DNA of 64,000 nt, from contig CAJXQR010000001.1 of the NCBI GenBank assembly GCA_913058345.1, positions 124,001 to 188,000 on the forward strand, given 5' to 3'. Both the position numbers and the translations under genes were made by a program. The notes below the pieces were generated by a model, which searched no databases, was not told where the DNA came from, and was given only the letters and a program-made list of their open reading frames with translations. Positions 1 to 64,000 of this stretch are shown here, in pieces; the first letter of the stretch is position 1, and every line of letters begins with the position of its first letter. The DNA is from an uncultured Gammaproteobacteria bacterium. Its GTDB lineage: Bacteria; Pseudomonadota; Gammaproteobacteria; Pseudomonadales; Porticoccaceae.

Positions 1-1122
1 TTGGACCTGGAGTCAGCGAGACGTAGTGGTAATCTTGAAGTCATGTCACAACTGCAATATGGCCTTATCCCCCAACTTGAGAGTCAGTTAGCGGCAGCTG
101 ATGATGCGAAAACACTAGAAATGACCTTGTTACGCAATAAAGTGACGGAAGAAGAAATTGCTGAGGTTGTTTCGAAGTGGACAGGAGTCCCTGTCTCAAA
201 AATGCTCGAAGGCGAGCGCGATAAGCTTCTACGCATGGAAGATGCGCTGCACGAACGTGTGATTGGCCAGGACGAAGCGGTGGTTGCTGTCGCCAATGCG
301 GTGCGACGTTCGCGAGCCGGTTTATCTGACCCAGGCCGCCCCAACGGTTCTTTTCTGTTTCTTGGCCCCACGGGGGTCGGCAAGACAGAATTGTGTAAGT
401 CTCTGGCGACTTTTCTATTCGATAGTGATGAGGCCATGGTGCGCATTGATATGTCAGAGTTTATGGAAAAACACTCTGTCGCACGTCTGGTCGGTGCACC
501 TCCAGGATATGTGGGCTACGAAGAGGGCGGTTATTTAACTGAGGCGGTCAGACGTCGTCCTTATTCTGTGTTGCTACTCGATGAGGTAGAGAAAGCCCAT
601 CCGGATGTCTTTAACATCCTCTTGCAGGTGCTTGATGATGGTCGCTTAACCGATGGTCAGGGCCGCACTGTGGACTTCCGCAACACGGTCATTGTCATGA
701 CCTCTAATCTGGGCTCGGATATTATTCAGGAGCTTTCCGGTGAAGAGAACTATGAGTCCATGAAGTCGGCTGTCATGGAGGTTGTCGGTACACACTTTCG
801 CCCCGAATTCATTAACCGGGTTGATGAGGTGGTCGTTTTCCATCCATTGGCAAGAGAACAAATTCGAGGTATCGCAGATATTCAAATTAGCTTACTGCAG
901 GAGCGTCTGGCCGAACGGGAGCTTAGCCTTGAACTCGACGAAGATGTGATGGAAATCATTTGCGATGCTGGTTTTGATCCGGTTTACGGTGCGCGCCCAT
1001 TAAAACGAGCGATTCAGCAGTTACTGGAAAATCCGTTGGCCCAGGAGGTTTTGGCTGGCCATTATCACCCAGGCCACACCATACACGTGACATCGAGCGA
1101 AGCAGGCTTAGTTTTTCAATAG
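1..1122 (+). CDS. clpB: ATP-dependent disaggregase ClpB, C-terminal part (5' end outside window)
   Basis: Hexameric AAA+ chaperone that threads aggregated proteins through its pore together with DnaK. The visible 373 residues hold the end of the coiled-coil middle domain and the complete second ATPase domain: Walker A GPTGVGKT at about 122-129, pore loop GYVGYEEGG, Walker [10 protein letters not shown], and the [11 protein letters not shown] segment. The C-terminal small domain follows and ends in VFQ. A full ClpB is about 860 residues, so roughly half lies upstream of the window; base 1 is not the true start. The stop codon sits inside a perfect 23-bp tandem duplication that leaves the protein sequence unchanged. 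A Rho-independent terminator follows. Confidence 0.96.
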
Positions 1123-1144
1123 AAGCAGGCTTAGTTTTTCAATA
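1099..1144 (+). repeat. Perfect 23-bp tandem duplication across the clpB stop codon
   Basis: Two adjacent identical 23-bp units, 1099-1121 and 1122-1144, beginning GAAGCAGGC and ending TTCAATA. The first copy encodes the last residues of ClpB and the stop TAG. If one copy were removed the reading would end in TAA at the same residue, so the duplication only changes the stop codon and lengthens the 3' UTR. Confidence 0.95.
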
Positions 1145-1163
1145 AATGATCTTTGCTTAAATT

Positions 1164-1205
1164 GGCCCCCGGGTGCGAGTCAGTACAGCGGGGGCTTTAT
1201 TTGAG
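1164..1205 (+). terminator. Rho-independent terminator after clpB
   Basis: Stem GCCCCCG (1165-1171) with CGGGGGC (1189-1195), followed by the T-rich TTTATTT. Confidence 0.75.
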
Positions 1206-1350
1206 TGTTATCTTCTTACTCGTTTTCCAGCTCACACAAACGACTTGTCAAGACACTTATGTTTACTAGCTCTCAGACTGGTGGCCTAAGTATTGGTTGT
1301 GCCGGAAGCTTGAATTAGACTCAGGCCGTTCAATTTCTGGAAAGCAATTT

Positions 1351-3315
1351 GTGACTCTGTTTCGACAGTTATTAAACGCCATGCTGGCGGCCATGCTCCT
1401 TCTTTACATCGGTAATATCGCCGTTGGTTTGAGCAATGGTAAAAGTCTGGTGGAACATCAAATGCGCAGTCACGTTGAGGATACGGCCACCTCTATAGCG
1501 CTTTCGATGACGCAATCGACGAACAGCCTGGATATCCCTGCTTTTCAGGCAGTGCTCAGTGCAGTGTCTGACAAGGGCTTTTATCGGCGCATCTATTTTC
1601 GTGATGTTATTGGTAACTTGATCATCGATAAAGACTTCGCCGGGGCAAAGCACACAGCACCCCGCTGGTTTGCCAGCTTAGTTGCCCTGTCGACCTATGA
1701 GGGCTCGGCAGAAGTGTCGTCTGGGTGGACCAAACTTGGCACAGTGGTGGTGGTGAGTGACCCCGGCCACGCCTACAATAATTTATGGCATTTTGCACTG
1801 GAGCAATTGGCCTGGTTTACACTGGTGAGTGTTCTTATCAGCTTGCTTTTATGGCTTACTTTACGTCACCTTCTCAGCCCTCTGCGGGCACTTGAGGTGC
1901 AAGTGAATAATATTAGCCGCCAAGATTTTGTCGAACAGGCAGTTTTACCCCGTACGCGAGAGTTGGCCAACCTGGCCACTGCGGTGAATCGTATGTCTGT
2001 GCAACTAAAAAAACTCTTTAATAGCCAACTTGAACTGATCGCAAATTTACGTGTGCAATCACATACAGATCAATTGACGGGCTTGTCGAATCGTGCCGAT
2101 TTTGACGCTCGACTTAACAGCTGCGCTGGTGATGACTCTGGCCAACACTCTGGGGTGTTGATGATTTTTGCGGTACAGCAGCTTGAACAGATTAATCAGT
2201 TAGCCGGGCGGGTTGAAGGTAATAACGTACTCGTCGCACTTGCTGATTGCTTAAAAGCATCGCTTGGTGATTATGAGCAGGCTGTGGTCGCCCGCCGGCA
2301 AGGTCGTGAATTTGCTGTGTTTATCAGCGATATTACTGCCGAAGAGGCTGACCGACTCGGTGAGAATCTATTCAATGCTGTCACCCAACTCAGCTGGGTG
2401 GGGCAGCACGATAGCCCCTTGACCATACACATGGGTTTTACCTATAGCGACTGTGTGAGCAATGGCCCTGAACTACTGAGCGAGGCCGATATGGTCCTGC
2501 GTTCTTTTACCCGGGCTGGGTCAAGTGAATGGGGACGTTTTGCTGACATCGATGGCGCAGACGCACCGTTGGTGTCTATCTCGGCCATCGATTGGCGAAC
2601 CTTCACTGAACAGACCATTGCAGAGAAAAAACTACAACTCAATATTCAGGGCACTTTCAGCTCAACGGATAGAGAACTGCGCGCTTACGAAGTTTTCTCC
2701 AGCTTTCCCGATGCTAACGATTGTTACAATCTGGCTTCCCGTATCGTGATGCCCGCTTTCGAGCGTGCGGGTCTAGCCACCGAGTTGGATCAATTGGTGC
2801 TGACAGAACTCTGTGAGAAATGGCAGGGTAGGGCCTGCCCCTTAAGTGTGAATCTCGCTCTGAGTTCTTTGAGATCTGCCGACTTCCACTGTTGGGTCAA
2901 TGAATTCCTTACCGAGAATCCTGCGTTTGCAGAATTATTAACCTTCGAATTCTCAGAACACATGCTGCAGCTTGCCGAACATGATATTCGTCTTTTTGAA
3001 GCAATATTGTCGAGTCACGGCAGTGGTTTGGCCATAGATGGTTTTGGGCTCGCTACTTCAGGTTTCGCTTATCTGGGTAGTTTGCCGCTACGTTATTTAA
3101 AAGTGGATCGCAGCTTCAGTCGCAATATTCATGCGGTACAAGATAATCAGTTTTATATCAAAGCACTGGTACATTTGGCCGAAGCACGTTCCTTGCCCGT
3201 TATTGCCGTGGGTGTTGAATCGCAGGCCGATTGGGACACATTAATTGGCCTGGGCATTGCTGGGGGGCAGGGCTATTTGTTTAGTCGCCCGCAATCTATT
3301 CACCCGTTGAGCTAA
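1351..3315 (+). CDS. lapD: LapD-like inner-membrane c-di-GMP receptor (degenerate GGDEF-EAL)
   Basis: Predicted inside-out signalling protein: c-di-GMP binding to the cytoplasmic EAL domain makes the periplasmic domain sequester the protease LapG. Order: TM helix (about 5-25), periplasmic LapD/MoxY-type domain (about 26-150), second TM helix (about 160-185), HAMP-like linker, GGDEF domain from about 250, EAL domain from about 440. Both catalytic motifs are degenerate: RQGREF stands where GGDEF is expected and AYEVF where EAL is expected, as in known LapD proteins, so no cyclase or phosphodiesterase activity is expected. The GTG at 1351 (VTLFRQLL) is preferred because LapD homologues begin at this point; the frame is open back to 1297. 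About 654 aa, close to the family's usual 650. No lapG lies beside it. Confidence 0.85.
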   Translation: MTLFRQLLNAMLAAMLLLYIGNIAVGLSNGKSLVEHQMRSHVEDTATSIALSMTQSTNSLDIPAFQAVLSAVSDKGFYRRIYFRDVIGNLIIDKDFAGAKHTAPRWFASLVALSTYEGSAEVSSGWTKLGTVVVVSDPGHAYNNLWHFALEQLAWFTLVSVLISLLLWLTLRHLLSPLRALEVQVNNISRQDFVEQAVLPRTRELANLATAVNRMSVQLKKLFNSQLELIANLRVQSHTDQLTGLSNRADFDARLNSCAGDDSGQHSGVLMIFAVQQLEQINQLAGRVEGNNVLVALADCLKASLGDYEQAVVARRQGREFAVFISDITAEEADRLGENLFNAVTQLSWVGQHDSPLTIHMGFTYSDCVSNGPELLSEADMVLRSFTRAGSSEWGRFADIDGADAPLVSISAIDWRTFTEQTIAEKKLQLNIQGTFSSTDRELRAYEVFSSFPDANDCYNLASRIVMPAFERAGLATELDQLVLTELCEKWQGRACPLSVNLALSSLRSADFHCWVNEFLTENPAFAELLTFEFSEHMLQLAEHDIRLFEAILSSHGSGLAIDGFGLATSGFAYLGSLPLRYLKVDRSFSRNIHAVQDNQFYIKALVHLAEARSLPVIAVGVESQADWDTLIGLGIAGGQGYLFSRPQSIHPLS

Positions 3316-3322
3316 AGCACGA

Positions 3323-3328
3323 TATAAT
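3323..3328 (+). promoter_or_regulatory. Possible -10 box for gltX
   Basis: A perfect TATAAT lies 40 bp before the gltX start. No good -35 is visible at 16-18 bp, so this is tentative. Confidence 0.3.
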
Positions 3329-3367
3329 TAGCGACTTCTCTTTCCATTTCCATTGGTGTTTCCTCTT

Positions 3368-4858
3368 ATGACTGTTCGCACGCGCATCGCGCCTTCCCCG
3401 ACGGGTGACCCCCACGTCGGTACCGCTTATATCGCCCTGTTTAACCTCTGTTTTGCGCGACAACACCAGGGCCAGTTTATTCTACGGATAGAGGACACGG
3501 ATCAGGTGCGCAGCACTGCAGATTCTGAAAAAATGATTTTCGACTCCCTGCGCTGGCTCGGTCTAAGCTGGGATGAAGGCCCCGATGTAGGTGGCGATTT
3601 CGGCCCCTATCGTCAAAGTGAACGGATGGAGATTTACCGCCAATACGTGGACCAGCTCGTTGATGATGGCTACGCCTTTTACTGTTTTGCAACCCCGGCT
3701 GAACTCGATGATATGCGTCGTGAGCAAATGGCGCGGGGTGAAACACCCAGATATGATGGCCGCAGTTTGGGCTTGAGTGCTGCTGAGGTTGAAACGCGCC
3801 GTGCCGCTGGTGAACCGTATGTCATTCGCATGAAAATACCGGAAGAGGGTAGCTGCATATTCCAGGATATGCTGCGCGGTGAGATCGAAATTCCCTGGTC
3901 ACAGATCGATATGCAAGTGCTTCTCAAAGCCGATGGCATGCCGACTTATCATCTTGCCAACGTAGTTGATGATCATCTGATGGCAATTACCCATGTGATA
4001 CGCGGTGAAGAGTGGATCAACTCCGCCCCTAAGCACCAGTTACTGTACCACTATTTCGGCTGGACCATGCCGGAGCTGTGCCATATGCCACTACTACGCA
4101 ATCCAGATAAAAGTAAACTCAGCAAACGGAAAAACCCCACCAGTATTAACTTTTACAAGGCAATGGGTTACCTACCTGCTGCTGTCATTAACTACCTCGG
4201 GCGAATGGGTTGGTCGATGCCCAATGAAGAGGAAAAGTTCTCCTTGGCCGACATGATTGCTAATTTTGACATCAATCACGTTCACCTCGGTGGTCCGGTG
4301 TTTGACGTTGAAAAACTCGACTGGCTCAATGGTCGCTGGATACGTGAAGACCTCGACAACAATAGCTTTGCTCAGGGTATGGCTGAGTGGGCAATTAATG
4401 AGCAACGCTTGATCGAATTTATTCCGTTGATTAAAGAGCGCGTTGAAAAATTCAGTGACGTAGCCCCATTGGTGGCCTTTCTTCTCTCAGGCTTGCCAGA
4501 GCTGAGCGAAGAAAGCTTTGACAACAAAAGCCTTGATAACGCGCAAATGCAAAAAATTCTACAGTACAGTGTCTGGCGACTGGATGAGCTGCAAAACTGG
4601 GAGCGGGACAGTCTGTACTCCGCATTGTCTTCATTGGCTACAGCCCTGGATTTAAAGCTCAAAATATTTCTGGCACCCTTGTTTGTTGCCATAGCGGGTA
4701 GCCCCTCAGCGCCACCCCTGTTTGATTCCATGGTCGTCCTAGGCCCCGACATGAGTCGTGCTCGCGTGCGTCACGGTCTCGCTGTACTGGGTTCGCCATC
4801 CAAAAAGCAGTTAAAGAAGCTTGAAAAAGAATATCGACAAATAAGTGCTAAAATTTAA
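3368..4858 (+). CDS. gltX: Glutamyl-tRNA synthetase
   Basis: Class I aminoacyl-tRNA synthetase charging tRNA-Glu. The HIGH signature appears as HVGT at residues 16-19, after the family motif APSPTGDP. The KMSKS signature appears as KLSKR at about 249-253. The ATG at 3368 gives MTVRTRIAP, the canonical GltX start; the frame is open to 3353 but that extension is not family-like. About 496 aa, normal for a full-length bacterial enzyme with an anticodon-binding C-terminal domain. It is followed on the same strand by tRNA-Ala, which has its own promoter. Confidence 0.97.
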
Positions 4859-4867
4859 GAGTTTACC

Positions 4868-4896
4868 TTGACAGCAAAGCGCCGGCTACATAGAAT
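4868..4896 (+). promoter_or_regulatory. Sigma-70 promoter of tRNA-Ala
   Basis: TTGACA (4868-4873), a 17-bp spacer and TAGAAT (4891-4896), followed by a GC-rich discriminator (GCCG) typical of stable-RNA promoters. It ends 14 bp before the tRNA. Confidence 0.85.
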
Positions 4897-4910
4897 GCCG
4901 ATCCTCTTTT

Positions 4911-4986
4911 GGGGCCTTAGCTCAGCTGGGAGAGCGCAACACTGGCAGTGTTGAGGTCAGCGGTTCGATCCCGCTAGGCTCCACCA
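4911..4986 (+). tRNA. tRNA-Ala (anticodon GGC)
   Basis: Complete 76-nt cloverleaf. The acceptor stem is GGGGCCT with AGGCTCC, the anticodon stem CAACA with TGTTG, the loop CTGGCAG with anticodon GGC at 4944-4946, the T loop is standard, and CCA is encoded. It reads GCC alanine codons. Its 3' part, from the anticodon loop to CCA and beyond, is duplicated at 8791, marking the edge of the tandem integron units. Confidence 0.97.
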
Positions 4987-5010
4987 AAACGTTGTTATAT
5001 TAACGACTTG

Positions 5011-5039
5011 AAAGCTCGCTTAATCGCGGGCTTTTTTTT
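5011..5039 (+). terminator. Rho-independent terminator after tRNA-Ala
   Basis: Stem AGCTCGC with GCGGGCT (one G-T pair) around TTAATC, then a run of eight T. A near-identical copy follows the partial tRNA at about 8860-8886. Confidence 0.85.
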
Positions 5040-5137
5040 GTCCGTGGTTTTAAGTTCATATTAAGCCCATTTCATACCAAGATTTCGATGTCTTCCTAAA
5101 ACCTTGTGACTTCATTGAACAGGCGATTTCGTTACAA

Positions 5138-5215
5138 GGTTAACGCTGAGCGCACCGCTGGCCTTGACGTAGAGGATAGAAGACAAGGTCATCTATGTGC
5201 CGCGTAGTGTTAAAA
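5138..5215 (-). repeat. attC-like site of cassette 1-4 (end of array 1)
   Basis: Read on the minus strand: R'' box TTTTAAC (5209-5215) and R' box GTTAACC (5138-5144), 78 bp, with internal complementarity such as CCTTG with CAAGG. The R'' box is the exact complement of GTTAAAA, which opens this same cassette at 5934-5940. That match identifies the cassette boundaries. Confidence 0.75.
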
Positions 5216-5216
5216 T

Positions 5217-5918
5217 TTATCTGTCCACCCTAGTAATTTCACCCTCGAGCAGCTTCGCATAAAAGCCCAACCTCGGTAATGAATAATGAACGTTGAAAGC
5301 AGACACATACACACCAAATATCACGATGGTGATAAAGAGCGTGATATTTTCATTTTGCTCTGACATGGCGGCTATGACCAATGTTATGAGGCCGGGTACG
5401 ATGCCAACCTTATCCAAGGCTCCGGCCAGAGCACCTACTCTAGTTTCAATGGCCGCCTGCTGAGCAGAAATCCTATTCTTGGCCAGCTGCAACGATTCAA
5501 TCGAATGCTTTTGAAAAGCTTTTACTAACGCCGAATCTGCTGAAGTACTTTGACAAATACCATCAATAACCACCTGATTCGAATTCTTGAAAAATTGCAT
5601 AAACTCTGTGCGATCAGCATATATTTCCATGAGTTGAACAGTCGGCAGCGCGACATACCAAAAGAGCAATAAAAGAAGTAATGAAAATTTGAAATATTCT
5701 GACGACAAGCCTGCGAAATAAACCATGGCCGAGAAGCTTAGGAATATCAGAAAAGGAAAGAACATGTATCGCACAAGAATTTTTCGCGATTGAGGATGCT
5801 TTAATGAGGGGCACTGAAATAAAGGGACTGCGACGTTTTTCTCGTAAACTGAAATCGCCGCGTAAATATCGGTAAGTTGTGACTTGAGATCTTTACTGTC
5901 ATCTGATTGCTTTGACAC
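5217..5918 (-). CDS. Cassette-borne hypothetical membrane protein
   Basis: 233 aa, family not recognised. Two hydrophobic segments lie close together at about 53-95, and two more at about 170-215. Between them is a soluble helical stretch rich in Gln, Ala and Ser that may be coiled coil. The GTG start at 5918 is preceded by a strong AGGGGG Shine-Dalgarno that lies within the first 20 bp of the cassette. The gene ends directly at its attC R'' box. It is AT-rich compared with the flanking core genes, as is usual for integron cassettes. Function unknown. Confidence 0.75.
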   Translation of the reverse strand: MSKQSDDSKDLKSQLTDIYAAISVYEKNVAVPLFQCPSLKHPQSRKILVRYMFFPFLIFLSFSAMVYFAGLSSEYFKFSLLLLLLFWYVALPTVQLMEIYADRTEFMQFFKNSNQVVIDGICQSTSADSALVKAFQKHSIESLQLAKNRISAQQAAIETRVGALAGALDKVGIVPGLITLVIAAMSEQNENITLFITIVIFGVYVSAFNVHYSLPRLGFYAKLLEGEITRVDR

Positions 5919-5933
5919 CTACTACCCCCTGAA

Positions 5934-6017
5934 TTTTAACGCTCACATAAAAGGCGAGCGTTTTTCGCGAGTCCAGCCTACGTTTTTTGTGGAAGATTTT
6001 TGATGTGTTTGTTATGC
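5934..6017 (-). repeat. attC-like site of cassette 1-3
   Basis: On the minus strand, R'' box GCATAAC (6011-6017, overlapping the stop codon of the upstream gene) and R' box GTTAAAA (5934-5940), 84 bp. A hairpin AACGCTC with GAGCGTT lies near the R' end. The R' box opens the next cassette. Confidence 0.65.
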
Positions 6018-6551
6018 ATTGCTATAACCTAGCACCTGCTCTACAGAAATACAGGCTGATTTAGATATATAGGCACCCATGTTTTTAAATATGGAATATA
6101 GTGATTGGCCATATTGATTTATAAATAGTGGATTATCCGTAGCTATTTCAATTTCGTTTGCCACTGTTAATTCGCAAAAATCATGAAGCTGCTGTGAACC
6201 TAACTGGAACGATTGACCAGTAAATCTATTTTTGAATCGTGGCTCAGACACAACGCCAATTTGAGGCCAAAAGTGTTCTCTATCGCAAGCGCAGTATAAG
6301 TAAACTATATCTTCTGCCTCATTACCGATTATTTGAGAAATTTTATCTCGCTGCTCTATGGAGACTATTATTTCATTGAATCCCGCAGTGCCATAAGTAG
6401 CATGATACAACCCAGCATCTTGCAATATGGCTGAGGCAGACCACTCCTTAAGGAGTTTTTGAGTGCCTCGTAGATGATCAATTAAATTTCCATCTATATG
6501 ATCAAAATCTCCAGCACCTAATTTTGAAAGCTCCTCAAATTTCTCATTCAT
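6012..6551 (-). CDS. Cassette-borne DUF6817-like (HD-like) protein
   Basis: 179 aa, soluble. The N-terminal part HIDGNLIDHLRGT, then AGLYHATYGT, resembles the DUF6817 family, a distant HD-like fold with His and Asp residues suited to metal binding; family assignment is from memory of the motif. The C-terminal half is less conserved. The stop codon TAA is part of the R'' box of the following attC, a tight gene-attC junction typical of cassettes. Its true role is unknown. Confidence 0.7.
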   Translation of the reverse strand: MNEKFEELSKLGAGDFDHIDGNLIDHLRGTQKLLKEWSASAILQDAGLYHATYGTAGFNEIIVSIEQRDKISQIIGNEAEDIVYLYCACDREHFWPQIGVVSEPRFKNRFTGQSFQLGSQQLHDFCELTVANEIEIATDNPLFINQYGQSLYSIFKNMGAYISKSACISVEQVLGYSNA

Positions 6552-6559
6552 TGCTATGT

Positions 6560-6669
6560 GCCTACGATTGCATGTCTATGTAAGAGGCTGTTTTGGAGTT
6601 GATGCTTTTGTGGTATTAAGAACAAAAGAATCGACGTAAAAACAGTCCTTCTGGACATATTTGTTAAGC
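6560..6669 (-). repeat. attC-like site of cassette 1-2
   Basis: On the minus strand, R'' box GCTTAAC (6663-6669) is the exact complement of GTTAAGC, which opens this cassette at 7176-7182. An imperfect inverted repeat pairs the CTGTTTT side with AAAACAG. The R' box is degenerate (CGTAGGC at 6560-6566, where GTTRRRY is expected). About 110 bp. Confidence 0.65.
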
Positions 6670-6670
6670 G

Positions 6671-7162
6671 TTACTTTAACTTTTCCAATTCTCTTTGCAT
6701 ATCTTGCTGTAACTCTAAGAGTTTTGGTTGAACACTCGTTAGCTGAGCTTCTGCTACTTTAGTTATCCCTGCCATTACCTGAGGAAACTTCTGCAAAAAT
6801 GCTTTTCCAGCGCCTGTAGAATAAAATTTAAGAATGTCCTTTAGCTCCTCGTTCGAAAAGTTAGATGCATATAACTCAGCATACTTTTCCTTAACTTTTG
6901 GATCTTTAAATGTATTAAATATGAGAGCCATAGTGTCATTCAGATACTTTTCCAATATTGGTTGCGCCTCTTCCGGAAGATCTAGCTGGGACAACTGCCG
7001 TTCTTGCATGCCTCTAATATTTTCAGCCATAGTCTTTAACTGGGAGTCCATATCCATAACAACCAGCAACTCTCTTGCTAGGTCAATTTGTTTTTTCTCT
7101 GCATATGCACTGACAGAAAAAAATAGGAATAATATCAGTAAGTATTTCAAATTTATCTCCAT
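6671..7162 (-). CDS. Cassette-borne secreted DUF2059-domain protein
   Basis: 163 aa. An N-terminal signal peptide (about 1-21, ending SAYA) points to export to the periplasm. The remainder is helical and charged and contains the DUF2059 pattern, in which a helical core with FSNEELKDILKFYSTGAG is followed by a segment ending in a coiled-coil-like tail (LLELQQDMQRELEKLK). The domain's function is not established. The gene fills its cassette, starting about 14 bp after the GTTAAGC core site and stopping next to its attC. Confidence 0.8.
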   Translation of the reverse strand: MEINLKYLLILFLFFSVSAYAEKKQIDLARELLVVMDMDSQLKTMAENIRGMQERQLSQLDLPEEAQPILEKYLNDTMALIFNTFKDPKVKEKYAELYASNFSNEELKDILKFYSTGAGKAFLQKFPQVMAGITKVAEAQLTSVQPKLLELQQDMQRELEKLK

Positions 7163-7175
7163 GATTGGTTTTGAT

Positions 7176-7265
7176 GCTTAACGCCCACAACAGCGGACGT
7201 GTTTTAAGTTGATTGAGCGAAGCGAAAGCAGCTTAAAGCCGTTCCGCTGATTGTGTTTGTTAGGG
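7176..7265 (-). repeat. attC site of cassette 1-1
   Basis: On the minus strand, R'' box CCCTAAC (7259-7265) and R' box GTTAAGC (7176-7182), 90 bp. Inverted arms include GCGGA with TCCGC and an inner pair around AAGCTGC. The R'' box complements GTTAGGG at 7743-7749, the start of this cassette. This is the clearest attC of array 1. Confidence 0.85.
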
Positions 7266-7730
7266 CTATTTGAGCACATAAAGACTGCACTTATGAGCAA
7301 CTTCTTCGATTTCATCCCACCCCTTGCCGGATGGAATAAATATTGGAAATGTGAGGTCGAAATTACCTAAAATAACACAATTCAATTTTTCTGAAGTAAA
7401 TGCATCAAACCTTTCTTCACGGACATTCTTTGTAACAGACTCTTCGCTCAACACTGATACTGAGCTTGATGCCGAGTTATTAATGTTTTGTTTTAAAACT
7501 GATAGACCAAAATCAGCATCTAGTATTTTGAAGAATCGTATAAAATTATTCTCAGACCGTAGGTAATTTTCCCTGTTAGGATCATTCTTTCCTTTGATTG
7601 TTACAAAGGACATCCAATGGTTCGAGGCTTCCTCTGCAGAAAGCCAATGCGAATGAATAGATATACAAGCCGATTTCCATCCCTCTGGAACATCCTCTTG
7701 TAAAAAATCTTCATACTTCAACTGATGCAT
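7266..7730 (-). CDS. Cassette-borne hypothetical protein (first cassette of array 1)
   Basis: 154 aa, soluble, no family recognised, no signal peptide or membrane segment. The composition is mixed, with a Ser-rich stretch in the middle (about 87-100). It is the cassette closest to attI in array 1 and therefore, by integron logic, the most recently inserted one. The start ATG at 7730 is about 13 bp from the core site GTTAGGG, and the stop TAG abuts the attC. Confidence 0.7.
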   Translation of the reverse strand: MHQLKYEDFLQEDVPEGWKSACISIHSHWLSAEEASNHWMSFVTIKGKNDPNRENYLRSENNFIRFFKILDADFGLSVLKQNINNSASSSVSVLSEESVTKNVREERFDAFTSEKLNCVILGNFDLTFPIFIPSGKGWDEIEEVAHKCSLYVLK

Positions 7731-7742
7731 AGCTTCGATGAG

Positions 7743-8065
7743 CCCTAACAGTGAATTATAGAGCCAGTGGCCTTATATCACTTTGGCACTCTCTTCCAGG
7801 AAGTGTGGCAAAGTAATTGGCTATATTGTATTTAAAAACAATAGGTTGGCTGTTTTTTGGTATGCGAGAGACTAACATGCTGCGCCATCCTTAGCTGCGT
7901 TTATATTTGTTCCTAGCCACTTATGATATTCGAGTATTTCTAAAAATCAAGGACTTAGACATTATTTTACTGTGATATAGAGCCAGTGGCTCCTGATCTC
8001 GGGCATGACCCAATTTACAGTCTGCTTAATAATGTATGGGCAAACAGTATTAGCGAGATAGGGTC
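7743..8065. promoter_or_regulatory. attI-like region between cassette array 1 and intI
   Basis: Lies between the first cassette boundary (minus-strand GTTAGGG at 7743-7749) and the intI start. It contains a 14-bp direct repeat (ATAGAGCCAGTGGC at 7758-7771 and 7977-7990) that could hold integrase-binding sites. From about 7775 onward it is homologous to 12574-12851 in unit 2. The cassette promoter Pc and the intI promoter must lie here or inside intI, but no convincing boxes could be assigned. Confidence 0.6.
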
Positions 8066-8706
8066 ATGGATGACATTCGACACAAATTACCCGCCACACC
8101 CATGCGCTTCATCGATTGTTTACGTGTGCCTATAGGGGAGAATGGGTTGGCCTATCGAACTGAACAGACTTACGTCCATTGGATTAAGCGGTTTATACAC
8201 TTTCACAATAGGCGCCACCCTAAAGAGATGGATGCCGCTGAGATTGAAGCATTTTTAAGCCCTATTGGTGTCCAGCTCCATTGCTCGGTTAGCACACAGC
8301 GCATTGCACTAAATGCCCTCGTTTATCTCTACAAGCGATATATGGGGTTAGATATAGGTGATTTGAGTTATTCTTTAGCGAGTGTGCCAAGGCGCTTACC
8401 CGTGGTCTACAGTCGCGATCAAGTTGTCGCGATTTTGGCGCAATTACTCGGTACATACCGCTTACAGGTCGGATTAATGTGCGGCACTGGCCTGCGCAGT
8501 GCGGAGTTACTCTCGTTGCGAGTAAAGGAAATCGATTTTGTAATCGTAATATTTTTGTTGGGGCGGCAAGGGTAATAAAGATCGCACGACGATGTTGTCT
8601 CAGCGTTTAGTACCAGCCCTTGGACGCCAAATAGAGCACGTCAAGAAAAGCGATGAGTAAGATAAGAAGAAAGCTTATGGTGAAGTTTATCTTCCCGACG
8701 CCTTTA
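8066..8706 (+). pseudogene. intI: Integron integrase IntI, frameshifted and truncated
   Basis: Tyrosine recombinase of the integron type. The intact part from ATG 8066 shows the SAM-like N-terminal domain (RTEQTYVHWIKRF, RHPKEMDAAEIEAFL) and the first catalytic Arg region (GTGLRSAELLSLRVKEIDF). Around 8540-8555 the frame is lost, with single-base changes near a run of four G. In another frame the family sequence resumes: GKGNKDRTTML, which holds the beta-strand Lys, then a TAA at 8658-8660, then AYGEVYLPDAF, the segment specific to IntI and absent from XerC/D. Homology ends near 8706. The box II His/Arg and the Tyr nucleophile are missing, so the product cannot be an active integrase. Confidence 0.9.
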
Positions 8707-8790
8707 TATGCTTATATTTAAGCGTTAAAGTTATTATCGTGATGGGTGTTTGTTCGTGTTTTTACATACTTGTTTGTTACTCTCAGAGAT

Positions 8791-8834
8791 TGGCAGTGTT
8801 AAGGTCAGCGGTTCGATTCCGCTAGGCTCCACCA
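8791..8834 (+). pseudogene. Partial tRNA-Ala copy (anticodon loop to CCA)
   Basis: Matches the 3' part of tRNA-Ala from TGGCAG in the anticodon loop through CCACCA, with two differences. The following terminator (about 8860-8886) and roughly 90 bp beyond it are also copied. The 5' half is absent, so it is not a functional tRNA. It marks the junction between the truncated intI and integron unit 2. Confidence 0.92.
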
Positions 8835-8994
8835 AAGCGTTGTTATATTAACGGTTTGAAAGCTCGCTTAATCGCGGGCTTTTTTGTGTCCGTGATTTAA
8901 ATTCCTTTCATACAAAATGTCGGTGTCTTCGTGAAAACCTTGTGGCGTCATAGAGCAGGCAGTTTTGGTTCCTGGCTAATCAAACCAGGTGGCG

Positions 8995-9053
8995 CGTTAA
9001 CAAGCGTTCGGGGGAGGTTCTAGGCCGGAACGCACGTAAGCGACGGGTTAGCT
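8995..9053 (-). repeat. attC site (59 bp) after the ArsN2-like cassette
   Basis: On the minus strand, R'' box AGCTAAC (9047-9053) overlaps the stop codon of the acetyltransferase and R' is GTTAACG (8995-9001). Inner arms are GCGTTC with GAACGC. The length of 59 bp is that of the classical 59-base element. Confidence 0.85.
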
Positions 9054-9479
9054 TGACAATTGCTTGCTCATGAAACAGGAGGATGCTGGGCACAAACCTG
9101 AAAACTGAGCGGTCGTTTTGATAGATTCAGGCGCGCTGTCTCGTTGGTGATGCATATAGCCAAGTCGCTCAAAGAAGTTACTGGCTGTAGTGGTAAGAAG
9201 GAAAAGAGACTCAATGCCCTTTTTTCTCGCCATTTCCTCCGCAAACTGAACTAACAAACGACCGACTCCTAAGCCCCTGATGTTTGAAGTTACAGCTAAA
9301 GAACGTATTAGAGCCACCGTACCGTGTATTTCCAGACCAACAACACCGGTTATGTTTCCGTTACTATGACAGCCATAAAAAAAGAGTGAATCAGATGAAT
9401 CCAAATCTGAAACCAGCAAGTCACAGCGCTTTAAGAGTTCTCGCATCTCGGCGTCTGGTGAAACAGGGACAAATTCCAT
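9048..9479 (-). CDS. ArsN2-type GNAT acetyltransferase (cassette)
   Basis: 143-aa N-acetyltransferase. The GNAT acetyl-CoA loop is IRGLGVGRLLV (about 83-93). The C-terminal pattern TTTASNFFERLGY, APESIKTTAQF and LCPASSCFMSKQL is that of the arsenic-resistance-associated ArsN2 family. Members sit in ars operons, but no other arsenic gene is present here; the gene stands alone in a cassette whose attC begins at its stop codon. Acetyltransferases are among the most common integron cargo. The substrate cannot be stated from sequence. Confidence 0.8.
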   Translation of the reverse strand: MEFVPVSPDAEMRELLKRCDLLVSDLDSSDSLFFYGCHSNGNITGVVGLEIHGTVALIRSLAVTSNIRGLGVGRLLVQFAEEMARKKGIESLFLLTTTASNFFERLGYMHHQRDSAPESIKTTAQFSGLCPASSCFMSKQLSS

Positions 9480-9610
9480 ATTGATACCTATAAAGCCAAG
9501 AGCTCGTTGGTCTCTGGTCGAAACGACTTTTCCAGAAAGGTCGCTTGCTATATCGGCTTGATGATAAACCTATTTCTATCCTCGCTATTATTACTGGACA
9601 CTACGACCAG

Positions 9611-9617
9611 CTCTAAC
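9611..9617 (-). repeat. Cassette core site before the ArsN2-like cassette
   Basis: Minus-strand GTTAGAG matches the GTTRRRY core up to the last base and lies about 130 bp before the acetyltransferase start. The attC of the preceding cassette is not recognisable as a whole, probably through decay. Confidence 0.45.
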
Positions 9618-9692
9618 GCTTAGTTTTGAGGCGTGATCTTAGAGAAGCGTCGAGGTGCGTTCGAGAACAGCCACTGGTGGTGTAATGTTCGC

Positions 9693-10109
9693 TCAATCTG
9701 GTAGCCCCTCGAACCTAGGCACTTGCTCCAACTCCCCATCCCACGCAGCTTTGCTGGATAATAAAATGTGCGCAGTTGGTGGCATAGAAATCTCTGTGTC
9801 CAAACAACCTGCAGGAACCACAAGCAACCCCGCAATCTGAGTATTTGGCAATGCTGAGCCACACAGTGTACAAAAGCTTTTACTATGACGAGTGCCTGGA
9901 AGCGTAAAGGAAGCCACAGCATCCGCGCCCGACCGTCAGACCAATTTAGCTGACTGTGAGAATAGGCTGGCCGCATGAGCCGAACCTGTATCTTTTTGGC
10001 AATGCTGACAATGGCATAGGTAAAAGTTATCGAAATCGCCTTTTATTTCAAAGCTCACGGTGCTACACAAACAGGAACCGAAATGACTCGCCATCAGAGC
10101 TTTTTCCAT
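9693..10109 (-). pseudogene. GFA-family (glutathione-dependent formaldehyde-activating-like) gene, frameshifted
   Basis: The first part, from ATG 10109, reads MEKALMASHFGSCLCSTVSF and continues with the zinc-binding CHCQHCQKDTG to a stop after SAKLV. The second part, in another frame from about 9917, reads ASFTLPGTRHSKSF, CTLCGSALPNT and VVPAGCLDTEISMPPTAHI. Together they form one normal GFA domain of about 135 aa with all its Cys residues, interrupted near 9920-9945. GFA proteins are common cassette cargo. No intact product is expected. Confidence 0.85.
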
Positions 10110-10199
10110 AAGCTGTGGAAGAAGTCCACATAGCTAAGCTGTAGAAAAATAATGTCTTTCACGTAAAATTTCCTCCTCACTATAGATCGGGGTTCTTCT

Positions 10200-10280
10200 G
10201 CATAACAAACATGGTTTTCCCCACACAGGCATGACCCCATAGATTTTTCATTTCACTCGCCTATGTATAAGACCTGAGTT
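10200..10280 (-). repeat. Probable degenerate attC after the DUF1287 gene
   Basis: A core-like GTTATGC (minus strand, 10200-10206) and an imperfect inverted repeat (ATAGGCGAGTGA with TCATGCCTGTG) lie between the DUF1287 stop and the GFA gene. The R'' box is not clear, and the site's orientation is uncertain because TAACAAAC stands at the R' end. Confidence 0.45.
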
Positions 10281-10891
10281 CAGGCCTTGCTAATTGTATT
10301 GTTATATTTCTCTGGCACGTATTTGAAATGACCAGTGATTTTGTAACCAAATAACATGTCTTGAAGTTCGGGGCCGCTACCAATGTTATGCACAATCATT
10401 GGGTTACCGGTAGCAGGATTGATTTTTTCAGTAACAATGCCTATGTGCGGTAAATTACCTGGCAGTACCCAGGCGACAAGATGACCTGGCTTGTAGTCTT
10501 TGGCATCAGTTGAAATAGTAAGCTCTTTACTATGACGTTTAAAGAAAACCTGAAGAATAGGTACACGCCTATGATCTATATTTTTGTCGGGCCGCTTAAG
10601 CCCCCATATTCTTTTTGAAGGATACTCACCAAAATTAACTTTTATATTTTCGTGTGTTAATTTCTGGAGATCGATGCCAAGCGTACGATAAGAACGTATC
10701 ACGACATCTGTGCAGACGCCTATTTCCTTCGGCACGTCACCCCACGGATAGTCGATGCGAATGTAGGCCCCATCGTACCGAATGGCATGCTTCGTTCTTT
10801 CGTGCGCCGCGCTTACGATATCTTGATAAAAACTTAATGCGGATACATTTAGCGAAGCGATAGAGGCCAATACGAAAAGTATTTTACGCAC
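10280..10891 (-). CDS. Secreted DUF1287 protein (cassette)
   Basis: About 203 aa with a signal peptide (1 to about 20, ending NVSALS). The DUF1287 core is visible: YPWGDVPKEIGVCTDVVIRSYR with a Cys in the position expected of an NlpC/P60-like nucleophile, and later HLVAWVLPGNLPHIGIV with a His. DUF1287 proteins are thought to belong to the NlpC/P60-like peptidase/amidase superfamily; the role here is inferred. The GTG at 10891 is chosen because GGAG lies 7 nt upstream and the signal peptide begins there. It follows the HD gene by only 37 bp without an attC, so both probably share one cassette. Confidence 0.8.
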   Translation of the reverse strand: MRKILFVLASIASLNVSALSFYQDIVSAAHERTKHAIRYDGAYIRIDYPWGDVPKEIGVCTDVVIRSYRTLGIDLQKLTHENIKVNFGEYPSKRIWGLKRPDKNIDHRRVPILQVFFKRHSKELTISTDAKDYKPGHLVAWVLPGNLPHIGIVTEKINPATGNPMIVHNIGSGPELQDMLFGYKITGHFKYVPEKYNNTISKA

Positions 10892-10928
10892 GAAATTCTC
10901 CGTAATTTGTCTCCACGAGCAGCTTTTG

Positions 10929-11513
10929 TCAGGAGGCATCTAGCCAACCTTGCTCGACAGCATATTCGAGTTTATCAATAAACCAGTTGTATATTTCTAA
11001 ACTTTCATTTTCAATAAATTGATGCATTTTTAACACTTGGTTCTTATGTATACCGTTGTCTTTCCATGCACGGCCTTCGCTCGTAATGTTATGAAGAAAA
11101 GGCAACAAGCGATCGATGACCTTTAGTAGTTTGGCTTCTTTGCTACCACCGGCTTCTTGCTCTTCCCAAAGCTCGACAATATCTCCAATTGGGTTGCCCG
11201 GGTGCGAGGCGATTTGCTTTACGCTCTCACGCTCTTTAACGTGAGCGGTACCTCGTTTACTGCTATAAAGAAATGTGTCTCCAGCGCCTATTTCACCGAG
11301 ATCATGAAGTAATGCAAGCTTGATGAGTTTCGGGACATCGTATTCGTCCTTCAGCATTTCCGCGAAGGCCCAGCAGGCCATTGCCAGATGCCATGAGTGT
11401 TCAGCTGAGTTTTCGACTCTCTCCCCACCATTGATGTAGGTTCGGCGATTAACAGATTTCAATGCGTCCAATTGAATCATGAAATCTGATATTTTTGAGA
11501 TTCTATCTATCAA
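10929..11513 (-). CDS. HD-domain phosphohydrolase, YfbR/HDDC2-like (cassette)
   Basis: 194 aa. HD motifs: NSAEHSWHLAM (first His), LLHDLGEIGAGD (HD pair) and KVIDRLLPFLHN (final Asp). This is the pattern of YfbR/HDDC2-type 5'-deoxynucleotidases, so a nucleotide phosphohydrolase is likely. The TTG start at 11513 is supported by AGGAG 7 nt upstream, and this Shine-Dalgarno overlaps the recombination core GTTAGGA at 11522-11528. Its stop is followed by the DUF1287 gene without an attC. Confidence 0.82.
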   Translation of the reverse strand: MIDRISKISDFMIQLDALKSVNRRTYINGGERVENSAEHSWHLAMACWAFAEMLKDEYDVPKLIKLALLHDLGEIGAGDTFLYSSKRGTAHVKERESVKQIASHPGNPIGDIVELWEEQEAGGSKEAKLLKVIDRLLPFLHNITSEGRAWKDNGIHKNQVLKMHQFIENESLEIYNWFIDKLEYAVEQGWLDAS

Positions 11514-11521
11514 GTATTTTC

Positions 11522-11602
11522 TCCTAACACTTAAATATAGGGTGGGCCGCTTTTGGCGTATCCCGGTGAGCGGTAGCGAATAACTTGATTTTTTTGTTAG
11601 CT
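11522..11602 (-). repeat. attC site after the GNAT cassette
   Basis: On the minus strand, R'' box AGCTAAC (11596-11602) overlaps the stop codon of the acetyltransferase and R' is GTTAGGA (11522-11528), 81 bp. Inner arms are CCGCTCA with related GC-rich bases near GCGGCC. Confidence 0.75.
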
Positions 11603-12013
11603 GTGAATATTTTCATCGCGCTCAAGAACCCAACAACGTGAATTATTTGAAAACCCAATGTGATCATAATATAAGTTGGCTGCTGGAGCCGAAATGAGAA
11701 TTAGCTTACAACGTGGCCCAAGTTGTGCTTGCGTCAGAATTTGTAGTTGTTTGCCAATGCCCAACTGCTGATATTTCTTAGAAACAGCCAGATCTGACAG
11801 ATAGCATGCATAGTGGAAATCTGTCATGCAGCGAGAAATACCGACCAGTTTTCTTGAGTCCCACGCAGTAACTGTAAGATTACTATTTGAAAGCATGCCT
11901 TCTATGCATTCACGATCCTCAATAGGACGACGTTCACCTAATGTTGAATCAGCTAATAACGAAATAAATTGCTCTGTACTGATTGAGTGGTTGATTTTGT
12001 ATTCAATGCTCAT
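11597..12013 (-). CDS. GNAT-family N-acetyltransferase (cassette)
   Basis: 138 aa, single GNAT domain. Motif A is LSDLAVSKKYQQLGIGKQLQ (about 72-91), with the acetyl-CoA pyrophosphate loop QQLGIGK. Motif B is near ANLYYDHIGF. The substrate is unknown. The stop codon TAA is part of the attC R'' box. Upstream the GrpB remnant ends 42 bp away, and no recognisable attC remains between the two. Confidence 0.82.
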   Translation of the reverse strand: MSIEYKINHSISTEQFISLLADSTLGERRPIEDRECIEGMLSNSNLTVTAWDSRKLVGISRCMTDFHYACYLSDLAVSKKYQQLGIGKQLQILTQAQLGPRCKLILISAPAANLYYDHIGFSNNSRCWVLERDENIHS

Positions 12014-12055
12014 AAATTCCTTTTTCCACGTCGTCTTTGATCTTGTAGGGTTACA

Positions 12056-12568
12056 TCACCCTGAATAATGTTTAGATAAAGCCCGTTGAATAAAAGGCCA
12101 TTTTTTCTCTGTGTAGGCTTCTCGGTCTTCTTTATGAAAATTGGCTAGGTCACGCTTTAGCTTTGCATATTGATAAAAAACTGATTTATCCGAGCGAAGT
12201 AAATCACGAAATATTATACGTTCTTGCCAGAGCGGACTTTCAAATGGTATTAAATGAAGATGATGAGTTCTAAATGCATCTGAAGGTTTGCAGAACCAAT
12301 GCATTACTTCAGTTTTATAAGGCGAATATTCGTATCCGTCTTCAATAAGAACTTCAATGGCTGGCTTTGAACTCTCGAGTGATTTAACACCAAACATAAT
12401 ATCAATGACTGGTTTGGCAACCATCCCTAAAACCGCAGTACTGCCCACATGTTCTATGCCTCCATAATTCCAAGAGTCTATGATAGACATCAAGTGTTCT
12501 TTTTCCTTCTCGAATTTTTCAGGCTATGAAGAATCATATTCTTCGAGAATGACAGATGCGATTTTCAT
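12056..12568 (-). pseudogene. GrpB/UPF0157-family nucleotidyltransferase-fold gene with an early nonsense codon
   Basis: From ATG 12568 the frame reads MKIASVILEEYDSS, then TAG at 12526-12524, then PEKFEKEKEHL and an open frame to 12056. In GrpB proteins a Trp stands at the position of this stop (EYDSSWPEKF expected), so TGG to TAG explains it. The rest shows the family motifs IEHVGSTAVLGM, AKPVIDIMFGV and THHLHLI. An internal start at 12493 or 12490 could give a shortened protein without the first strand, which is doubtful. It is the cassette nearest attI in array 2. Confidence 0.85.
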
Positions 12569-12573
12569 ATGCT

Positions 12574-12905
12574 TTGGCATTCTCTTCCAAGAGGAGTGGC
12601 TAAATAATTAGTTATATTGTATTTAAAACAACAACTTGTCTGCTTTATTTGGTAGGGGAGGCTAGCATGCTGTGCCAGCTTGAGCTGCGTGTATATTTTC
12701 TGGGCGATTTCATAGTCAAGCATTTTTAAAAATCAATAACTTAGAGATTATGTTTTTGTGATAGAGGGTCAGTGGCTCCTGATCTGGAGCTTGACCCAAT
12801 AGACAACCTGTTTAAGGCAGTATGTGCCGACAGTGGTGTCGAAACAGAGTTATGGATGACACCTAATTACACATGACTCGGCACCCCTACGCGTTTTATC
12901 ACTTT
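12574..12905 (+). repeat. Second attI-like region and 5' fragment of intI
   Basis: Homologous to 7775-8115. Shared blocks include the TCTTCCA stretch, GTTATATTGTATTTAAAA, the CTGATCT region and ATGGATGACA at the intI start (12852). Only about 55 bp of intI remains, and it carries a stop at the fifth codon. A perfect 6+5-bp interrupted palindrome lies at 12766-12797. Confidence 0.8.
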
Positions 12906-12920
12906 GTTCAGAGTAAAGAC

Positions 12921-13682
12921 TTAACCCGGTAAGTAGAGGCCGCCATTGACGTGTAGGGTTTGGCCCGTGACATAGGAAGATTCTTCTGAGCAAAAGAAGT
13001 TCACTACACCGGCGATTTCCTCTGGTTTACCGACGCGCTCTGCCGGTACGCGCGCTTCCATTTTGTCAAATTCGTCCTGAGGCAGTATGCCGCGCAGGCG
13101 TTCGTGCCATATGATGCCTGGTGCAATGGCGTTAACGGTGACGCCATGTTTCGCGAGATCCAGTGCCACAGACCGCGTGTAGCCCGTGACGGCGGCTTTG
13201 GCAGCGGCATAAGGGGATTGGCCGACGCCAGGGTGGTAGGCATACATCGAGGCAAAGTTGACCACGCGGCCGAAGCCTTTATCGACCATGGCCTTGCTGA
13301 AAGCGCGGGTTAAATAAAAGGTGCCATTGGCGTTAACGGCCATTACCCGATCCCAGGTTTTTGAGTCTAGCTCCCAGGGCTTATCATTGCCCTGAATACC
13401 AGCGTTGTTAATAAGGTAGGCGATATGTATGTTTTCTTCTGCCAGGTTTTTGGCCAGAGCATCGACTTGTTCTTCCTTGACCACATCAAGGGGATAGCCG
13501 GTAAACATAGGTTTTTGCGCGTCATTGAGCTCAGCTTTTATCCAGGGGTCGATGTCAGTGACGCGGCGATCTGTGCCGACAACGGGAATACCCGCTGCAA
13601 TTAGCCGCTTAACGATGGCCGTCCCCAGGCCACCAATTGCGCCAGTTACCAATGCGTGTCCTCTACTCGTAGTACTATTCAT
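12921..13682 (-). CDS. Short-chain dehydrogenase/reductase, FabG-like
   Basis: 253-aa NAD(P)-dependent oxidoreductase. The Rossmann cofactor motif TGAIGGLG is near the N-terminus, followed by NNAG. The catalytic Ser (FASMYAY) and YxxxK (YAAAK) are in place, and the end HVNGGLYLPG is typical. The acidic/Arg segment TDRR after strand 2 is compatible with either cofactor. The ATG at 13682 is preferred because GGAAAAG precedes it. Its stop is 16 bp from the intI remnant, so it flanks rather than belongs to the integron. The substrate is unknown; 3-oxoacyl or hydroxyacid types are the usual guess. Confidence 0.9.
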   Translation of the reverse strand: MNSTTSRGHALVTGAIGGLGTAIVKRLIAAGIPVVGTDRRVTDIDPWIKAELNDAQKPMFTGYPLDVVKEEQVDALAKNLAEENIHIAYLINNAGIQGNDKPWELDSKTWDRVMAVNANGTFYLTRAFSKAMVDKGFGRVVNFASMYAYHPGVGQSPYAAAKAAVTGYTRSVALDLAKHGVTVNAIAPGIIWHERLRGILPQDEFDKMEARVPAERVGKPEEIAGVVNFFCSEESSYVTGQTLHVNGGLYLPG

Positions 13683-14057
13683 AGTCTTTTCCAGGTTTCT
13701 CAATATGTCGATTAAAGTGAATAGATTGCCCTAGATCGGCTCGGGCAATGATAAATTTGCAAAGGGATTTGACCAGTAAACGGGCCAAAATGGCAAGCCT
13801 TCATAAGATCTGATGTAAAACCAGACTGCTGGTAAGAGCCATAGAGTCGATGTCGTGTTTGCTGAACAGGTTTAAAATCAGAGCCCCTAAACCGGCACTG
13901 ACTGGTCCATGGTCTGTGTCATCTATTGCACCAAGCCTTTGACTATCAAGGAACACTGGCAGATATTATGCTTGCTAGCACAGTGGTGCTGGTTAAAATG
14001 CCTTGACCCAAAAAGCCAATATCTGAAAAGTAGAGTCGTCGAATCCCGCGAGGTGAC
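13683..14057. other. Intergenic region between divergent SDR and phosphatase-kinase genes
   Basis: Holds the promoters of both genes. No convincing -35/-10 pair, hairpin, RNA gene or ORF with coding character was seen. Confidence 0.5.
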
Positions 14058-15797
14058 ATGTCAGAGCAGTCGCTAGAACACTTAAGTTTTACAGTCGCCC
14101 AGCATTCTGTGGCCGGTGTTAAACCGCAAAATGAAGATGCGATTGGCATCCGTATTCCCCAGGGGTTAACGTTGACTAACAAGGGAGCGGTGGCAGTGAT
14201 TGCCGACGGGGTGAGTGCCGCAGAGGCGGGCAAGGAAGCCAGCGAGACTTGCGTTCATAATTTCCTTTCCGACTACTATTCTACTCCCGATAGTTGGGGC
14301 GTAAAAAAATCGACAACCCAGGTGCTTACCGCGCTCAATCGCTGGCTTTTCAGTCAGGGGCGTAGTTTTAGCGATGCTCAAAAGGGCTATGTCAGCACAT
14401 TCAGCAGCGTCATTTTTAAATCGCAAACAGCACATATCTTTCATGTAGGCGATTCTCGTATTTACCGTTTGCGTGATAATGATCTTGAGCAATTGACCCG
14501 TGACCACACCACATTTATCAGTGAAGAACAGTCTTACTTAGCGCGAGCAATGGGCCTGGACGTAAAGCTCGATGTCGACTATCGCAGTGTCGACCTGGAA
14601 CTTGGTGATATCTTTTTGCTGACTACCGATGGTATTCACGACTTTGTTAAAGACAGAGACTTGAGTTCAGTGCTGCGCATATTGGTGGATGAGTCAGCAG
14701 AATCGGTGTTCGATGACTGTTGCAGAAAATTGGTAAACATTGCTCTCGATAATAAAAGCCGTGACAACTTAAGCTGCCAGATTCTACGTGTTGATAGTTT
14801 CCCCAAACAAAGTATTGATGATATTAGTCACAAATTGTCAAAGCTACCCTTTCCTCCAACTCTTGAGCCTGGAATGGTTCTCGATGGCTATCGTATCGAG
14901 CGCGAGTTGCATGCCAGTAGTCGTAGCCAGGTGTATTTGGTCTGTGACATCGACACCAGCCAGCGTTATTGCATGAAAACCCCCTCGGTAAATTTTGACG
15001 ACGATCTGGCCTATATTGACCGTTTTGTCATGGAAAGCTGGATAGGTCATCGCATTGCCAGCCCCCATGTCGTCAAGGTTATCGATAGCGGTAAATCAAA
15101 ATCGTGTTTGTATTATCTCACCGAGTATATTGATGGTATTACTCTGGAGAGATGGATAAAAGAGAACCCCAATCCGGCCGTGCAAGATGTGATTTTGTTG
15201 GTGCAGCAAATTGTGAAAGGAATACGAGCTTTTCACAATAGAGAAACGCTGCATCAAGATATTAAGCCCGGCAATATTCTTATTGACCGTAATGGACAGG
15301 TTAAAATTATTGATTTTGGCTCCTGTTTTATTCAGGGGATTGCTGAAATTGCCACACCTTTAGAGAGTCAAGGCATACTGGGTACAGCTGCTTATTCGGC
15401 CCCTGAAGTGGTTCTTAATGCTAAAAGTACTGTGCAATCTGATATTTTCTCACTGGCTGTTATTGTGTATGAAATGCTGACAGGAGAGCCCCCGTTTTCT
15501 GGCAAGCTTGAAGAGTGTCGTACATCAAAAGCCTATTTAAAAACAAAATATATCCCTTGCTATGAGATCAACCCCCTAATACCTATCTGGATAGATGGTG
15601 CCGTAAAAAAAGGCCTGCGCTTTAGCCCAGAGCGGCGCTACGAAGATGTTTCTGAATTTCTACATGAGCTGCAAAAGCCCAACCCAATCTATAAAAAAGG
15701 GGAGGGTGGTGCGCTACTCGAGACTAATCCCTTATTATTTTGGCAGGTTTTATCTGGGCTACTGTTTATTAGTCTTTGCCTTTCTTTACTGTTCTGA
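14058..15797 (+). CDS. Bifunctional PP2C phosphatase / Ser-Thr protein kinase, membrane-anchored
   Basis: 579 aa with two opposing activities in one chain. PP2C domain (about 5-240): NEDAIG, VIADGVS, FHVGDSRIYRLRD, LLTTDGIHD and DNLSCQ supply the metal-binding Asp residues. Kinase domain (about 275-545): ATP-binding Lys in YCMKTP, catalytic loop LHQDIKPGNIL, DFG as IIDFGS, APE as YSAPEV, then SDIFSLAVIVYEML. The glycine loop is degenerate (ELHASSRSQVYLV) and HRD is HQD, so activity may be weak or atypical. A single TM helix ends the chain (about 558-577). It stands alone, without an operon partner. Confidence 0.9.
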   Translation: MSEQSLEHLSFTVAQHSVAGVKPQNEDAIGIRIPQGLTLTNKGAVAVIADGVSAAEAGKEASETCVHNFLSDYYSTPDSWGVKKSTTQVLTALNRWLFSQGRSFSDAQKGYVSTFSSVIFKSQTAHIFHVGDSRIYRLRDNDLEQLTRDHTTFISEEQSYLARAMGLDVKLDVDYRSVDLELGDIFLLTTDGIHDFVKDRDLSSVLRILVDESAESVFDDCCRKLVNIALDNKSRDNLSCQILRVDSFPKQSIDDISHKLSKLPFPPTLEPGMVLDGYRIERELHASSRSQVYLVCDIDTSQRYCMKTPSVNFDDDLAYIDRFVMESWIGHRIASPHVVKVIDSGKSKSCLYYLTEYIDGITLERWIKENPNPAVQDVILLVQQIVKGIRAFHNRETLHQDIKPGNILIDRNGQVKIIDFGSCFIQGIAEIATPLESQGILGTAAYSAPEVVLNAKSTVQSDIFSLAVIVYEMLTGEPPFSGKLEECRTSKAYLKTKYIPCYEINPLIPIWIDGAVKKGLRFSPERRYEDVSEFLHELQKPNPIYKKGEGGALLETNPLLFWQVLSGLLFISLCLSLLF

Positions 15798-16180
15798 CAG
15801 CGTGTTATTTTCTTGAACCCCAGCCTTCTATGGGGGAATCAATAAGCGAATCAACAGGCCAATAAAATCTCTGAATAACTTAGGATTTTAATAGTTAATA
15901 ATGTGTTTTCGTTTCGCTTATTAGTAGGGTGGTACTTTGATCATGAACGCGTTAAAGCAATGATACTGGATTGTCAGTGTTGGTTTTTCCTGGTTCATCA
16001 AGGTATTCACCTACGCAAAGTATTTTCTCTATGCTTTATACGGTGTCTCTGGCTGTACGCCTTTCACCAAAGTGAGTTTAATCGAGCCTTTCTTGTGCGG
16101 CACCAACGAGGTATAGCACTGTCGTAACGGTCCTTTGCTTGATCGCTTGTTTTGCAAAGTGTTGAAGGCATCATCCAGTA
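15798..16180. other. Intergenic region between converging genes
   Basis: Short open frames here lack ribosome sites and coding character. No clear terminator hairpin with a T-run was found. Confidence 0.45.
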
Positions 16181-17230
16181 TTACCGTTCTACCGGATAAC
16201 CCGCGGCGATCCAGTTGGGCATGCCGGTATGGCTAACACAAATGAGATTGTTAAGCCCAATAAGTGATAAATTCGTCAGGGCTGTTTGAGCCCGTCGTCC
16301 AGAGCGGCAGTACATGTACACTTTGCTGTAGGCTTTTAGTTCTTCTGCATGATTACTTTCTGTACCTAGAGGAATGTTGCGACTACCCGGTACATGCCCT
16401 TCGGCAAACTCTTCAACACGCCGGTTGTCGACAATGATTTCGTTTTTGCCGAGTTGTTGCCAGGCCTTGTGCAAATCAGTCATTGAAAAGTCATCGTGGA
16501 CATAACGTCTGGGATTGTAATCGACACCAACGGCAACATTAGCGGGTACCGCTTCGTTAATTTTCTTGGGCATATCAAGATTGAGATTGTCCATAATGCC
16601 AATAAAATCGCTGGCACTTCGTCCGCCGCCTAGTCGGGGGTTCCAGCGTTTTTCTTCGCCAATGCTGGAGCTAGTGCGACCCTTGTAGTCGTGGGCAGGG
16701 TAGACAATCGTGTTGTCAGGGAGAGAGAACAGCTTATGGATCACATTGTCGTAGAGCTGTTGTGAGTCGCCTTGTTGAAAGTCCGTCCTGCCACAGCCGC
16801 GGATTAAAAGGGTGTCACCAGTAAAGACCTTGTCATCCACGTGGTAACTCATGCAACCGCTGGTATGGCCGGGCGTGGCGAGGGCTTTAATGGTGTAGTT
16901 GCCGAGTTTGAGCTCATCTCCATCCGTCAGGGCAAGATCAATGGCCTCAATACCCGCATCTTTGCTAAAGACAATTTTTGCTCCAGTTTTCTGACGCAGT
17001 AAGCCGGCAGAGGTAACGTGATCAGCGTGGGCATGGGTTTCGCAGACATAAAGTAACTCAATGCCGAGTTCCTCAACATATTGAAGATCGCGCTCAAACT
17101 GTTCAAGCACCGGGTCAATCAGTGCGCCTTCATGTGTTGCTGTATCGACGAGCAGATAAGTGTAAGTAAAGCTATCTCGATCGAATAGCTGACGGCATAG
17201 CAAAGTAGAAGTGGAAAAGTCCGTTGTCAT
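16181..17230 (-). CDS. Persulfide dioxygenase-rhodanese fusion (ETHE1-like)
   Basis: 349 aa. The N-terminal metallo-beta-lactamase domain carries the iron-binding motif THAHADH at 65-71, a His in ATPGHTSGC and an Asp in FTGDTLLIRGCGRTDFQ, the pattern of ETHE1-type persulfide dioxygenases that oxidise glutathione persulfide to sulfite. The C-terminal rhodanese domain has the active-site loop CRSGRR with Cys308. Fusions of this kind couple persulfide oxidation with sulfur transfer. A sulfite-exporter-family gene and cysB occur 28 kb away. No sqr gene is adjacent. Confidence 0.9.
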   Translation of the reverse strand: MTTDFSTSTLLCRQLFDRDSFTYTYLLVDTATHEGALIDPVLEQFERDLQYVEELGIELLYVCETHAHADHVTSAGLLRQKTGAKIVFSKDAGIEAIDLALTDGDELKLGNYTIKALATPGHTSGCMSYHVDDKVFTGDTLLIRGCGRTDFQQGDSQQLYDNVIHKLFSLPDNTIVYPAHDYKGRTSSSIGEEKRWNPRLGGGRSASDFIGIMDNLNLDMPKKINEAVPANVAVGVDYNPRRYVHDDFSMTDLHKAWQQLGKNEIIVDNRRVEEFAEGHVPGSRNIPLGTESNHAEELKAYSKVYMYCRSGRRAQTALTNLSLIGLNNLICVSHTGMPNWIAAGYPVER

Positions 17231-17340
17231 AGCGGGTCCTCATACCCTTGTTGTATAACCAGCATAGAGAGGATGAGGTGCAATTTAAAGCCCTTAAAAG
17301 AATGCCGTTAAAAATGACTGAGCCGGGCTGGCTTTGCTGC

Positions 17341-18762
17341 TCAGTAAACACCGATATCGAGATAAGAACGGGAAATTTTGTCGATGGCGACAACATAAGA
17401 CGCTGTACGATAATCACTGACTTTGTCGTTGCTGTCGAATACCGCTTTAATTTGCTGAAATGATAAGCGCATGGTGTCATCAAGGCCTGAGCGAACAAGG
17501 TCCAGTTCGTCGGCACCTTGTACTAGTTCTTTTTGTATCCACTCGGGAATCGGTTGCTCGGTCATGCTTTGAATAGCGCTAAGCATATGGCCGCCACGCA
17601 TTTCGTCGTAACGCCTTTCCATGCGGCCAAAACGAATATGGGCGAGGTTGCGTACCCACTCAAAATAGGAAACCGTAACACCACCGGCGTTGACGTAGGC
17701 ATCGGGAAGAATGGTGATACCGCGTCGACGGAGTATTTCGTCCGCTTCAAAAGTAATGGGGCCGTTAGCCGCTTCGACGATAAGTGCTGCTTTAATTCGA
17801 CCAGCGTTGTCAGGTGTTATCTGCCCCTCCATAGCGGCGGGTATCAGAATGTCACAATCCATTTCCAGTAGCTTTTTACCATCGGCGACAAAGTGAGCAT
17901 CGGGGTAGCCGATAATGGTCTTGTGCTCGACGATGTAGTCGTTAATAGCCTGGATATCGAGGCCAGCCTCTTTAAATAGAGCCCCATCTTTTTCAATGAT
18001 AGAGGTAATGAGGCAGCCATCTTCTTCTTGCAGCAGTTTAGCCGCGTGATAACCGACATTTCCAAGACCTTGTATCACTACCCGTTTGCCACTGAGAGCC
18101 CCCGTAAAGCCGGCCTTGACAACACAGTCCAGGTGGCGAAAAAATTCACGCATGACGTAGACCACGCCGCGTCCTGTGGCCTCGGCACGGCCTCGAATAC
18201 CCCCGTGGGCGACAGGTTTTCCGGTAACACAACCGGTGTAGTTAACATCTTCAGGGTGGAGGTGTTTGTAGGTATCGGCAATCCAGGCCATCTCACGTTC
18301 ACCAGTTCCCATATCTGGGGCGGGCACGTTGGTGGCCGGGCTGAGAAAACCTTTACGTATGAGCTCACGGGCAAAGCGCCGAGTAATTTTTTGCATATCA
18401 TCACGGTTGTATCTGCCAGGGTCAATCAATAACCCACCTTTTGACCCACCGAAGGGTACGTCGACAATGGCGCATTTGTAGGTCATTAGTGCCGCCAGTG
18501 CTTCCACTTCATCTTTATCGACAATAGTGGCGTAGCGAATGCCACCTTTAGAGGGAAGCCTGTGACTACTATGGACAGAGCGCCAGCCGGTAAACACTTC
18601 AATTTTGCCATTAATTTCAACCGGGAAATTAACTTCTAGTGTTGCTGTGCACGCCTTAATAGCAGTTGCGATACCTGGATCAATGGTAAGCACCTCAAAA
18701 GCGCGGTCCGCCATGTGATTGACACTTTCAGTGAAAGATAAAGTTCTTCGTTGATTTGACAT
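17341..18762 (-). CDS. Glu/Leu/Phe/Val dehydrogenase family, glutamate dehydrogenase
   Basis: 473 aa; reversible oxidative deamination of glutamate to 2-oxoglutarate. The substrate site has PSKGGIRYA, the catalytic Lys region is TYKCAIVDVPFGGSKGG, and the active Asp lies in VPAPDMGTGEREM. The nucleotide-binding loop is VVIQGLGNVGYHAA, with Glu at the following strand end (IIEKDG), suggesting NAD preference. The length suits the short 'GDH1'-like bacterial/archaeal type rather than the 1600-aa type. It lies 110 bp upstream of the persulfide dioxygenase on the same strand and may be cotranscribed with it. Confidence 0.92.
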   Translation of the reverse strand: MSNQRRTLSFTESVNHMADRAFEVLTIDPGIATAIKACTATLEVNFPVEINGKIEVFTGWRSVHSSHRLPSKGGIRYATIVDKDEVEALAALMTYKCAIVDVPFGGSKGGLLIDPGRYNRDDMQKITRRFARELIRKGFLSPATNVPAPDMGTGEREMAWIADTYKHLHPEDVNYTGCVTGKPVAHGGIRGRAEATGRGVVYVMREFFRHLDCVVKAGFTGALSGKRVVIQGLGNVGYHAAKLLQEEDGCLITSIIEKDGALFKEAGLDIQAINDYIVEHKTIIGYPDAHFVADGKKLLEMDCDILIPAAMEGQITPDNAGRIKAALIVEAANGPITFEADEILRRRGITILPDAYVNAGGVTVSYFEWVRNLAHIRFGRMERRYDEMRGGHMLSAIQSMTEQPIPEWIQKELVQGADELDLVRSGLDDTMRLSFQQIKAVFDSNDKVSDYRTASYVVAIDKISRSYLDIGVY

Positions 18763-19189
18763 AAAATGTCTCTTTGATTACCCATATGTTGTTACGGTTA
18801 ATTTTTATTTTTAGAGGTACTACACGATTGGGTTAAGTGGCATGAGGTGTGTCAGTTTTATACCTTAGCAACGGGTTGTATTACAAGCTGTGAGCTGATT
18901 TGACGTGTATAAAGGCGTCATATAAAGGAAGTACAGGAGAGTCTTTACGTTTGTCATTGCGGTGAAATATTTTAATTTTATCTTTCTCGGTGGGTGCCAA
19001 ACCATTAATTGATTGTTTTTTCAACAGTGACGCCTTTAATAAAAAGTCCCGTCACTGGAGATATTCAATGAACATCACTCTCTCAGGCAGGCATTAAGCT
19101 GGCACGGGTAAATCAAGCCATTAAATTTGGCGTAAGCCAGCCTTACCCTGTCAAGCGGAGCTCGACGGGGCGTTGGCGTGACAGTCTAT
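18763..19189. other. Intergenic region upstream of the glutamate dehydrogenase gene
   Basis: Contains the promoter side of the dehydrogenase gene and the 3' side of the CMD-family gene. No ORF, RNA gene or strong hairpin recognised. Confidence 0.45.
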
Positions 19190-19564
19190 TTATTCTTCTG
19201 CAGGCCAAACTTCTGCTAACACGCGAAAAGCACTGGCTGCTACGGGCCATCCTGCATAGTGGGCTGCATGGGTGATCATCGCCTCGAGTTGTTCGCGTTT
19301 GACGCCCAGATTCTTTGCTCCTGGAAAGTGAATACGTTGTTCGGCTTCTCGATTAAGCCCGACAAGAAGGGTACAAGTGATCAGTGAACGCTGCTCGAGA
19401 CTTAATTCGTCCCCTTGCCACACATCACCAAACAGGTGCTCGAGTGTGTAATTGGCAAAGGTCTCTGGCATTGCGCCTTTGTTTAATGAGGGTGCTTTAT
19501 CGCTACCTTCGGTGAGTTTCTTAAAGAAAGCGATGCCCTTTTCTCTTTTTTCTGGATCTGACAT
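19190..19564 (-). CDS. Carboxymuconolactone decarboxylase-family protein
   Basis: 124 aa, a single CMD domain of the AhpD-like fold. The core is LSLEQRSLITCTLLVGLNR, followed by HFPGAKNLGVKREQLEAMITHAAHYAGWPVA. In the CxxC position of redox-active members it has no such pair, so it resembles the lactone-decarboxylase or unknown-function branch. The ATG at 19564 (MSDPEKREKG) is used, as AGGAG precedes it by 11 nt; the frame is open to 19615. A double-domain relative is encoded at 20931. Confidence 0.85.
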   Translation of the reverse strand: MSDPEKREKGIAFFKKLTEGSDKAPSLNKGAMPETFANYTLEHLFGDVWQGDELSLEQRSLITCTLLVGLNREAEQRIHFPGAKNLGVKREQLEAMITHAAHYAGWPVAASAFRVLAEVWPAEE

Positions 19565-20059
19565 GGTGGTGGTAACTCCTAATGATGATTGAGTGATGAG
19601 TTTGAACAGGTGCATTTGTCACTGGATGTCGTTATTCTGGGGCTACTTCGAAAAATAATTAACGATAGGAAGAAGCTAATAATAAAATAGCAGGATGTCG
19701 TGAGAAATGAAAAGACTAGACTAGCAAGTGTCTGTTGTCATCGGGACAGAGAAAACCGTGGTAAGACGAACGCTTCTTAAAGTTTACCCGTGACGATTGC
19801 TCAACATGGCGAGCAGAGTGGTGACAAATTGGCAATAGAGTGAATCATTTCTTGCGCTCGCAAACTGTTTGACAGCATCGTCTCCATAAAGTGTTTCAGT
19901 GAACCTTGCTATAGGGCTGGCCATGTTGTTTTTATGTCATCCTACTTAGCCCGTCATATTATCGACCAGTCATAGAATATCTATGGAGGGCAGGGCTGTG
20001 GTAAAAATTATCGACAATAAAATATGCGTTAATAATTTGATACAGAAGGAGGTAAACGC
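19565..20059. other. Intergenic region between divergent CMD-family and thioesterase genes
   Basis: Promoters of both genes are expected here. A Shine-Dalgarno AGGAGG at about 20047-20052 serves the TTG start of the thioesterase. Nothing else recognised. Confidence 0.45.
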
Positions 20060-20875
20060 TTGAGCGACAATAGGCAAAGTACAAGTGGTGAGTTTACACG
20101 CAGTACGACCTTGAGAAAAATTGATGAGACAGTCTGGGCAAGTGATTTTTCTGCCGATTGGTGTATCGGTCAGGTGCCTAATGGGGGCTATACCCTGGCA
20201 CTGGGCGCTAAAGTATTGAGCGAAGCCCTGCCTCATAAAGACCCTTTAAATGTCACGGCTTATTATTTGGCACGCACGGAGCCTGGCCCCGTTCGGTGTG
20301 AGTTTGAACTCTTGCGAGTTGGCAAATCGACCTCGAATGGAATGGTGAAGCTGATTCAAAACGGACAGGTAAAAATACAATTAATTGGCGTTTTTCAGGA
20401 TATTGAACGCCTCAATGGTGAGACGCAAACGAAGAGAGCTATACCCGACATCCCAGCTTATGACCGCTGTGTTGATATGCCTCATGCGCCCAACCTTAAG
20501 CTTCGCGATCGCTTGATACAACGCTTGGCCCCAAATAATATCAATGCGCTGATTAATGGCCCCGACGGTGATTCGACGTGGAGAGGCTGGCAGGCATTTA
20601 AAGACGGCGCAGATATCGATCTGTTTGGGGTGCTAATGTTCTGCGATGCGCTACCTCCACCCGCTTTTGCCATTTATGGCGCGAAAGGCAGAGTGCCGAC
20701 AATAGAAATGTCAGTACAAATTCATCGCCGTCCTTGTTCTGGCCCATTGCGCTGTCAATTTGAGACTGCTTTTATCACCGAGGGCGTGGTCAATGAAGAT
20801 GGCATGATCTGGGATAGTGCGAATAATTTGGTGGCACTATCTCGACAAACCGCTAAGATTCGAGTGAGTCCTTAG
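20060..20875 (+). CDS. Acyl-CoA thioesterase-like protein (tandem hot-dog fold)
   Basis: 271 aa. The N-terminal hot-dog repeat has WCIGQVPNGGYTLALGAKVL, the pattern of TesB/4HBT_3 thioesterase-like proteins in which a helix is followed by a substrate-binding region, then VTAYYLARTEPGPVRCEFELLR. The C-terminal repeat shows TIEMSVQIHRRP. It would hydrolyse acyl-CoA esters; chain length cannot be told. The TTG start has a near-perfect AGGAGG 8 nt upstream. It is followed after 55 bp by the double CMD gene on the same strand, so the two probably form an operon. Confidence 0.85.
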   Translation: MSDNRQSTSGEFTRSTTLRKIDETVWASDFSADWCIGQVPNGGYTLALGAKVLSEALPHKDPLNVTAYYLARTEPGPVRCEFELLRVGKSTSNGMVKLIQNGQVKIQLIGVFQDIERLNGETQTKRAIPDIPAYDRCVDMPHAPNLKLRDRLIQRLAPNNINALINGPDGDSTWRGWQAFKDGADIDLFGVLMFCDALPPPAFAIYGAKGRVPTIEMSVQIHRRPCSGPLRCQFETAFITEGVVNEDGMIWDSANNLVALSRQTAKIRVSP

Positions 20876-20930
20876 CGAAATAAGCAGTTTTAAAACTATT
20901 TAATAAAGTATAAAAAAGGTGGTTTAAATC

Positions 20931-21803
20931 ATGAGTACAGTAAGGTTTACCTTGTTATTTTCTGTTATTTTTTGTTTCTCAGGCGCAGTCGTTGCCGGTG
21001 TTTCTAATACTGCTTCAGCCGATGACGAAGAGCGTCGAGCACGAGGCATGGCTGTTCTCGGTTCGCTCACCGGGCAGAGCGATCCTCGCCAAATGGCTGC
21101 CGAGTTCGAGGCTGACAATGGTGCGTTGGGTTCTTTCGCTCTCGACTTTGTGCTGGGTGATATTTGGAGTCGTCCTGGGTTAAATAAGCGCGACCGCAAT
21201 CTTATCGTCTTGACCATGCTCGCGACGCTTCATCAAACTAATCAATTGAGTTATTACGTGCCGGGTGGTTTGAATCACGGACTGACTGCCGTTGAGATTC
21301 GCGAAATTATGACTCATGTCGCGGCTTATGCCGGTTTCCCCCGGGCTTTAGATGCGATGACAGAAACTAACCGCATACTCGCGAAATTGGGCCACGGGCC
21401 GGAAAAGGGCAAATTACCTCCAGCCGAGTCATTCTCCAATGCCGAGCGGCGCGAACGCGGAGCAGCTGTGATGGCCAAACTCTCGGGCAATCCCGCTCCC
21501 GATCCCGATAAAGTGATTACAACGATGGCTGGCAAACTCGGGCCTCTCGGTGCTTACGGTATTGATTTTGTTTTTGGTGAAGTCTGGGCGCGTTCACAAT
21601 TATCGCGACGCGACCGGAGTCTTCTGGTGGTCTCTGTTTTGACAGTACTCGGTCGAACGGAAGAGCTACATATTCATGTGCCAGCAGCGATACGTCACGG
21701 CGTCACAAAAGCAGAGCTAGAGGAGTTGATGTTGACAGCCTTTGCCTATGCTGGTGCGCCCCTGGCCGTGGAAGGCATGCATGTCGTACAGGAACTGAAA
21801 TAG
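20931..21803 (+). CDS. Secreted double-domain carboxymuconolactone decarboxylase-family protein
   Basis: 290 aa. A signal peptide (1 to about 22, VVAGVSNT) points to the periplasm. Two CMD domains follow, about 50-150 and 175-285, each with the pattern RDRNLIVLTMLATL or RDRSLLVVSVLTVL followed by HG(L/V)T and E(I/L)xExMxxxxAYAG. An internal duplication is obvious by eye. Fused, exported CMD proteins are unusual, since the best-known members are cytoplasmic decarboxylases or peroxidases. Function unknown. Confidence 0.85.
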   Translation: MSTVRFTLLFSVIFCFSGAVVAGVSNTASADDEERRARGMAVLGSLTGQSDPRQMAAEFEADNGALGSFALDFVLGDIWSRPGLNKRDRNLIVLTMLATLHQTNQLSYYVPGGLNHGLTAVEIREIMTHVAAYAGFPRALDAMTETNRILAKLGHGPEKGKLPPAESFSNAERRERGAAVMAKLSGNPAPDPDKVITTMAGKLGPLGAYGIDFVFGEVWARSQLSRRDRSLLVVSVLTVLGRTEELHIHVPAAIRHGVTKAELEELMLTAFAYAGAPLAVEGMHVVQELK

Positions 21804-21985
21804 ATCTGGCCTAACCAGCTTGTAGCGGTGTTTTATGGTTTGTCCCAGTAAATTTCAACAAGCTGTGCGGGGGAAACAAGGCCTAAGGAGTGATTGTGAG
21901 GGCAGGTATCTTATTGTGGGATAGGTTTTCTATTGCCCCTCTATCTATCAACGCGCTATAGGCTCTCTCACATGTTGATAGTAGC

Positions 21986-22018
21986 CGGGACAGGCAGTCT
22001 TAAAGAGTGCCTGTCCCG
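21986..22018. repeat. Perfect 11-bp-stem palindrome (REP-like) between convergent genes
   Basis: CGGGACAGGCA (21986-21996) pairs with TGCCTGTCCCG (22008-22018) around an 11-nt loop. It lies 23 bp after the GST stop. There is no T-run, so it may be a REP-type palindrome or a transcript-end stabiliser; similar GGGACAGGCA/TGCCTGTCCC palindromes accompany RAYT transposases in many gammaproteobacteria. Confidence 0.6.
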
Positions 22019-22040
22019 ATTGTTAAGGCGGGGTTCCTCT

Positions 22041-22691
22041 CTAGCCTTTCATCCCTGCGGCGGCGCTGCTCGGATGAAGGCTGCTTTTAGCACTGGGGCG
22101 CTGCTCCATGCGCTCAAACCAGGCGCTGAGATTCTTAAATTCAGGGTTCAACGGTTGACCAATGCCCTGAGCGAAATCGAGGCAACAGTAGAGCACCAAA
22201 TCGGCAATACCCAGTGAGTCGCCACCGATATATTCACTGTCGTTCATTAAACCATCGAGCCATGCCAATTGACCCTGAGCTTTGGCTTTAAGGCCGTCGG
22301 CGGCTTCTGGCAGACAATGCAAACGGTCTTTAAATAGTTCTAGCCCTTCGGCATAACGAAATGCGTTGTAAATATTTTCCGTGATATTTAATTCTACTCG
22401 GCGAGTCCACATGCGGTTTTTGGCACGTTCTTCTAATGTTTCACCGAGCATCGATTGGCCGGGGTATTTTTCATCCAGATATTCGCACATGACGGTGGTT
22501 TCGGCTAACACTGAGCCATCGTCAAGCTCGAGGGCTGGCATTTGCGCTCCCGGGTTACGTGCCATATAGGCCGCCTGACGGTTTTCGCCGGCTAATAAAT
22601 CAACCTCCTCTGTCTCAAGCTCGATATTCCGTTCAGACATAAACATACGAACCATGCGGGGGTTGGGGCCAAAAGAATTGATGAGTTTCAT
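22041..22691 (-). CDS. Glutathione S-transferase family protein
   Basis: 216 aa. N-terminal thioredoxin-like domain: FGPNPRMVRMFM with Ser/Asn in the glutathione-activating position, cis-Pro region GAQMPALELDDGSVLAET (the E and T contact glutathione). C-terminal helical domain from about 85 contains the N-capping motif GIADLVLYC. It conjugates or reduces electrophiles with glutathione; substrate unknown. Gene on its own, convergent with the CMD gene. Confidence 0.88.
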   Translation of the reverse strand: MKLINSFGPNPRMVRMFMSERNIELETEEVDLLAGENRQAAYMARNPGAQMPALELDDGSVLAETTVMCEYLDEKYPGQSMLGETLEERAKNRMWTRRVELNITENIYNAFRYAEGLELFKDRLHCLPEAADGLKAKAQGQLAWLDGLMNDSEYIGGDSLGIADLVLYCCLDFAQGIGQPLNPEFKNLSAWFERMEQRPSAKSSLHPSSAAAGMKG

Positions 22692-23014
22692 AGTTACCTC
22701 TTGTTGTTAGTGTTTTTTTTGCGAGGTTGGATATTAGCACCTTTGCCGCAGGCTATAACGATGATTAGAGGACGCAAATACCTTTGTTAGAACGGCTTAA
22801 ACAAAATAACGACAAAGTTTCCTCTCCGGTGTTTTCCAGTTAAGCTGTTTTTGTGTATCTCGCCAATCGTTTTGTGACCAGCACTTTGCATAGGGTGGGG
22901 CGGTTGTAAGATCATGCGGTTCAGAGCCTTCCTCAACCCTATACTTGAGAAGCCTCAAGTAACTCTATCTACGTGGCAACGGTGGAATAAGTTTTCAATG
23001 CGGCCTGCTCAACA
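22692..23014. other. Intergenic region between divergent GST and DUF3047 genes
   Basis: No ORF, RNA or strong hairpin recognised; promoter elements not assigned. Confidence 0.4.
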
Positions 23015-23662
23015 ATGATAACCTTCAAAACCTATAGCTTGTTAGGCAGTTTAATGCTGTTGACACTACCCTTGTGGGCAGAAACGATTGCGCTTAGTGA
23101 TTTTACCGCCGAGGGACTTTCCGGTTGGACCGAAAAAAGTTTTTATGGTCAAACCCGATACACGCTCGTTGAGCGCAATGGTGGCAAGGTGTTGGCAGCA
23201 GAAAGCCAAAACTCGGCTTCAGCTCTGTTTAAAAAAATACGTGTCGATCTTGAAAAAACACCCTACTTAAACTGGAGCTGGCTCGTTGTAAATAACTTGG
23301 GTGATATTAATGAACGACAAAAGAAAGGCGATGATTACTCGGCCCGGGTTTACGTCGTTATTAGTGGCGGTGTGTTCTTTTGGCGAGCTCGGGCGATTAA
23401 TTATGTTTGGTCTAGTAATGAGTCTAAAGAAACCACCTGGCCTAATGCTTATACCGATAATGCACGAATGATCGCCCTAGAATCAGGCCGGGAGTTTCTG
23501 GGTCAATGGCGCACAGAAAAAAGAAATATTCGTGCCGACCTACGGCAGCAGTTTGGTGAAGACGTGCGTTATATTGACGGTATCGCGGTGATGACCGATA
23601 CAGACGATAGTCATGGTAAAGCCCTCGGCTACTATGGGGATTTGTATTTTTCCAGCGAATAG
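23015..23662 (+). CDS. Secreted DUF3047 protein
   Basis: 215 aa with a signal peptide (1 to about 22, LPLWA). The DUF3047 signature is clear: WSWLVVNNLGDINERQKKGDD, SARVYVVISGG, AINYVWSS and the C-terminal GIAVMTDTDDSHGKALGYYGD. This last segment, with its Asp cluster before an aromatic end, occurs in a jelly-roll-like fold. Function is not established; the family is widespread in marine proteobacteria. A single-gene unit. Confidence 0.88.
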   Translation: MITFKTYSLLGSLMLLTLPLWAETIALSDFTAEGLSGWTEKSFYGQTRYTLVERNGGKVLAAESQNSASALFKKIRVDLEKTPYLNWSWLVVNNLGDINERQKKGDDYSARVYVVISGGVFFWRARAINYVWSSNESKETTWPNAYTDNARMIALESGREFLGQWRTEKRNIRADLRQQFGEDVRYIDGIAVMTDTDDSHGKALGYYGDLYFSSE

Positions 23663-23723
23663 CGGGCAGTGGTCGTCAGGCTTTTTACCTCTCAGCTACG
23701 TTTCACTAATGAGCCTAATAAAA

Positions 23724-24068
23724 CTACAGTGTATTAATGAGTGCCTGGTCAATTTTTTCTTTCTTAGACCAGAAGTTCACATTAAATTGTGCGTCTTCAC
23801 TGAGTTCAACCCGGTGCCAATATTGGGGTGGAATAGTGGTAAATTGCCCGGCATTAATAATAATAGTCATTTCGGGCTCGGAGGAATGCTGATCGCTAAA
23901 GCCGTAAAAGGTCACGCTGCCGGCCATTACGCAGAGCTGACCAAAGACGCCCTCAGCTGTATTGTGGTGATTGAGTAAAGCCGGCGGCACGTTTTCCCGA
24001 GTGAAAAAAGGCGTGGAGCGCTGGATTTTCCAGTCTGGGGGTATTTGTTGGTGCATTGGCTTGTGCAT
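23724..24068 (-). CDS. DUF1971 / TehB-N-terminal-like cupin protein
   Basis: 114 aa, a small one-domain cupin. It shows STPFFTRENVPPALLNHHNTAEGVFGQL, followed by GQFTTIPPQYWHRVEL, in which the His residues HH and WH would bind a metal. The pattern matches the DUF1971 family related to the N-terminal part of some tellurite-resistance TehB proteins; no methyltransferase domain or tehA gene is near. The start may be ATG 24068 or 24056. Confidence 0.8.
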   Translation of the reverse strand: MHKPMHQQIPPDWKIQRSTPFFTRENVPPALLNHHNTAEGVFGQLCVMAGSVTFYGFSDQHSSEPEMTIIINAGQFTTIPPQYWHRVELSEDAQFNVNFWSKKEKIDQALINTL

Positions 24069-24599
24069 ACAGGGCCTCTTTTTAGAGCTGGCAATGAATG
24101 GGTTTTAATGCCTGTGCTCAGTTAACAATAGGGTACCGACAACGCTCGGGCAATAGGGTATCTACCCAGCCAGTATACTAGCCTGTTCAACCTCGACATG
24201 CAGGGTTTTTACAGACCCTTATAGCGAAACAAGTTGGCTGTGACAAATCAAGGCTTAGCCCTGAAGCGAAGCGTGACAGACTGCGACGCTGTAAGCCTTG
24301 TGATGAAGATGGCGCGATGGCCAACGTTGCCTCTCGACAATCAGGGCTAGTGGCAATGCGAAGGATTTACGACACCTTTACTTTCGCTGCAAACCGACTT
24401 TAATGGCATATTGGGGTAAGGGTGAAAACGAGGGGTCGTAAAATAAGGAGATATCAGCTTTTGAAATGCGTTATGGGTTGTGCGTTGTGCTTAGAATTTA
24501 AAGGTAGGGCATGTATAAGGCGCGAAACTGATTGTAGCAATTGCTTCTAATAAAAGGCCCGGTTAAAAACCGGGCCTTTTATTAAATTACGCTAGACGT
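24069..24599. other. Long intergenic region with nested inverted repeat
   Basis: Separates the cupin gene and gltA. A nested hairpin pairs CAAGGCTTA (24249-24257) with TAAGCCTTG (24292-24300) and, inside, AGCGT with ACGCT. The gltA terminator is at 24552-24580. No ORF with coding character was seen; a small RNA is possible but unproven. Confidence 0.45.
24552..24580 (-). terminator. Rho-independent terminator of gltA (possibly bidirectional)
   Basis: Perfect 13-bp stem AAAAGGCCCGGTT with AACCGGGCCTTTT around a 3-nt loop; the A and T runs make it work in either direction. It lies 20 bp after the gltA stop. Confidence 0.9.
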
Positions 24600-25889
24600 T
24601 TAACGTTGATCAATGGGTGTGACTGCGCGTTCGCTGGGGCCAGTATACAGCTGACGTGGGCGGCCTATTTTGTAGCTGTTGCTGATCATTTCATCCCAGT
24701 GGGCGATCCAGCCAACAGTGCGGCCGGTGGCAAAAATAACCGTGAACATCTCTGTGGGGATCCCTATGGCTTTCATAATAATGCCGGAGTAGAAATCGAC
24801 ATTGGGGTAAAGTTTTTTGCTGACAAAGTAGTCGTCTTCCAGAGCGATTTTCTCGAGACGCTTGGCAATCTTCAGCAGTGGGTCATTTTCCATGCCGAGT
24901 TCGGCCAGCACTTCGTCACAGGCTTCTTTCATGACTTGTGCGCGGGGGTCAAAGTTTTTGTAAACGCGGTGACCGAAACCCATTAAACGGAAGGGGTCGT
25001 TTTTGTCTTTGGCGCGCTTAACAAAGGTGTCGATATTTTTCTCGTCGCCAATTTCGTTAAGCATTTCGAGTACGGCCTGATTGGCGCCACCGTGTGAGGG
25101 GCCCCACAATGCGGCGATGCCGGCTGCAATACAGGAGAAGGGGTTGGCACCGGATGAGCCAGCAAGACGCACGGTAGAGGTTGAGGCGTTTTGCTCGTGG
25201 TCGGCGTGCAGGATAAACAGCTTGTCCATGGCCTTGGCGAGTACAGGGTTTACATTGGGTTCTTCGCACGGCGTACCGAACATCATATGCAGAAAGTTTT
25301 CGGCATAGTTCATGTCATTTCTGGGGTACATATAGGGCTGGCCGATGTAGTGCTTGTGGCACATGGCGGCGAGGGTCGGCATTTTTGCGATTAAGCGATG
25401 GGCTGTTATCTTGCGGTGCTGAGGGTCGGCGATGTCCAGAGAGTCGTGATAGAAGGACGACATCGCCGCGACGACTCCGCACATGATAGACATGGGGTGA
25501 GCATCATATCTAAAACCGGAAAAAAACTGTTCGATGGAGCGGTTGACCATTGTGTGGTTGCTGATCAGGTCTTCAAAATCGGTTTTCTGCGTGGGGTTGG
25601 GTAGCTCTCCGTTAAGAAGGAGGTAACAAGTCTCAAGATAGGTGGTATTTTGCGCCAGATCATCAATAGGGTAGCCACGGTGCAGTAGCACGCCCGCGTT
25701 ACCATCAATAAAGGTGATTTTCGATTCGCAGGAAGCCGTAGATGTGAAGCCGGGGTCGAAGGTGAAAACGCCATTACCGGTCAGCGAGGCAACATCAATT
25801 ACATCGGGGCCGAGTGTGCCCGTTCGTATAGGCAGTTCAACGGCGTCTGCGCGGCCCTCAATGCTGAGAGTGGCTTTCTTATCGGTCAT
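24600..25889 (-). CDS. gltA: Citrate synthase, type II
   Basis: 429 aa, condenses oxaloacetate and acetyl-CoA. Family motifs: [13 protein letters not shown] near the start (characteristic of the hexameric, NADH-regulated gram-negative type), [14 protein letters not shown] and [13 protein letters not shown] with the active His, and the catalytic Asp in VDFYSG. ATG at 25889. It is divergent from the sdh-suc operon, a common arrangement in gammaproteobacteria. Confidence 0.97.
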
Positions 25890-26291
25890 AGGGTTCCCCT
25901 GGTAAACATTTCGGAAGGCGACAGCGTGGCCAGCCGCTATTGCAAAGCCCGGAACTCTAGCCTTCTCGACTAAGGTTTGTCAATTTGCATTGAGTGTTTT
26001 TTGGGGTTTTCAGGATGGGGTAATATTGTGGTGCGTTGGTGGGTTGGCGTGCACAATAAAAGGGCGGAAGATGTGATTGCAGCCCTATATAGAGGTGTTT
26101 TAGCGTTCTTATATGGAGGTGTTGGAAAATCTTGGTTCGTTGTAATTGAGAGCTAATACTCCTATACTGCCCCGCGTTATTAAAGTTGCTCTGGCTTGGC
26201 TCTTGATGGGCTTTTCCGGCAATAATGTTTCTTCATTTTTAATTTGACGCCTAAAAATAACGCCCCTTGTGGGTTTGAGGTATAGCTAGTT
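25890..26291. other. Divergent regulatory region between gltA and sdhC
   Basis: About 400 bp holding both promoters of the TCA block. Long T- and G-rich stretches near 25990-26040; no assured -35/-10 pair. A GAGGT lies 8 nt before the sdhC GTG start. Confidence 0.5.
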
Positions 26292-26669
26292 GTGAAAGAT
26301 AAAAGACCTGTCAATTTGGATATTGGAACGATTCAGCTTCCAGTTACCGCTTATGTTTCCATTCTTCATCGCATCTCCGGTGTCGCGCTCTTCGTTATCA
26401 GTGGGCTGTTTATCTGGATGCTTGATCGTAGCCTGACGTCTGAAGAGACTTTTGCGGCCTTGCAAAGTCTGCTCACTCACCCTCTGGTTAAGCTGGTGTT
26501 GTGGGCTATGTTGGCGGCACTAGCCTACCACCTGGTGGCGGGTATTCGGCATATGTTTATGGATTTCGGCATTGGTGAAACACTGGAGGGCGGTAGATTG
26601 GGTGCGAAGCTTGTACTTATTATCGCTGCACTATTGATTCTTTTCGCAGGAGCCTGGGTATGGCTGTAA
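26292..26669 (+). CDS. sdhC: Succinate dehydrogenase cytochrome b556 subunit
   Basis: 125 aa, three TM helices (about 25-45, 65-85, 105-123). It binds heme b and ubiquinone together with SdhD. Signatures: RPVNLDIGTIQLPVTAY, SILHRISGVALF and HLVAGIRHMFMD with the heme-ligating His. GTG start at 26292. The end overlaps sdhD by 10 nt, indicating translational coupling. Confidence 0.95.
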   Translation: MKDKRPVNLDIGTIQLPVTAYVSILHRISGVALFVISGLFIWMLDRSLTSEETFAALQSLLTHPLVKLVLWAMLAALAYHLVAGIRHMFMDFGIGETLEGGRLGAKLVLIIAALLILFAGAWVWL

Positions 26670-27031
26670 CAAATGTAACGAGTTTTGGGCGCAGCGGGCT
26701 ATCTGATTGGCTTGTGCAACGTGTCAGTGGTGTCGTGCTGACAGTTTATTTGCTGGTTATCGCTGCTTATTTGCTGTTCACGCCCGAAGTTGACTACGCG
26801 AGCTGGAAAGAGCTGCACAGCGGCTTATGCATTCGCCTGTTAACAGTTTTTGCCGTTCTGTCACTCGCAGCACATGCCTGGATTGGTATGTGGGGTGTGC
26901 TGACAGACTATGTCACGGTTCGCTTGATGGGACCTAAAGCTACCCCGTTGAGGGTGTTTTTGCAGTTGGGCATGATCGCAGTCATTTTTGTCTACGTGGC
27001 CTGGACTGTCGCTATTCTCTGGGGGAAATAG
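26660..27031 (+). CDS. sdhD: Succinate dehydrogenase hydrophobic membrane anchor subunit
   Basis: 123 aa, three TM helices. [21 protein letters not shown] opens the quinone site and the helix [16 protein letters not shown] supplies the second heme His. It lies between sdhC (overlap) and sdhA (4-bp gap). Confidence 0.93.
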
Positions 27032-27035
27032 GTTA

Positions 27036-28808
27036 ATGGCTAAAATGAGAACAATCTCTTTTGATGGCGTCATTATTGGCGGTGGTGGTGCGGGTATGCG
27101 CGCCTCTTTGCAGTTAGCGCAATCGGGCTATAAAACAGCCGTGATTACAAAGGTGTTTCCAACACGATCCCACACCGTATCCGCTCAGGGTGGTATTACC
27201 TGTGCTATTGCGAGTGATGATCCGCAGGATCAATGGCAATGGCATATGTATGACACAGTCAAAGGCTCTGATTATATTGGTGATCAGGATGCTATTGAGT
27301 ATATGTGTCAGGTTGGCCCCGAAGCGGTGTTTGAACTTGAGCACATGGGCTTACCTTTTTCTCGTACTGAAGAAGGCCGTATTTATCAACGCCCCTTCGG
27401 TGGTCAATCGAAAGATTACGGCAATGGAGGTCAGGCGGCGCGCACGTGTGCAGCAGCAGATCGCACCGGCCATGCTTTGTTACACACGCTTTATCAGGCC
27501 AACCTTAAAGCCAATACCGTTTTCCTTAACGAATGGTTCGCCATCGACCTGGTGAAAAATAAAGACGGTGCGGTGGTCGGTGTTATCGCCATTGATATTG
27601 AAACGGGAGAGACGGTTTACGTTAAGTCGAAGGCGACAGTCTTTGCCACGGGCGGGGCGGGGCGTATTTACGCCTCGACTACCAATGCTCATATTAATAC
27701 CGGTGACGGCATTGGTATGTCGCTGCGGGCGGGCTTCCCGGTACAAGATATTGAAATGTGGCAGTTCCACCCCACAGGTATCCACGGTGCTGGTGTTCTG
27801 GTTACCGAAGGTTGCCGCGGTGAAGGCGGTTATCTGGTCAATAAAGATGGCGAGCGCTTTATGGAACGTTACGCGCCCAATGCCAAAGATCTTGCTGGGC
27901 GCGATGTTGTCGCTCGCTCAATGGTACTGGAAATTCTTGAAGGCCGTGGTTGTGGTCCCGATGGTGATCATGTGCACTTGAAGCTCGATCATCTTGGCGA
28001 AGAAGTGTTGCACAGTAAGCTGCCTGGCATTTGTGAGTTGTCTGAAACCTTTGCCCACGTTGACCCGGTGACTGATTTGGTGCCTGTGGTGCCAACGTGT
28101 CATTACATGATGGGCGGCATTCCCACTAACGTGAGTGGCCAGGCCTTGACACTTGGCAGCGACGGCAAAGAGCAGGTTATTGATGGTCTTTTTGCCTGTG
28201 GTGAAGTGGCCTGTGTTTCGGTGCATGGTGCTAACCGTCTCGGCGGTAACTCATTGCTAGACTTGGTGGTCTTTGGTCGCGCCGCGGGTTTGTTTATTGA
28301 AGAATCACTGCGTGAAGGTTCTTCTTTAGCGGATGCTACCGATGCCGACATTGATGCAGCCTGTGCTCGACTCAATCGTTTAAACGGTAGTGAAAACGGC
28401 GAGAAAACAGCCGACCTGCGCAAAGAGTTGCAGACCATTATGCAAAACCATTTTGGTGTCTTTCGCCGTGGTGACTATATGCAGGAAGGTGTAAAGAAAT
28501 TAGCCGATCTGCGTCAGCGTATCGAGAATGTAAAACTGGATGACAAATCAGCGGCTTACAACACCGCGCGCATAGAGGCATTGGAATTACAGAATCTGCT
28601 CGAAGTTGCCGAGGCGACAGCCATTGCTGCCGAAGAGCGTAAAGAGAGTCGCGGTGCTCACGCCCGTGAAGACTTTACTGAGCGCGATGATGAAAACTGG
28701 TTGTGTCACTCCATTTATTTTCCTGGTGATAAAAGCGTGTCCAAGCGCGAGGTTAATTTTGCGCCCGTTACGCGCGAAGCCTTCGCGCCGAAAGCACGTG
28801 TTTATTAA
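27036..28808 (+). CDS. sdhA: Succinate dehydrogenase flavoprotein subunit
   Basis: 590 aa, oxidises succinate to fumarate. FAD dinucleotide loop [11 protein letters not shown]; flavin-linking His in [11 protein letters not shown]; active-site HPTG in WQFHPTGI; catalytic Arg region [14 protein letters not shown] 27036 ([11 protein letters not shown]) follows sdhD by 4 bp; an upstream in-frame extension is not family-like. Confidence 0.97.
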
Positions 28809-28830
28809 TCTACGTAGGGCTGCCTAAGAT

Positions 28831-29535
28831 ATGCTCAAAGTAAGTATTTATCGTTATAACCCCGATATAGATTCTGCACCGTATATGCAGGATTTTCAGT
28901 TGGACACCCAAGGCAAGGACATAATGGTGTTGGATGTGCTCGAGCAGCTTAAAGCCGAGGATCCAACACTCGTTTTCCGCCGCTCCTGCCGTGAAGGCGT
29001 TTGTGGCTCCGATGGTGTTAACATCAACGGCAAAAACGGCCTGGCCTGTGTCACGCCACTCTCTGAATGCGTCAAGAACAACACCTTGATTTTGCGTCCT
29101 CTTCCCGGATTACCGGTGATTCGCGATCTGGTGATCGATATGGCGCAGTTCTATGCTCAGTACGAAAAAATTCAGCCCTATCTAATTAACGACACCCCAG
29201 CACCGGCGATCGAACGCTTGCAGTCGCCGGAAGATCGGGAAAAACTTGATGGTTTATACGAGTGCATACTTTGCGCCTGTTGTTCAACCAGCTGTCCTTC
29301 GTTCTGGTGGAATCCCGAGAAGTTTATCGGTCCAGCGGGATTGTTACAGGCTTACCGCTTTTTAGCGGATACCCGTGACACAGCAACAGAAGAGCGCTTG
29401 TCAAAACTCGACGACCCCTTTTCGGTTTTTCGTTGTCACGGTATTCAGAACTGTGTGGCGGTCTGCCCCAAGAGTCTTAACCCGACTCAGGCAATCGGGC
29501 ATATTCGCACAATGCTACTTAGCAGCGGCACCTGA
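28831..29535 (+). CDS. sdhB: Succinate dehydrogenase iron-sulfur subunit
   Basis: 234 aa, carries electrons from FAD to quinone. The [2Fe-2S] ligands are in CREGVCGSDGVNINGKNGLAC, the [4Fe-4S] in CILCACCSTSCP and the [3Fe-4S] in CHGIQNCVAVCPKSL. Twenty-two bp follow sdhA. A hairpin, GCAGGGGGAA with TTCCCTCTGC (29555-29581), separates it from sucA. Confidence 0.97.
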   Translation: MLKVSIYRYNPDIDSAPYMQDFQLDTQGKDIMVLDVLEQLKAEDPTLVFRRSCREGVCGSDGVNINGKNGLACVTPLSECVKNNTLILRPLPGLPVIRDLVIDMAQFYAQYEKIQPYLINDTPAPAIERLQSPEDREKLDGLYECILCACCSTSCPSFWWNPEKFIGPAGLLQAYRFLADTRDTATEERLSKLDDPFSVFRCHGIQNCVAVCPKSLNPTQAIGHIRTMLLSSGT

Positions 29536-29554
29536 ATAAAGTTCGCTCAGCACT

Positions 29555-29581
29555 GCAGGGGGAACGTAGACTTCCCTCTGC
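29555..29581 (+). other. Intercistronic hairpin between sdhB and sucA
   Basis: 10-bp stem (one G-T pair) with a 7-nt loop and no T-run. More likely an RNA-processing or stability element that sets the sdh/suc ratio than a terminator. Confidence 0.55.
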
Positions 29582-29626
29582 TTAGCAAGCCCCCTATTCG
29601 CTAATCATTAAGTCAGGACTAGAAAG

Positions 29627-32461
29627 ATGCAAGACAGCATCATGGAGCAGTTTCTCAGTTCGTCCCACTTCTCAGGGGGCAATGCAGCCTATATTGAAGG
29701 CTTGTACGAAACCTATTTGCATAATCCCAATGGGGTGCCAGAAGAATGGCGGGCCTTTTTTGATTCCCTGCCGCATATTAATGGTTTTGCAGGCGCTGAC
29801 TCCTCCCACGCGACTATTCAGTCGCACTTTGAATTATTGGGCCGCAAACGCTCTCGGCCTTTGCCGACCCCGGGTTCCGGTGGGATCAATGTTGAGCACG
29901 AACGCAAACAAGTTAAAGTACTGCAGCTCATAGCGTCCTATCGCGAACGTGGTCACCAGAAAGCCAATCTTGACCCTCTCGGCTTGATGGAGAGAGAAGA
30001 TGTTCCGGATTTAAAACTTGGTTTTCACGGTTTAACGGACGCCGACCTCGATACAACCTATCAGACCGGGCCTCTTTACATCGGTAAAGAGGAAGCATCC
30101 TTACGGGAAATTATTGAGCATATGGAGGCGACCTACTGTGGGCAGGTAGGTCCTGAATTTATGCACATCACCTCACTGGCTGAAAAACAGTGGCTGCAAC
30201 AGCGCTTTGAATCGGTGCAATCGCGCCCAACCTATGGCAATGAGGCGCGCATTAGTGTGCTACAGCGCTTGACCGCTGCTGAAGGTCTGGAAAAGCACCT
30301 CGATTCGAAGTATCCGGGCACAAAGCGCTTTGGTCTGGAAGGCGCTGAAAGCATGATTCCTATGCTTGACGGTTTAATTCAACGTGCCGGTGAGTATGGC
30401 GCGCGCGAGATTGTTCTCGGCATGGCGCATCGTGGCCGCTTAAATGTGCTGGTCAATGTGCTGGGTAAAAACCCCGCTGAGTTGTTTGAGGAGTTTGAAG
30501 GTAAAAAGCTGCTCAACACCTCGGGCGATGTCAAATATCACCAGGGCTTTTCCTCGAATGTGATGACGCCCGGCGGCGAGCTGCATCTGGCCCTCGGCTT
30601 TAACCCCTCTCATCTGGAAATTTCCGCTCCGGTTATTGAAGGTTCGACCAGGGCTCGTCAGGACAGGCGTGGCGATACCGAGGGTACGCAAGTGGTACCC
30701 ATAATTATTCATGGCGATGCGGCTTTTGCTGGCCAGGGTGTGGTGATGGAAACTTTCCAGATGTCACAAACCCGCGGCTACAAAACCGGTGGCACCGTAC
30801 ATCTGGTGCTTAACAACCAGGTGGGCTTTACGATTAGTCGGCGTGAAGATGCGCGCTCTACGGAATATTGCACTGACATCGCGAAAATGGTGCAGGCACC
30901 GATTTTCCACGTCAATGGTGATGATCCTGATGCGGTGATGTTCACCACTTTACTGGCGATGGACTATCGCTATCAGTTTGGTAAAGATGTTGTGATTGAT
31001 CTGGTTTGTTATCGTCGCAGCGGCCATAACGAAACGGATGAACCCTCCGGCACTCAGCCATTGATGTATGAAAAAATTCGCCAACACAAGACCACGCGCA
31101 CGTTATATGCTGAAACCCTCGCAGCTGAAGCGCTGATTTCGGCAGAAGCATCGAAGGCAATGCTCGATGATTATCGCGATAGGCTTGACCGTGGTGAACA
31201 CGTTGCCAGTAATCTCGTTTCACAGCCTGACGAAGACTTGTTCGTCGACTGGGCGCCTTACCTTGGTCACGACTGGGATGCAGAGGCTGATACCTCAATT
31301 GACCTGTCTGTGTTGAGGCAAGTGGCGGAAAAAGCGAATCACATCCCCGAGGGAATTGTGGTTCAGCGACAGGTGCAAAAAATTTACGACGATCGTCGTA
31401 AAATGGCTGGCGGGGCTTTACCACTGAACTGGGGGATGGCTGAAATTCTGGCCTATGGTACTTTGCTGGAGCAGGGCTACAGCGTACGCATGACTGGGCA
31501 GGACTCCGGCCGCGGCACTTTTTCTCATCGTCACGCAGTCGCGTACAATCAAAAAGACGGCGAAACCTATACTCCTTTACTGCATATCAAGGAAGATCAG
31601 CCCCTTTTTGCGCTGTACGACTCTTTCTTGTCCGAAGAGGCGGTACTGGCGTTTGAGTATGGTTACAGTACTGGAACCCCGCATGGCTTGGTGATCTGGG
31701 AGGCGCAATTTGGCGATTTTGCTAACGGCGCTCAGGTTGTCATCGATCAATTTATTACCAGTGGTGAGCAGAAATGGGGGCGACTGAGTGGCCTTACTAT
31801 GCTCTTGCCACACGGTTACGAAGGGCAGGGGCCTGAGCATTCCTCGGCTCGGCTCGAACGTTTTTTACAGCTGGCTGCCGAACACAATATTCAAATTTGT
31901 AATCCGACCACACCTGCACAACTCTTTCATATGTTGCGTCGCCAGGCCATCCGTCCAATGCGCAAGCCCTTGATAGTGATGAGTCCCAAGTGGATTTTAC
32001 GCCATAAGCTGGCCACTTCTTCTCTCGAAGAGCTTTCGGAAGGTGAGTTCAAAGCGATTATTCCTGATGATCTTGACCAGAAGAAGGTGAAACGTGTCGT
32101 CCTGTGTAGCGGCAAAGTCTATTACCACCTGCTCGAAGAACGCGAGTTGCGCGAACAAAACGATGTGGCTTTGATACGTATAGAGCAGCTTTATCCCTTT
32201 GATGAGAAGGCACTGACCACTGTATTAAAGGGATACAAAAATTTACAGGATATTTTGTGGTGTCAAGAAGAGCCACTGAACCAGGGTCTCTGGTTTAACG
32301 GCCAGCACCACATACGCAAAGCAATACAGGCAAGTAAAAGCCCTCTTTATTTGCGCTACGTGGGTCGACCTGCACGAGCAGCACCCGCTGGGGGATATAT
32401 GTCTACCCATTTAGAAGAACAAAAGAAATTCGTCAACGAAGCCCTGGATCTTAACTTTTAG
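29627..32461 (+). CDS. sucA: 2-oxoglutarate dehydrogenase E1 component
   Basis: 944 aa, thiamine-diphosphate-dependent decarboxylase of the 2-oxoglutarate dehydrogenase complex. N-terminal OdhN helix (SGGNAAYIEGLYETYLHNP), GMAHRGRLNVLVNVLGK, the ThDP/Mg segment GDAAFAGQGVV, ILAYGTLLEQG and the C-terminal WCQEEPLNQG. AGGA precedes ATG 29627. Followed by sucB after 53 bp. Confidence 0.97.
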   Translation: MQDSIMEQFLSSSHFSGGNAAYIEGLYETYLHNPNGVPEEWRAFFDSLPHINGFAGADSSHATIQSHFELLGRKRSRPLPTPGSGGINVEHERKQVKVLQLIASYRERGHQKANLDPLGLMEREDVPDLKLGFHGLTDADLDTTYQTGPLYIGKEEASLREIIEHMEATYCGQVGPEFMHITSLAEKQWLQQRFESVQSRPTYGNEARISVLQRLTAAEGLEKHLDSKYPGTKRFGLEGAESMIPMLDGLIQRAGEYGAREIVLGMAHRGRLNVLVNVLGKNPAELFEEFEGKKLLNTSGDVKYHQGFSSNVMTPGGELHLALGFNPSHLEISAPVIEGSTRARQDRRGDTEGTQVVPIIIHGDAAFAGQGVVMETFQMSQTRGYKTGGTVHLVLNNQVGFTISRREDARSTEYCTDIAKMVQAPIFHVNGDDPDAVMFTTLLAMDYRYQFGKDVVIDLVCYRRSGHNETDEPSGTQPLMYEKIRQHKTTRTLYAETLAAEALISAEASKAMLDDYRDRLDRGEHVASNLVSQPDEDLFVDWAPYLGHDWDAEADTSIDLSVLRQVAEKANHIPEGIVVQRQVQKIYDDRRKMAGGALPLNWGMAEILAYGTLLEQGYSVRMTGQDSGRGTFSHRHAVAYNQKDGETYTPLLHIKEDQPLFALYDSFLSEEAVLAFEYGYSTGTPHGLVIWEAQFGDFANGAQVVIDQFITSGEQKWGRLSGLTMLLPHGYEGQGPEHSSARLERFLQLAAEHNIQICNPTTPAQLFHMLRRQAIRPMRKPLIVMSPKWILRHKLATSSLEELSEGEFKAIIPDDLDQKKVKRVVLCSGKVYYHLLEERELREQNDVALIRIEQLYPFDEKALTTVLKGYKNLQDILWCQEEPLNQGLWFNGQHHIRKAIQASKSPLYLRYVGRPARAAPAGGYMSTHLEEQKKFVNEALDLNF

Positions 32462-32514
32462 ACCTGTGTGAATGGCTTAAAGTGATCCGTTTTAATCAGG
32501 AAGGAAAATAGCCG

Positions 32515-33765
32515 ATGCTAATCGATATTAAGGTCCCAGCTTTCCCAGAGTCCGTTCAGGAAGGTGAGGTCGCAACCTGGCATAAGCAAGTGGGCGACAG
32601 TGTGCAGCGGGACGATTTATTGGTGGATGTAGAAACCGATAAGGTCGTGCTGGAAGTCGTCGCCGCCCAGAGCGGCGTGCTGGTAGAAATTCTCAAAGAA
32701 GAGGGCGCCATCTTACTCAGCGGTGAGGTGATGGCGCGCCTTGATAGCAGCGCTACAGGTAGCGCAGAAGCTGGTAGTACCCAAAGCGATGCTGCAGAAG
32801 TTGATGAGTCCGGCTCGTTAGAGGCTGCGGATGGTGATGCCGCCCCGGCTAGCCCGGCAGCACGGAAGCTTGCCGACGAAAAGGGTATTGATCTCGCCGC
32901 TGTTGTCGGTAGTGGTAAAGACGGGCGGATTACCAAAGAAGACGTCGTTAATTTCGTGCCAGCACCAGTGACGCCCTCCGCCCCGGCAACACCGGCTGCC
33001 AATCCAACACCCGCCGCTCCACAGGAGTCTGTCGATGGAGGGTTGAACCTCAGCGCTGGTGAACGTATTGAAAAACGGGTGCCGATGACTCGCATGCGTG
33101 CCCGCATTGCCGAGCGCCTGCTCGATGTTACGCAAACGACAGCCATGCTGACCACCTTTAACGAAGTGGATATGCACCGCATCATGGATTTGCGCAGCCA
33201 ATTTAAAGAACAGTTCTCCTCGGTACACAGCGGTACGCGGCTAGGCTTTATGGGTTTCTTTGTGCGCTCTGCCGTCGAGGCACTGAAACGCTTTCCACTG
33301 GTAAACGCCTCCCTTGATGGCTCTGATATTGTCTATCACGGCTATCAGGATATTGGGGTCGCAGTATCTAGTGACCGTGGTCTGGTGGTGCCTGTGTTAC
33401 GTGATGTTGATCAAATGAGCATCGCTGAAATTGAAAATAAAATTGCCGAGTACGGGGGTAAAGCCCGCGATGGTAAGCTGAGCATCGATGAAATCACCGG
33501 TGGTACTTTTACCATTACTAATGGCGGGGTGTTTGGCTCTCTTCTTTCAACACCAATTTTGAATCCACCACAGTCAGCCATTTTAGGTATGCACACGATT
33601 AAAGAGCGGCCCGTTGCCGAAGACGGGAAAGTGGTGATTCGTCCAATGATGAACCTTGCTTTATCCTATGATCATCGCATCATTGACGGTCGCGAAGCAG
33701 TGCTCTTTTTGGTCGCCATCAAAGATATGATTGAGAATCCAGCAAAGATTCTACTTGAGATATAA
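32515..33765 (+). CDS. sucB: Dihydrolipoyl succinyltransferase (E2)
   Basis: 416 aa. One lipoyl domain with the lipoylated Lys in [10 protein letters not shown] (about 43), a Pro/Ala-rich linker, the E1/E3-binding domain ([19 protein letters not shown]), a second linker, and the catalytic acetyltransferase-type core ending in [13 protein letters not shown] with the active His and Asp. Normal length. Confidence 0.97.
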
Positions 33766-33783
33766 ACGTTAGTTTATTGATAA

Positions 33784-35247
<1,464 letters not shown>

Positions 35248-35333
35248 TAATCGAGTTCTGAGCACAGGAGACAAGAACGTTTCTGTGCAATGGCTTTTCG
35301 TTTTTTTTCTCGTCAACGAGTTGGGACTACAAC

Positions 35334-36500
35334 ATGAATTTACATGAATACCAGGGCAAACAGCTGTTTGCGGAGTATGGTTTGCCAGTATCCAAAGGCA
35401 TTGCTGCCGCGACAGCTGAAGAAGCTGTGGCAGCGGCCGATAAAATTGGTGGCGACAAGTGGGTGGTCAAAGCCCAGGTGCACGCTGGCGGTCGCGGTAA
35501 AGCTGGCGGTGTTAAGCTGGTTACTACCAAGGAAGAAATCAAGGCGTTTGCGGAGCAGTGGTTGGGAAAAAACCTGGTCACCTATCAAACCGATGCCAAC
35601 GGCCAGCCCGTCAGTCGGATTTTGGTTGAAACCTGCACCGATATTGCTGACGAGCTTTATCTCGGCGCTGTTGTCGATCGTTCCACTCGCCGCATTGTGT
35701 TTATGGCTTCAACCGAAGGCGGTGTTGAAATTGAGACGGTTGCCGAAGAGACACCGGAGAAAATCCTAAAAGCCGAAATTGATCCCTTGACAGGCGCCCA
35801 GCCCTATCAGGGCCGCGAGTTGGCCTTTGCCCTCGGTCTGAAAGGCCCTCAAATTGGTCAGTTCACGAAAATCTTCCTCGGTCTGGCCAAGTTGTTTAAA
35901 GAAAAAGACCTGGCACTACTGGAAATTAATCCGCTGGTGATTACTGATGAGGGCAACCTTCACTGTCTCGATGCCAAAATCGTTATCGACAGTAACGCCA
36001 TGTACCGCCACCCCGAACTAAAAGAGTTTCACGATCCCAGCCAGGAAGACGCGCGCGAAGCACAAGCTGCTGCGTGGGAGCTTAACTATGTTGCCCTCGA
36101 CGGCACTATTGGCTGCATGGTGAATGGCGCTGGCCTGGCCATGGGTACGATGGATATTGTCAAAATTCATGGCGGCTTCCCTGCTAACTTCCTCGACGTG
36201 GGCGGCGGTGCGACAAAAGAGCGCGTTACCGAAGCGTTTAAAATCATCCTCTCTGACGACAACGTGAAGGCCGTCCTAGTCAATATCTTCGGTGGCATTG
36301 TCCGTTGTGACCTGATTGCCGAGGGTATTATCGGTGCTGTAGAAGAAGTCGGCGTCAACGTGCCAGTTGTCGTGCGCCTCGAAGGTAATAATGCCGATGT
36401 GGGTTCTAAGGTCCTGGCCGATAGCGGCTTGAATATTATCGCTGCTACAAGCCTGACCAACGCAGCAGAAGCAGTCGTTAAAGCAGCGGAGGGTAAATAA
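35334..36500 (+). CDS. sucC: Succinyl-CoA synthetase beta subunit
   Basis: 388 aa, ATP-grasp subunit. [34 protein letters not shown] and the C-terminal [17 protein letters not shown] and [12 protein letters not shown] are family signatures. Its TAA overlaps the ATG of sucD by one base. Confidence 0.97.
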
Positions 36501-37372
36501 TGAGTATTTTGATCGATAAAAACACCAAGGTCATTTGCCAGGGCTTTACCGGCTCGCAGGGCACTATGCACTCTGAACAGGCGCTGGCCTATGGCACGCA
36601 GCTGGTTGGTGGTGTAACTCCGGGTAAGGGTGGCCAAACTCACCTGGATCTGCCCGTGTTCAATACGGTCGCCGATGCCGTTGCTGAAACGGGCGCCGAC
36701 GCCTCAGTTATTTATGTACCTGCACCTTTCTGTAAAGACTCTATCCTTGAAGCCGCCAACGCTGGTATCAAGTTGATTGTCTGCATCACAGAAGGCATCC
36801 CGACGCTGGACATGCTTGATTGCAAGGTTAAGTGCGACGAGCTTGGCGTCATCCTCATTGGTCCTAACTGCCCAGGTGTTATTACTCCCGGTGAGTGCAA
36901 AATTGGCATTATGCCTGGCCACATCCACCTGCCAGGTAAAGTCGGTGTTGTTTCGCGCTCCGGTACCTTGACCTATGAAGCAGTGAAACAAACCACTGAC
37001 TTTGGCTTCGGTCAATCCACCTGTGTTGGTATTGGTGGTGATCCCATTCCCGGTTCCAGCTTTATCGATATTCTCGCTCTGTTCGAGAAAGATCCTAAGA
37101 CTGAAGCTATTGTCATGATCGGCGAAATCGGTGGCACAGCTGAAGAAGAAGCCGCGGCCTATATCAAAGCCAATGTCACGAAGCCCGTTGTTTCTTACAT
37201 CGCCGGTGTGACTGCACCTGCAGGTAAGCGCATGGGCCACGCTGGCGCCATCATCTCCGGTGGTAAAGGCACGGCTGACGAAAAATTCGCTGCTCTTGAA
37301 GATGCCGGCGTAAAAACCGTACGCAGCCTTGCCGAAATTGGTAACGGCCTGAAAGAAATCACTGGTTGGTAA
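36500..37372 (+). CDS. sucD: Succinyl-CoA synthetase alpha subunit
   Basis: 290 aa. CoA-binding [25 protein letters not shown] and phosphorylated His in [12 protein letters not shown]. Last gene of the sdh-suc operon; a strong terminator follows. Confidence 0.97.
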
Positions 37373-37388
37373 TGTTCGCCCTGTGCTG

Positions 37389-37415
37389 AAAAAGCGGCTT
37401 CGGCCGCTTTTTTTG
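37389..37415 (+). terminator. Rho-independent terminator of the sdh-suc operon
   Basis: Stem AAAGCGGC with GCCGCTTT and the stable TTCG tetraloop, followed by a T-run. Confidence 0.93.
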
Positions 37416-37474
37416 TGTCTGCTGGTGCTCAAACTTTAGCGCGCTGTTCATCCGTTTTTATAGGACTGGCAGGT

Positions 37475-37696
37475 CTATCCGAGTTTTTCTAGGGACACAA
37501 ACTTATTCCTGGCATCGTATTTAAGTTCAAAATGCCCCTGCACACCATCGTGGTTGACAAAGCGCCGCAAGTGCTCTGCCGGAAAACTCAAGCTCGTCCC
37601 ATCTGTACCGCGTACCACCACCTGCCGTGCACTACCTTTATAGACGCGCAAGTATTCCTGGGCTGAAATATTAAGATTAAAGAAACTACTGGGCAT
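37475..37696 (-). CDS. DUF2835 family protein
   Basis: 73 aa, soluble. Shows the small-family pattern FFNLNISAQEYLRVYKGSA, then VVVRGTDGTSLSFPAEHLRRFV and HGVQGHFEL-like HDGVQGHFEL. Function unknown; common in gammaproteobacteria, usually as a lone gene. Confidence 0.85.
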   Translation of the reverse strand: MPSSFFNLNISAQEYLRVYKGSARQVVVRGTDGTSLSFPAEHLRRFVNHDGVQGHFELKYDARNKFVSLEKLG

Positions 37697-37845
37697 GGGG
37701 CTTTATTGACTCTCACAGCGCTATCATTTGGCGGCCTATCTTAACGCAAGTGTCTGGTATCCAAGTAAATCTGACCCTCTTTGGTTCTCTATAAGCTAAA
37801 ATAAACGCCGCTATCGACAACAGCCCGCTAAATGAAGGATGACAG

Positions 37846-38478
37846 ATGAAAGCACGCCTGAGCGCCATGCTCGACCTGCAAGATGCTATGAATAGCAAAG
37901 TGAATACCAACTGGCGTCAGCAGGGCTTCCCCTGGTATCGAGCGATTTGGGTTGAATGCGCAGAACTACTCGACCATTACGGCTGGAAATGGTGGAAACA
38001 CCAGCAGCCCGACATGGAACAGGTCAAGCTCGAGCTCGTTGACATCTGGCATTTTGGCCTAAGCCAGTTATTACTTAGCGAAAGCGAGCCCGAGGTCGTG
38101 GCTGATCAATTAGTTGAGGTTTTCAGCAACACTACTGACAGCGGTGGCAGGGCAGTAGATTTTCGCGATCAGCTTGAAACCTTCACCCTGAGCACCCTCA
38201 GTACCCGTGACTTTAACCCCGTTGAATTTGCCCTACTGCTGCAAACAGCAGGCTTAGATTTTGATGAACTATATACCCGCTACATTGGCAAAAATGTCCT
38301 CAATTTCTTTCGCCAGGATCACGGCTACCAGCAGGGTACTTATAGCAAAGTCTGGGCTGGGCGGGAGGATAACGAACATCTTGTTGAATTAAGTGGTGAG
38401 CTGGATAGCAGTGATCCGGGCTTTAAAGATGCACTTTATGCGGGTTTGGCTGCTCGTTATAAGGCGTCTGGAGCTTGA
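37846..38478 (+). CDS. dUTP diphosphatase, dimeric (all-alpha NTP-PPase) type
   Basis: 210 aa, hydrolyses dUTP to dUMP. The all-alpha NTP-pyrophosphohydrolase metal motif is visible: ECAELLDHYGWKWWK and, 12-30 residues later, LELVDIWHF, giving the ExxE/D and ExxD clusters. The second cluster FDELYTRYIGKNVLNFFRQDHGY matches the dimeric dUTPase family (also in trypanosomes and phages) and replaces the trimeric Dut. Confidence 0.88.
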   Translation: MKARLSAMLDLQDAMNSKVNTNWRQQGFPWYRAIWVECAELLDHYGWKWWKHQQPDMEQVKLELVDIWHFGLSQLLLSESEPEVVADQLVEVFSNTTDSGGRAVDFRDQLETFTLSTLSTRDFNPVEFALLLQTAGLDFDELYTRYIGKNVLNFFRQDHGYQQGTYSKVWAGREDNEHLVELSGELDSSDPGFKDALYAGLAARYKASGA

Positions 38479-38840
38479 AGTATTAGCGAGACAACTACAA
38501 CTATTCATACTCTTCCCATTTCAATGTCTTTATCAACTCATAGCGTTAAATAGTGCGTAACACGGTCTCGGCATTGAGCAGAAGCCATCCAATATTAGAG
38601 AAGAGTATTTGGAATTATAGTGAGATAGTTAGTGAATACATATTTAAATGACTTGAGCTAAGTTTTCAGATAAAACTACAGGGTTCGATGATCTTTCTGT
38701 TTTAGACTTTTTAAATTATTTACTGATTCGCCGGGTTTGACACACTCGATGATTGCTGAAAATAGAGGCGTGCAGCGCTGTATTACCGTATAATTTGCGC
38801 CTCGAAAACACCTCTTATTGGATGACTACGGAGATTTCCT
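38479..38840. other. Intergenic region upstream of mdh
   Basis: AT-rich, no ORF. A perfect TATAAT (38789-38794) lies 47 bp before mdh, without a good -35 at the right distance. A TTGACA at 38737-38742 is a separate candidate -35. Confidence 0.5.
38789..38794 (+). promoter_or_regulatory. Possible -10 box for mdh
   Basis: TATAAT with no matching -35 in the 16-18-bp window, so an activator-dependent or weak promoter is possible. Confidence 0.35.
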
Positions 38841-39821
38841 GTGAAAGCACCTGTTCGCGTTACGGTTACTGGCGCCGCTGGCCAAATTAGCTACTCCCTC
38901 TTATTTCGTATTGCCGCTGGCCAAATGCTGGGGACAGATCAACCTGTAATTTTACAACTGCTGGAAATCACGCCCGCTCTCGAAGCACTGAAAGGTGTGG
39001 CGATGGAGCTTGAAGACTGTGCTTTCCCACTGCTGGCAGGCATTGTGCAAACTGATGACGCTAACGTTGCTTTTAAAGACACCGATTTTGCGCTGCTCGT
39101 AGGTGCTCGTCCTCGTGGCCCCGGCATGGAGCGTAAAGATCTGCTCGAAGCCAATGCCGCTATTTTCTCAGCCCAGGGTAAGGCGATCGATGCCAATGCC
39201 AGTCGGGATATTAAAGTGCTGGTGGTTGGCAATCCGGCCAACACCAACGCGTTGATCACCCAACGGAACGCGCCGTCTATCAACCCCCGCCAGTTCACTG
39301 CCATGACGCGTCTCGATCACAATCGTGCGATGTCGCAGTTGGCTGACAAGACAGGTACGACGATTAACGACGTGACCAATATGACGATTTGGGGCAACCA
39401 CTCGGCGACACAGTACCCCGACCTGCATCATGCCAAAGTAAATGGCAAACCGGCTATCGATCTGGTTGAACAAGATTGGTACGAAAATGACTTTATCCCC
39501 ACGGTGCAGCAGCGCGGCGCGGCAATTATTGCGGCGCGTGGTGCCTCTAGTGCGGCATCGGCTGCCAATGCAGCGATTGCCCATATGCGTACCTGGGCTC
39601 TTGGTACCGCCGAAGGTGATTGGGCGAGCATGGGCATTTATAGCGACGGAAGCTACGGCATTGCCGAAGGCCTGATCTACTCCTTCCCCTGTGTTTGTAA
39701 AGATGGTGATTGGAGCATTGTTCAGGGCCTTGAAATTAATGACTTCTCCCGTGGCAAAATGCAAGCTACTGAGCAGGAATTGACTGAAGAACGTGACGCT
39801 GTACAACACTTGCTACCCTAA
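38841..39821 (+). CDS. mdh: Malate dehydrogenase
   Basis: 326 aa, NAD-dependent oxidation of malate to oxaloacetate. Dinucleotide loop [17 protein letters not shown], substrate loop [16 protein letters not shown] with two Arg, Asn in NPANTNALI, catalytic His in [10 protein letters not shown]. This is the type found in Burkholderia and cytosolic eukaryotes, not the E. coli type. It completes the TCA set next to the sdh-suc block. Confidence 0.96.
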
Positions 39822-39835
39822 GTCCGTGTTGTTGG

Positions 39836-39864
39836 AAAGGGCGCCTGATTGGCGCTCTTTTTTT
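39836..39864 (+). terminator. Rho-independent terminator of mdh
   Basis: Stem AGGGCGCC with GGCGCTCT, loop TGATT-like, then a long T-run. Confidence 0.9.
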
Positions 39865-39932
39865 CGTCATGTGTTGCAGGCGACACGCGATAAAAAGATA
39901 AAATACCGTTAACTTTCAAAGAGGAAAGCACC

Positions 39933-40412
39933 ATGACGCTACCTAAAATCGGTAATTTAGCCCCCGCTTTTCAGTTGCAAAATCAGCGCGATGAAACCGT
40001 TGCATTGAAAGATTTCCGCGACAGTAAAAATGTTGTTTTATATTTTTACCCCAAAGCCATGACCCCAGGATGTAATGTGCAAGCCTGTGGTATTCGCGAT
40101 AGCCAAGCGGAGTTTGCCGCGCTTGATACGGTGGTACTAGGAGTTAGTCCAGATGCGGTCGATCGCTTGCAGCGCTTTGAAGAGAAACAGTCCCTTAACT
40201 TTGATTTATTGTCAGACGAAGATCACGCCATTGCTGATAAATATGGTGTCTGGGGGATGAAAAAAACCTTTGGTAAAGAATATATGGGTCTTAAGCGCAC
40301 TACTTTTATTATTGGTAAAGATGGGCGCCTCAAGCATGTGATCGACAAAGTGAAAACCAAAACGCACCATGACGATGTGCAACAGTGGATAAAGGACAAT
40401 CTTAGCGATTAG
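39933..40412 (+). CDS. bcp: Thioredoxin-dependent peroxiredoxin (BCP family)
   Basis: 159 aa, reduces peroxides. Peroxidatic Cys47 in TPGCNVQACGIR with the resolving Cys52 five residues on, the atypical 2-Cys arrangement. Followed by FDLLSDEDHAIADKYGVWG and FIIGKDGRLKHVIDKVK. GAGGAAAG precedes the ATG. Confidence 0.95.
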   Translation: MTLPKIGNLAPAFQLQNQRDETVALKDFRDSKNVVLYFYPKAMTPGCNVQACGIRDSQAEFAALDTVVLGVSPDAVDRLQRFEEKQSLNFDLLSDEDHAIADKYGVWGMKKTFGKEYMGLKRTTFIIGKDGRLKHVIDKVKTKTHHDDVQQWIKDNLSD

Positions 40413-40500
40413 TTTTCCGGGATTAAGTAAAGGTTGAAGTCTGTGATGTAATCCTTTTTAAATCAGCAAGTTAGAAGTAATATCTTCAGGAGTTTATAGT

Positions 40501-40830
40501 ATGTCATTTTTTATACCCTCAGCTCACGCCGCCGCGCCGGCGCCCGGCGAGCCCGATCCGCTGATAACTATGGCGATGTTTGCCGGTCTGTTTGTCTTTA
40601 TGTATTTTATGATTATCCGCCCCCAGCGAAAAAAGCAGAAAGAGCACCGAGAGCTGGTCAGCAGTGTTGCCAAGGGCGATGAAATTGTCACCAATAGCGG
40701 CATTATTGGCAAAATCAGTAAGCTCGAAGGCGACTATCTGGTGCTTGAAGTGTCCGATAAAGTCGAGCTTAAATTTCAGCGTAATGCCATCCACGCCATT
40801 TTGCCAAAGGGCACTATCAAAGCGATTTAA
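40501..40830 (+). CDS. yajC: Sec translocon accessory protein YajC
   Basis: 109 aa. One TM helix (about 22-40, ending YFMIIRPQRKKQKEHRELVSSVAKGDEIV), then the small beta domain GIIGKISKLEGDYLVLEVSDKVELKFQRNAI. YajC associates with SecDF, and its gene normally lies between tgt and secD. Here it is preceded by bcp and followed by a PLP enzyme, so this is an orphan location or a second copy. Confidence 0.92.
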   Translation: MSFFIPSAHAAAPAPGEPDPLITMAMFAGLFVFMYFMIIRPQRKKQKEHRELVSSVAKGDEIVTNSGIIGKISKLEGDYLVLEVSDKVELKFQRNAIHAILPKGTIKAI

Positions 40831-40859
40831 GGCGTGATGATCTAAACCTTGAGTCTTTT

Positions 40860-40883
40860 CGGGGGCAAACGGCCCCCGTATTT
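40860..40883 (+). terminator. Rho-independent terminator of yajC
   Basis: Stem CGGGGGC with GCCCCCG around a short loop; the T tail is poor (TATTT). Confidence 0.65.
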
Positions 40884-40952
40884 CCCCTCCTGTTTATCTC
40901 ACATGCTATGTTATGGTCTTAGAGATTGCCTGGCTAAGGACGAGCATCGACG

Positions 40953-41987
40953 ATGATCAACCCCACGATTAATTATCCCGACAGGCTACCGCTGGCCCAG
41001 CTGCCAACGCCCCTCCAGCTCTTAGAACGACTATCCACGCAGTTTTCCGGCCCACGTATTTGGGTTAAACGCGATGATCTGACCGATTGTGCTCTCAGTG
41101 GCAATAAAATTCGCAAGCTTGAATTCACTCTGGCCCGAGCTCTGTCTCAGGGCTGTGACACTCTCATTACCTGCGGCGGTGTGCAGTCTAATCACTGTCG
41201 CGCTACTGCCATTCTCGGTGCTCGTTTGGGGCTTAAGGTGCACCTCATCCTTAGGGATGAAGAGCTTCAAGGCAAAGGCTTGAATGGTGATCGACAACTG
41301 ACAGCCCCCGATGGCAACTTATTTCTTGATTACCTCGCCGGTGCCGAAATTTCGATTTACCCCAAAACTGAATTTCAGACTCGTCAGGGTGAGCTCTTTG
41401 AGTATTGGTCTCAGTATTACGCGACGCAGGGCCGCAAGCCGTATTTAATTCCCACCGGTGCCAGCGATGGCACCGGCGTTTGGGCTTATGTGCGCTGTAT
41501 CGAGGAGCTGGTCGGTGATTTCCAGCGGGCTGACATACAACCCTCTCATATTATTCATGCAACGGGCTCCGGTGGCACACAGGCAGGATTGAGCCTGGGC
41601 TGTGCGTTGCATCAGCTCGACGCACAGGTCTTAGGCATTGCGGTGTGTGATAACACGGTTTATTTTCAGCGCAAAGTGATGGCCGATATTGTTGATTGGC
41701 AAAGTCGTTACAAGGTTTCTTCTTTACCCGAGAGTTTGTCGGTTCAGGTGAATGATGACTTTATTGGGCCGGGTTATTCCAGGGCGGGCCCCGAGGTTTT
41801 TGCGACCATTAAACACGTCGCCGCTCTTGAAGGTTTATTACTGGACCCGGTTTATACGGGAAAAGCTTTTCATGGCATGCTCAGCTTAATTGAAAAGGGC
41901 TATTTTGCAGATACGAGTGACATCGTCTTTGTGCACACAGGTGGTTTATTTGGCTTGTTCGCACAGCGTGAACAGCTTTCTTTTTAA
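40953..41987 (+). CDS. D-cysteine desulfhydrase / ACC deaminase-family PLP enzyme
   Basis: 344 aa, fold type II PLP enzyme. PLP Lys in SGNKIRKLEF (about 52), QSNHCR in GGVQSNHCRA, the phosphate-binding glycine loop ATGSGGTQAG, and the C-terminal VFVHTGG. ACC deaminase and D-cysteine desulfhydrase cannot be separated by these motifs alone; in a marine gammaproteobacterium near other sulfur genes the latter is more probable. Confidence 0.88.
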   Translation: MINPTINYPDRLPLAQLPTPLQLLERLSTQFSGPRIWVKRDDLTDCALSGNKIRKLEFTLARALSQGCDTLITCGGVQSNHCRATAILGARLGLKVHLILRDEELQGKGLNGDRQLTAPDGNLFLDYLAGAEISIYPKTEFQTRQGELFEYWSQYYATQGRKPYLIPTGASDGTGVWAYVRCIEELVGDFQRADIQPSHIIHATGSGGTQAGLSLGCALHQLDAQVLGIAVCDNTVYFQRKVMADIVDWQSRYKVSSLPESLSVQVNDDFIGPGYSRAGPEVFATIKHVAALEGLLLDPVYTGKAFHGMLSLIEKGYFADTSDIVFVHTGGLFGLFAQREQLSF

Positions 41988-42056
41988 CTGCATTTCTGCC
42001 TGCCCCTTGTTTTGGTAATACCCAGTGGCCGTAACCTTTGAGAAAAAACAAGAACA

Positions 42057-43406
42057 ATGAAAATAATTGAATCTCTATTAAGCAGCCTCAACAGTTTTGT
42101 CTGGGGTCCGGCGATGCTGTTTTTCATTCTCTCCACCGGGCTTTACTTAATGCTGGGTCTGCGCCTGGCGCCTCTGCGCAAGTTAGGTTTTGCTTTTGTT
42201 CAATTATTTAAGGGCGCTAGATCGAGGGGCGAGGGTGATATCAGTCCCTTTGCCGCTTTGATGACCTCGCTGTCGGCCACAGCCGGCACTGGCAACATTG
42301 CGGGGGTTGCCACCGCTATCGGCATAGGTGGTCCCGGAGCTCTGTTCTGGATGTGGTGCACGGCCCTGGTTGGCATGGCGACTAAATACGGCGAGGCCGT
42401 GCTCGCTGTCCACTACCGTGAGACCGACGAGGCAGGCCGCAAGGTGGGCGGCCCGATGTACTATATTCGCAATGGCCTGGGCCAACGGTGGTTGTGGCTC
42501 GCCACTTTGTTTGCACTATTTGGCATGTTGGCGGGTTTTGGTATTGGCAATACCGTGCAGGCCAGTGAAGTGGCGCGAGTGATGGAAAGCTCATTCCAAG
42601 TGCCTCAGTGGTTATCTGGCGCAACGATGGCAACTCTGGTAGGCATTGTTCTTCTCGGTGGCGTTAAGGTCATTGCCCGCGTTGCCTCGACGCTAGTGCC
42701 GCTGATGAGCGTGGCCTATATAATGGGCTGCGGTTTTGTCATCGTCCAAAATCTGAGTGAAATCCCTGCAGCCTTCAGCTTAATTCTACACAGTGCCTTT
42801 AACCCAGTAGCGGCTGAGGGCGGCTTTGCGGGTGCTGCGGTGATGCTCGCCATTCGGATGGGTGTCGCCAGGGGGGTTTTTTCTAACGAGGCGGGCCTGG
42901 GCAGCGCTCCCATTGCTCACGCGGCGGCAGAAACTGATAGCCCAGTGCGTCAGGGCTGTATTGCCATGCTGGGTACCTTTATCGACACCCTGGTGATTTG
43001 CACCATGACTGGCTTGGTGATTATTCTTACTGGCGTATGGACGGGCGATGCCCAAGCGGCGGCGATGACGGCCTCAGGTTTTGCCGCGGTCTTTCCCGAG
43101 CTTGGGGATAAGTTTGTCGCCGTTACGCTGGTGCTTTTCGCCTTTAGTACCATTATTGGCTGGAGCTATTACGGTGAGCGCTGTGCTGAATTTTTGTTGG
43201 GTATTAAAGTGATTATTCCCTATCGTATTTTATGGACAGCAGCGGTTTATATCGGTGCCGTCAAAGGCCTGGGCATAGCCTGGCTGCTGGCTGATACTCT
43301 TAACGCCTTGATGGCTATTCCTAATTTAGTGGCTTTGCTTTTGCTCAGCCCCGTTATTTTCCGCTTGACCCGCAACTGGTTTGCACGACAGAGTACGAGT
43401 GAGTAG
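42057..43406 (+). CDS. Alanine/glycine:cation symporter family (AGCS)
   Basis: 449 aa, about 9-11 TM helices, sodium-coupled amino-acid uptake. Signatures: SATAGTGNIAGVATAIGIGGPGALFWMW and GGVKVIARVASTLVP, then RGVFSNEAGLGSAPIAHAAA. The gene starts 69 bp after the PLP enzyme on the same strand, and 36 bp separate it from the nucleotidase downstream, so a transcription unit is likely. Confidence 0.93.
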   Translation: MKIIESLLSSLNSFVWGPAMLFFILSTGLYLMLGLRLAPLRKLGFAFVQLFKGARSRGEGDISPFAALMTSLSATAGTGNIAGVATAIGIGGPGALFWMWCTALVGMATKYGEAVLAVHYRETDEAGRKVGGPMYYIRNGLGQRWLWLATLFALFGMLAGFGIGNTVQASEVARVMESSFQVPQWLSGATMATLVGIVLLGGVKVIARVASTLVPLMSVAYIMGCGFVIVQNLSEIPAAFSLILHSAFNPVAAEGGFAGAAVMLAIRMGVARGVFSNEAGLGSAPIAHAAAETDSPVRQGCIAMLGTFIDTLVICTMTGLVIILTGVWTGDAQAAAMTASGFAAVFPELGDKFVAVTLVLFAFSTIIGWSYYGERCAEFLLGIKVIIPYRILWTAAVYIGAVKGLGIAWLLADTLNALMAIPNLVALLLLSPVIFRLTRNWFARQSTSE

Positions 43407-43442
43407 CAAGTTGCCTCGCACCTAATTGAGGAGAGTCATAGC

Positions 43443-44357
43443 GTGTCGAATACGCCAAGTAACACGAATGAAAAACTGGTTATTGCCATCTCCTCGCGGG
43501 TGTTATTTGACCTGCGAGAAAGTGATGATGTTTTTCAGCACGAGGGCCTGAAAGCCTACTCGCAGTATCAGATTGAACACGAAGATGAGCCCCTTGCGCC
43601 GGGAGATGCCTTCCCACTGGTGAAGAAACTATTACGTATAAACGAACGGTTCGAGACCCCTCGGGTAGAGGTGATTTTACTCTCGCGCAACTCGGCTGAT
43701 ACAGGTTTGCGGATTTTTAATTCCATAGAACACCACAAACTAGACATTACCCGTGCCGCTTTTTGCGGCGGCAGGAGCCCCTATCGCTATGTCTCAGCCT
43801 TCGGTTGCCACCTGTTTTTATCAACCCATGCAGAAGATGTTCGCAACGCACTGAAATCCGGCATAGCGGCCGCGACCTTGTTATCGTCGGGTAAAGCGAC
43901 TGATGATAACAGTGAGGAGTTGCGTTTTGCCTTCGATGGGGACGCTGTGTTGTTTTCCGATGAGGCTGAGCGGATCTTCAAAACCGAGGGTTTGGTCGCA
44001 TTTGCCGAGAGCGAAAAGGCTGCCGCCAAAACACCGCTCAGCGGCGGGCCCTTCAAAAACTTCCTGCAAGCTTTACAAGTGTTGCAGGCAGAATTCCCCC
44101 CCGAGACAGGGCCTATTCGCACTGCTCTGGTTACAGCGCGCTCGGCGCCGGCTCATGAAAGAGTTGTGCGCACCCTACGGGAGTGGGGTATTCGCATTGA
44201 CGAATCGTTGTTTCTCGGTGGTCTCAACAAAAGTGAGTTTCTACGTGCTTTTGAAGCGGATGTGTTTTTTGACGACCAGCAGGTTCACTGTGAATTGGCG
44301 AGCGTCAAGGTGGCGACGGGGCATGTGCCCCACGGAATCGCCAACGAAGAAGGTTAA
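43443..44357 (+). CDS. 5'-nucleotidase (cN-I-type, PF06189)
   Basis: 304 aa. The family signature is EKLVIAISSRVLFDLRESDDVF, followed by GDAFPLVKKLLRIN and VILLSRNSADTGLRIFNSI, then RAAFCGGRSPY, FDGDAVLFSDEAERIF and FLGGLNKSEFLRAF. The HAD-like Asp/Lys set is present. GTG start, with GGAG upstream. Converges with the TSUP gene. Confidence 0.88.
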   Translation: MSNTPSNTNEKLVIAISSRVLFDLRESDDVFQHEGLKAYSQYQIEHEDEPLAPGDAFPLVKKLLRINERFETPRVEVILLSRNSADTGLRIFNSIEHHKLDITRAAFCGGRSPYRYVSAFGCHLFLSTHAEDVRNALKSGIAAATLLSSGKATDDNSEELRFAFDGDAVLFSDEAERIFKTEGLVAFAESEKAAAKTPLSGGPFKNFLQALQVLQAEFPPETGPIRTALVTARSAPAHERVVRTLREWGIRIDESLFLGGLNKSEFLRAFEADVFFDDQQVHCELASVKVATGHVPHGIANEEG

Positions 44358-44365
44358 AAGTCAGC

Positions 44366-45154
44366 TTAGCTGGATGCGAAGTGCAAACCCATACCGAGCA
44401 ACAAACAGGCGAGCAGGGATTGCAGGATATGACTGGGCAGGCGCGAGGCCAGATGGGTGCCCAGTTGAATAGCGGGCAGGGAGCCCGTTAACAGGCAGGC
44501 GAGCAATAGAAAGTCCACGTTGCCCAACAACAAGAGATGGCCAAGCCCTGCGATCAGAGTCAATGGCACCGCATGGGCAATATCTGTCCCCACTACATGC
44601 AAGGCGGGCAGGCGTGGGTAGAGCGTCATCAACAGAGCGGCGCAAAAAGCTCCGGCACCCACGGACGACAAGGTCACAAAAACGCCGAGAAAAACGCCAC
44701 TACACAAGGTCACATACTTTGCATGACGTTGAAAAAATAGCGCGATTTGCCCCGGTGGCTTTTCATTCTTTTGGCGCAGGGCTTTTTTGAACAGGAGTAC
44801 CAGAGCGGTGAGGATGAGCATAATGCCGAGACTGCGGGTAAGAATGTCCTCGTAGGCGTCAGCTTCCTGAAAGAAGCTGTTGAGAAAATAGCTGGTCAGT
44901 AGTGATGCGGGAATACTACCGGCGGCGAGGTAGCCAACAATTGGCCACTGAATACTCTGCTTGCGTTTGTGGGCGACAACACCACCGGCTTTGGTGGCGG
45001 CGGCATAGAGCAGGTCGGTGCCAATCGCGACATTGTAGGGGAACCCAAAGAGGATCAGCAACGGCGTCATTAACGAGCCGCCACCGACGCCGGTCAAACC
45101 AATTGCCAATCCGACGCCAGCGCCGGAGAGAATGTAAAGCAGAATATCGGGCAA
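44366..45154 (-). CDS. TSUP/TauE-SafE family permease
   Basis: 262 aa, eight or so TM helices with two halves. The first half has GLTGVGGGSLMTPLLILFG and VAIGTDLLYAAATKAGGVVAH, the second GVFVTLSSVGAGAFCAALLMTLYPRL and VGTDIAHAVPLTLIAGL, the paired TSUP signature. TSUP members export or import sulfite, sulfonates and other organic acids. Divergent from cysB, which fits a sulfur role, but the substrate is not proven. Confidence 0.88.
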   Translation of the reverse strand: MPDILLYILSGAGVGLAIGLTGVGGGSLMTPLLILFGFPYNVAIGTDLLYAAATKAGGVVAHKRKQSIQWPIVGYLAAGSIPASLLTSYFLNSFFQEADAYEDILTRSLGIMLILTALVLLFKKALRQKNEKPPGQIALFFQRHAKYVTLCSGVFLGVFVTLSSVGAGAFCAALLMTLYPRLPALHVVGTDIAHAVPLTLIAGLGHLLLLGNVDFLLLACLLTGSLPAIQLGTHLASRLPSHILQSLLACLLLGMGLHFASS

Positions 45155-45226
45155 GCGGGATCCGTTAAGAGATTGATAATTTAGTTGGCAACTTTACCGA
45201 GAAGACTCTATGCTTGAAAGGAATAG

Positions 45227-46243
<1,017 letters not shown>

Positions 46244-46263
46244 CGTGGCTTCTAATTGACAAG

Positions 46264-46308
46264 AGCCCGTTCAGCCAGAGAAAAGCACGACACGTGAATG
46301 GGCTTTTT
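46264..46308 (+). terminator. Rho-independent terminator after cysB
   Basis: 10-bp stem AGCCCGTTCA with TGAATGGGCT (one G-T), a 21-nt loop, then TTTTT. Confidence 0.8.
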
Positions 46309-46454
46309 CAGGCGTGTCGGTTCATTGTCAGCGTATGGCCTCAATTGATTGACGAAAGGCTTCGGTGGCATTCGGTAGTGCCATTACTTACTTGCACCAC
46401 CGCACCAAGCTGGTAGAGTAGCGCGCAGTTTTTTTAACCAATTGGAGCCTTGTT

Positions 46455-47075
46455 GTGGAAATAGCCTGCCTTGATCTTGAAGGGGTATTGATACCCGAAA
46501 TCTGGATTGCTTTTGCAGAAGAAACCGGCATTGACGCCTTAAAAGCCACAACACGGGATATTCCCGACTACGATGTGCTGATGCAGCAAAGGCTGCGAAT
46601 ACTTGACGAGCACGGCTTGGGTCTCAATGAAATTCAGGCCGTTATTGCTCGCCTCAAACCTCTCGACGGAGCCATAGAGTTTGTCGATTGGCTGCGTGAG
46701 CGTTTTCAGGTCATTATTTTGTCAGACACCTTCTACGAGTTTTCTCAACCCCTGATGCGTCAATTGGGTTTCCCCACGTTATTGTGTCACCAGCTTGAAG
46801 TGGATGAAAAAACCGGACGAGTGACTGACTATAAACTGCGTCAGGCCAACCCCAAGCGCCAGGCTGTCCTCTCTCTGAAAAGTTTGTATTACCGTATTAT
46901 TGCCGCTGGTGATTCCTACAATGACACCACCATGTTGGCTGAAGCCGACGAGGGCATACTGTTTATGGCTCCCGATAATGTGGTGGCTGAATTCCCTCAG
47001 TTTCCCGCGGTCTATGGCTACGATAATCTTAAGCAAGCGTTTATTGATGCCAGCAATCGACCACTGAGTTTGTAA
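46455..47075 (+). CDS. thrH: Phosphoserine/homoserine phosphotransferase ThrH
   Basis: 206 aa HAD hydrolase. Nucleophile loop CLDLEGVLIPE (DxEG rather than DxDG is the ThrH hallmark), SDTFYEF and GDSYNDTTML. ThrH has phosphoserine phosphatase activity and can pass phosphate to homoserine. GTG start with GGAGCC upstream. Confidence 0.93.
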   Translation: MEIACLDLEGVLIPEIWIAFAEETGIDALKATTRDIPDYDVLMQQRLRILDEHGLGLNEIQAVIARLKPLDGAIEFVDWLRERFQVIILSDTFYEFSQPLMRQLGFPTLLCHQLEVDEKTGRVTDYKLRQANPKRQAVLSLKSLYYRIIAAGDSYNDTTMLAEADEGILFMAPDNVVAEFPQFPAVYGYDNLKQAFIDASNRPLSL

Positions 47076-47117
47076 GCTAGCTCGACTTTTTGAGTTTAAT
47101 TATTTTCTAGTAGCGGG

Positions 47118-48485
47118 TCAGAGTTTAGCCAGGGTAGCCATCAATAAGGCCACCTTGGCCAAAGACTCTCGATATTCACTATCGGGCAGTGAATCACTCA
47201 CAATGCCACCGCCACCCCAGCAGTGAAGCTTGTTCTTTTCAGCGAGCAGGGTGCGGATGGCAATATTGCTATCCATTCGCCCATTGGCACTGACGTAGGC
47301 GATACTGCCGCAATAAATAGTGCGCGGCACTTTTTCCAGCTCGGCAATAATTTCCATGGCACGCTTTTTCGGTGCACCGGTAATGGAACCCCCGGGAAAA
47401 CAGCCTGCTAGCAAATCGAGTGCGCTGACATCGCCACGAATGCGCCCGGTAATGGTGCTGACCAGGTGGTGAACGTTGGCAAAGCTCTCGAGATTAAACA
47501 GCTTCGGTACACGGATTGACCCCGGTTCACAAGACTTGCCCAAATCATTGCGCAGCAGGTCGACGATCATTAAGTTCTCGGCTCTGTCCTTTGGACTGTT
47601 CATCAAGTTGATGGCCTGTTCCTGATCGTCCTCAACAGAAATACCTCGGGCAATTGTGCCCTTAATCGGCTTGGTTTCAACTTGCTGGCCAGATGTTTTA
47701 ATAAAACGCTCCGGCGACAGCGACAGCAGGGCCTTGTCATCCCAGCTTAAAAAGCTAGAGAAAGGCGAGGGTAGAGCTCTGCGCAAGTGCAAATAAGCAG
47801 CCCACGGGTCGCCTTGAAATTCTGCTGAAAAATGCTGGGCATAATTCACCTGATAACAATCACCAGCGGCGATATAGTCTTTGATTGTGGCGATATCATT
47901 TTCATAATCGCTACGTGAAGTGCTGGCCTGGAAATCTGCTTTTAAGGTAAAGGGCTTTTCGGTCAGCGCTGGCGGTGCGGCGAGCCTCGCCTGTATGTCG
48001 TGCCGCAAACGCCGGGGGCAGGCAGGGTGAAAAACCAGATGCGCCTGAGATATTTGATGATTAATGACCAATGCCCAAAGATAGTAGCCCTGACGCATGT
48101 CGGGCATATCGGCGGGGCCTTTATGGCTGTCGACTGTAGGTGCGGTGCCAAGCCCATAGCCAAAAAAACCGGCAAGGCCGCCAACAAAGGGTAGTTCGGT
48201 GAATTTGTCGCCCTGTAAGGCAAAGTCATCCATCGTCGCCTGACACAGTGCAAAGGGGCAAGCCGTGCTCGTTTCGCTGTTGCCCTCGCTATCGCGAATT
48301 TGGGTCAAACTGCCGCGGGTCTCTAGAATACGGGCTGGTGCCGCACTGATAATATCCAGCCGCCCCTGTAGAGACCGTGGCTTGCCGCTGTCCAACCATA
48401 TTGGGCTGGGCAAATCGCGCACGGTATTGAACAGAGCCTCAACATCACTGCGAAAAGGGTAGTCCAGTACGATCATCTTGGGCAT
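47118..48485 (-). CDS. pabB: Aminodeoxychorismate synthase component I
   Basis: 455 aa, chorismate-utilising enzyme of folate synthesis. YENDIATIKDYIAAGDCYQVNYAQHF, SPERFIKTSGQQVETKPIKGT, FPGGSITGAPKKRAMEII and GSIAYVSANGRMDSNIAIRTL are PabB/TrpE signatures. KPIKGT with Lys favours PabB over TrpE. Works with a PabA amidotransferase encoded elsewhere. Confidence 0.93.
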   Translation of the reverse strand: MPKMIVLDYPFRSDVEALFNTVRDLPSPIWLDSGKPRSLQGRLDIISAAPARILETRGSLTQIRDSEGNSETSTACPFALCQATMDDFALQGDKFTELPFVGGLAGFFGYGLGTAPTVDSHKGPADMPDMRQGYYLWALVINHQISQAHLVFHPACPRRLRHDIQARLAAPPALTEKPFTLKADFQASTSRSDYENDIATIKDYIAAGDCYQVNYAQHFSAEFQGDPWAAYLHLRRALPSPFSSFLSWDDKALLSLSPERFIKTSGQQVETKPIKGTIARGISVEDDQEQAINLMNSPKDRAENLMIVDLLRNDLGKSCEPGSIRVPKLFNLESFANVHHLVSTITGRIRGDVSALDLLAGCFPGGSITGAPKKRAMEIIAELEKVPRTIYCGSIAYVSANGRMDSNIAIRTLLAEKNKLHCWGGGGIVSDSLPDSEYRESLAKVALLMATLAKL

Positions 48486-48659
48486 TGGCCTTGGGTACTC
48501 ATTATGAAAAGGCTTGGGCGTTCATTAATACAATAAAGAAGCCGCTATTTTATAGGCTCTTGAGCCTCGATAGGGTGTTTGCCAAAGAATTAATCAGGCC
48601 TCAGTGTGAGCTTTGCGTATAATTGGGGCTTACTAAACTGCGTACTAATGGAGCAAACA

Positions 48660-49148
48660 ATGACCGATCTCACCCCTGACTTATGCGATGACAACCCCGA
48701 GCTTGTGCGTGTGCTTGAGCCTATGCTCTCAAACTTTGGTGGCCGCGAAGCCTTTTTTGGCGAGATCGTCACCGTGAAGTGTTTTGAAGATAACTCTCTG
48801 GTGAAAGAAAATTTGGCCACGCCGGGCCACGGTCGCGTGCTGGTGGTTGACGGTGGCGGCTCGCTACGCCGGGCACTGCTCGGTGATATGATCGCCGAAA
48901 ATGCCCTGGAGAATGGTTGGGAAGGAGTGATTATCTACGGCTGTATTCGCGATGTGAGCACCATCTCTCAACTCGACCTTGGCGTGCAGGCGTTGTCGGC
49001 GATCCCTTTGAAAACTGACAAGCGCGGTATCGGCGACTTTAATATCCCCGTCACCTTTGGTGGTGTTACCTTTAACCCGGGTGAGTATATTTATGCTGAC
49101 AGTAATGGGATCGTGGTTTCTGAAGAAGCCTTGACTGAAACGACTTAA
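48660..49148 (+). CDS. rraA: Regulator of RNase E activity RraA
   Basis: 162 aa, trimeric inhibitor that binds RNase E and Rhl[39 protein letters not shown] and [26 protein letters not shown] are typical. ATG 48660 is the family start, preceded by GGAG; the frame is open to 48606. Divergent from pabB. A TATAAT at 48618-48623 may be its -10. Confidence 0.93.
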
Positions 49149-49384
49149 ACGCTTGTATTTCCACCTCGATGGATAGTGCGCAAGGGAAAACTGCATGCTG
49201 CATATGTGCGTTTCGGGAAGAAGAGAGTTTGATTTATTTGCTACTAGCAATTTAAATTCATCGGCTGGGGATGCTTTACGAATATCAGATTAAGCAAAGT
49301 GCGATGGACAGTATAAAAATCTCAGGAAAAAGACAAAATATCCGCTTTTCGTGGAAAATATGTCTTAATAAAATGGAGGGAATA

Positions 49385-49825
49385 ATGAAAAAGATAGTAT
49401 ACATTATATGTTTGTTACTTGCTTTTATGTCTGGTGGGACGTTGATTTTTACCCTGTTTTCTTCAAGTCTCGTATATTTAGAAAAAATACCTGGTGTCCT
49501 ACAGATTATAAAGCTTGTTATAAATTTGATATCGTCAATAATCCCTTTGCTTGTACTATATCGGACATTGGTATTTATAAAATTAAGATCAATAGTCATC
49601 CCTGCTAATTTCAACGGGGTGATCTATTTTGTCGGATGGGTTGCTATGGTTCTGGCAATAATTACATTACTAGGCTATGCCTATGCTCTTTCATACGGTG
49701 CTGGCGTTTCAGGGGTGCCATTCGCATATGCACTAGTGCTGACAGGGCTATTTTCAGTAATTCCTGTTATCTATTGTGAGGCTAAAGAATTTTATGCGAT
49801 TATTCCTGAAAATGAAGCCGAATGA
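49385..49825 (+). CDS. Hypothetical membrane protein
   Basis: About 146 aa, three or four TM helices (roughly 5-28, 38-60, 80-104, 110-130). No family recognised. The ATG at 49385 has a strong GGAGGG 6 nt upstream; the frame is open to 49271 but the extension is unsupported. It is AT-rich compared with both neighbours, suggesting recent acquisition. Confidence 0.7.
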   Translation: MKKIVYIICLLLAFMSGGTLIFTLFSSSLVYLEKIPGVLQIIKLVINLISSIIPLLVLYRTLVFIKLRSIVIPANFNGVIYFVGWVAMVLAIITLLGYAYALSYGAGVSGVPFAYALVLTGLFSVIPVIYCEAKEFYAIIPENEAE

Positions 49826-50067
49826 ATTAACTTAGATCGTGATCCCGCGTAGGGAGAAGCCCCGATCTTAACCCTTTGTTGGACATGTCCGGTGGTTGGG
49901 TTATTCAGGAATTAATGTAGTAGTGCTGAAAAGACCTTTTAGATAAAAGAAGATCTTCTGTGGATATCATTTGACTGTTCTTAATGGCCTTCCGGTGACG
50001 CATAAAACACTTAACAGGATAGAAGTGAAAACATAATAGGGTCTTATAGTATTATTGAATTGCTAAT

Positions 50068-51015
50068 TCAAACCTGATGTTCGGTTCTTTTTTCAAAAAG
50101 CAGTGTTTTCAAACCCTTGCTGGCATCGCTTTCAGGGAAGGACTGAGGTGGTTCAATAACTTTTCTTTCAACAAAGCCGCCAAGGTCTTTAAATAATTCG
50201 CGTAAGAAGTCAAAGCACAAATCTGGCGAGTTCAAACAGGCAATGACCTCTGCTTGTGTTGCGAGCAAGCCCGGTAATTTACGCACTATTTTCTGGTAAT
50301 CTTTTCTGACATTAAAGCTGCCCGCTTGAAAGCTGGGCGGGTCGATAACGACCATGTCATAAGGCCCGTACTTGCGGATCTTGCCCCAGGATTTAAAAAT
50401 ATCGTGGCTCAAGTAGGAAATTGATCGGCTATCGATGTTGTTCAGTTGATGGTTGAGGCGACCGGTATTTAAAGCGCCCTTAGCCATATCGACATTCACG
50501 ACTTTCTCTGCTCCGGCCGATGCAGCGACCACTGAAAAGGCACAAGTGTAGGCAAAAAGGTTGAGTACACGCTTGCCTTTCGCCTGCTCACGCAGTACTT
50601 GCCGGCAGTTGGCCATATCGAGAAAAAAGCCCACGTTTTGATTAGCTTTAAAATTGAGTTTAAATTTAAGGCCTTTTTCCACCGCGTAATAGTCGCCCGC
50701 AATCTCCCCTTTGAGGTTTTCGCTCGGTGCACCTTTTAAATAACGGTGTTGCAGTAGGATATTTTCAATAGCTTCGTCACTAGCAAACTGCGTGATTTCA
50801 TCGACCAATTGTTTCAGCCACTGGGCCTCTGGCTCTTTATACAAGCTGATTAAGACCACCGGCGAAAACCAGTCGACGCTAACAAACTCAACCCCGGGGT
50901 AGCAGTGCCCGCGCCCATGAAATAAACGACAGGCGTCGGCGCCTTTTTTTGCCCCACGCTGAATACTTTCTATGATTGGCTGCATTGATTCACTGAGCCC
51001 AGGAGTTAAAACCAT
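50068..51015 (-). CDS. Class I SAM methyltransferase of the RlmI/RlmK-like group
   Basis: 315 aa. An N-terminal part without a PUA signature, then NQNVGFFLDMANCRQVLREQA, the SAM loop LNLFAYTCAFSVVAASAGAEKVVNVDMAKGAL and the catalytic NPPY-like DPPSF in VVIDPPSFQAG. This pattern belongs to the RlmK/YccW-like 23S rRNA methyltransferase set, but the RNA target is not certain. Confidence 0.8.
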   Translation of the reverse strand: MVLTPGLSESMQPIIESIQRGAKKGADACRLFHGRGHCYPGVEFVSVDWFSPVVLISLYKEPEAQWLKQLVDEITQFASDEAIENILLQHRYLKGAPSENLKGEIAGDYYAVEKGLKFKLNFKANQNVGFFLDMANCRQVLREQAKGKRVLNLFAYTCAFSVVAASAGAEKVVNVDMAKGALNTGRLNHQLNNIDSRSISYLSHDIFKSWGKIRKYGPYDMVVIDPPSFQAGSFNVRKDYQKIVRKLPGLLATQAEVIACLNSPDLCFDFLRELFKDLGGFVERKVIEPPQSFPESDASKGLKTLLFEKRTEHQV

Positions 51016-51030
51016 TAGTTCAAGTTGATC

Positions 51031-51366
51031 CTAATTGCTACCCGTGTGTATTTTATGGAATTTCTTGGCGACTAAAAGCATCATAATAATCGCCAGTCTT
51101 TCCACCACAACTTGTTGTTCTACTTTCTGTTTTTCACTGACGAGTAATGATCGAATGACAGCTTGCAAGGCGCTAAAGCGATTATCCTGGCTGGCATCCA
51201 TTTTGGCGATGGCTTTAATCACGGTGGCCATTACCGCGTCATAATCATTTAGCCCAAGTTTCAGCAGGAGCTTGCGGGTATGGCGTTCCAGTTCTTTACT
51301 TTTCATGCGTTTGAGCTCTGCCGTCAGTGTGGTTTCTGGGCAGGACAGGAGATCAATTGTTTTCAT
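51031..51366 (-). CDS. Hypothetical protein
   Basis: 111 aa, helical and basic-to-charged, family not recognised. LELERHTRKLLLKLGLNDYDAVM-like N-half and a C-terminal hydrophobic run (about 92-104). Lies 15 bp from the methyltransferase on the same strand and probably shares its transcript. Confidence 0.6.
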   Translation of the reverse strand: MKTIDLLSCPETTLTAELKRMKSKELERHTRKLLLKLGLNDYDAVMATVIKAIAKMDASQDNRFSALQAVIRSLLVSEKQKVEQQVVVERLAIIMMLLVAKKFHKIHTGSN

Positions 51367-51598
51367 GTATTGAAGGGCTGTATGGGCTTGCTAAAGGTTA
51401 GCGATCATACCCAAGCCGCCCGGTACATACTACCCGTTGACCAATGGATGGAGGTAGTTAACAAGGGCTTTTGGCCTGTTACAATGCGTCAACATATTTC
51501 CATTCTCTATCCTGACAAGTTCTATGTGCTGTATCGAAAATTGCAGTCGCTGGTTGGGCTTAGAGGTAAACGTCTTTACTGAAGATAGGAACACCATT

Positions 51599-53416
51599 AT
51601 GAACAATGCAACACACCCATCAATCGATCTGTCTGAGCTCGATTTCGACCCCAATGCCCTGCGTGAAAAATATCGTTTTGAGCGAGATAAACGCATTCGT
51701 AAAGAAGCGTCTGAGCAATATCAGACGGTTACTGGCGATTTCACCCAGTACGTGGACGATCCCTATATCGAGGAAGAGATCAAACGTGAACCACTCAATG
51801 ACGAGGTCGAAGTGGTTATTGTGGGCGGCGGATTTGGTGGCTTGCTGGCTGGTGCTCGTTTGCGCGAAGCAGGCGTGAAAGATATTCGCGTGATAGAAAA
51901 GGGCGGCGATTTCGGTGGAACCTGGTACTGGAACCGCTACCCCGGTGCTCAGTGCGATGTAGAAGCCTATGTCTATTTGCCTCTGCTCGAAGAGTTGAAC
52001 TTTGTGCCCACTGAAAAGTATTCCCACGCGCCTGAGATTCTGGCTCATTCCAAGGCCATTGCTCGTCATTACAAGCTGTATGACAACGCCTGCCTGCAAA
52101 CAGAAATCACCCATATGCAGTGGGACGAGGATGTGGCGCGCTGGATTATTGAAACGAATCGCGGCGATCGCATGAAGGCGCATTATGTCGTGATGTCTAA
52201 TGGCCCTCTCAACCGGCCAAAATTGCCGGGTATTCCCGGTATTAATGACTTTAAAGGTCACACCTTTCACACTAGTCGCTGGGATTATGACTATACGGGT
52301 GGCTCGTCTGAGGGCGACCTTAACAAGCTTAAAGACAAGCGCGTTGGCATTATTGGCACAGGTGCTACTGCAGTACAGTGTATTCCTCACCTGGGTGAAG
52401 CGTCCCAGTCTTTGCATGTTTTCCAGCGCACGCCGTCGTCTATCGATGTGCGCAATAATCGCCCGACTGACCCGGAGTGGGCGAAGAGCCTGAAACCCGG
52501 TTGGCAGCAAGAACGCATGGACAATTTTAATATTATTACCGCTGGTGGCTATCAGGATAAAGACCTGGTGAGCGATGGCTGGACGGAAATTTTTCGCAAT
52601 TTGTCGGGCCCTATTCAGCGTAAATTAAACCCCCATATGAGTTCAACAGAAGTGGCCGCCGCCCTGGAAATTGCCGATTTCAAAAAAATGAATCAGGTGA
52701 GGGCTCGCGTCGATAGTATTGTTAAAGACCCTGAAACGGCCGAAAAACTGAAGCCCTACTATCGTCAGTTCTGTAAGCGTCCGGGTTTTCATGATGAGTA
52801 CTTGGCTACCTATAACCTGCCTAATGTCACTCTTGTCGATACCGAGGGTCAGGGTGTTGAACGCATCACTGAGAAGGGCGTGCTCGTTGACGGGATTGAA
52901 TATGAGTTGGACTGTTTGATTTTTGCGACTGGCTTTGAAGTAGGCACTAATTTTACTCAGCAGTCGGGCTATGATTTGGCGGGTCGCAATGGCGTGACTC
53001 TCAGCGAAAAGTGGGCAGACGGACTCTCCACTTTTCATGGGCTGTATACCCGCGACTTTCCTAATGTCTTCACTATGGGGCTCACCCAAACCGGCTTTAC
53101 TACCAGTATTCCCCACGCCTTAAACGAGCAGGCCAAGCATCTGACCTATGTGCTAAAACACGCGATGGACAACAATGCTCGCACTGTCGAGACCACTGCT
53201 GAAGCAGAAGCTGATTGGGTGGCGACCATTAATAAACTCGCTAATCTAGGCAAACGCTTTTATGCCGAATGCACGCCCGGCTATTATAACGAGGAAGGCA
53301 AAGAAAACGGGGCAGGGTTCTTTAGCGGCCAATACGGTGGTGGCGCACCGGAGTTCTTTAAAATACTGGATGACTGGCGTGCCGAGGGGCAACTGCAGGG
53401 CCTGGACATCAAATAA
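51599..53416 (+). CDS. Baeyer-Villiger flavin monooxygenase
   Basis: 605 aa. FAD loop VIVGGGFGGLLAGARL, then GGDFGGTWYWNRYPGAQCDVEAY, the fingerprint FKGHTFHTSRWDY (FxGxxxHxxxW with Asp in the last position), and NADPH loop VGIIGTGATAVQ. This converts ketones to esters or lactones with NADPH and oxygen. AGGA precedes ATG 51599; an upstream extension to 51524 is open but not family-like. Substrate unknown; neighbouring thiolase and SDR genes would suit ketone or steroid degradation. Confidence 0.92.
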   Translation: MNNATHPSIDLSELDFDPNALREKYRFERDKRIRKEASEQYQTVTGDFTQYVDDPYIEEEIKREPLNDEVEVVIVGGGFGGLLAGARLREAGVKDIRVIEKGGDFGGTWYWNRYPGAQCDVEAYVYLPLLEELNFVPTEKYSHAPEILAHSKAIARHYKLYDNACLQTEITHMQWDEDVARWIIETNRGDRMKAHYVVMSNGPLNRPKLPGIPGINDFKGHTFHTSRWDYDYTGGSSEGDLNKLKDKRVGIIGTGATAVQCIPHLGEASQSLHVFQRTPSSIDVRNNRPTDPEWAKSLKPGWQQERMDNFNIITAGGYQDKDLVSDGWTEIFRNLSGPIQRKLNPHMSSTEVAAALEIADFKKMNQVRARVDSIVKDPETAEKLKPYYRQFCKRPGFHDEYLATYNLPNVTLVDTEGQGVERITEKGVLVDGIEYELDCLIFATGFEVGTNFTQQSGYDLAGRNGVTLSEKWADGLSTFHGLYTRDFPNVFTMGLTQTGFTTSIPHALNEQAKHLTYVLKHAMDNNARTVETTAEAEADWVATINKLANLGKRFYAECTPGYYNEEGKENGAGFFSGQYGGGAPEFFKILDDWRAEGQLQGLDIK

Positions 53417-53533
53417 CTTTAGAGTGCCTCGAGTGGCGCCCTTTTAGGGTACGCCACTTATAGGTAGGGCACTTAAAGTTGCGCCATTCCAGCCTGTTTA
53501 ATGAGCGATTTTAAAGCGTTGGTCGTCGAGTGA

Positions 53534-54133
53534 TTAGTTCGATAAGCATTGCTGCAAAGCCGTATTATGGGCACACATCTTTAGGACGGTTTGCTCAAAG
53601 CGATGCAGCTTGCGGGTAATTTTCTTTTTTGCTAAAGAATCAATATAGCTGCAAATAGGAATAAAGTCTGAGTTGCCAATATTGTCAATCAGAACCAGAC
53701 GGCCTTCGTTCGAGCTGGTTTTTTTATACATAATATTTTTCGGTGACAGCGTCATGGTGATAATGGACTGTCGGTGGAGTTCCTGTTTAAAAACGCTAAT
53801 AGCCTGGCTTAAACCTGGGTTTTCTGCCTTATCTAGCTGTTCGGCGGCAAGATAATACTCCAGCGTTTTTGAGACCTCACCATCAAAATCTCTGATCAAA
53901 TCGAAGACGGCGCCCGCACCCATGTTGGTTTCGATCACGCCATGGTAGCGAGGTAAAATATCCCAGCTGATCCCCCTTTTTTGCAGGAGTTTGTAGTAAC
54001 TCTGTTCGCGTTTACTTTCGGATAAATCGCCGGCGACAACAACTTTGATACAGAGTTGTTCGTCGTCGGGGTGGATATAACACTCACGGTGTAAACCCTT
54101 GCCGACGAAATATGAGGTATTGAGTAAAATCAT
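53534..54133 (-). CDS. YrbL family protein
   Basis: 199 aa. A kinase-like fold without HRD: FVGKGLHRECYIHPDDEQLCIKVV, then EQSYYKLLQKRGISWDILPRYHGVIETNMG, and the catalytic-loop-like MTLSPKNIMYK with Asp in LVLIDNIGN. Matches the PhoP-network YrbL family; activity not established. Confidence 0.85.
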   Translation of the reverse strand: MILLNTSYFVGKGLHRECYIHPDDEQLCIKVVVAGDLSESKREQSYYKLLQKRGISWDILPRYHGVIETNMGAGAVFDLIRDFDGEVSKTLEYYLAAEQLDKAENPGLSQAISVFKQELHRQSIITMTLSPKNIMYKKTSSNEGRLVLIDNIGNSDFIPICSYIDSLAKKKITRKLHRFEQTVLKMCAHNTALQQCLSN

Positions 54134-54199
54134 TGTTTCCTGAGTTGTGCTAGTTTTGAGGATGGAGCTAATTGTAAACGATAGTTGCCTGATAAAGGC

Positions 54200-56335
54200 C
54201 TATTGTTGCACAAGAGTGGTGAGTGGCAGTGTCGCAATGAACACAACGCCATCATGGCTGGGGAGGTTTTCCGCTTTTAAATCGCCGCCGTGACGCTCGC
54301 AAATCAGCCGTGCTATGTACAGGCCCAGGCCGAGGTGTTCGCCACTATGCGTGGGCAAGGAGTGACGACGGCTGTGGAAGAGTTGAAAAAGCTCAGGGAT
54401 TTCGGCTTCTGCTAGTGGTGGGCCTTCATTTTTTATGCGGATAAGGCAATGGGTTTTTTCGACAGCGAGCTCGATTTCTAGATTCGTACCCTGCGTCGCG
54501 AAATCGACAGCATTGTCGAAGAGCTTGTCGAGCAGTTGTTCAATATGAATATCTGATCCTTCTATCCAGACATCCTCTTTGGGCATTGTGAGTTCTATGT
54601 CGAGCGGGTAGCCACTGCGCTGATTCTTGACATAAGTACTCAGCAGGGTGCTTAAATTGATCGGCATTATTTCGTCACTACTCAGTGCATCTTCAAGACA
54701 GGCGGCTTCAGCGAGACTATCGACAATGGCACTAATACGCTGCAAACCCCGCTGCGCACTGTCTATGTAAATTGTGTCCCCACCCTGGGATTGCAGATGC
54801 TCAAGAGAGGTCGATGCGGTATTAAGCGGGTTGTTAATTTCGTGACGCAAGGTGCGAGGAATAGCGCTGAGGAATTGCTGGTAACGGTGAAGTCGGGCGA
54901 GTAGCTGCTCAATATTACGGCTCAAATCACCAATTTCGTCACCTGCATAGATACCTCGAATGTGGACACGTTGCTGCATGCGCCCCCATTCATCACTCGC
55001 TTTTTCAGTATCGCTGCCTAGCCGCGTAATGCGCCAGGTAAGACGTGCAGAAAAGAGTAATAAAACAATAACGATAACACTTAAGCTCAGCAGCGATAAA
55101 AGGGCTATCTGCTGCAGTGATTGGCGTTGCAGGCTCAAAATAGTGGCGGTGCTTTGTTCGATCAATACAGCGCCAATCACAGTGTCGCCTGCAAAGATAG
55201 GCTGTGCAGCGGCAATAATTTCATGACGGCCGTCGAGGGAGGGCCGGCGCTGCGAGCTGCCCACGCCGCTTATCGCTGCATGTAAAAGAGCATCGTCACG
55301 GCTAAGCGTTTGCAGGGGATTAAAGTCCTTCAAGCCCTCAGGGCTAGCACCGACCAACTTGCCCAATAGGGCATCAATAAGGCTTTGCCAAAGGGGTGTG
55401 GCCCGCTGCTGTTCTGTATTGAGATAGTCTTCTCTTTGGTTATCCAGGCCACCGGCGATAGCGCGAACATTAAGGCTACGATCGAAGACCCAAATTTGTG
55501 CTTCTTCCTTTTGTAGCCCTTGAATAAGTGCTTCAGTAGCGACGGAACGAATTAGCACCCGATTGTAGTGACCTTGATTAATGTGCGGGAAAGTGCGGCT
55601 AATATGGGTGATGGTGCGTTGCTGAGGGTCATCGACATCGACCACGGCTAGCCCTAGCTGGCGCTGTTCTCCGAGTATTGACAGGGGCAGACTAAATTCA
55701 ATGCTATAACCTTGTTCATCAATATCAACGTGGCCCTGTAGGCGGTAGTCGGGTTTGCCCGGTGTGGCGATGCGCCAGTCTTCGTCGACGGTATAGGCGG
55801 TGGTTTTACCGCTGCCTTCAAAGGTGATGAGTAGGCGTTCTTCGCTGTTGCCGGCGCCCTTAAAATAAAAGCGCACATGGTCACTATTGTCGAGGCGCAG
55901 GTAGGCCGGGTGGCGATAAACGGGCGATGTATCGTGGACTTTCAATAGTCCATAAATGCGTTCTTCACTGGTGCCGAGAATCAGCGAAAATGTCGGGCCG
56001 GGGGCGGTGCCATAGCGTTTACTATGCCGCTCCAATCCCTGCCAATCTTCGGCAAAACCATCAAGTAGGATACGCCCGGGAAGGGGGTAGAGCGGCAGTT
56101 CGGCAAGCTGATTAGCAGGAGAGGGATTATCATCGAAGAGTTCCCTGCGGCCATGTAACAGAGTAGCAATACCGCTGGCCGTAAGACGTTGCGCTTCAGC
56201 TTGTCCCGCGGTTAAAAACTGCTGCATAGCGCGCAGAGATTGCAGCCCGAGCCAGGGGATCAGTAGCAGCACACAACCCGTCAGCAATAACTTGCTACCC
56301 AGACGGGGGCCAATAATGCGTGAGCCTAGTTTCAT
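54200..56335 (-). CDS. pdsS: Dedicated-sortase-system histidine kinase (PdsS)
   Basis: 711 aa inner-membrane sensor. TM helix near 15-35, large periplasmic domain with a carbohydrate-binding-like stretch (LLDGFAEDWQGLERH ... VRFYFKG), second TM (about 405-430), HAMP, HisKA with the phospho-His in TLRHEINNPLNTASTSLEHL, then HATPase with DNAVDFA and HLGLGLYIARLI. Pairs with the response regulator encoded 14 bp upstream. Senses an unknown envelope signal for the sortase locus. Confidence 0.9.
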   Translation of the reverse strand: MKLGSRIIGPRLGSKLLLTGCVLLLIPWLGLQSLRAMQQFLTAGQAEAQRLTASGIATLLHGRRELFDDNPSPANQLAELPLYPLPGRILLDGFAEDWQGLERHSKRYGTAPGPTFSLILGTSEERIYGLLKVHDTSPVYRHPAYLRLDNSDHVRFYFKGAGNSEERLLITFEGSGKTTAYTVDEDWRIATPGKPDYRLQGHVDIDEQGYSIEFSLPLSILGEQRQLGLAVVDVDDPQQRTITHISRTFPHINQGHYNRVLIRSVATEALIQGLQKEEAQIWVFDRSLNVRAIAGGLDNQREDYLNTEQQRATPLWQSLIDALLGKLVGASPEGLKDFNPLQTLSRDDALLHAAISGVGSSQRRPSLDGRHEIIAAAQPIFAGDTVIGAVLIEQSTATILSLQRQSLQQIALLSLLSLSVIVIVLLLFSARLTWRITRLGSDTEKASDEWGRMQQRVHIRGIYAGDEIGDLSRNIEQLLARLHRYQQFLSAIPRTLRHEINNPLNTASTSLEHLQSQGGDTIYIDSAQRGLQRISAIVDSLAEAACLEDALSSDEIMPINLSTLLSTYVKNQRSGYPLDIELTMPKEDVWIEGSDIHIEQLLDKLFDNAVDFATQGTNLEIELAVEKTHCLIRIKNEGPPLAEAEIPELFQLFHSRRHSLPTHSGEHLGLGLYIARLICERHGGDLKAENLPSHDGVVFIATLPLTTLVQQ

Positions 56336-56349
56336 TCTCCGATAGCCGC

Positions 56350-57051
56350 TTAGTCGTCCTGTACCCAGCGATAACCGTGCCCGTATTCATTGTTGATACA
56401 GTTAAAGCGGCTGTCGATGTTGCAGAATTTTCGGCGAATATTGCGCATATGGGTATTGATGGTATTGCGTGTCACAAACTGCTGGATAGTGGCCTGCATT
56501 AACGCCTCGTAGGCCACGGGGTAGCCAGGCCTGCGGGCCAGTGCAGCGATAAGTCGAAACTCAGTAATGGTCAGCTCCAGTAATTGCCCACGCCAGTGAA
56601 TCTGCATGGCCTCTTCATCTATAGATAAATGACCAGTTTTGCGGGTGTGGTGAGTATTAGGTGCGGGGTTTTCCCGTAGCGCTTTTAAGCGTAATAAAGA
56701 GGCGATCCGTTCGACCAGAAAGCTGAGGCTAACAGGCTTGGGCTGATAGTCCCAGGCGCCGAGGCGCAGACCCGAAATTTTGTCAATTTCATCGACCCGT
56801 TCGGTCAAAAACAACACCGGCAGCCGGTCATCTATAGCGAGTAATTCGCGGCACAATTGGAAGCCGGCATCCACTTCATTACCGAGAATAATATCCAGTA
56901 CCACCAGGTCGGGTATTGCATGAGTCATGGCGTCACGGGCACTGGCTCTGTCAGCGTAGGTGCTAATTTGGTAGCCCTGCTTTTCCAGTGCTGTGGCGTA
57001 GTTATGCCGTTGGTCGGGGTCGTCTTCGACGATGGCGATCTTATAGCTCAA
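56350..57051 (-). CDS. pdsR: Dedicated-sortase-system response regulator (PdsR)
   Basis: 233 aa, OmpR-type. Receiver domain with acidic cluster VEDD, phospho-acceptor Asp53 in VLDIIL and Lys in YQPKPVSLSFL; C-terminal winged-helix domain ELTITEFRLIAALARRPG and NTINTHMRNIRRKF. The TTG at 57051 (MSYKIAIVEDD) is chosen because receivers begin there; the frame is open to 57192, where the extension is not family-like. Divergent from the pdsO side. Confidence 0.88.
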   Translation of the reverse strand: MSYKIAIVEDDPDQRHNYATALEKQGYQISTYADRASARDAMTHAIPDLVVLDIILGNEVDAGFQLCRELLAIDDRLPVLFLTERVDEIDKISGLRLGAWDYQPKPVSLSFLVERIASLLRLKALRENPAPNTHHTRKTGHLSIDEEAMQIHWRGQLLELTITEFRLIAALARRPGYPVAYEALMQATIQQFVTRNTINTHMRNIRRKFCNIDSRFNCINNEYGHGYRWVQDD

Positions 57052-57213
57052 GTGGATTTCTCTTCGAGTCGAGGCCTTGTCTCTAGCATACCTCTTCGCC
57101 TGTATGAGATCCCTATTGGCCGTCATAAATCCATGACTTCTCCATTTTTTCACCATAAATACTGCAGCTTCTTGCGCTTCAATGACTGTCAATCAATGAA
57201 GAGGATGCGTGTG

Positions 57214-57402
57214 ATGAAAAAGTTTGTAGCAATCTGTGACGATCTGCTTGAGAGCCAACCTCAAATCCTGGGTCGGTTGGTGCCCTATCACTGTGACTAT
57301 CCCTGCCAACGTTTGTATCGACAGCCCCTTGATGAACTGCCGGGCTTTGCCCCCGTGCCACTGACCTTAACGTTGCAGACTGAGGACAAGAGTCATGACT
57401 AA
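57214..57402 (+). CDS. Small ORF at the head of the sortase operon
   Basis: 62 aa, no family recognised. MKKFVAICDDLL start, two Cys in YHCDYPCQRLY and two acidic-plus-Pro segments. GAGG lies 9 nt before ATG 57214. Its stop overlaps the pdsO start (ATGACTAA region), which is the usual sign of translational coupling. Could be a real operon member or chance; conservation in other pds loci would decide. Confidence 0.5.
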   Translation: MKKFVAICDDLLESQPQILGRLVPYHCDYPCQRLYRQPLDELPGFAPVPLTLTLQTEDKSHD

Positions 57403-58129
57403 CTATGGTTTCCTGTTGGTGCAGCGGATGACTATGCTGGCTCTATTGCTGGCAGGTTTTTTATCCATACAGGCCTGTCAGCTCAATGCGCCAGGCCCGC
57501 AAAAAGAGGCGATTGCTTCCAGCTCCTTAAGCCCGATTGCATCGGTCAGCGCCGATAAAGTGGCAGCGTCTATTGATAGTGGTTTTGTGAATAGCCCGTC
57601 TGGACAAGCTTCTCCTGAGGAAATCTCTTCTGCGAAAATTTCTTTGGCGATAGAGCCTGATGTATCCCTCCAACAACGACCCCTGGAGCAGTCCGGCCCT
57701 TTGGCTGAGCTCATGGAAAAACACTTTGTGATTCCTGTTGCCCGCAGTGGTGATTTTGCGCCGGATGAACTCGATAAGTATGTGCTGAGCATTATCAACG
57801 AGTCCCGTCAGTGGAACACGATCGCTGAATTGCAAATTCACGGACACACCGACAGCGAGGGCTCTGAATTGAGCAATATGCTGTTATCGATTCGCCGCGC
57901 CAATCGCGTTGCCGAGCGTTTTGAAGAGCTGGGTGTTGAGGCCGGTTTACTATTGATCGAAGCTCACGGTGAAACACAGCCCATCGCCGATAACACGACA
58001 CTGGATGGACGCATCGCTAATCGACGCATAGAGGTTGTCTTAATTGGTTATGCCGGTAAAGCATCTGACGAACAGGCTCAATACCAAGCTGTGGTGACTA
58101 AACGACACGCTGAAGGTGAGAGACTATGA
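57395..58129 (+). CDS. pdsO: Sortase-associated OmpA-like lipoprotein (PdsO)
   Basis: 244 aa. Lipoprotein signal LALLLAGFLSIQAC with the lipidated Cys at about 28, a Ser/Ala-rich linker, and an OmpA peptidoglycan-binding domain (about 130-225): LQIHGHTDSEGSELSNMLLS and GETQPIADNTTLDGRIANRRIEVVL. Anchors to peptidoglycan, probably aiding surface handling of the sortase substrate. Start could be 57395 or the ATG at 57428; stop overlaps the target gene by 4 nt. Confidence 0.88.
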   Translation: MTNYGFLLVQRMTMLALLLAGFLSIQACQLNAPGPQKEAIASSSLSPIASVSADKVAASIDSGFVNSPSGQASPEEISSAKISLAIEPDVSLQQRPLEQSGPLAELMEKHFVIPVARSGDFAPDELDKYVLSIINESRQWNTIAELQIHGHTDSEGSELSNMLLSIRRANRVAERFEELGVEAGLLLIEAHGETQPIADNTTLDGRIANRRIEVVLIGYAGKASDEQAQYQAVVTKRHAEGERL

Positions 58130-60246
58130 ACGCTGTGTTGCGTTTCATTGGGATAACTCTGCCTTTCTACCGCCATGTTGACAAGAGACGCTATGGACTG
58201 TGCTTGTTACTGGTGCTGGTGGTGAATGCCAATGCCATTGCTGCGTTTACTCGCGAAACAGAGGATAGGGCTTTATTAGGGCGTGCTGTATTGGCGCTCA
58301 ACTTTAGCGATGGTCGGCCAGAAGTAATCGCGCCGCAGTTGCACAGCAAGGTTGATATTCATGTGACGGGGCCCATTGCACGGGTGAGGGTAAAACAAAT
58401 CTTTAGTAATCCGTCTGATAGCTGGGCTGAAGCGTTGTATACCTTTCCATTACCTCCAGATAGTGCTGTTGACCAGTTGCAAATACACCTTGGTGAGCGA
58501 ATTATTGAAGGGGAAATACACGAGCGTAAAGCAGCCCAGAAAATCTTTCAGCAGGCGCGACAGGACGGGCAGCAGGCGGCACTTGTCGAACAGCACCGGG
58601 CCAATATATTTAGTACCAACGTGGCCAATGTACCCCCAGGTGAAGAGCTGACGGTCGTGATTGAATATCAACAGCAAGTGATACGCCGGGGCTCGCGCTT
58701 TAGCTTGCACTACCCCATGAGTATCACGCCCAGATACTCGCCGAGAACTCAAGATAATCAAACAGGTGCGGAAACCAATGATAAACCGCTGACGCAACTG
58801 GCGGCGTCACTCCCTGGTATCAATAGGGCTGCGAGTGCTGATATCAGTCGGGGTAAGAATAATAACGCGACTGAAATTTGGCTTGATTTACAGGCGGGTT
58901 TTGAGCTCGATGATGTCGAAAGTCGTTACCACTTTGTGAGTAAACATCGTATTGATGATAGTCATTGGCAGCTGCGACTCCACCCGCAGACACATTTGGC
59001 TAATGCTGATTTTGTGGTCGAATGGCAAGGGCGAGAAGTGGCCGTGCCCCAGGCTCACATTTTCAGTCAAACTTTTGCAGGCCAGGAATATGCCTTATTG
59101 CAGGTGATGCCACCGCAAGTCGAACTCGAACAAACTCGTCAGCCTCGCGATATCGTTTACGTGATTGATACCTCGGGTTCAATGGGTGGTGAATCATTGC
59201 GCCAGGCAAAGCGGGCTTTGCTCTGGGCAATCGACAGACTGGATGAACAGGATCGTTTTAATATTATTGAATTTAACTCACAAGCCTGGTCTCTATTCGA
59301 CGCCGAGCGAGAGGCCAACTCACAAAACATCAGTCGTGCTCGACGTTTTGTGAAAGCGTTGGAAGCGCGAGGTGGTACCGAAATGCGTAAGGCGATGGAT
59401 CTGGCGTTATGTGGTCATTGTGTCGATAAGAACAGCACTGAGCGAATGCGCCAGGTCATGTTTTTGACCGACGGTGCTATTAGTAACGAAGCCACATTGT
59501 TTGCTGCGATTAAACGTCAGCTGGGTAATAGCCGTTTATTTACAGTGGGTATCGGCTCAGCACCTAATCGTTATTTTATGCGCAAAGCAGCCAAAATGGG
59601 CCGCGGGACCTTTGTCGATATTGGCAAGATCAGCGAAGTTGAGGAGAAGATTACGCAACTCTTTGAGCGCATTGACGCACCGCTGATGAATGATATTGAA
59701 CTGCAATTTGTGGCTGACAATCTCGACATTAGTCCAGCGCGAATACCCGATCTTTATGCCACAGAGCCACTGGTAGTGGCTATCAAAGCCGATGATTTAC
59801 CGGAGCAAATAACCTTGCAGGGACGGCGACAGGGCAAGGTGTGGCAGCAGCGATTGTCACTGGCTAATACATCAAAATACGCGGGTATTCACGTTGCCTG
59901 GGCGCGAAAAAAAATTGAATCACTCTTCGATGACAGAGCCATGCAGAGCGAGGGCGAACAGCGGGATGCTTTGCGCCATCAAATGCTTGCTATTGGCTTA
60001 AAACATCATTTAGTCACGCCCTTTACCAGTTTGGTGGCCGTGGATAAAAAATCGGTGAAGCCTGAGAGTGAAGGGCTGAATCATCATGTCATCCAAAATA
60101 ATGCGCCTAAAGGCACCCGGTTTGGTTTGGCGCGCACGGCAACGGGCATGACTTACTTTCTTGGCATGGGGTGCGTTGTGTTGATGTTAGCGATAGGTCT
60201 CCTCTGGCTGTCACGGTGTTACGCGAAAAGCACATGTCCGGAATAA
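58126..60246 (+). CDS. Marine proteobacterial sortase target protein (VIT-VWA)
   Basis: 706 aa. Signal peptide about 20-40, vault-inter-alpha-trypsin (VIT) domain (about 50-175), von Willebrand A domain (about 340-510) with the MIDAS motif DTSGS near 348, a C-terminal sorting signal and a TM helix with basic end (ARTATGMTYFLGMG ... LLWLSRCYAK). The sorting motif is LARTAT (668-673), where LPxTAT-type is usual: the Pro is replaced by Ala. It is the sole predicted substrate of the adjacent sortase. Confidence 0.92.
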   Translation: MNAVLRFIGITLPFYRHVDKRRYGLCLLLVLVVNANAIAAFTRETEDRALLGRAVLALNFSDGRPEVIAPQLHSKVDIHVTGPIARVRVKQIFSNPSDSWAEALYTFPLPPDSAVDQLQIHLGERIIEGEIHERKAAQKIFQQARQDGQQAALVEQHRANIFSTNVANVPPGEELTVVIEYQQQVIRRGSRFSLHYPMSITPRYSPRTQDNQTGAETNDKPLTQLAASLPGINRAASADISRGKNNNATEIWLDLQAGFELDDVESRYHFVSKHRIDDSHWQLRLHPQTHLANADFVVEWQGREVAVPQAHIFSQTFAGQEYALLQVMPPQVELEQTRQPRDIVYVIDTSGSMGGESLRQAKRALLWAIDRLDEQDRFNIIEFNSQAWSLFDAEREANSQNISRARRFVKALEARGGTEMRKAMDLALCGHCVDKNSTERMRQVMFLTDGAISNEATLFAAIKRQLGNSRLFTVGIGSAPNRYFMRKAAKMGRGTFVDIGKISEVEEKITQLFERIDAPLMNDIELQFVADNLDISPARIPDLYATEPLVVAIKADDLPEQITLQGRRQGKVWQQRLSLANTSKYAGIHVAWARKKIESLFDDRAMQSEGEQRDALRHQMLAIGLKHHLVTPFTSLVAVDKKSVKPESEGLNHHVIQNNAPKGTRFGLARTATGMTYFLGMGCVVLMLAIGLLWLSRCYAKSTCPE

Positions 60247-60908
60247 TAGCGAAAAAGGGCCGTATAGCGACTGTGAAAATGGAGACTGGAAGGAAGGGAA
60301 GCGTTGTCATTGCCCTAAAACTTTTCGCGCTCGTGCTATTCGTTATGGGGGCCGGTTTATGGATAAAAGGAGGCTATATCTTTCTTAAAGCTGAACTTGG
60401 TCAATATTTAATTGAGCGAGCTTGGCAACACAGTTTAACCACGGGGAATGAAAAGAAACCCTGGTTTTGGGCAGACACCTGGCCCGTTGCTCGCCTATGG
60501 GTTCCCTCACAAAATATTCATCAAATAATATTGTCTGGCGACAGTGGTCAGGCCTTGGCTTTTGGGCCTGGGCATACCACTGTGAGTGCGCAACCGGGTA
60601 CTGAGGGTTTAGTGGTTATTTCCGGTCATCGCGATACGCATTTTCGCTTTTTGCAGCATTTACAGGAGGGTGAACAAATAATTGTACAAAACTGGGAAGG
60701 GCAGCACACCGTTTACCGTGTTAGTGCTAGGCAGGTGGTAGATGAAGATGTTTTGATAGCGGGTAATAACACTATTCGACGTTTGCTGTTAGTGACTTGC
60801 TGGCCATTTGATAGTGCGTCACTTAACTCAGCTTATCGTTTTATCGTTCAGGCTGACCTCGTAGATGAACAGTTTGATTCGATTTTCGATGCAGAAATAC
60901 GGCATTGA
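60234..60908 (+). CDS. Class GN sortase
   Basis: 224 aa. TM helix about 25-45, sortase barrel with His132 in SGHRDTHF, Cys189 in LLVTCWPF and Arg202 in YRFIVQ, the catalytic triad. Transpeptidase that joins the target to an acceptor; the acceptor in gram-negative cells is unknown. ATG 60234 overlaps the target gene by 13 nt; an alternative start is ATG at 60279 (METGRK). Confidence 0.9.
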   Translation: MSGIIAKKGRIATVKMETGRKGSVVIALKLFALVLFVMGAGLWIKGGYIFLKAELGQYLIERAWQHSLTTGNEKKPWFWADTWPVARLWVPSQNIHQIILSGDSGQALAFGPGHTTVSAQPGTEGLVVISGHRDTHFRFLQHLQEGEQIIVQNWEGQHTVYRVSARQVVDEDVLIAGNNTIRRLLLVTCWPFDSASLNSAYRFIVQADLVDEQFDSIFDAEIRH

Positions 60909-61190
60909 TGAGTGATTATGATTCGTGCAAGACAGGTTTTAAGACAAACAATAAACAGTAGAGAATGACAGAGTTCGGCAGATATTTTTCCAGAGAGTCC
61001 CTGTTTGGGTCTGGGCAAGCTTGATGGCGCGCTAATATTTTTAGCTTCAATAAAAGTAGGCCTTATGGGGCGACGAAGAAGCTAAGGATGTTTACCGTCA
61101 CAGGCGAGTTCATGACTTGGTCGGAGGTTTTCTGGTAAGTGTTACCTGCAGATGTTGTCAAAAAGCTTCAACTTTGAGGAAAGGTAAACG

Positions 61191-61856
61191 ATGATTACTG
61201 ATAGTAACGATGACGATCGCGCAATGGCTGCTCAGCTTTCTAATCCGCAGGGCGAGCGTGGCAAAGAACTGGCCTCTAATATGAATAAAGCCAATGCTCT
61301 AGTGACAGCGTGTACCATCGACTGCCTAATCCCCGAAGCGGGACAAAATATCGTAGAAATTGGTCCTGGTAATGGCATGTTGTCGTTTAGCTTAACCTAT
61401 ACGCTGGAGGGCAATGGACATTATCAGGCGGTGGAGCGTTCAGCCGATATGGCGCAGCAGGTGCGGGATAATTTGGCGGAATATGCCGAATGTGAAATGA
61501 CCATACACAATGAAAACTGCTTCGATGCGCCTATTGAAGACGGTTCAATCGACGCCGTGTTTGGCGTCAATATTATTTACTTTATCGAAGACATAACGGC
61601 ACTGTTTACTCTCTTTGATCGCTGGTTGAAGCCAGGCGGTCGAGTGGCTTTGGGTATGCGTACTTCAGATACGTTGAAAGCGCAAAGCTTTACTCAGCAT
61701 GGTTTTAAATTGCGAGAAAAAGCAGAAATTGAAGAGGCAATGATAGCCGTTGGCTGGCGACTGGCCGGCAGTGAGTATTTTGAAGAAGACGATATCGAGT
61801 TAGATGGAAAAACCCTGAAGGTCGATGCCCTGGTGCTTGCTGCACAGAAAATGTAG
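61191..61856 (+). CDS. Class I SAM-dependent methyltransferase
   Basis: 221 aa. SAM motif I is IVEIGPGNGMLSF, motif II region DGSIDAVFGVNIIYFIED and LKPGGRVALGMR. Substrate unknown; the family covers ubiquinone/lipid type and toxic-metabolite enzymes. Starts 283 bp after the sortase, with AGGAAAGG upstream; an independent unit. Confidence 0.85.
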   Translation: MITDSNDDDRAMAAQLSNPQGERGKELASNMNKANALVTACTIDCLIPEAGQNIVEIGPGNGMLSFSLTYTLEGNGHYQAVERSADMAQQVRDNLAEYAECEMTIHNENCFDAPIEDGSIDAVFGVNIIYFIEDITALFTLFDRWLKPGGRVALGMRTSDTLKAQSFTQHGFKLREKAEIEEAMIAVGWRLAGSEYFEEDDIELDGKTLKVDALVLAAQKM

Positions 61857-61989
61857 CGCTTTGGATTCGTCTTTCTCTAAAGCACCTCAGAGAGAAGTTT
61901 CTTTGTGCTCTGCGGCATCCATATTTCTTTACTAAGCCCCTTGAGTAAGATATTTTGAGCCGTTTATTCGAGAATTTGACGGCTTCCCT

Positions 61990-62931
61990 ATGTCTTCTTC
62001 TGAGCGTTCTTCACATAAAATAAAAATTGGTCTGGCACTGGGTAGTGGCTCTGCCCGTGGTTGGTCACATATCGGTGTTATTGAGGCCTTACAGGCCCAC
62101 GGTATTGAACCCGATATTATCTGTGGCTGTTCGATTGGTGCTCTGGTGGGGGCATCTTATGCAGCCAACAAAATTACGGCACTTGAAGAATGGGTGCGAT
62201 CCTTAAACCTGCTTGAAACTGCTCGCTTTGCCAGTTTCGATACCTCTTTTAATGGTGTGATCAACAAGGCTCGTTTACAAAAGGTGCTAAGGCAGTTTAT
62301 CGCCGAAGACAGTTTTTCAATAGCTGATTTGCAGCGCCCCTTTGCCACCGTAGCAACGGAATTGAACAGTGGGCGGGAAATTTGGTTTACCGAGGGCCCC
62401 TTACTCGACGCCGTTTGGGCTTCAATATCCTTACCGGGTTTGCTCCCTCCAGTAAGACACAAAAATCGCTGGGTGGTTGATGGTGGATTGGTCAATCCTG
62501 TGCCGATCTCTGTGTGTCGAGCTCTGGGGGCTGATTTCGTCATAGCAGTTAATCTCAATGGCACTCTTCTTGGGCGCCATCGCGACAAAGTTGTCAGCAA
62601 AGAAGGGACGGAAAGGTCCTCTCATTGGAGTGACAAAATACGCTGGTCTTTAGGGAATGATTTAAAACAGAGCGCGAATGCTGATGAGCTTGATGTGAAG
62701 ATTCCGAGAGTATTCGAGACCATTGCTGGCTCTATTAACATTGTTCAGGACCGCATCACCCGCAGTCGCATGGTCGGGGAACCACCAGATATCTTGATTA
62801 CCCCTGAACTGGCCGATATTGGCTTGCTGGAGTTTTATCGTGCCGCCGAATGTATCGAAGAAGGTAAAGAAAGCGTACGTCGTGCACTATCTGAGATCGA
62901 TCGTTTGCTTAAGGCGCCAGTAGGGCTCTAG
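61990..62931 (+). CDS. rssA: Patatin-like phospholipase family protein (RssA-like)
   Basis: 313 aa. Oxyanion loop GLALGSGSARGWSHIGV, nucleophile elbow GCSIGALVG with Ser, and the DGG of the Ser-Asp dyad in VVDGGLVNPVP. Matches the RssA branch. Activity on membrane lipids is expected but unproven. Confidence 0.88.
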   Translation: MSSSERSSHKIKIGLALGSGSARGWSHIGVIEALQAHGIEPDIICGCSIGALVGASYAANKITALEEWVRSLNLLETARFASFDTSFNGVINKARLQKVLRQFIAEDSFSIADLQRPFATVATELNSGREIWFTEGPLLDAVWASISLPGLLPPVRHKNRWVVDGGLVNPVPISVCRALGADFVIAVNLNGTLLGRHRDKVVSKEGTERSSHWSDKIRWSLGNDLKQSANADELDVKIPRVFETIAGSINIVQDRITRSRMVGEPPDILITPELADIGLLEFYRAAECIEEGKESVRRALSEIDRLLKAPVGL

Positions 62932-63020
62932 TGGGGCTTTTGTGTTGTACAATTTTACCAAGCTAAAAAATTAACGGTTAAGTTCAAGAACGCACTAACA
63001 CTGAATGTAGGGGAAGAGTA

Positions 63021-64000
63021 ATGCGCAAAGTTAAAATAGCTGGAACCGGAATGACACATTTCGGCAAGCGTATGGATGCCACTTTACGCAGTCTGACCAC
63101 AGAGGCTTTAGATGAGGCCATGGGAGACGCCGCCATCAATGCGGACCATGTCGATAGCATTTTTTTTGGCAACGCCGTCGGCGGCTTAATTACAGGGCAG
63201 GAAATGATTCCTGGGCAAATAGCACTGCGTGAATCGGGGCTCATGGGTAAACCCATTATTAATGTTGAAAATGCCTGTGCTTCGGCTTCGACGGCAGCGC
63301 ACCTGGCCTGGTTGTCCGTGGCCTCCGGGCAAAGTGAGGTTGCCCTTGCCATTGGTTCAGAGAAAATGACCCACAAAGATAAAATGTTATCGTTCAAAGC
63401 CTTAATTGCGGCCATGGATCTCGAGGAAATAAAAGCAGAAACTGGCTCTGATGACCCCTTAACCGCAGGCAGCGAACCGGGACGCTCTGGCTTTATGGAT
63501 GTTTATGCCGCTAAGGCCCGCCAGTATATGGAGAAGACCGGGGCAACCATGGAAGACTTTGCCCGTGTTGCAGCCAAGTCTCACAAGTTTGGTTCACTCA
63601 ACCCCAAAGCCCAGTTTCAGAAAGCCCTGTCGGTGGATGAGATTTTAGCGAGCCGTTTGATTATTGACCCCTTAACGCTGGCGATGTGCTCGCCAATTGG
63701 TGATGGTTCAGCCGTTCTGGTTTTTACCTCCGAGGATTTCGCACGTAAGCACGGTTGTGACGCAGTTACGGCCGAAACGATTACACTGGTGTCCGGCCAA
63801 CCCGGTGGCCGTAGCTGCAACGACAGAGCAGGTGAAAAAGCTTACGCCATGGCCGGTGTCGGCCCGGAAGATGTTGATGTGGTTGAGCTACACGATGCCG
63901 CCTCGCCCGCTGAACTTATGTACATTGAAGAGCTGGGGCTGTGCCAGGTGGGTGAGGGCGTGCAGATGATTCGCGATGGTCAAACTGACCTCGGCGGCAG
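63021..64000 (+). CDS. Thiolase (SCP2-like / lipid-transfer-associated acetyl-CoA acyltransferase), 3' end outside window
   Basis: 326 residues visible from ATG 63021, with GGGGAAGAG upstream. Catalytic Cys in NVENACASASTAA; the acidic-His motif ELHDAASPAEL; a GVGPEDVDVVELHD segment typical of this branch, which lacks the usual C-terminal CxG context seen in beta-oxidation thiolases. Runs to the last base of the window in frame, so the second half of the C-terminal domain is missing. Confidence 0.92.
   Translation, partial: MRKVKIAGTGMTHFGKRMDATLRSLTTEALDEAMGDAAINADHVDSIFFGNAVGGLITGQEMIPGQIALRESGLMGKPIINVENACASASTAAHLAWLSVASGQSEVALAIGSEKMTHKDKMLSFKALIAAMDLEEIKAETGSDDPLTAGSEPGRSGFMDVYAAKARQYMEKTGATMEDFARVAAKSHKFGSLNPKAQFQKALSVDEILASRLIIDPLTLAMCSPIGDGSAVLVFTSEDFARKHGCDAVTAETITLVSGQPGGRSCNDRAGEKAYAMAGVGPEDVDVVELHDAASPAELMYIEELGLCQVGEGVQMIRDGQTDLGG

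Follow-up and report, generated by a model that had tools for sequence, protein, structure and literature searches.

Two decayed integron units in tandem at a tRNA-Ala gene of a Porticoccaceae genome: probable remnants of tRNA-targeting islands

How did two decayed integrons come to lie in tandem at one tRNA gene, and does the tRNA end that borders them belong to the integrons at all? The question arises in the window, a stretch of 64,000 nucleotides (G000:C1:124001-188000) of a Porticoccaceae genome of 3.53 Mb in 22 contigs, G000 (C and L numbers denote contigs and loci; G001 belongs to the same genus as G000, and G017 to another genus of the same family). Here gltX (3353-4858; TIGR00464, 471 bits) is followed by tRNA-Ala(GGC), a terminator with a 150-bp flank, minus-strand cassettes, attI and an intI remnant, which form unit 1. 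The order then continues with a tRNA-Ala 3′ half, terminator and flank, a second cassette set, another attI and a stretch of intI of about 50 bp (unit 2). We put the probability at about 0.64 that both units are decayed tRNA-targeting islands which carried an integron as cargo, and that the tandem formed by accretion of separately evolved units. Many of the genomes compared are metagenome bins with contig ends inside arrays, so that absences weigh little.

Anatomy of the two units

The features of unit 1, from the tRNA gene to the joint with unit 2, are as follows.

4911..4986, plus strand: complete tRNA-Ala(GGC), downstream of gltX (ARAGORN)
4943..5053, plus strand: left repeat copy, with the 3′ half of the tRNA starting at the anticodon loop, then CCA and terminator (93% to 8791-8901)
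5095..5138, plus strand: uncertain, probable decayed 3′ half of a tRNA-Leu(TAA) where array 1 ends distally (alignment judged by eye)
5140..5215, minus strand: attC-like fold adjoining the flank, uncertain (fold scans; missed by the attC covariance model)
5217..5918, minus strand: cassette ORF of 233 aa without NCBIfam match (ORF list, profile search)
5936..6017, minus strand: attC (model R1, 47.9 bits; training sequence)
6012..6551, minus strand: cassette ORF, DUF6817 (Pfam)
6671..7162, minus strand: cassette ORF, DUF2059 (Pfam)
7178..7265, minus strand: attC (model R1, 40.8 bits; training sequence)
7266..7730, minus strand: first cassette ORF of array 1, without Pfam match (ORF list, profile search)
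7745..8003, no strand: predicted attI region of unit 1 (14-copy alignment; homologue upstream of the intact intI on G017 C9)
8066..8717, plus strand: intI remnant, about aa 1-217, frame broken (TIGR02249; comparison with the intact G017 IntI)
8718..8790, no strand: joint between the intI remnant and the displaced tRNA half (8700-8790 with no homologue but itself in 38 genomes)

Unit 2 comprises the following.

8791..8901, plus strand: displaced tRNA-Ala 3′ half and terminator, attR-like (repeat alignment; start at the anticodon loop)
8931..8978, plus strand: second decayed tRNA-Leu-like half, uncertain (alignment judged by eye)
9048..9479, minus strand: cassette ORF, GNAT (Pfam)
10280..10939, minus strand: cassette ORF, DUF1287 (Pfam)
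10929..11513, minus strand: cassette ORF, HD domain (Pfam)
11524..11602, minus strand: attC (model R1, 36.8 bits; training sequence)
11597..12013, minus strand: cassette ORF, GNAT (Pfam)
12056..12493, minus strand: cassette ORF, GrpB (Pfam)
12572..12790, no strand: unit 2 attI region, decayed at the end facing the cassettes (attI alignment; 76% to attI 1)
12852..12905, plus strand: intI start remnant of unit 2, about 50 bp (read from sequence)

The earlier note had described both units as running from a tRNA-Ala 3′ end to an intI remnant. Minus-strand cassettes, attI and a broken intI are indeed found in both, but the first tRNA is complete and only the second is a half. That this tRNA end is copied at 8791 was borne out, with 93% identity across 111 nt (4943-5053 versus 8791-8901). 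The tRNA 3′-end pattern occurs twice in the window against 0.00 expected in 100 shuffles, so the repeat is not due to chance. The probable Leu half of array 1 has much better preserved counterparts in G017 (L080) and on G002 C21.

Decay of both intI genes, also claimed earlier, holds. The unit 1 remnant scores 129 bits with TIGR02249, below the cut-off of 265, and continues as a second piece in another frame (66% to the intact G017 IntI, 58% for the second piece); a functional intI is therefore absent. The neighbouring attI is a prediction from homology to DNA upstream of the intact intI of G017 C9. The 259-bp attI block, with its palindromic ends, was also considered as a transposable MITE and set aside as less likely, as it sits at the expected place upstream of that gene. 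The three covariance-model attC matches (5936-6017, 7178-7265 and 11524-11602) all belong to the training set and are not an independent test; the model has some power, since it detected unseen sites in L022, L177 and L081. Several cassette borders of unit 2 had no match with model R1.

Two traits of tRNA genomic islands were looked for. A tRNA gene and its displaced 3′ half in direct orientation are present. An integrase between the ends is absent from the window, where only the intI remnant lies, and present in G010 C12 and G000 C4. Several results count against an island: neither an island integrase nor a rep gene was found in 4943-12905, a non-exhaustive search yielded no integrase specific to tRNA-Ala, and no tRNA half lies to the right of unit 2, where a core-gene rearrangement starts. 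Also against it, 8700-8790 matched nothing but itself at E 0.001 among 38 genomes; compared with 250 loci, it shared chance-length words only. The unit 2 intI remnant is followed by an SDR gene (12921-13703), in a region located elsewhere in relatives. The core-gene order right of unit 2 proved unusable as a simple empty site, the block being permuted in this genome.

Divergence of the two units and their relatives

Two origins had been proposed in the earlier note, duplication of one unit followed by cassette exchange, or two insertions at the same tRNA. Under the first, a tandem duplication of one unit in this lineage would have been followed by cassette exchange, which made the arrays diverge, and by faster decay of unit 2. 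The order and orientation common to both units speak for it, as does the fact that attI 1, attI 2 and three G001 copies form one supported clade (97/95). The proposed copying of the attI/intI start of 7775 near 12574 is confirmed as well, at 86% identity for 7781-7837 versus 12572-12628 and 76% for 7926-8075 versus 12712-12861.

The differences are, however, unevenly spread. Homology between 4943-5135 and 8791-8980 is strong at first, with 92% identity in 4987-5053, and drops to 74% in 5054-5138. Comparison of the two units shows 2 differences among the 44 sites of the tRNA half, 5 among the 62 of the terminator and 20 among the 77 of the distal flank; tRNA half and terminator are thus 92-96% identical, compared with 76% for the two attI (218 columns). 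When pooled, 7 of 106 sites differ in tRNA half and terminator, and 72 of 295 in distal flank and attI (Fisher 2.9e-5; the attI share of the 72/295 was rounded from a percentage). That the tRNA-near copies are less diverged than the integron bodies argues against one recent tandem duplication. Set beside G001, unit 1 is 100% identical in its tRNA half; the figures for terminator, distal flank and attI are 79%, 87% and 86%, and the same contrasts between tracts are weak (terminator p 0.048, distal p 0.07). Given a significant contrast within the pair and weak ones against G001, the integron bodies had probably parted before the two units last had their tRNA-near tract in common. Moreover, attI 1 is nearer to the three G001 copies (86-88%) than to attI 2, and the G001 contig carrying the unit-1 attI and intI yielded no tRNA-Ala half. 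We consider the duplication improbable, and of the two origins in the earlier note, two elements at the same tRNA fits better. Accretion of two units, whether gene conversion took part or not, agrees better with these identities than a single recent duplication.

That G001 contig, C50, bears attI and an intI remnant 94% identical to the unit 1 intI across 287 bp, with a six-residue trace of a rep C-terminus and a further attC behind intI. At the G001 tRNA-Ala we found cassette-like DNA with one good and one weaker attC, and, near the contig end, a transposase-like gene which we read as IS110 type. A 31-bp shared end suggests that the two contigs join, which would place an orthologue of unit 1 at this tRNA. 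G001 C46 starts with a tRNA-Pro half, followed by the same flank as in the window, cassettes and attI, which counts for the island reading; the genes past attI are read as umuDC. Contig C33 of G001 ends in a complete tRNA-Pro and has 50 bp in common with the C46 start. In the DNA retrieved around the tRNA-Ala of G002, G004, G005 and G006 neither attI nor attC was detected; in G004, homologues of the window from 24549 onward lie within about 0.8 kb of tRNA-Ala. G003 gave no tRNA-Ala match.

tRNA halves and islands at other loci

The earlier note took the tRNA 3′ half for the boundary of the integron. The tRNA boundary is there, but the half more plausibly marks the edge of a tRNA-targeting island, because modules of half-tRNA, terminator and flank also stand before unrelated, non-integron genes, at the tRNA-Ala of G006, the tRNA-Pro of G002 and on G000 C4, and so need not be part of an integron. 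Behind the module at the G006 tRNA-Ala lies a 1412-aa gene, whose homologue at the G002 tRNA-Pro is 77% identical over 1102 aa.

The direct repeats, their start in the anticodon loop, the integron parts and like layouts at other tRNAs are all directly observed. The tRNA-Ala halves of the window (8791), G000 C4 and G017 C26 have this start in common, which favours islands, since tRNA islands usually cross over there. Exact repeats starting at the anticodon loop were found at a CAT tRNA in G010 (51 bp), tRNA-Met in G017 (47 bp) and tRNA-Leu in G000 (67 bp), and, across contig pairs, at tRNA-Pro in G017 (44 bp) and tRNA-Leu in G002 (59 bp); a decayed Leu pair of G017 is exact across 24 bp only. 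The repeats begin with ACTCAT, ATTCAT, ACTTAA or TGGGGG.

Three of these loci are described here. On G010 C12, the 51-bp exact tRNA half repeat forms the borders, again in favour of islands, and the order is tRNA, Leu half, attC-like trace, intI, a rep-like gene of 520 aa (REP_ORF2-G2P at 27.1 bits, slightly below the cut-off), a gene of 264 aa, a P4-type integrase of 451 aa (PF00589 and Arm-DNA-bind_3) and the displaced tRNA half. Its intI covers aa 65-326 without a start, and neither attI nor cassettes are present, which counts against the island reading. ARAGORN calls this CAT tRNA Met; we take it to be Ile2. On G017 C4, in another genus, the anatomy is close to that of unit 1, likewise in favour of islands: tRNA-Met is followed by cassettes of the opposite strand with attC borders, by intI (aa 1-171, terminating in about 34 unrelated residues and stopping about 215 bp before the displaced half) and by the displaced Met half, the 47-bp exact repeat of this half enclosing cassettes and intI. 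Its attI is not recognisably homologous (37-49% identity, no match in the attI search), a point against. The third, on G000 C4, also counted in favour, is an element at tRNA-Leu bordered by the 67-bp exact repeats, with an integrase, a GPA-type rep and a 1111-aa gene. Two ORFs and a weak attC-like site (E 0.012 in 21 loci) behind its displaced Leu half probably represent a cassette array; the site is not among the whole-genome attC matches, which again counts against islands. On G002 C11, an attC of the training set lies about 85 bp after a displaced Leu half. At 4 of 24 sites, intI or attI faces a motif of the rep C-terminus tail to tail (six residues in L074, a looser form in L022), which speaks for islands.

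These loci bear on two further explanations. The integron integrase itself might have moved whole integrons into tRNA genes, given that an intI remnant near the right border is the sole recombinase between the tRNA ends in the window and on G017 C4. But G010 C12 and the tRNA-Leu element of G000 C4 have P4-type integrases of their own near the border, and the repeat starts lack GTT, the core motif of IntI sites; we therefore hold this to be very improbable. The other is that homologous recombination or gene conversion among dispersed half-tRNA/terminator modules, rather than site-specific integration, brought in the second integron. Such modules do exist elsewhere (G000 C4, G017 C26, G002 C20), high similarity is confined to the first ~111 bp, and the core block beside unit 2 is permuted. 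This seems unlikely to us, as the half copies share one start in the anticodon loop, where G010 and G000 C4 have elements bounded by exact repeats and equipped with integrases.

How often integrons adjoin tRNAs was also scored. In G000, 4 of the 11 integron or array loci examined adjoin a tRNA or half: units 1 and 2, the beginning of C4, and C7, which has the relic of a Leu half about 215 bp beyond attI. The others are C4:186 kb, C11, C2, C6, C15, C10 and C19. In relatives, 17 of 18 attI/intI matches were inspected (G017 C13 was left out), and 4 of the 17 are at a tRNA or half, namely G001 C50 (by the inferred join), G001 C46, G010 C12 and G017 C4; in two weak matches, L061 and L064, a tRNA end that looks complete lies at a distance of roughly 1 to 1.5 kb. 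Among 80 IntI loci of named genomes, tRNA-Ala behind gltX lies tail to tail with intI about 105 bp past the match in L177, and tRNA-Gly 212 bp past it in L195; tRNA signals in L180, L198 and L214 are kilobases from intI. No general link of the IntI family with tRNAs was found: ARAGORN and a strict T-arm scan gave 3 tRNAs in 51 of the 80 loci, and the T-arm scan, used alone on the remaining 29, gave two signals (L198 and L214), neither adjoining intI. These low shares count against the island reading.

Islands carrying an integron nevertheless remain our preferred reading, from which we infer an order of events, a lost integrase and past mobility. A mobile island would insert into a tRNA gene at the anticodon loop through its tyrosine recombinase, with an integron (intI, attI and cassettes) as cargo. 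The unit 1 island would span 4943, in the anticodon loop of tRNA-Ala, to 8790, its left end having rebuilt the tRNA and displaced the old 3′ half to 8791. The second integron unit, behind that half, would have come into tandem through accretion, and recent insertion or gene conversion could have kept the tRNA-near ends alike. Later losses would have removed the island's own integrase and rep, together with the end of each intI.

Known systems and biological meaning

As described for Islander, islands in tRNA and tmRNA genes have ends marked by an intact tRNA gene and a displaced 3′ fragment, occur in tandem, and include anticodon-centred attachment as one subsite class (PMC4383910). The window has the same ends, starting at the anticodon loop, and differs by having no integrase gene left between them. 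PAGI-97A of P. aeruginosa is alike in cargo, being described as an island at tRNA-Pro(ggg) that carries a class 1 integron, has a P4-type integrase and lies between copies of a 49-bp tRNA repeat (PMC8373256). Unlike that Tn402-type resistance integron, those studied here are chromosomal-type, in Porticoccaceae and at more than one tRNA; the rep-like gene beside the integron of G010 C12 is a further difference from PAGI-97A as described (PMC8373256). CIME accretion, as reported, resembles this locus in that a decayed element keeps both borders in tandem at one gene, but the cargo here is an integron and cis-mobilisation only putative (PMC5704250). Retained borders with lost integration genes fit unit 1 only, and such genes would formerly have been present. 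Chromosomal-type integron parts on an integrative element, with attI lacking intI, have been published; that element, unlike ours, is a cryptic prophage, and the main text of its paper does not contain the word tRNA.

Class 1 integrons in tRNA islands are thus already known, and the chromosomal-type version is new; the open-licence literature yielded no paper on a chromosomal integron at a displaced-tRNA island, nor on Porticoccaceae integrons. Chromosomal integrons have been described as sedentary, with five classes, class 1 above all, mobilised by insertion into conjugative elements (PMC8618304). As a tentative and rather doubtful extension, the chromosomal-type integron might in Porticoccaceae be a standing module of small rep-integrase islands, with intI tail to tail with rep, moving between tRNA genes (Ala, Pro, Leu, Met and the second CAT tRNA) and between species. 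It would form a non-clinical lineage of mobile integrons, in which a single integrase could act in trans on the scattered arrays that have attI alone. Repeated carriage on tRNA islands, if true, would provide an example of integron mobilisation in the environment that lends itself to testing, and would go some way towards explaining the presence of several related decayed integrons within one genome.

attI regions lacking an integrase gene

By homology search and alignment of the genome under study (G000) and its relatives, the 259-bp attI region, the block upstream of intI, was found at many loci without an adjacent intI. Three of these loci lie in G000:

L020, 6982-7240: attI region without adjacent intI
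L021, 6375-6624: attI region without adjacent intI
L022, 1972-2229: attI region without adjacent intI

Others were found in the relatives G004, G005, G006, G010 and G021. These solitary regions end at approximately the same base across loci, and some of them still carry the first few nucleotides of intI. In G001, of the same genus (contig C46, L073 1336-1900), homology to the intI upstream region now runs into genes which we read as umuDC; within this homology lies a LexA-like box. In G032, from another genus, a short attI-like match was also detected; a tRNA-Pro(GGG)-like end lies at a distance of about 1.4 kb from it (L064, about 1500-2940).

Other integrons and attC arrays

An intact integron of a second type was found 1 kb from a contig end (L017 995-1975). 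Its IntI has 326 aa (51% to the intact IntI of G017, same family), and TACGTCAGGTGACGTA-like repeats lie upstream. C19 carries a broken copy (L018), and G002 C18 a 90% relative. Eight attC matches in a row, the biggest array seen in G000, were found on contig C2 (L240 5200-9500), with no tRNA half or attI detected in the 16 kb of sequence examined there.

Genes beside the tRNA-anchored elements

To the right of unit 2, the second decayed integron unit behind tRNA-Ala, four gene blocks are ordered B-C-A-D (window 12906-19600), versus A-B-C-D in relatives, and the breakpoint coincides with the end of unit 2. Long genes were observed downstream of half-tRNA modules (displaced tRNA 3' half, terminator and flank) at tRNA-Ala, Pro and Leu sites (L076, L125, L131, L132). 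One gave a PIN-TPR-GreABC match; others, by their appearance, look like putative defence genes.
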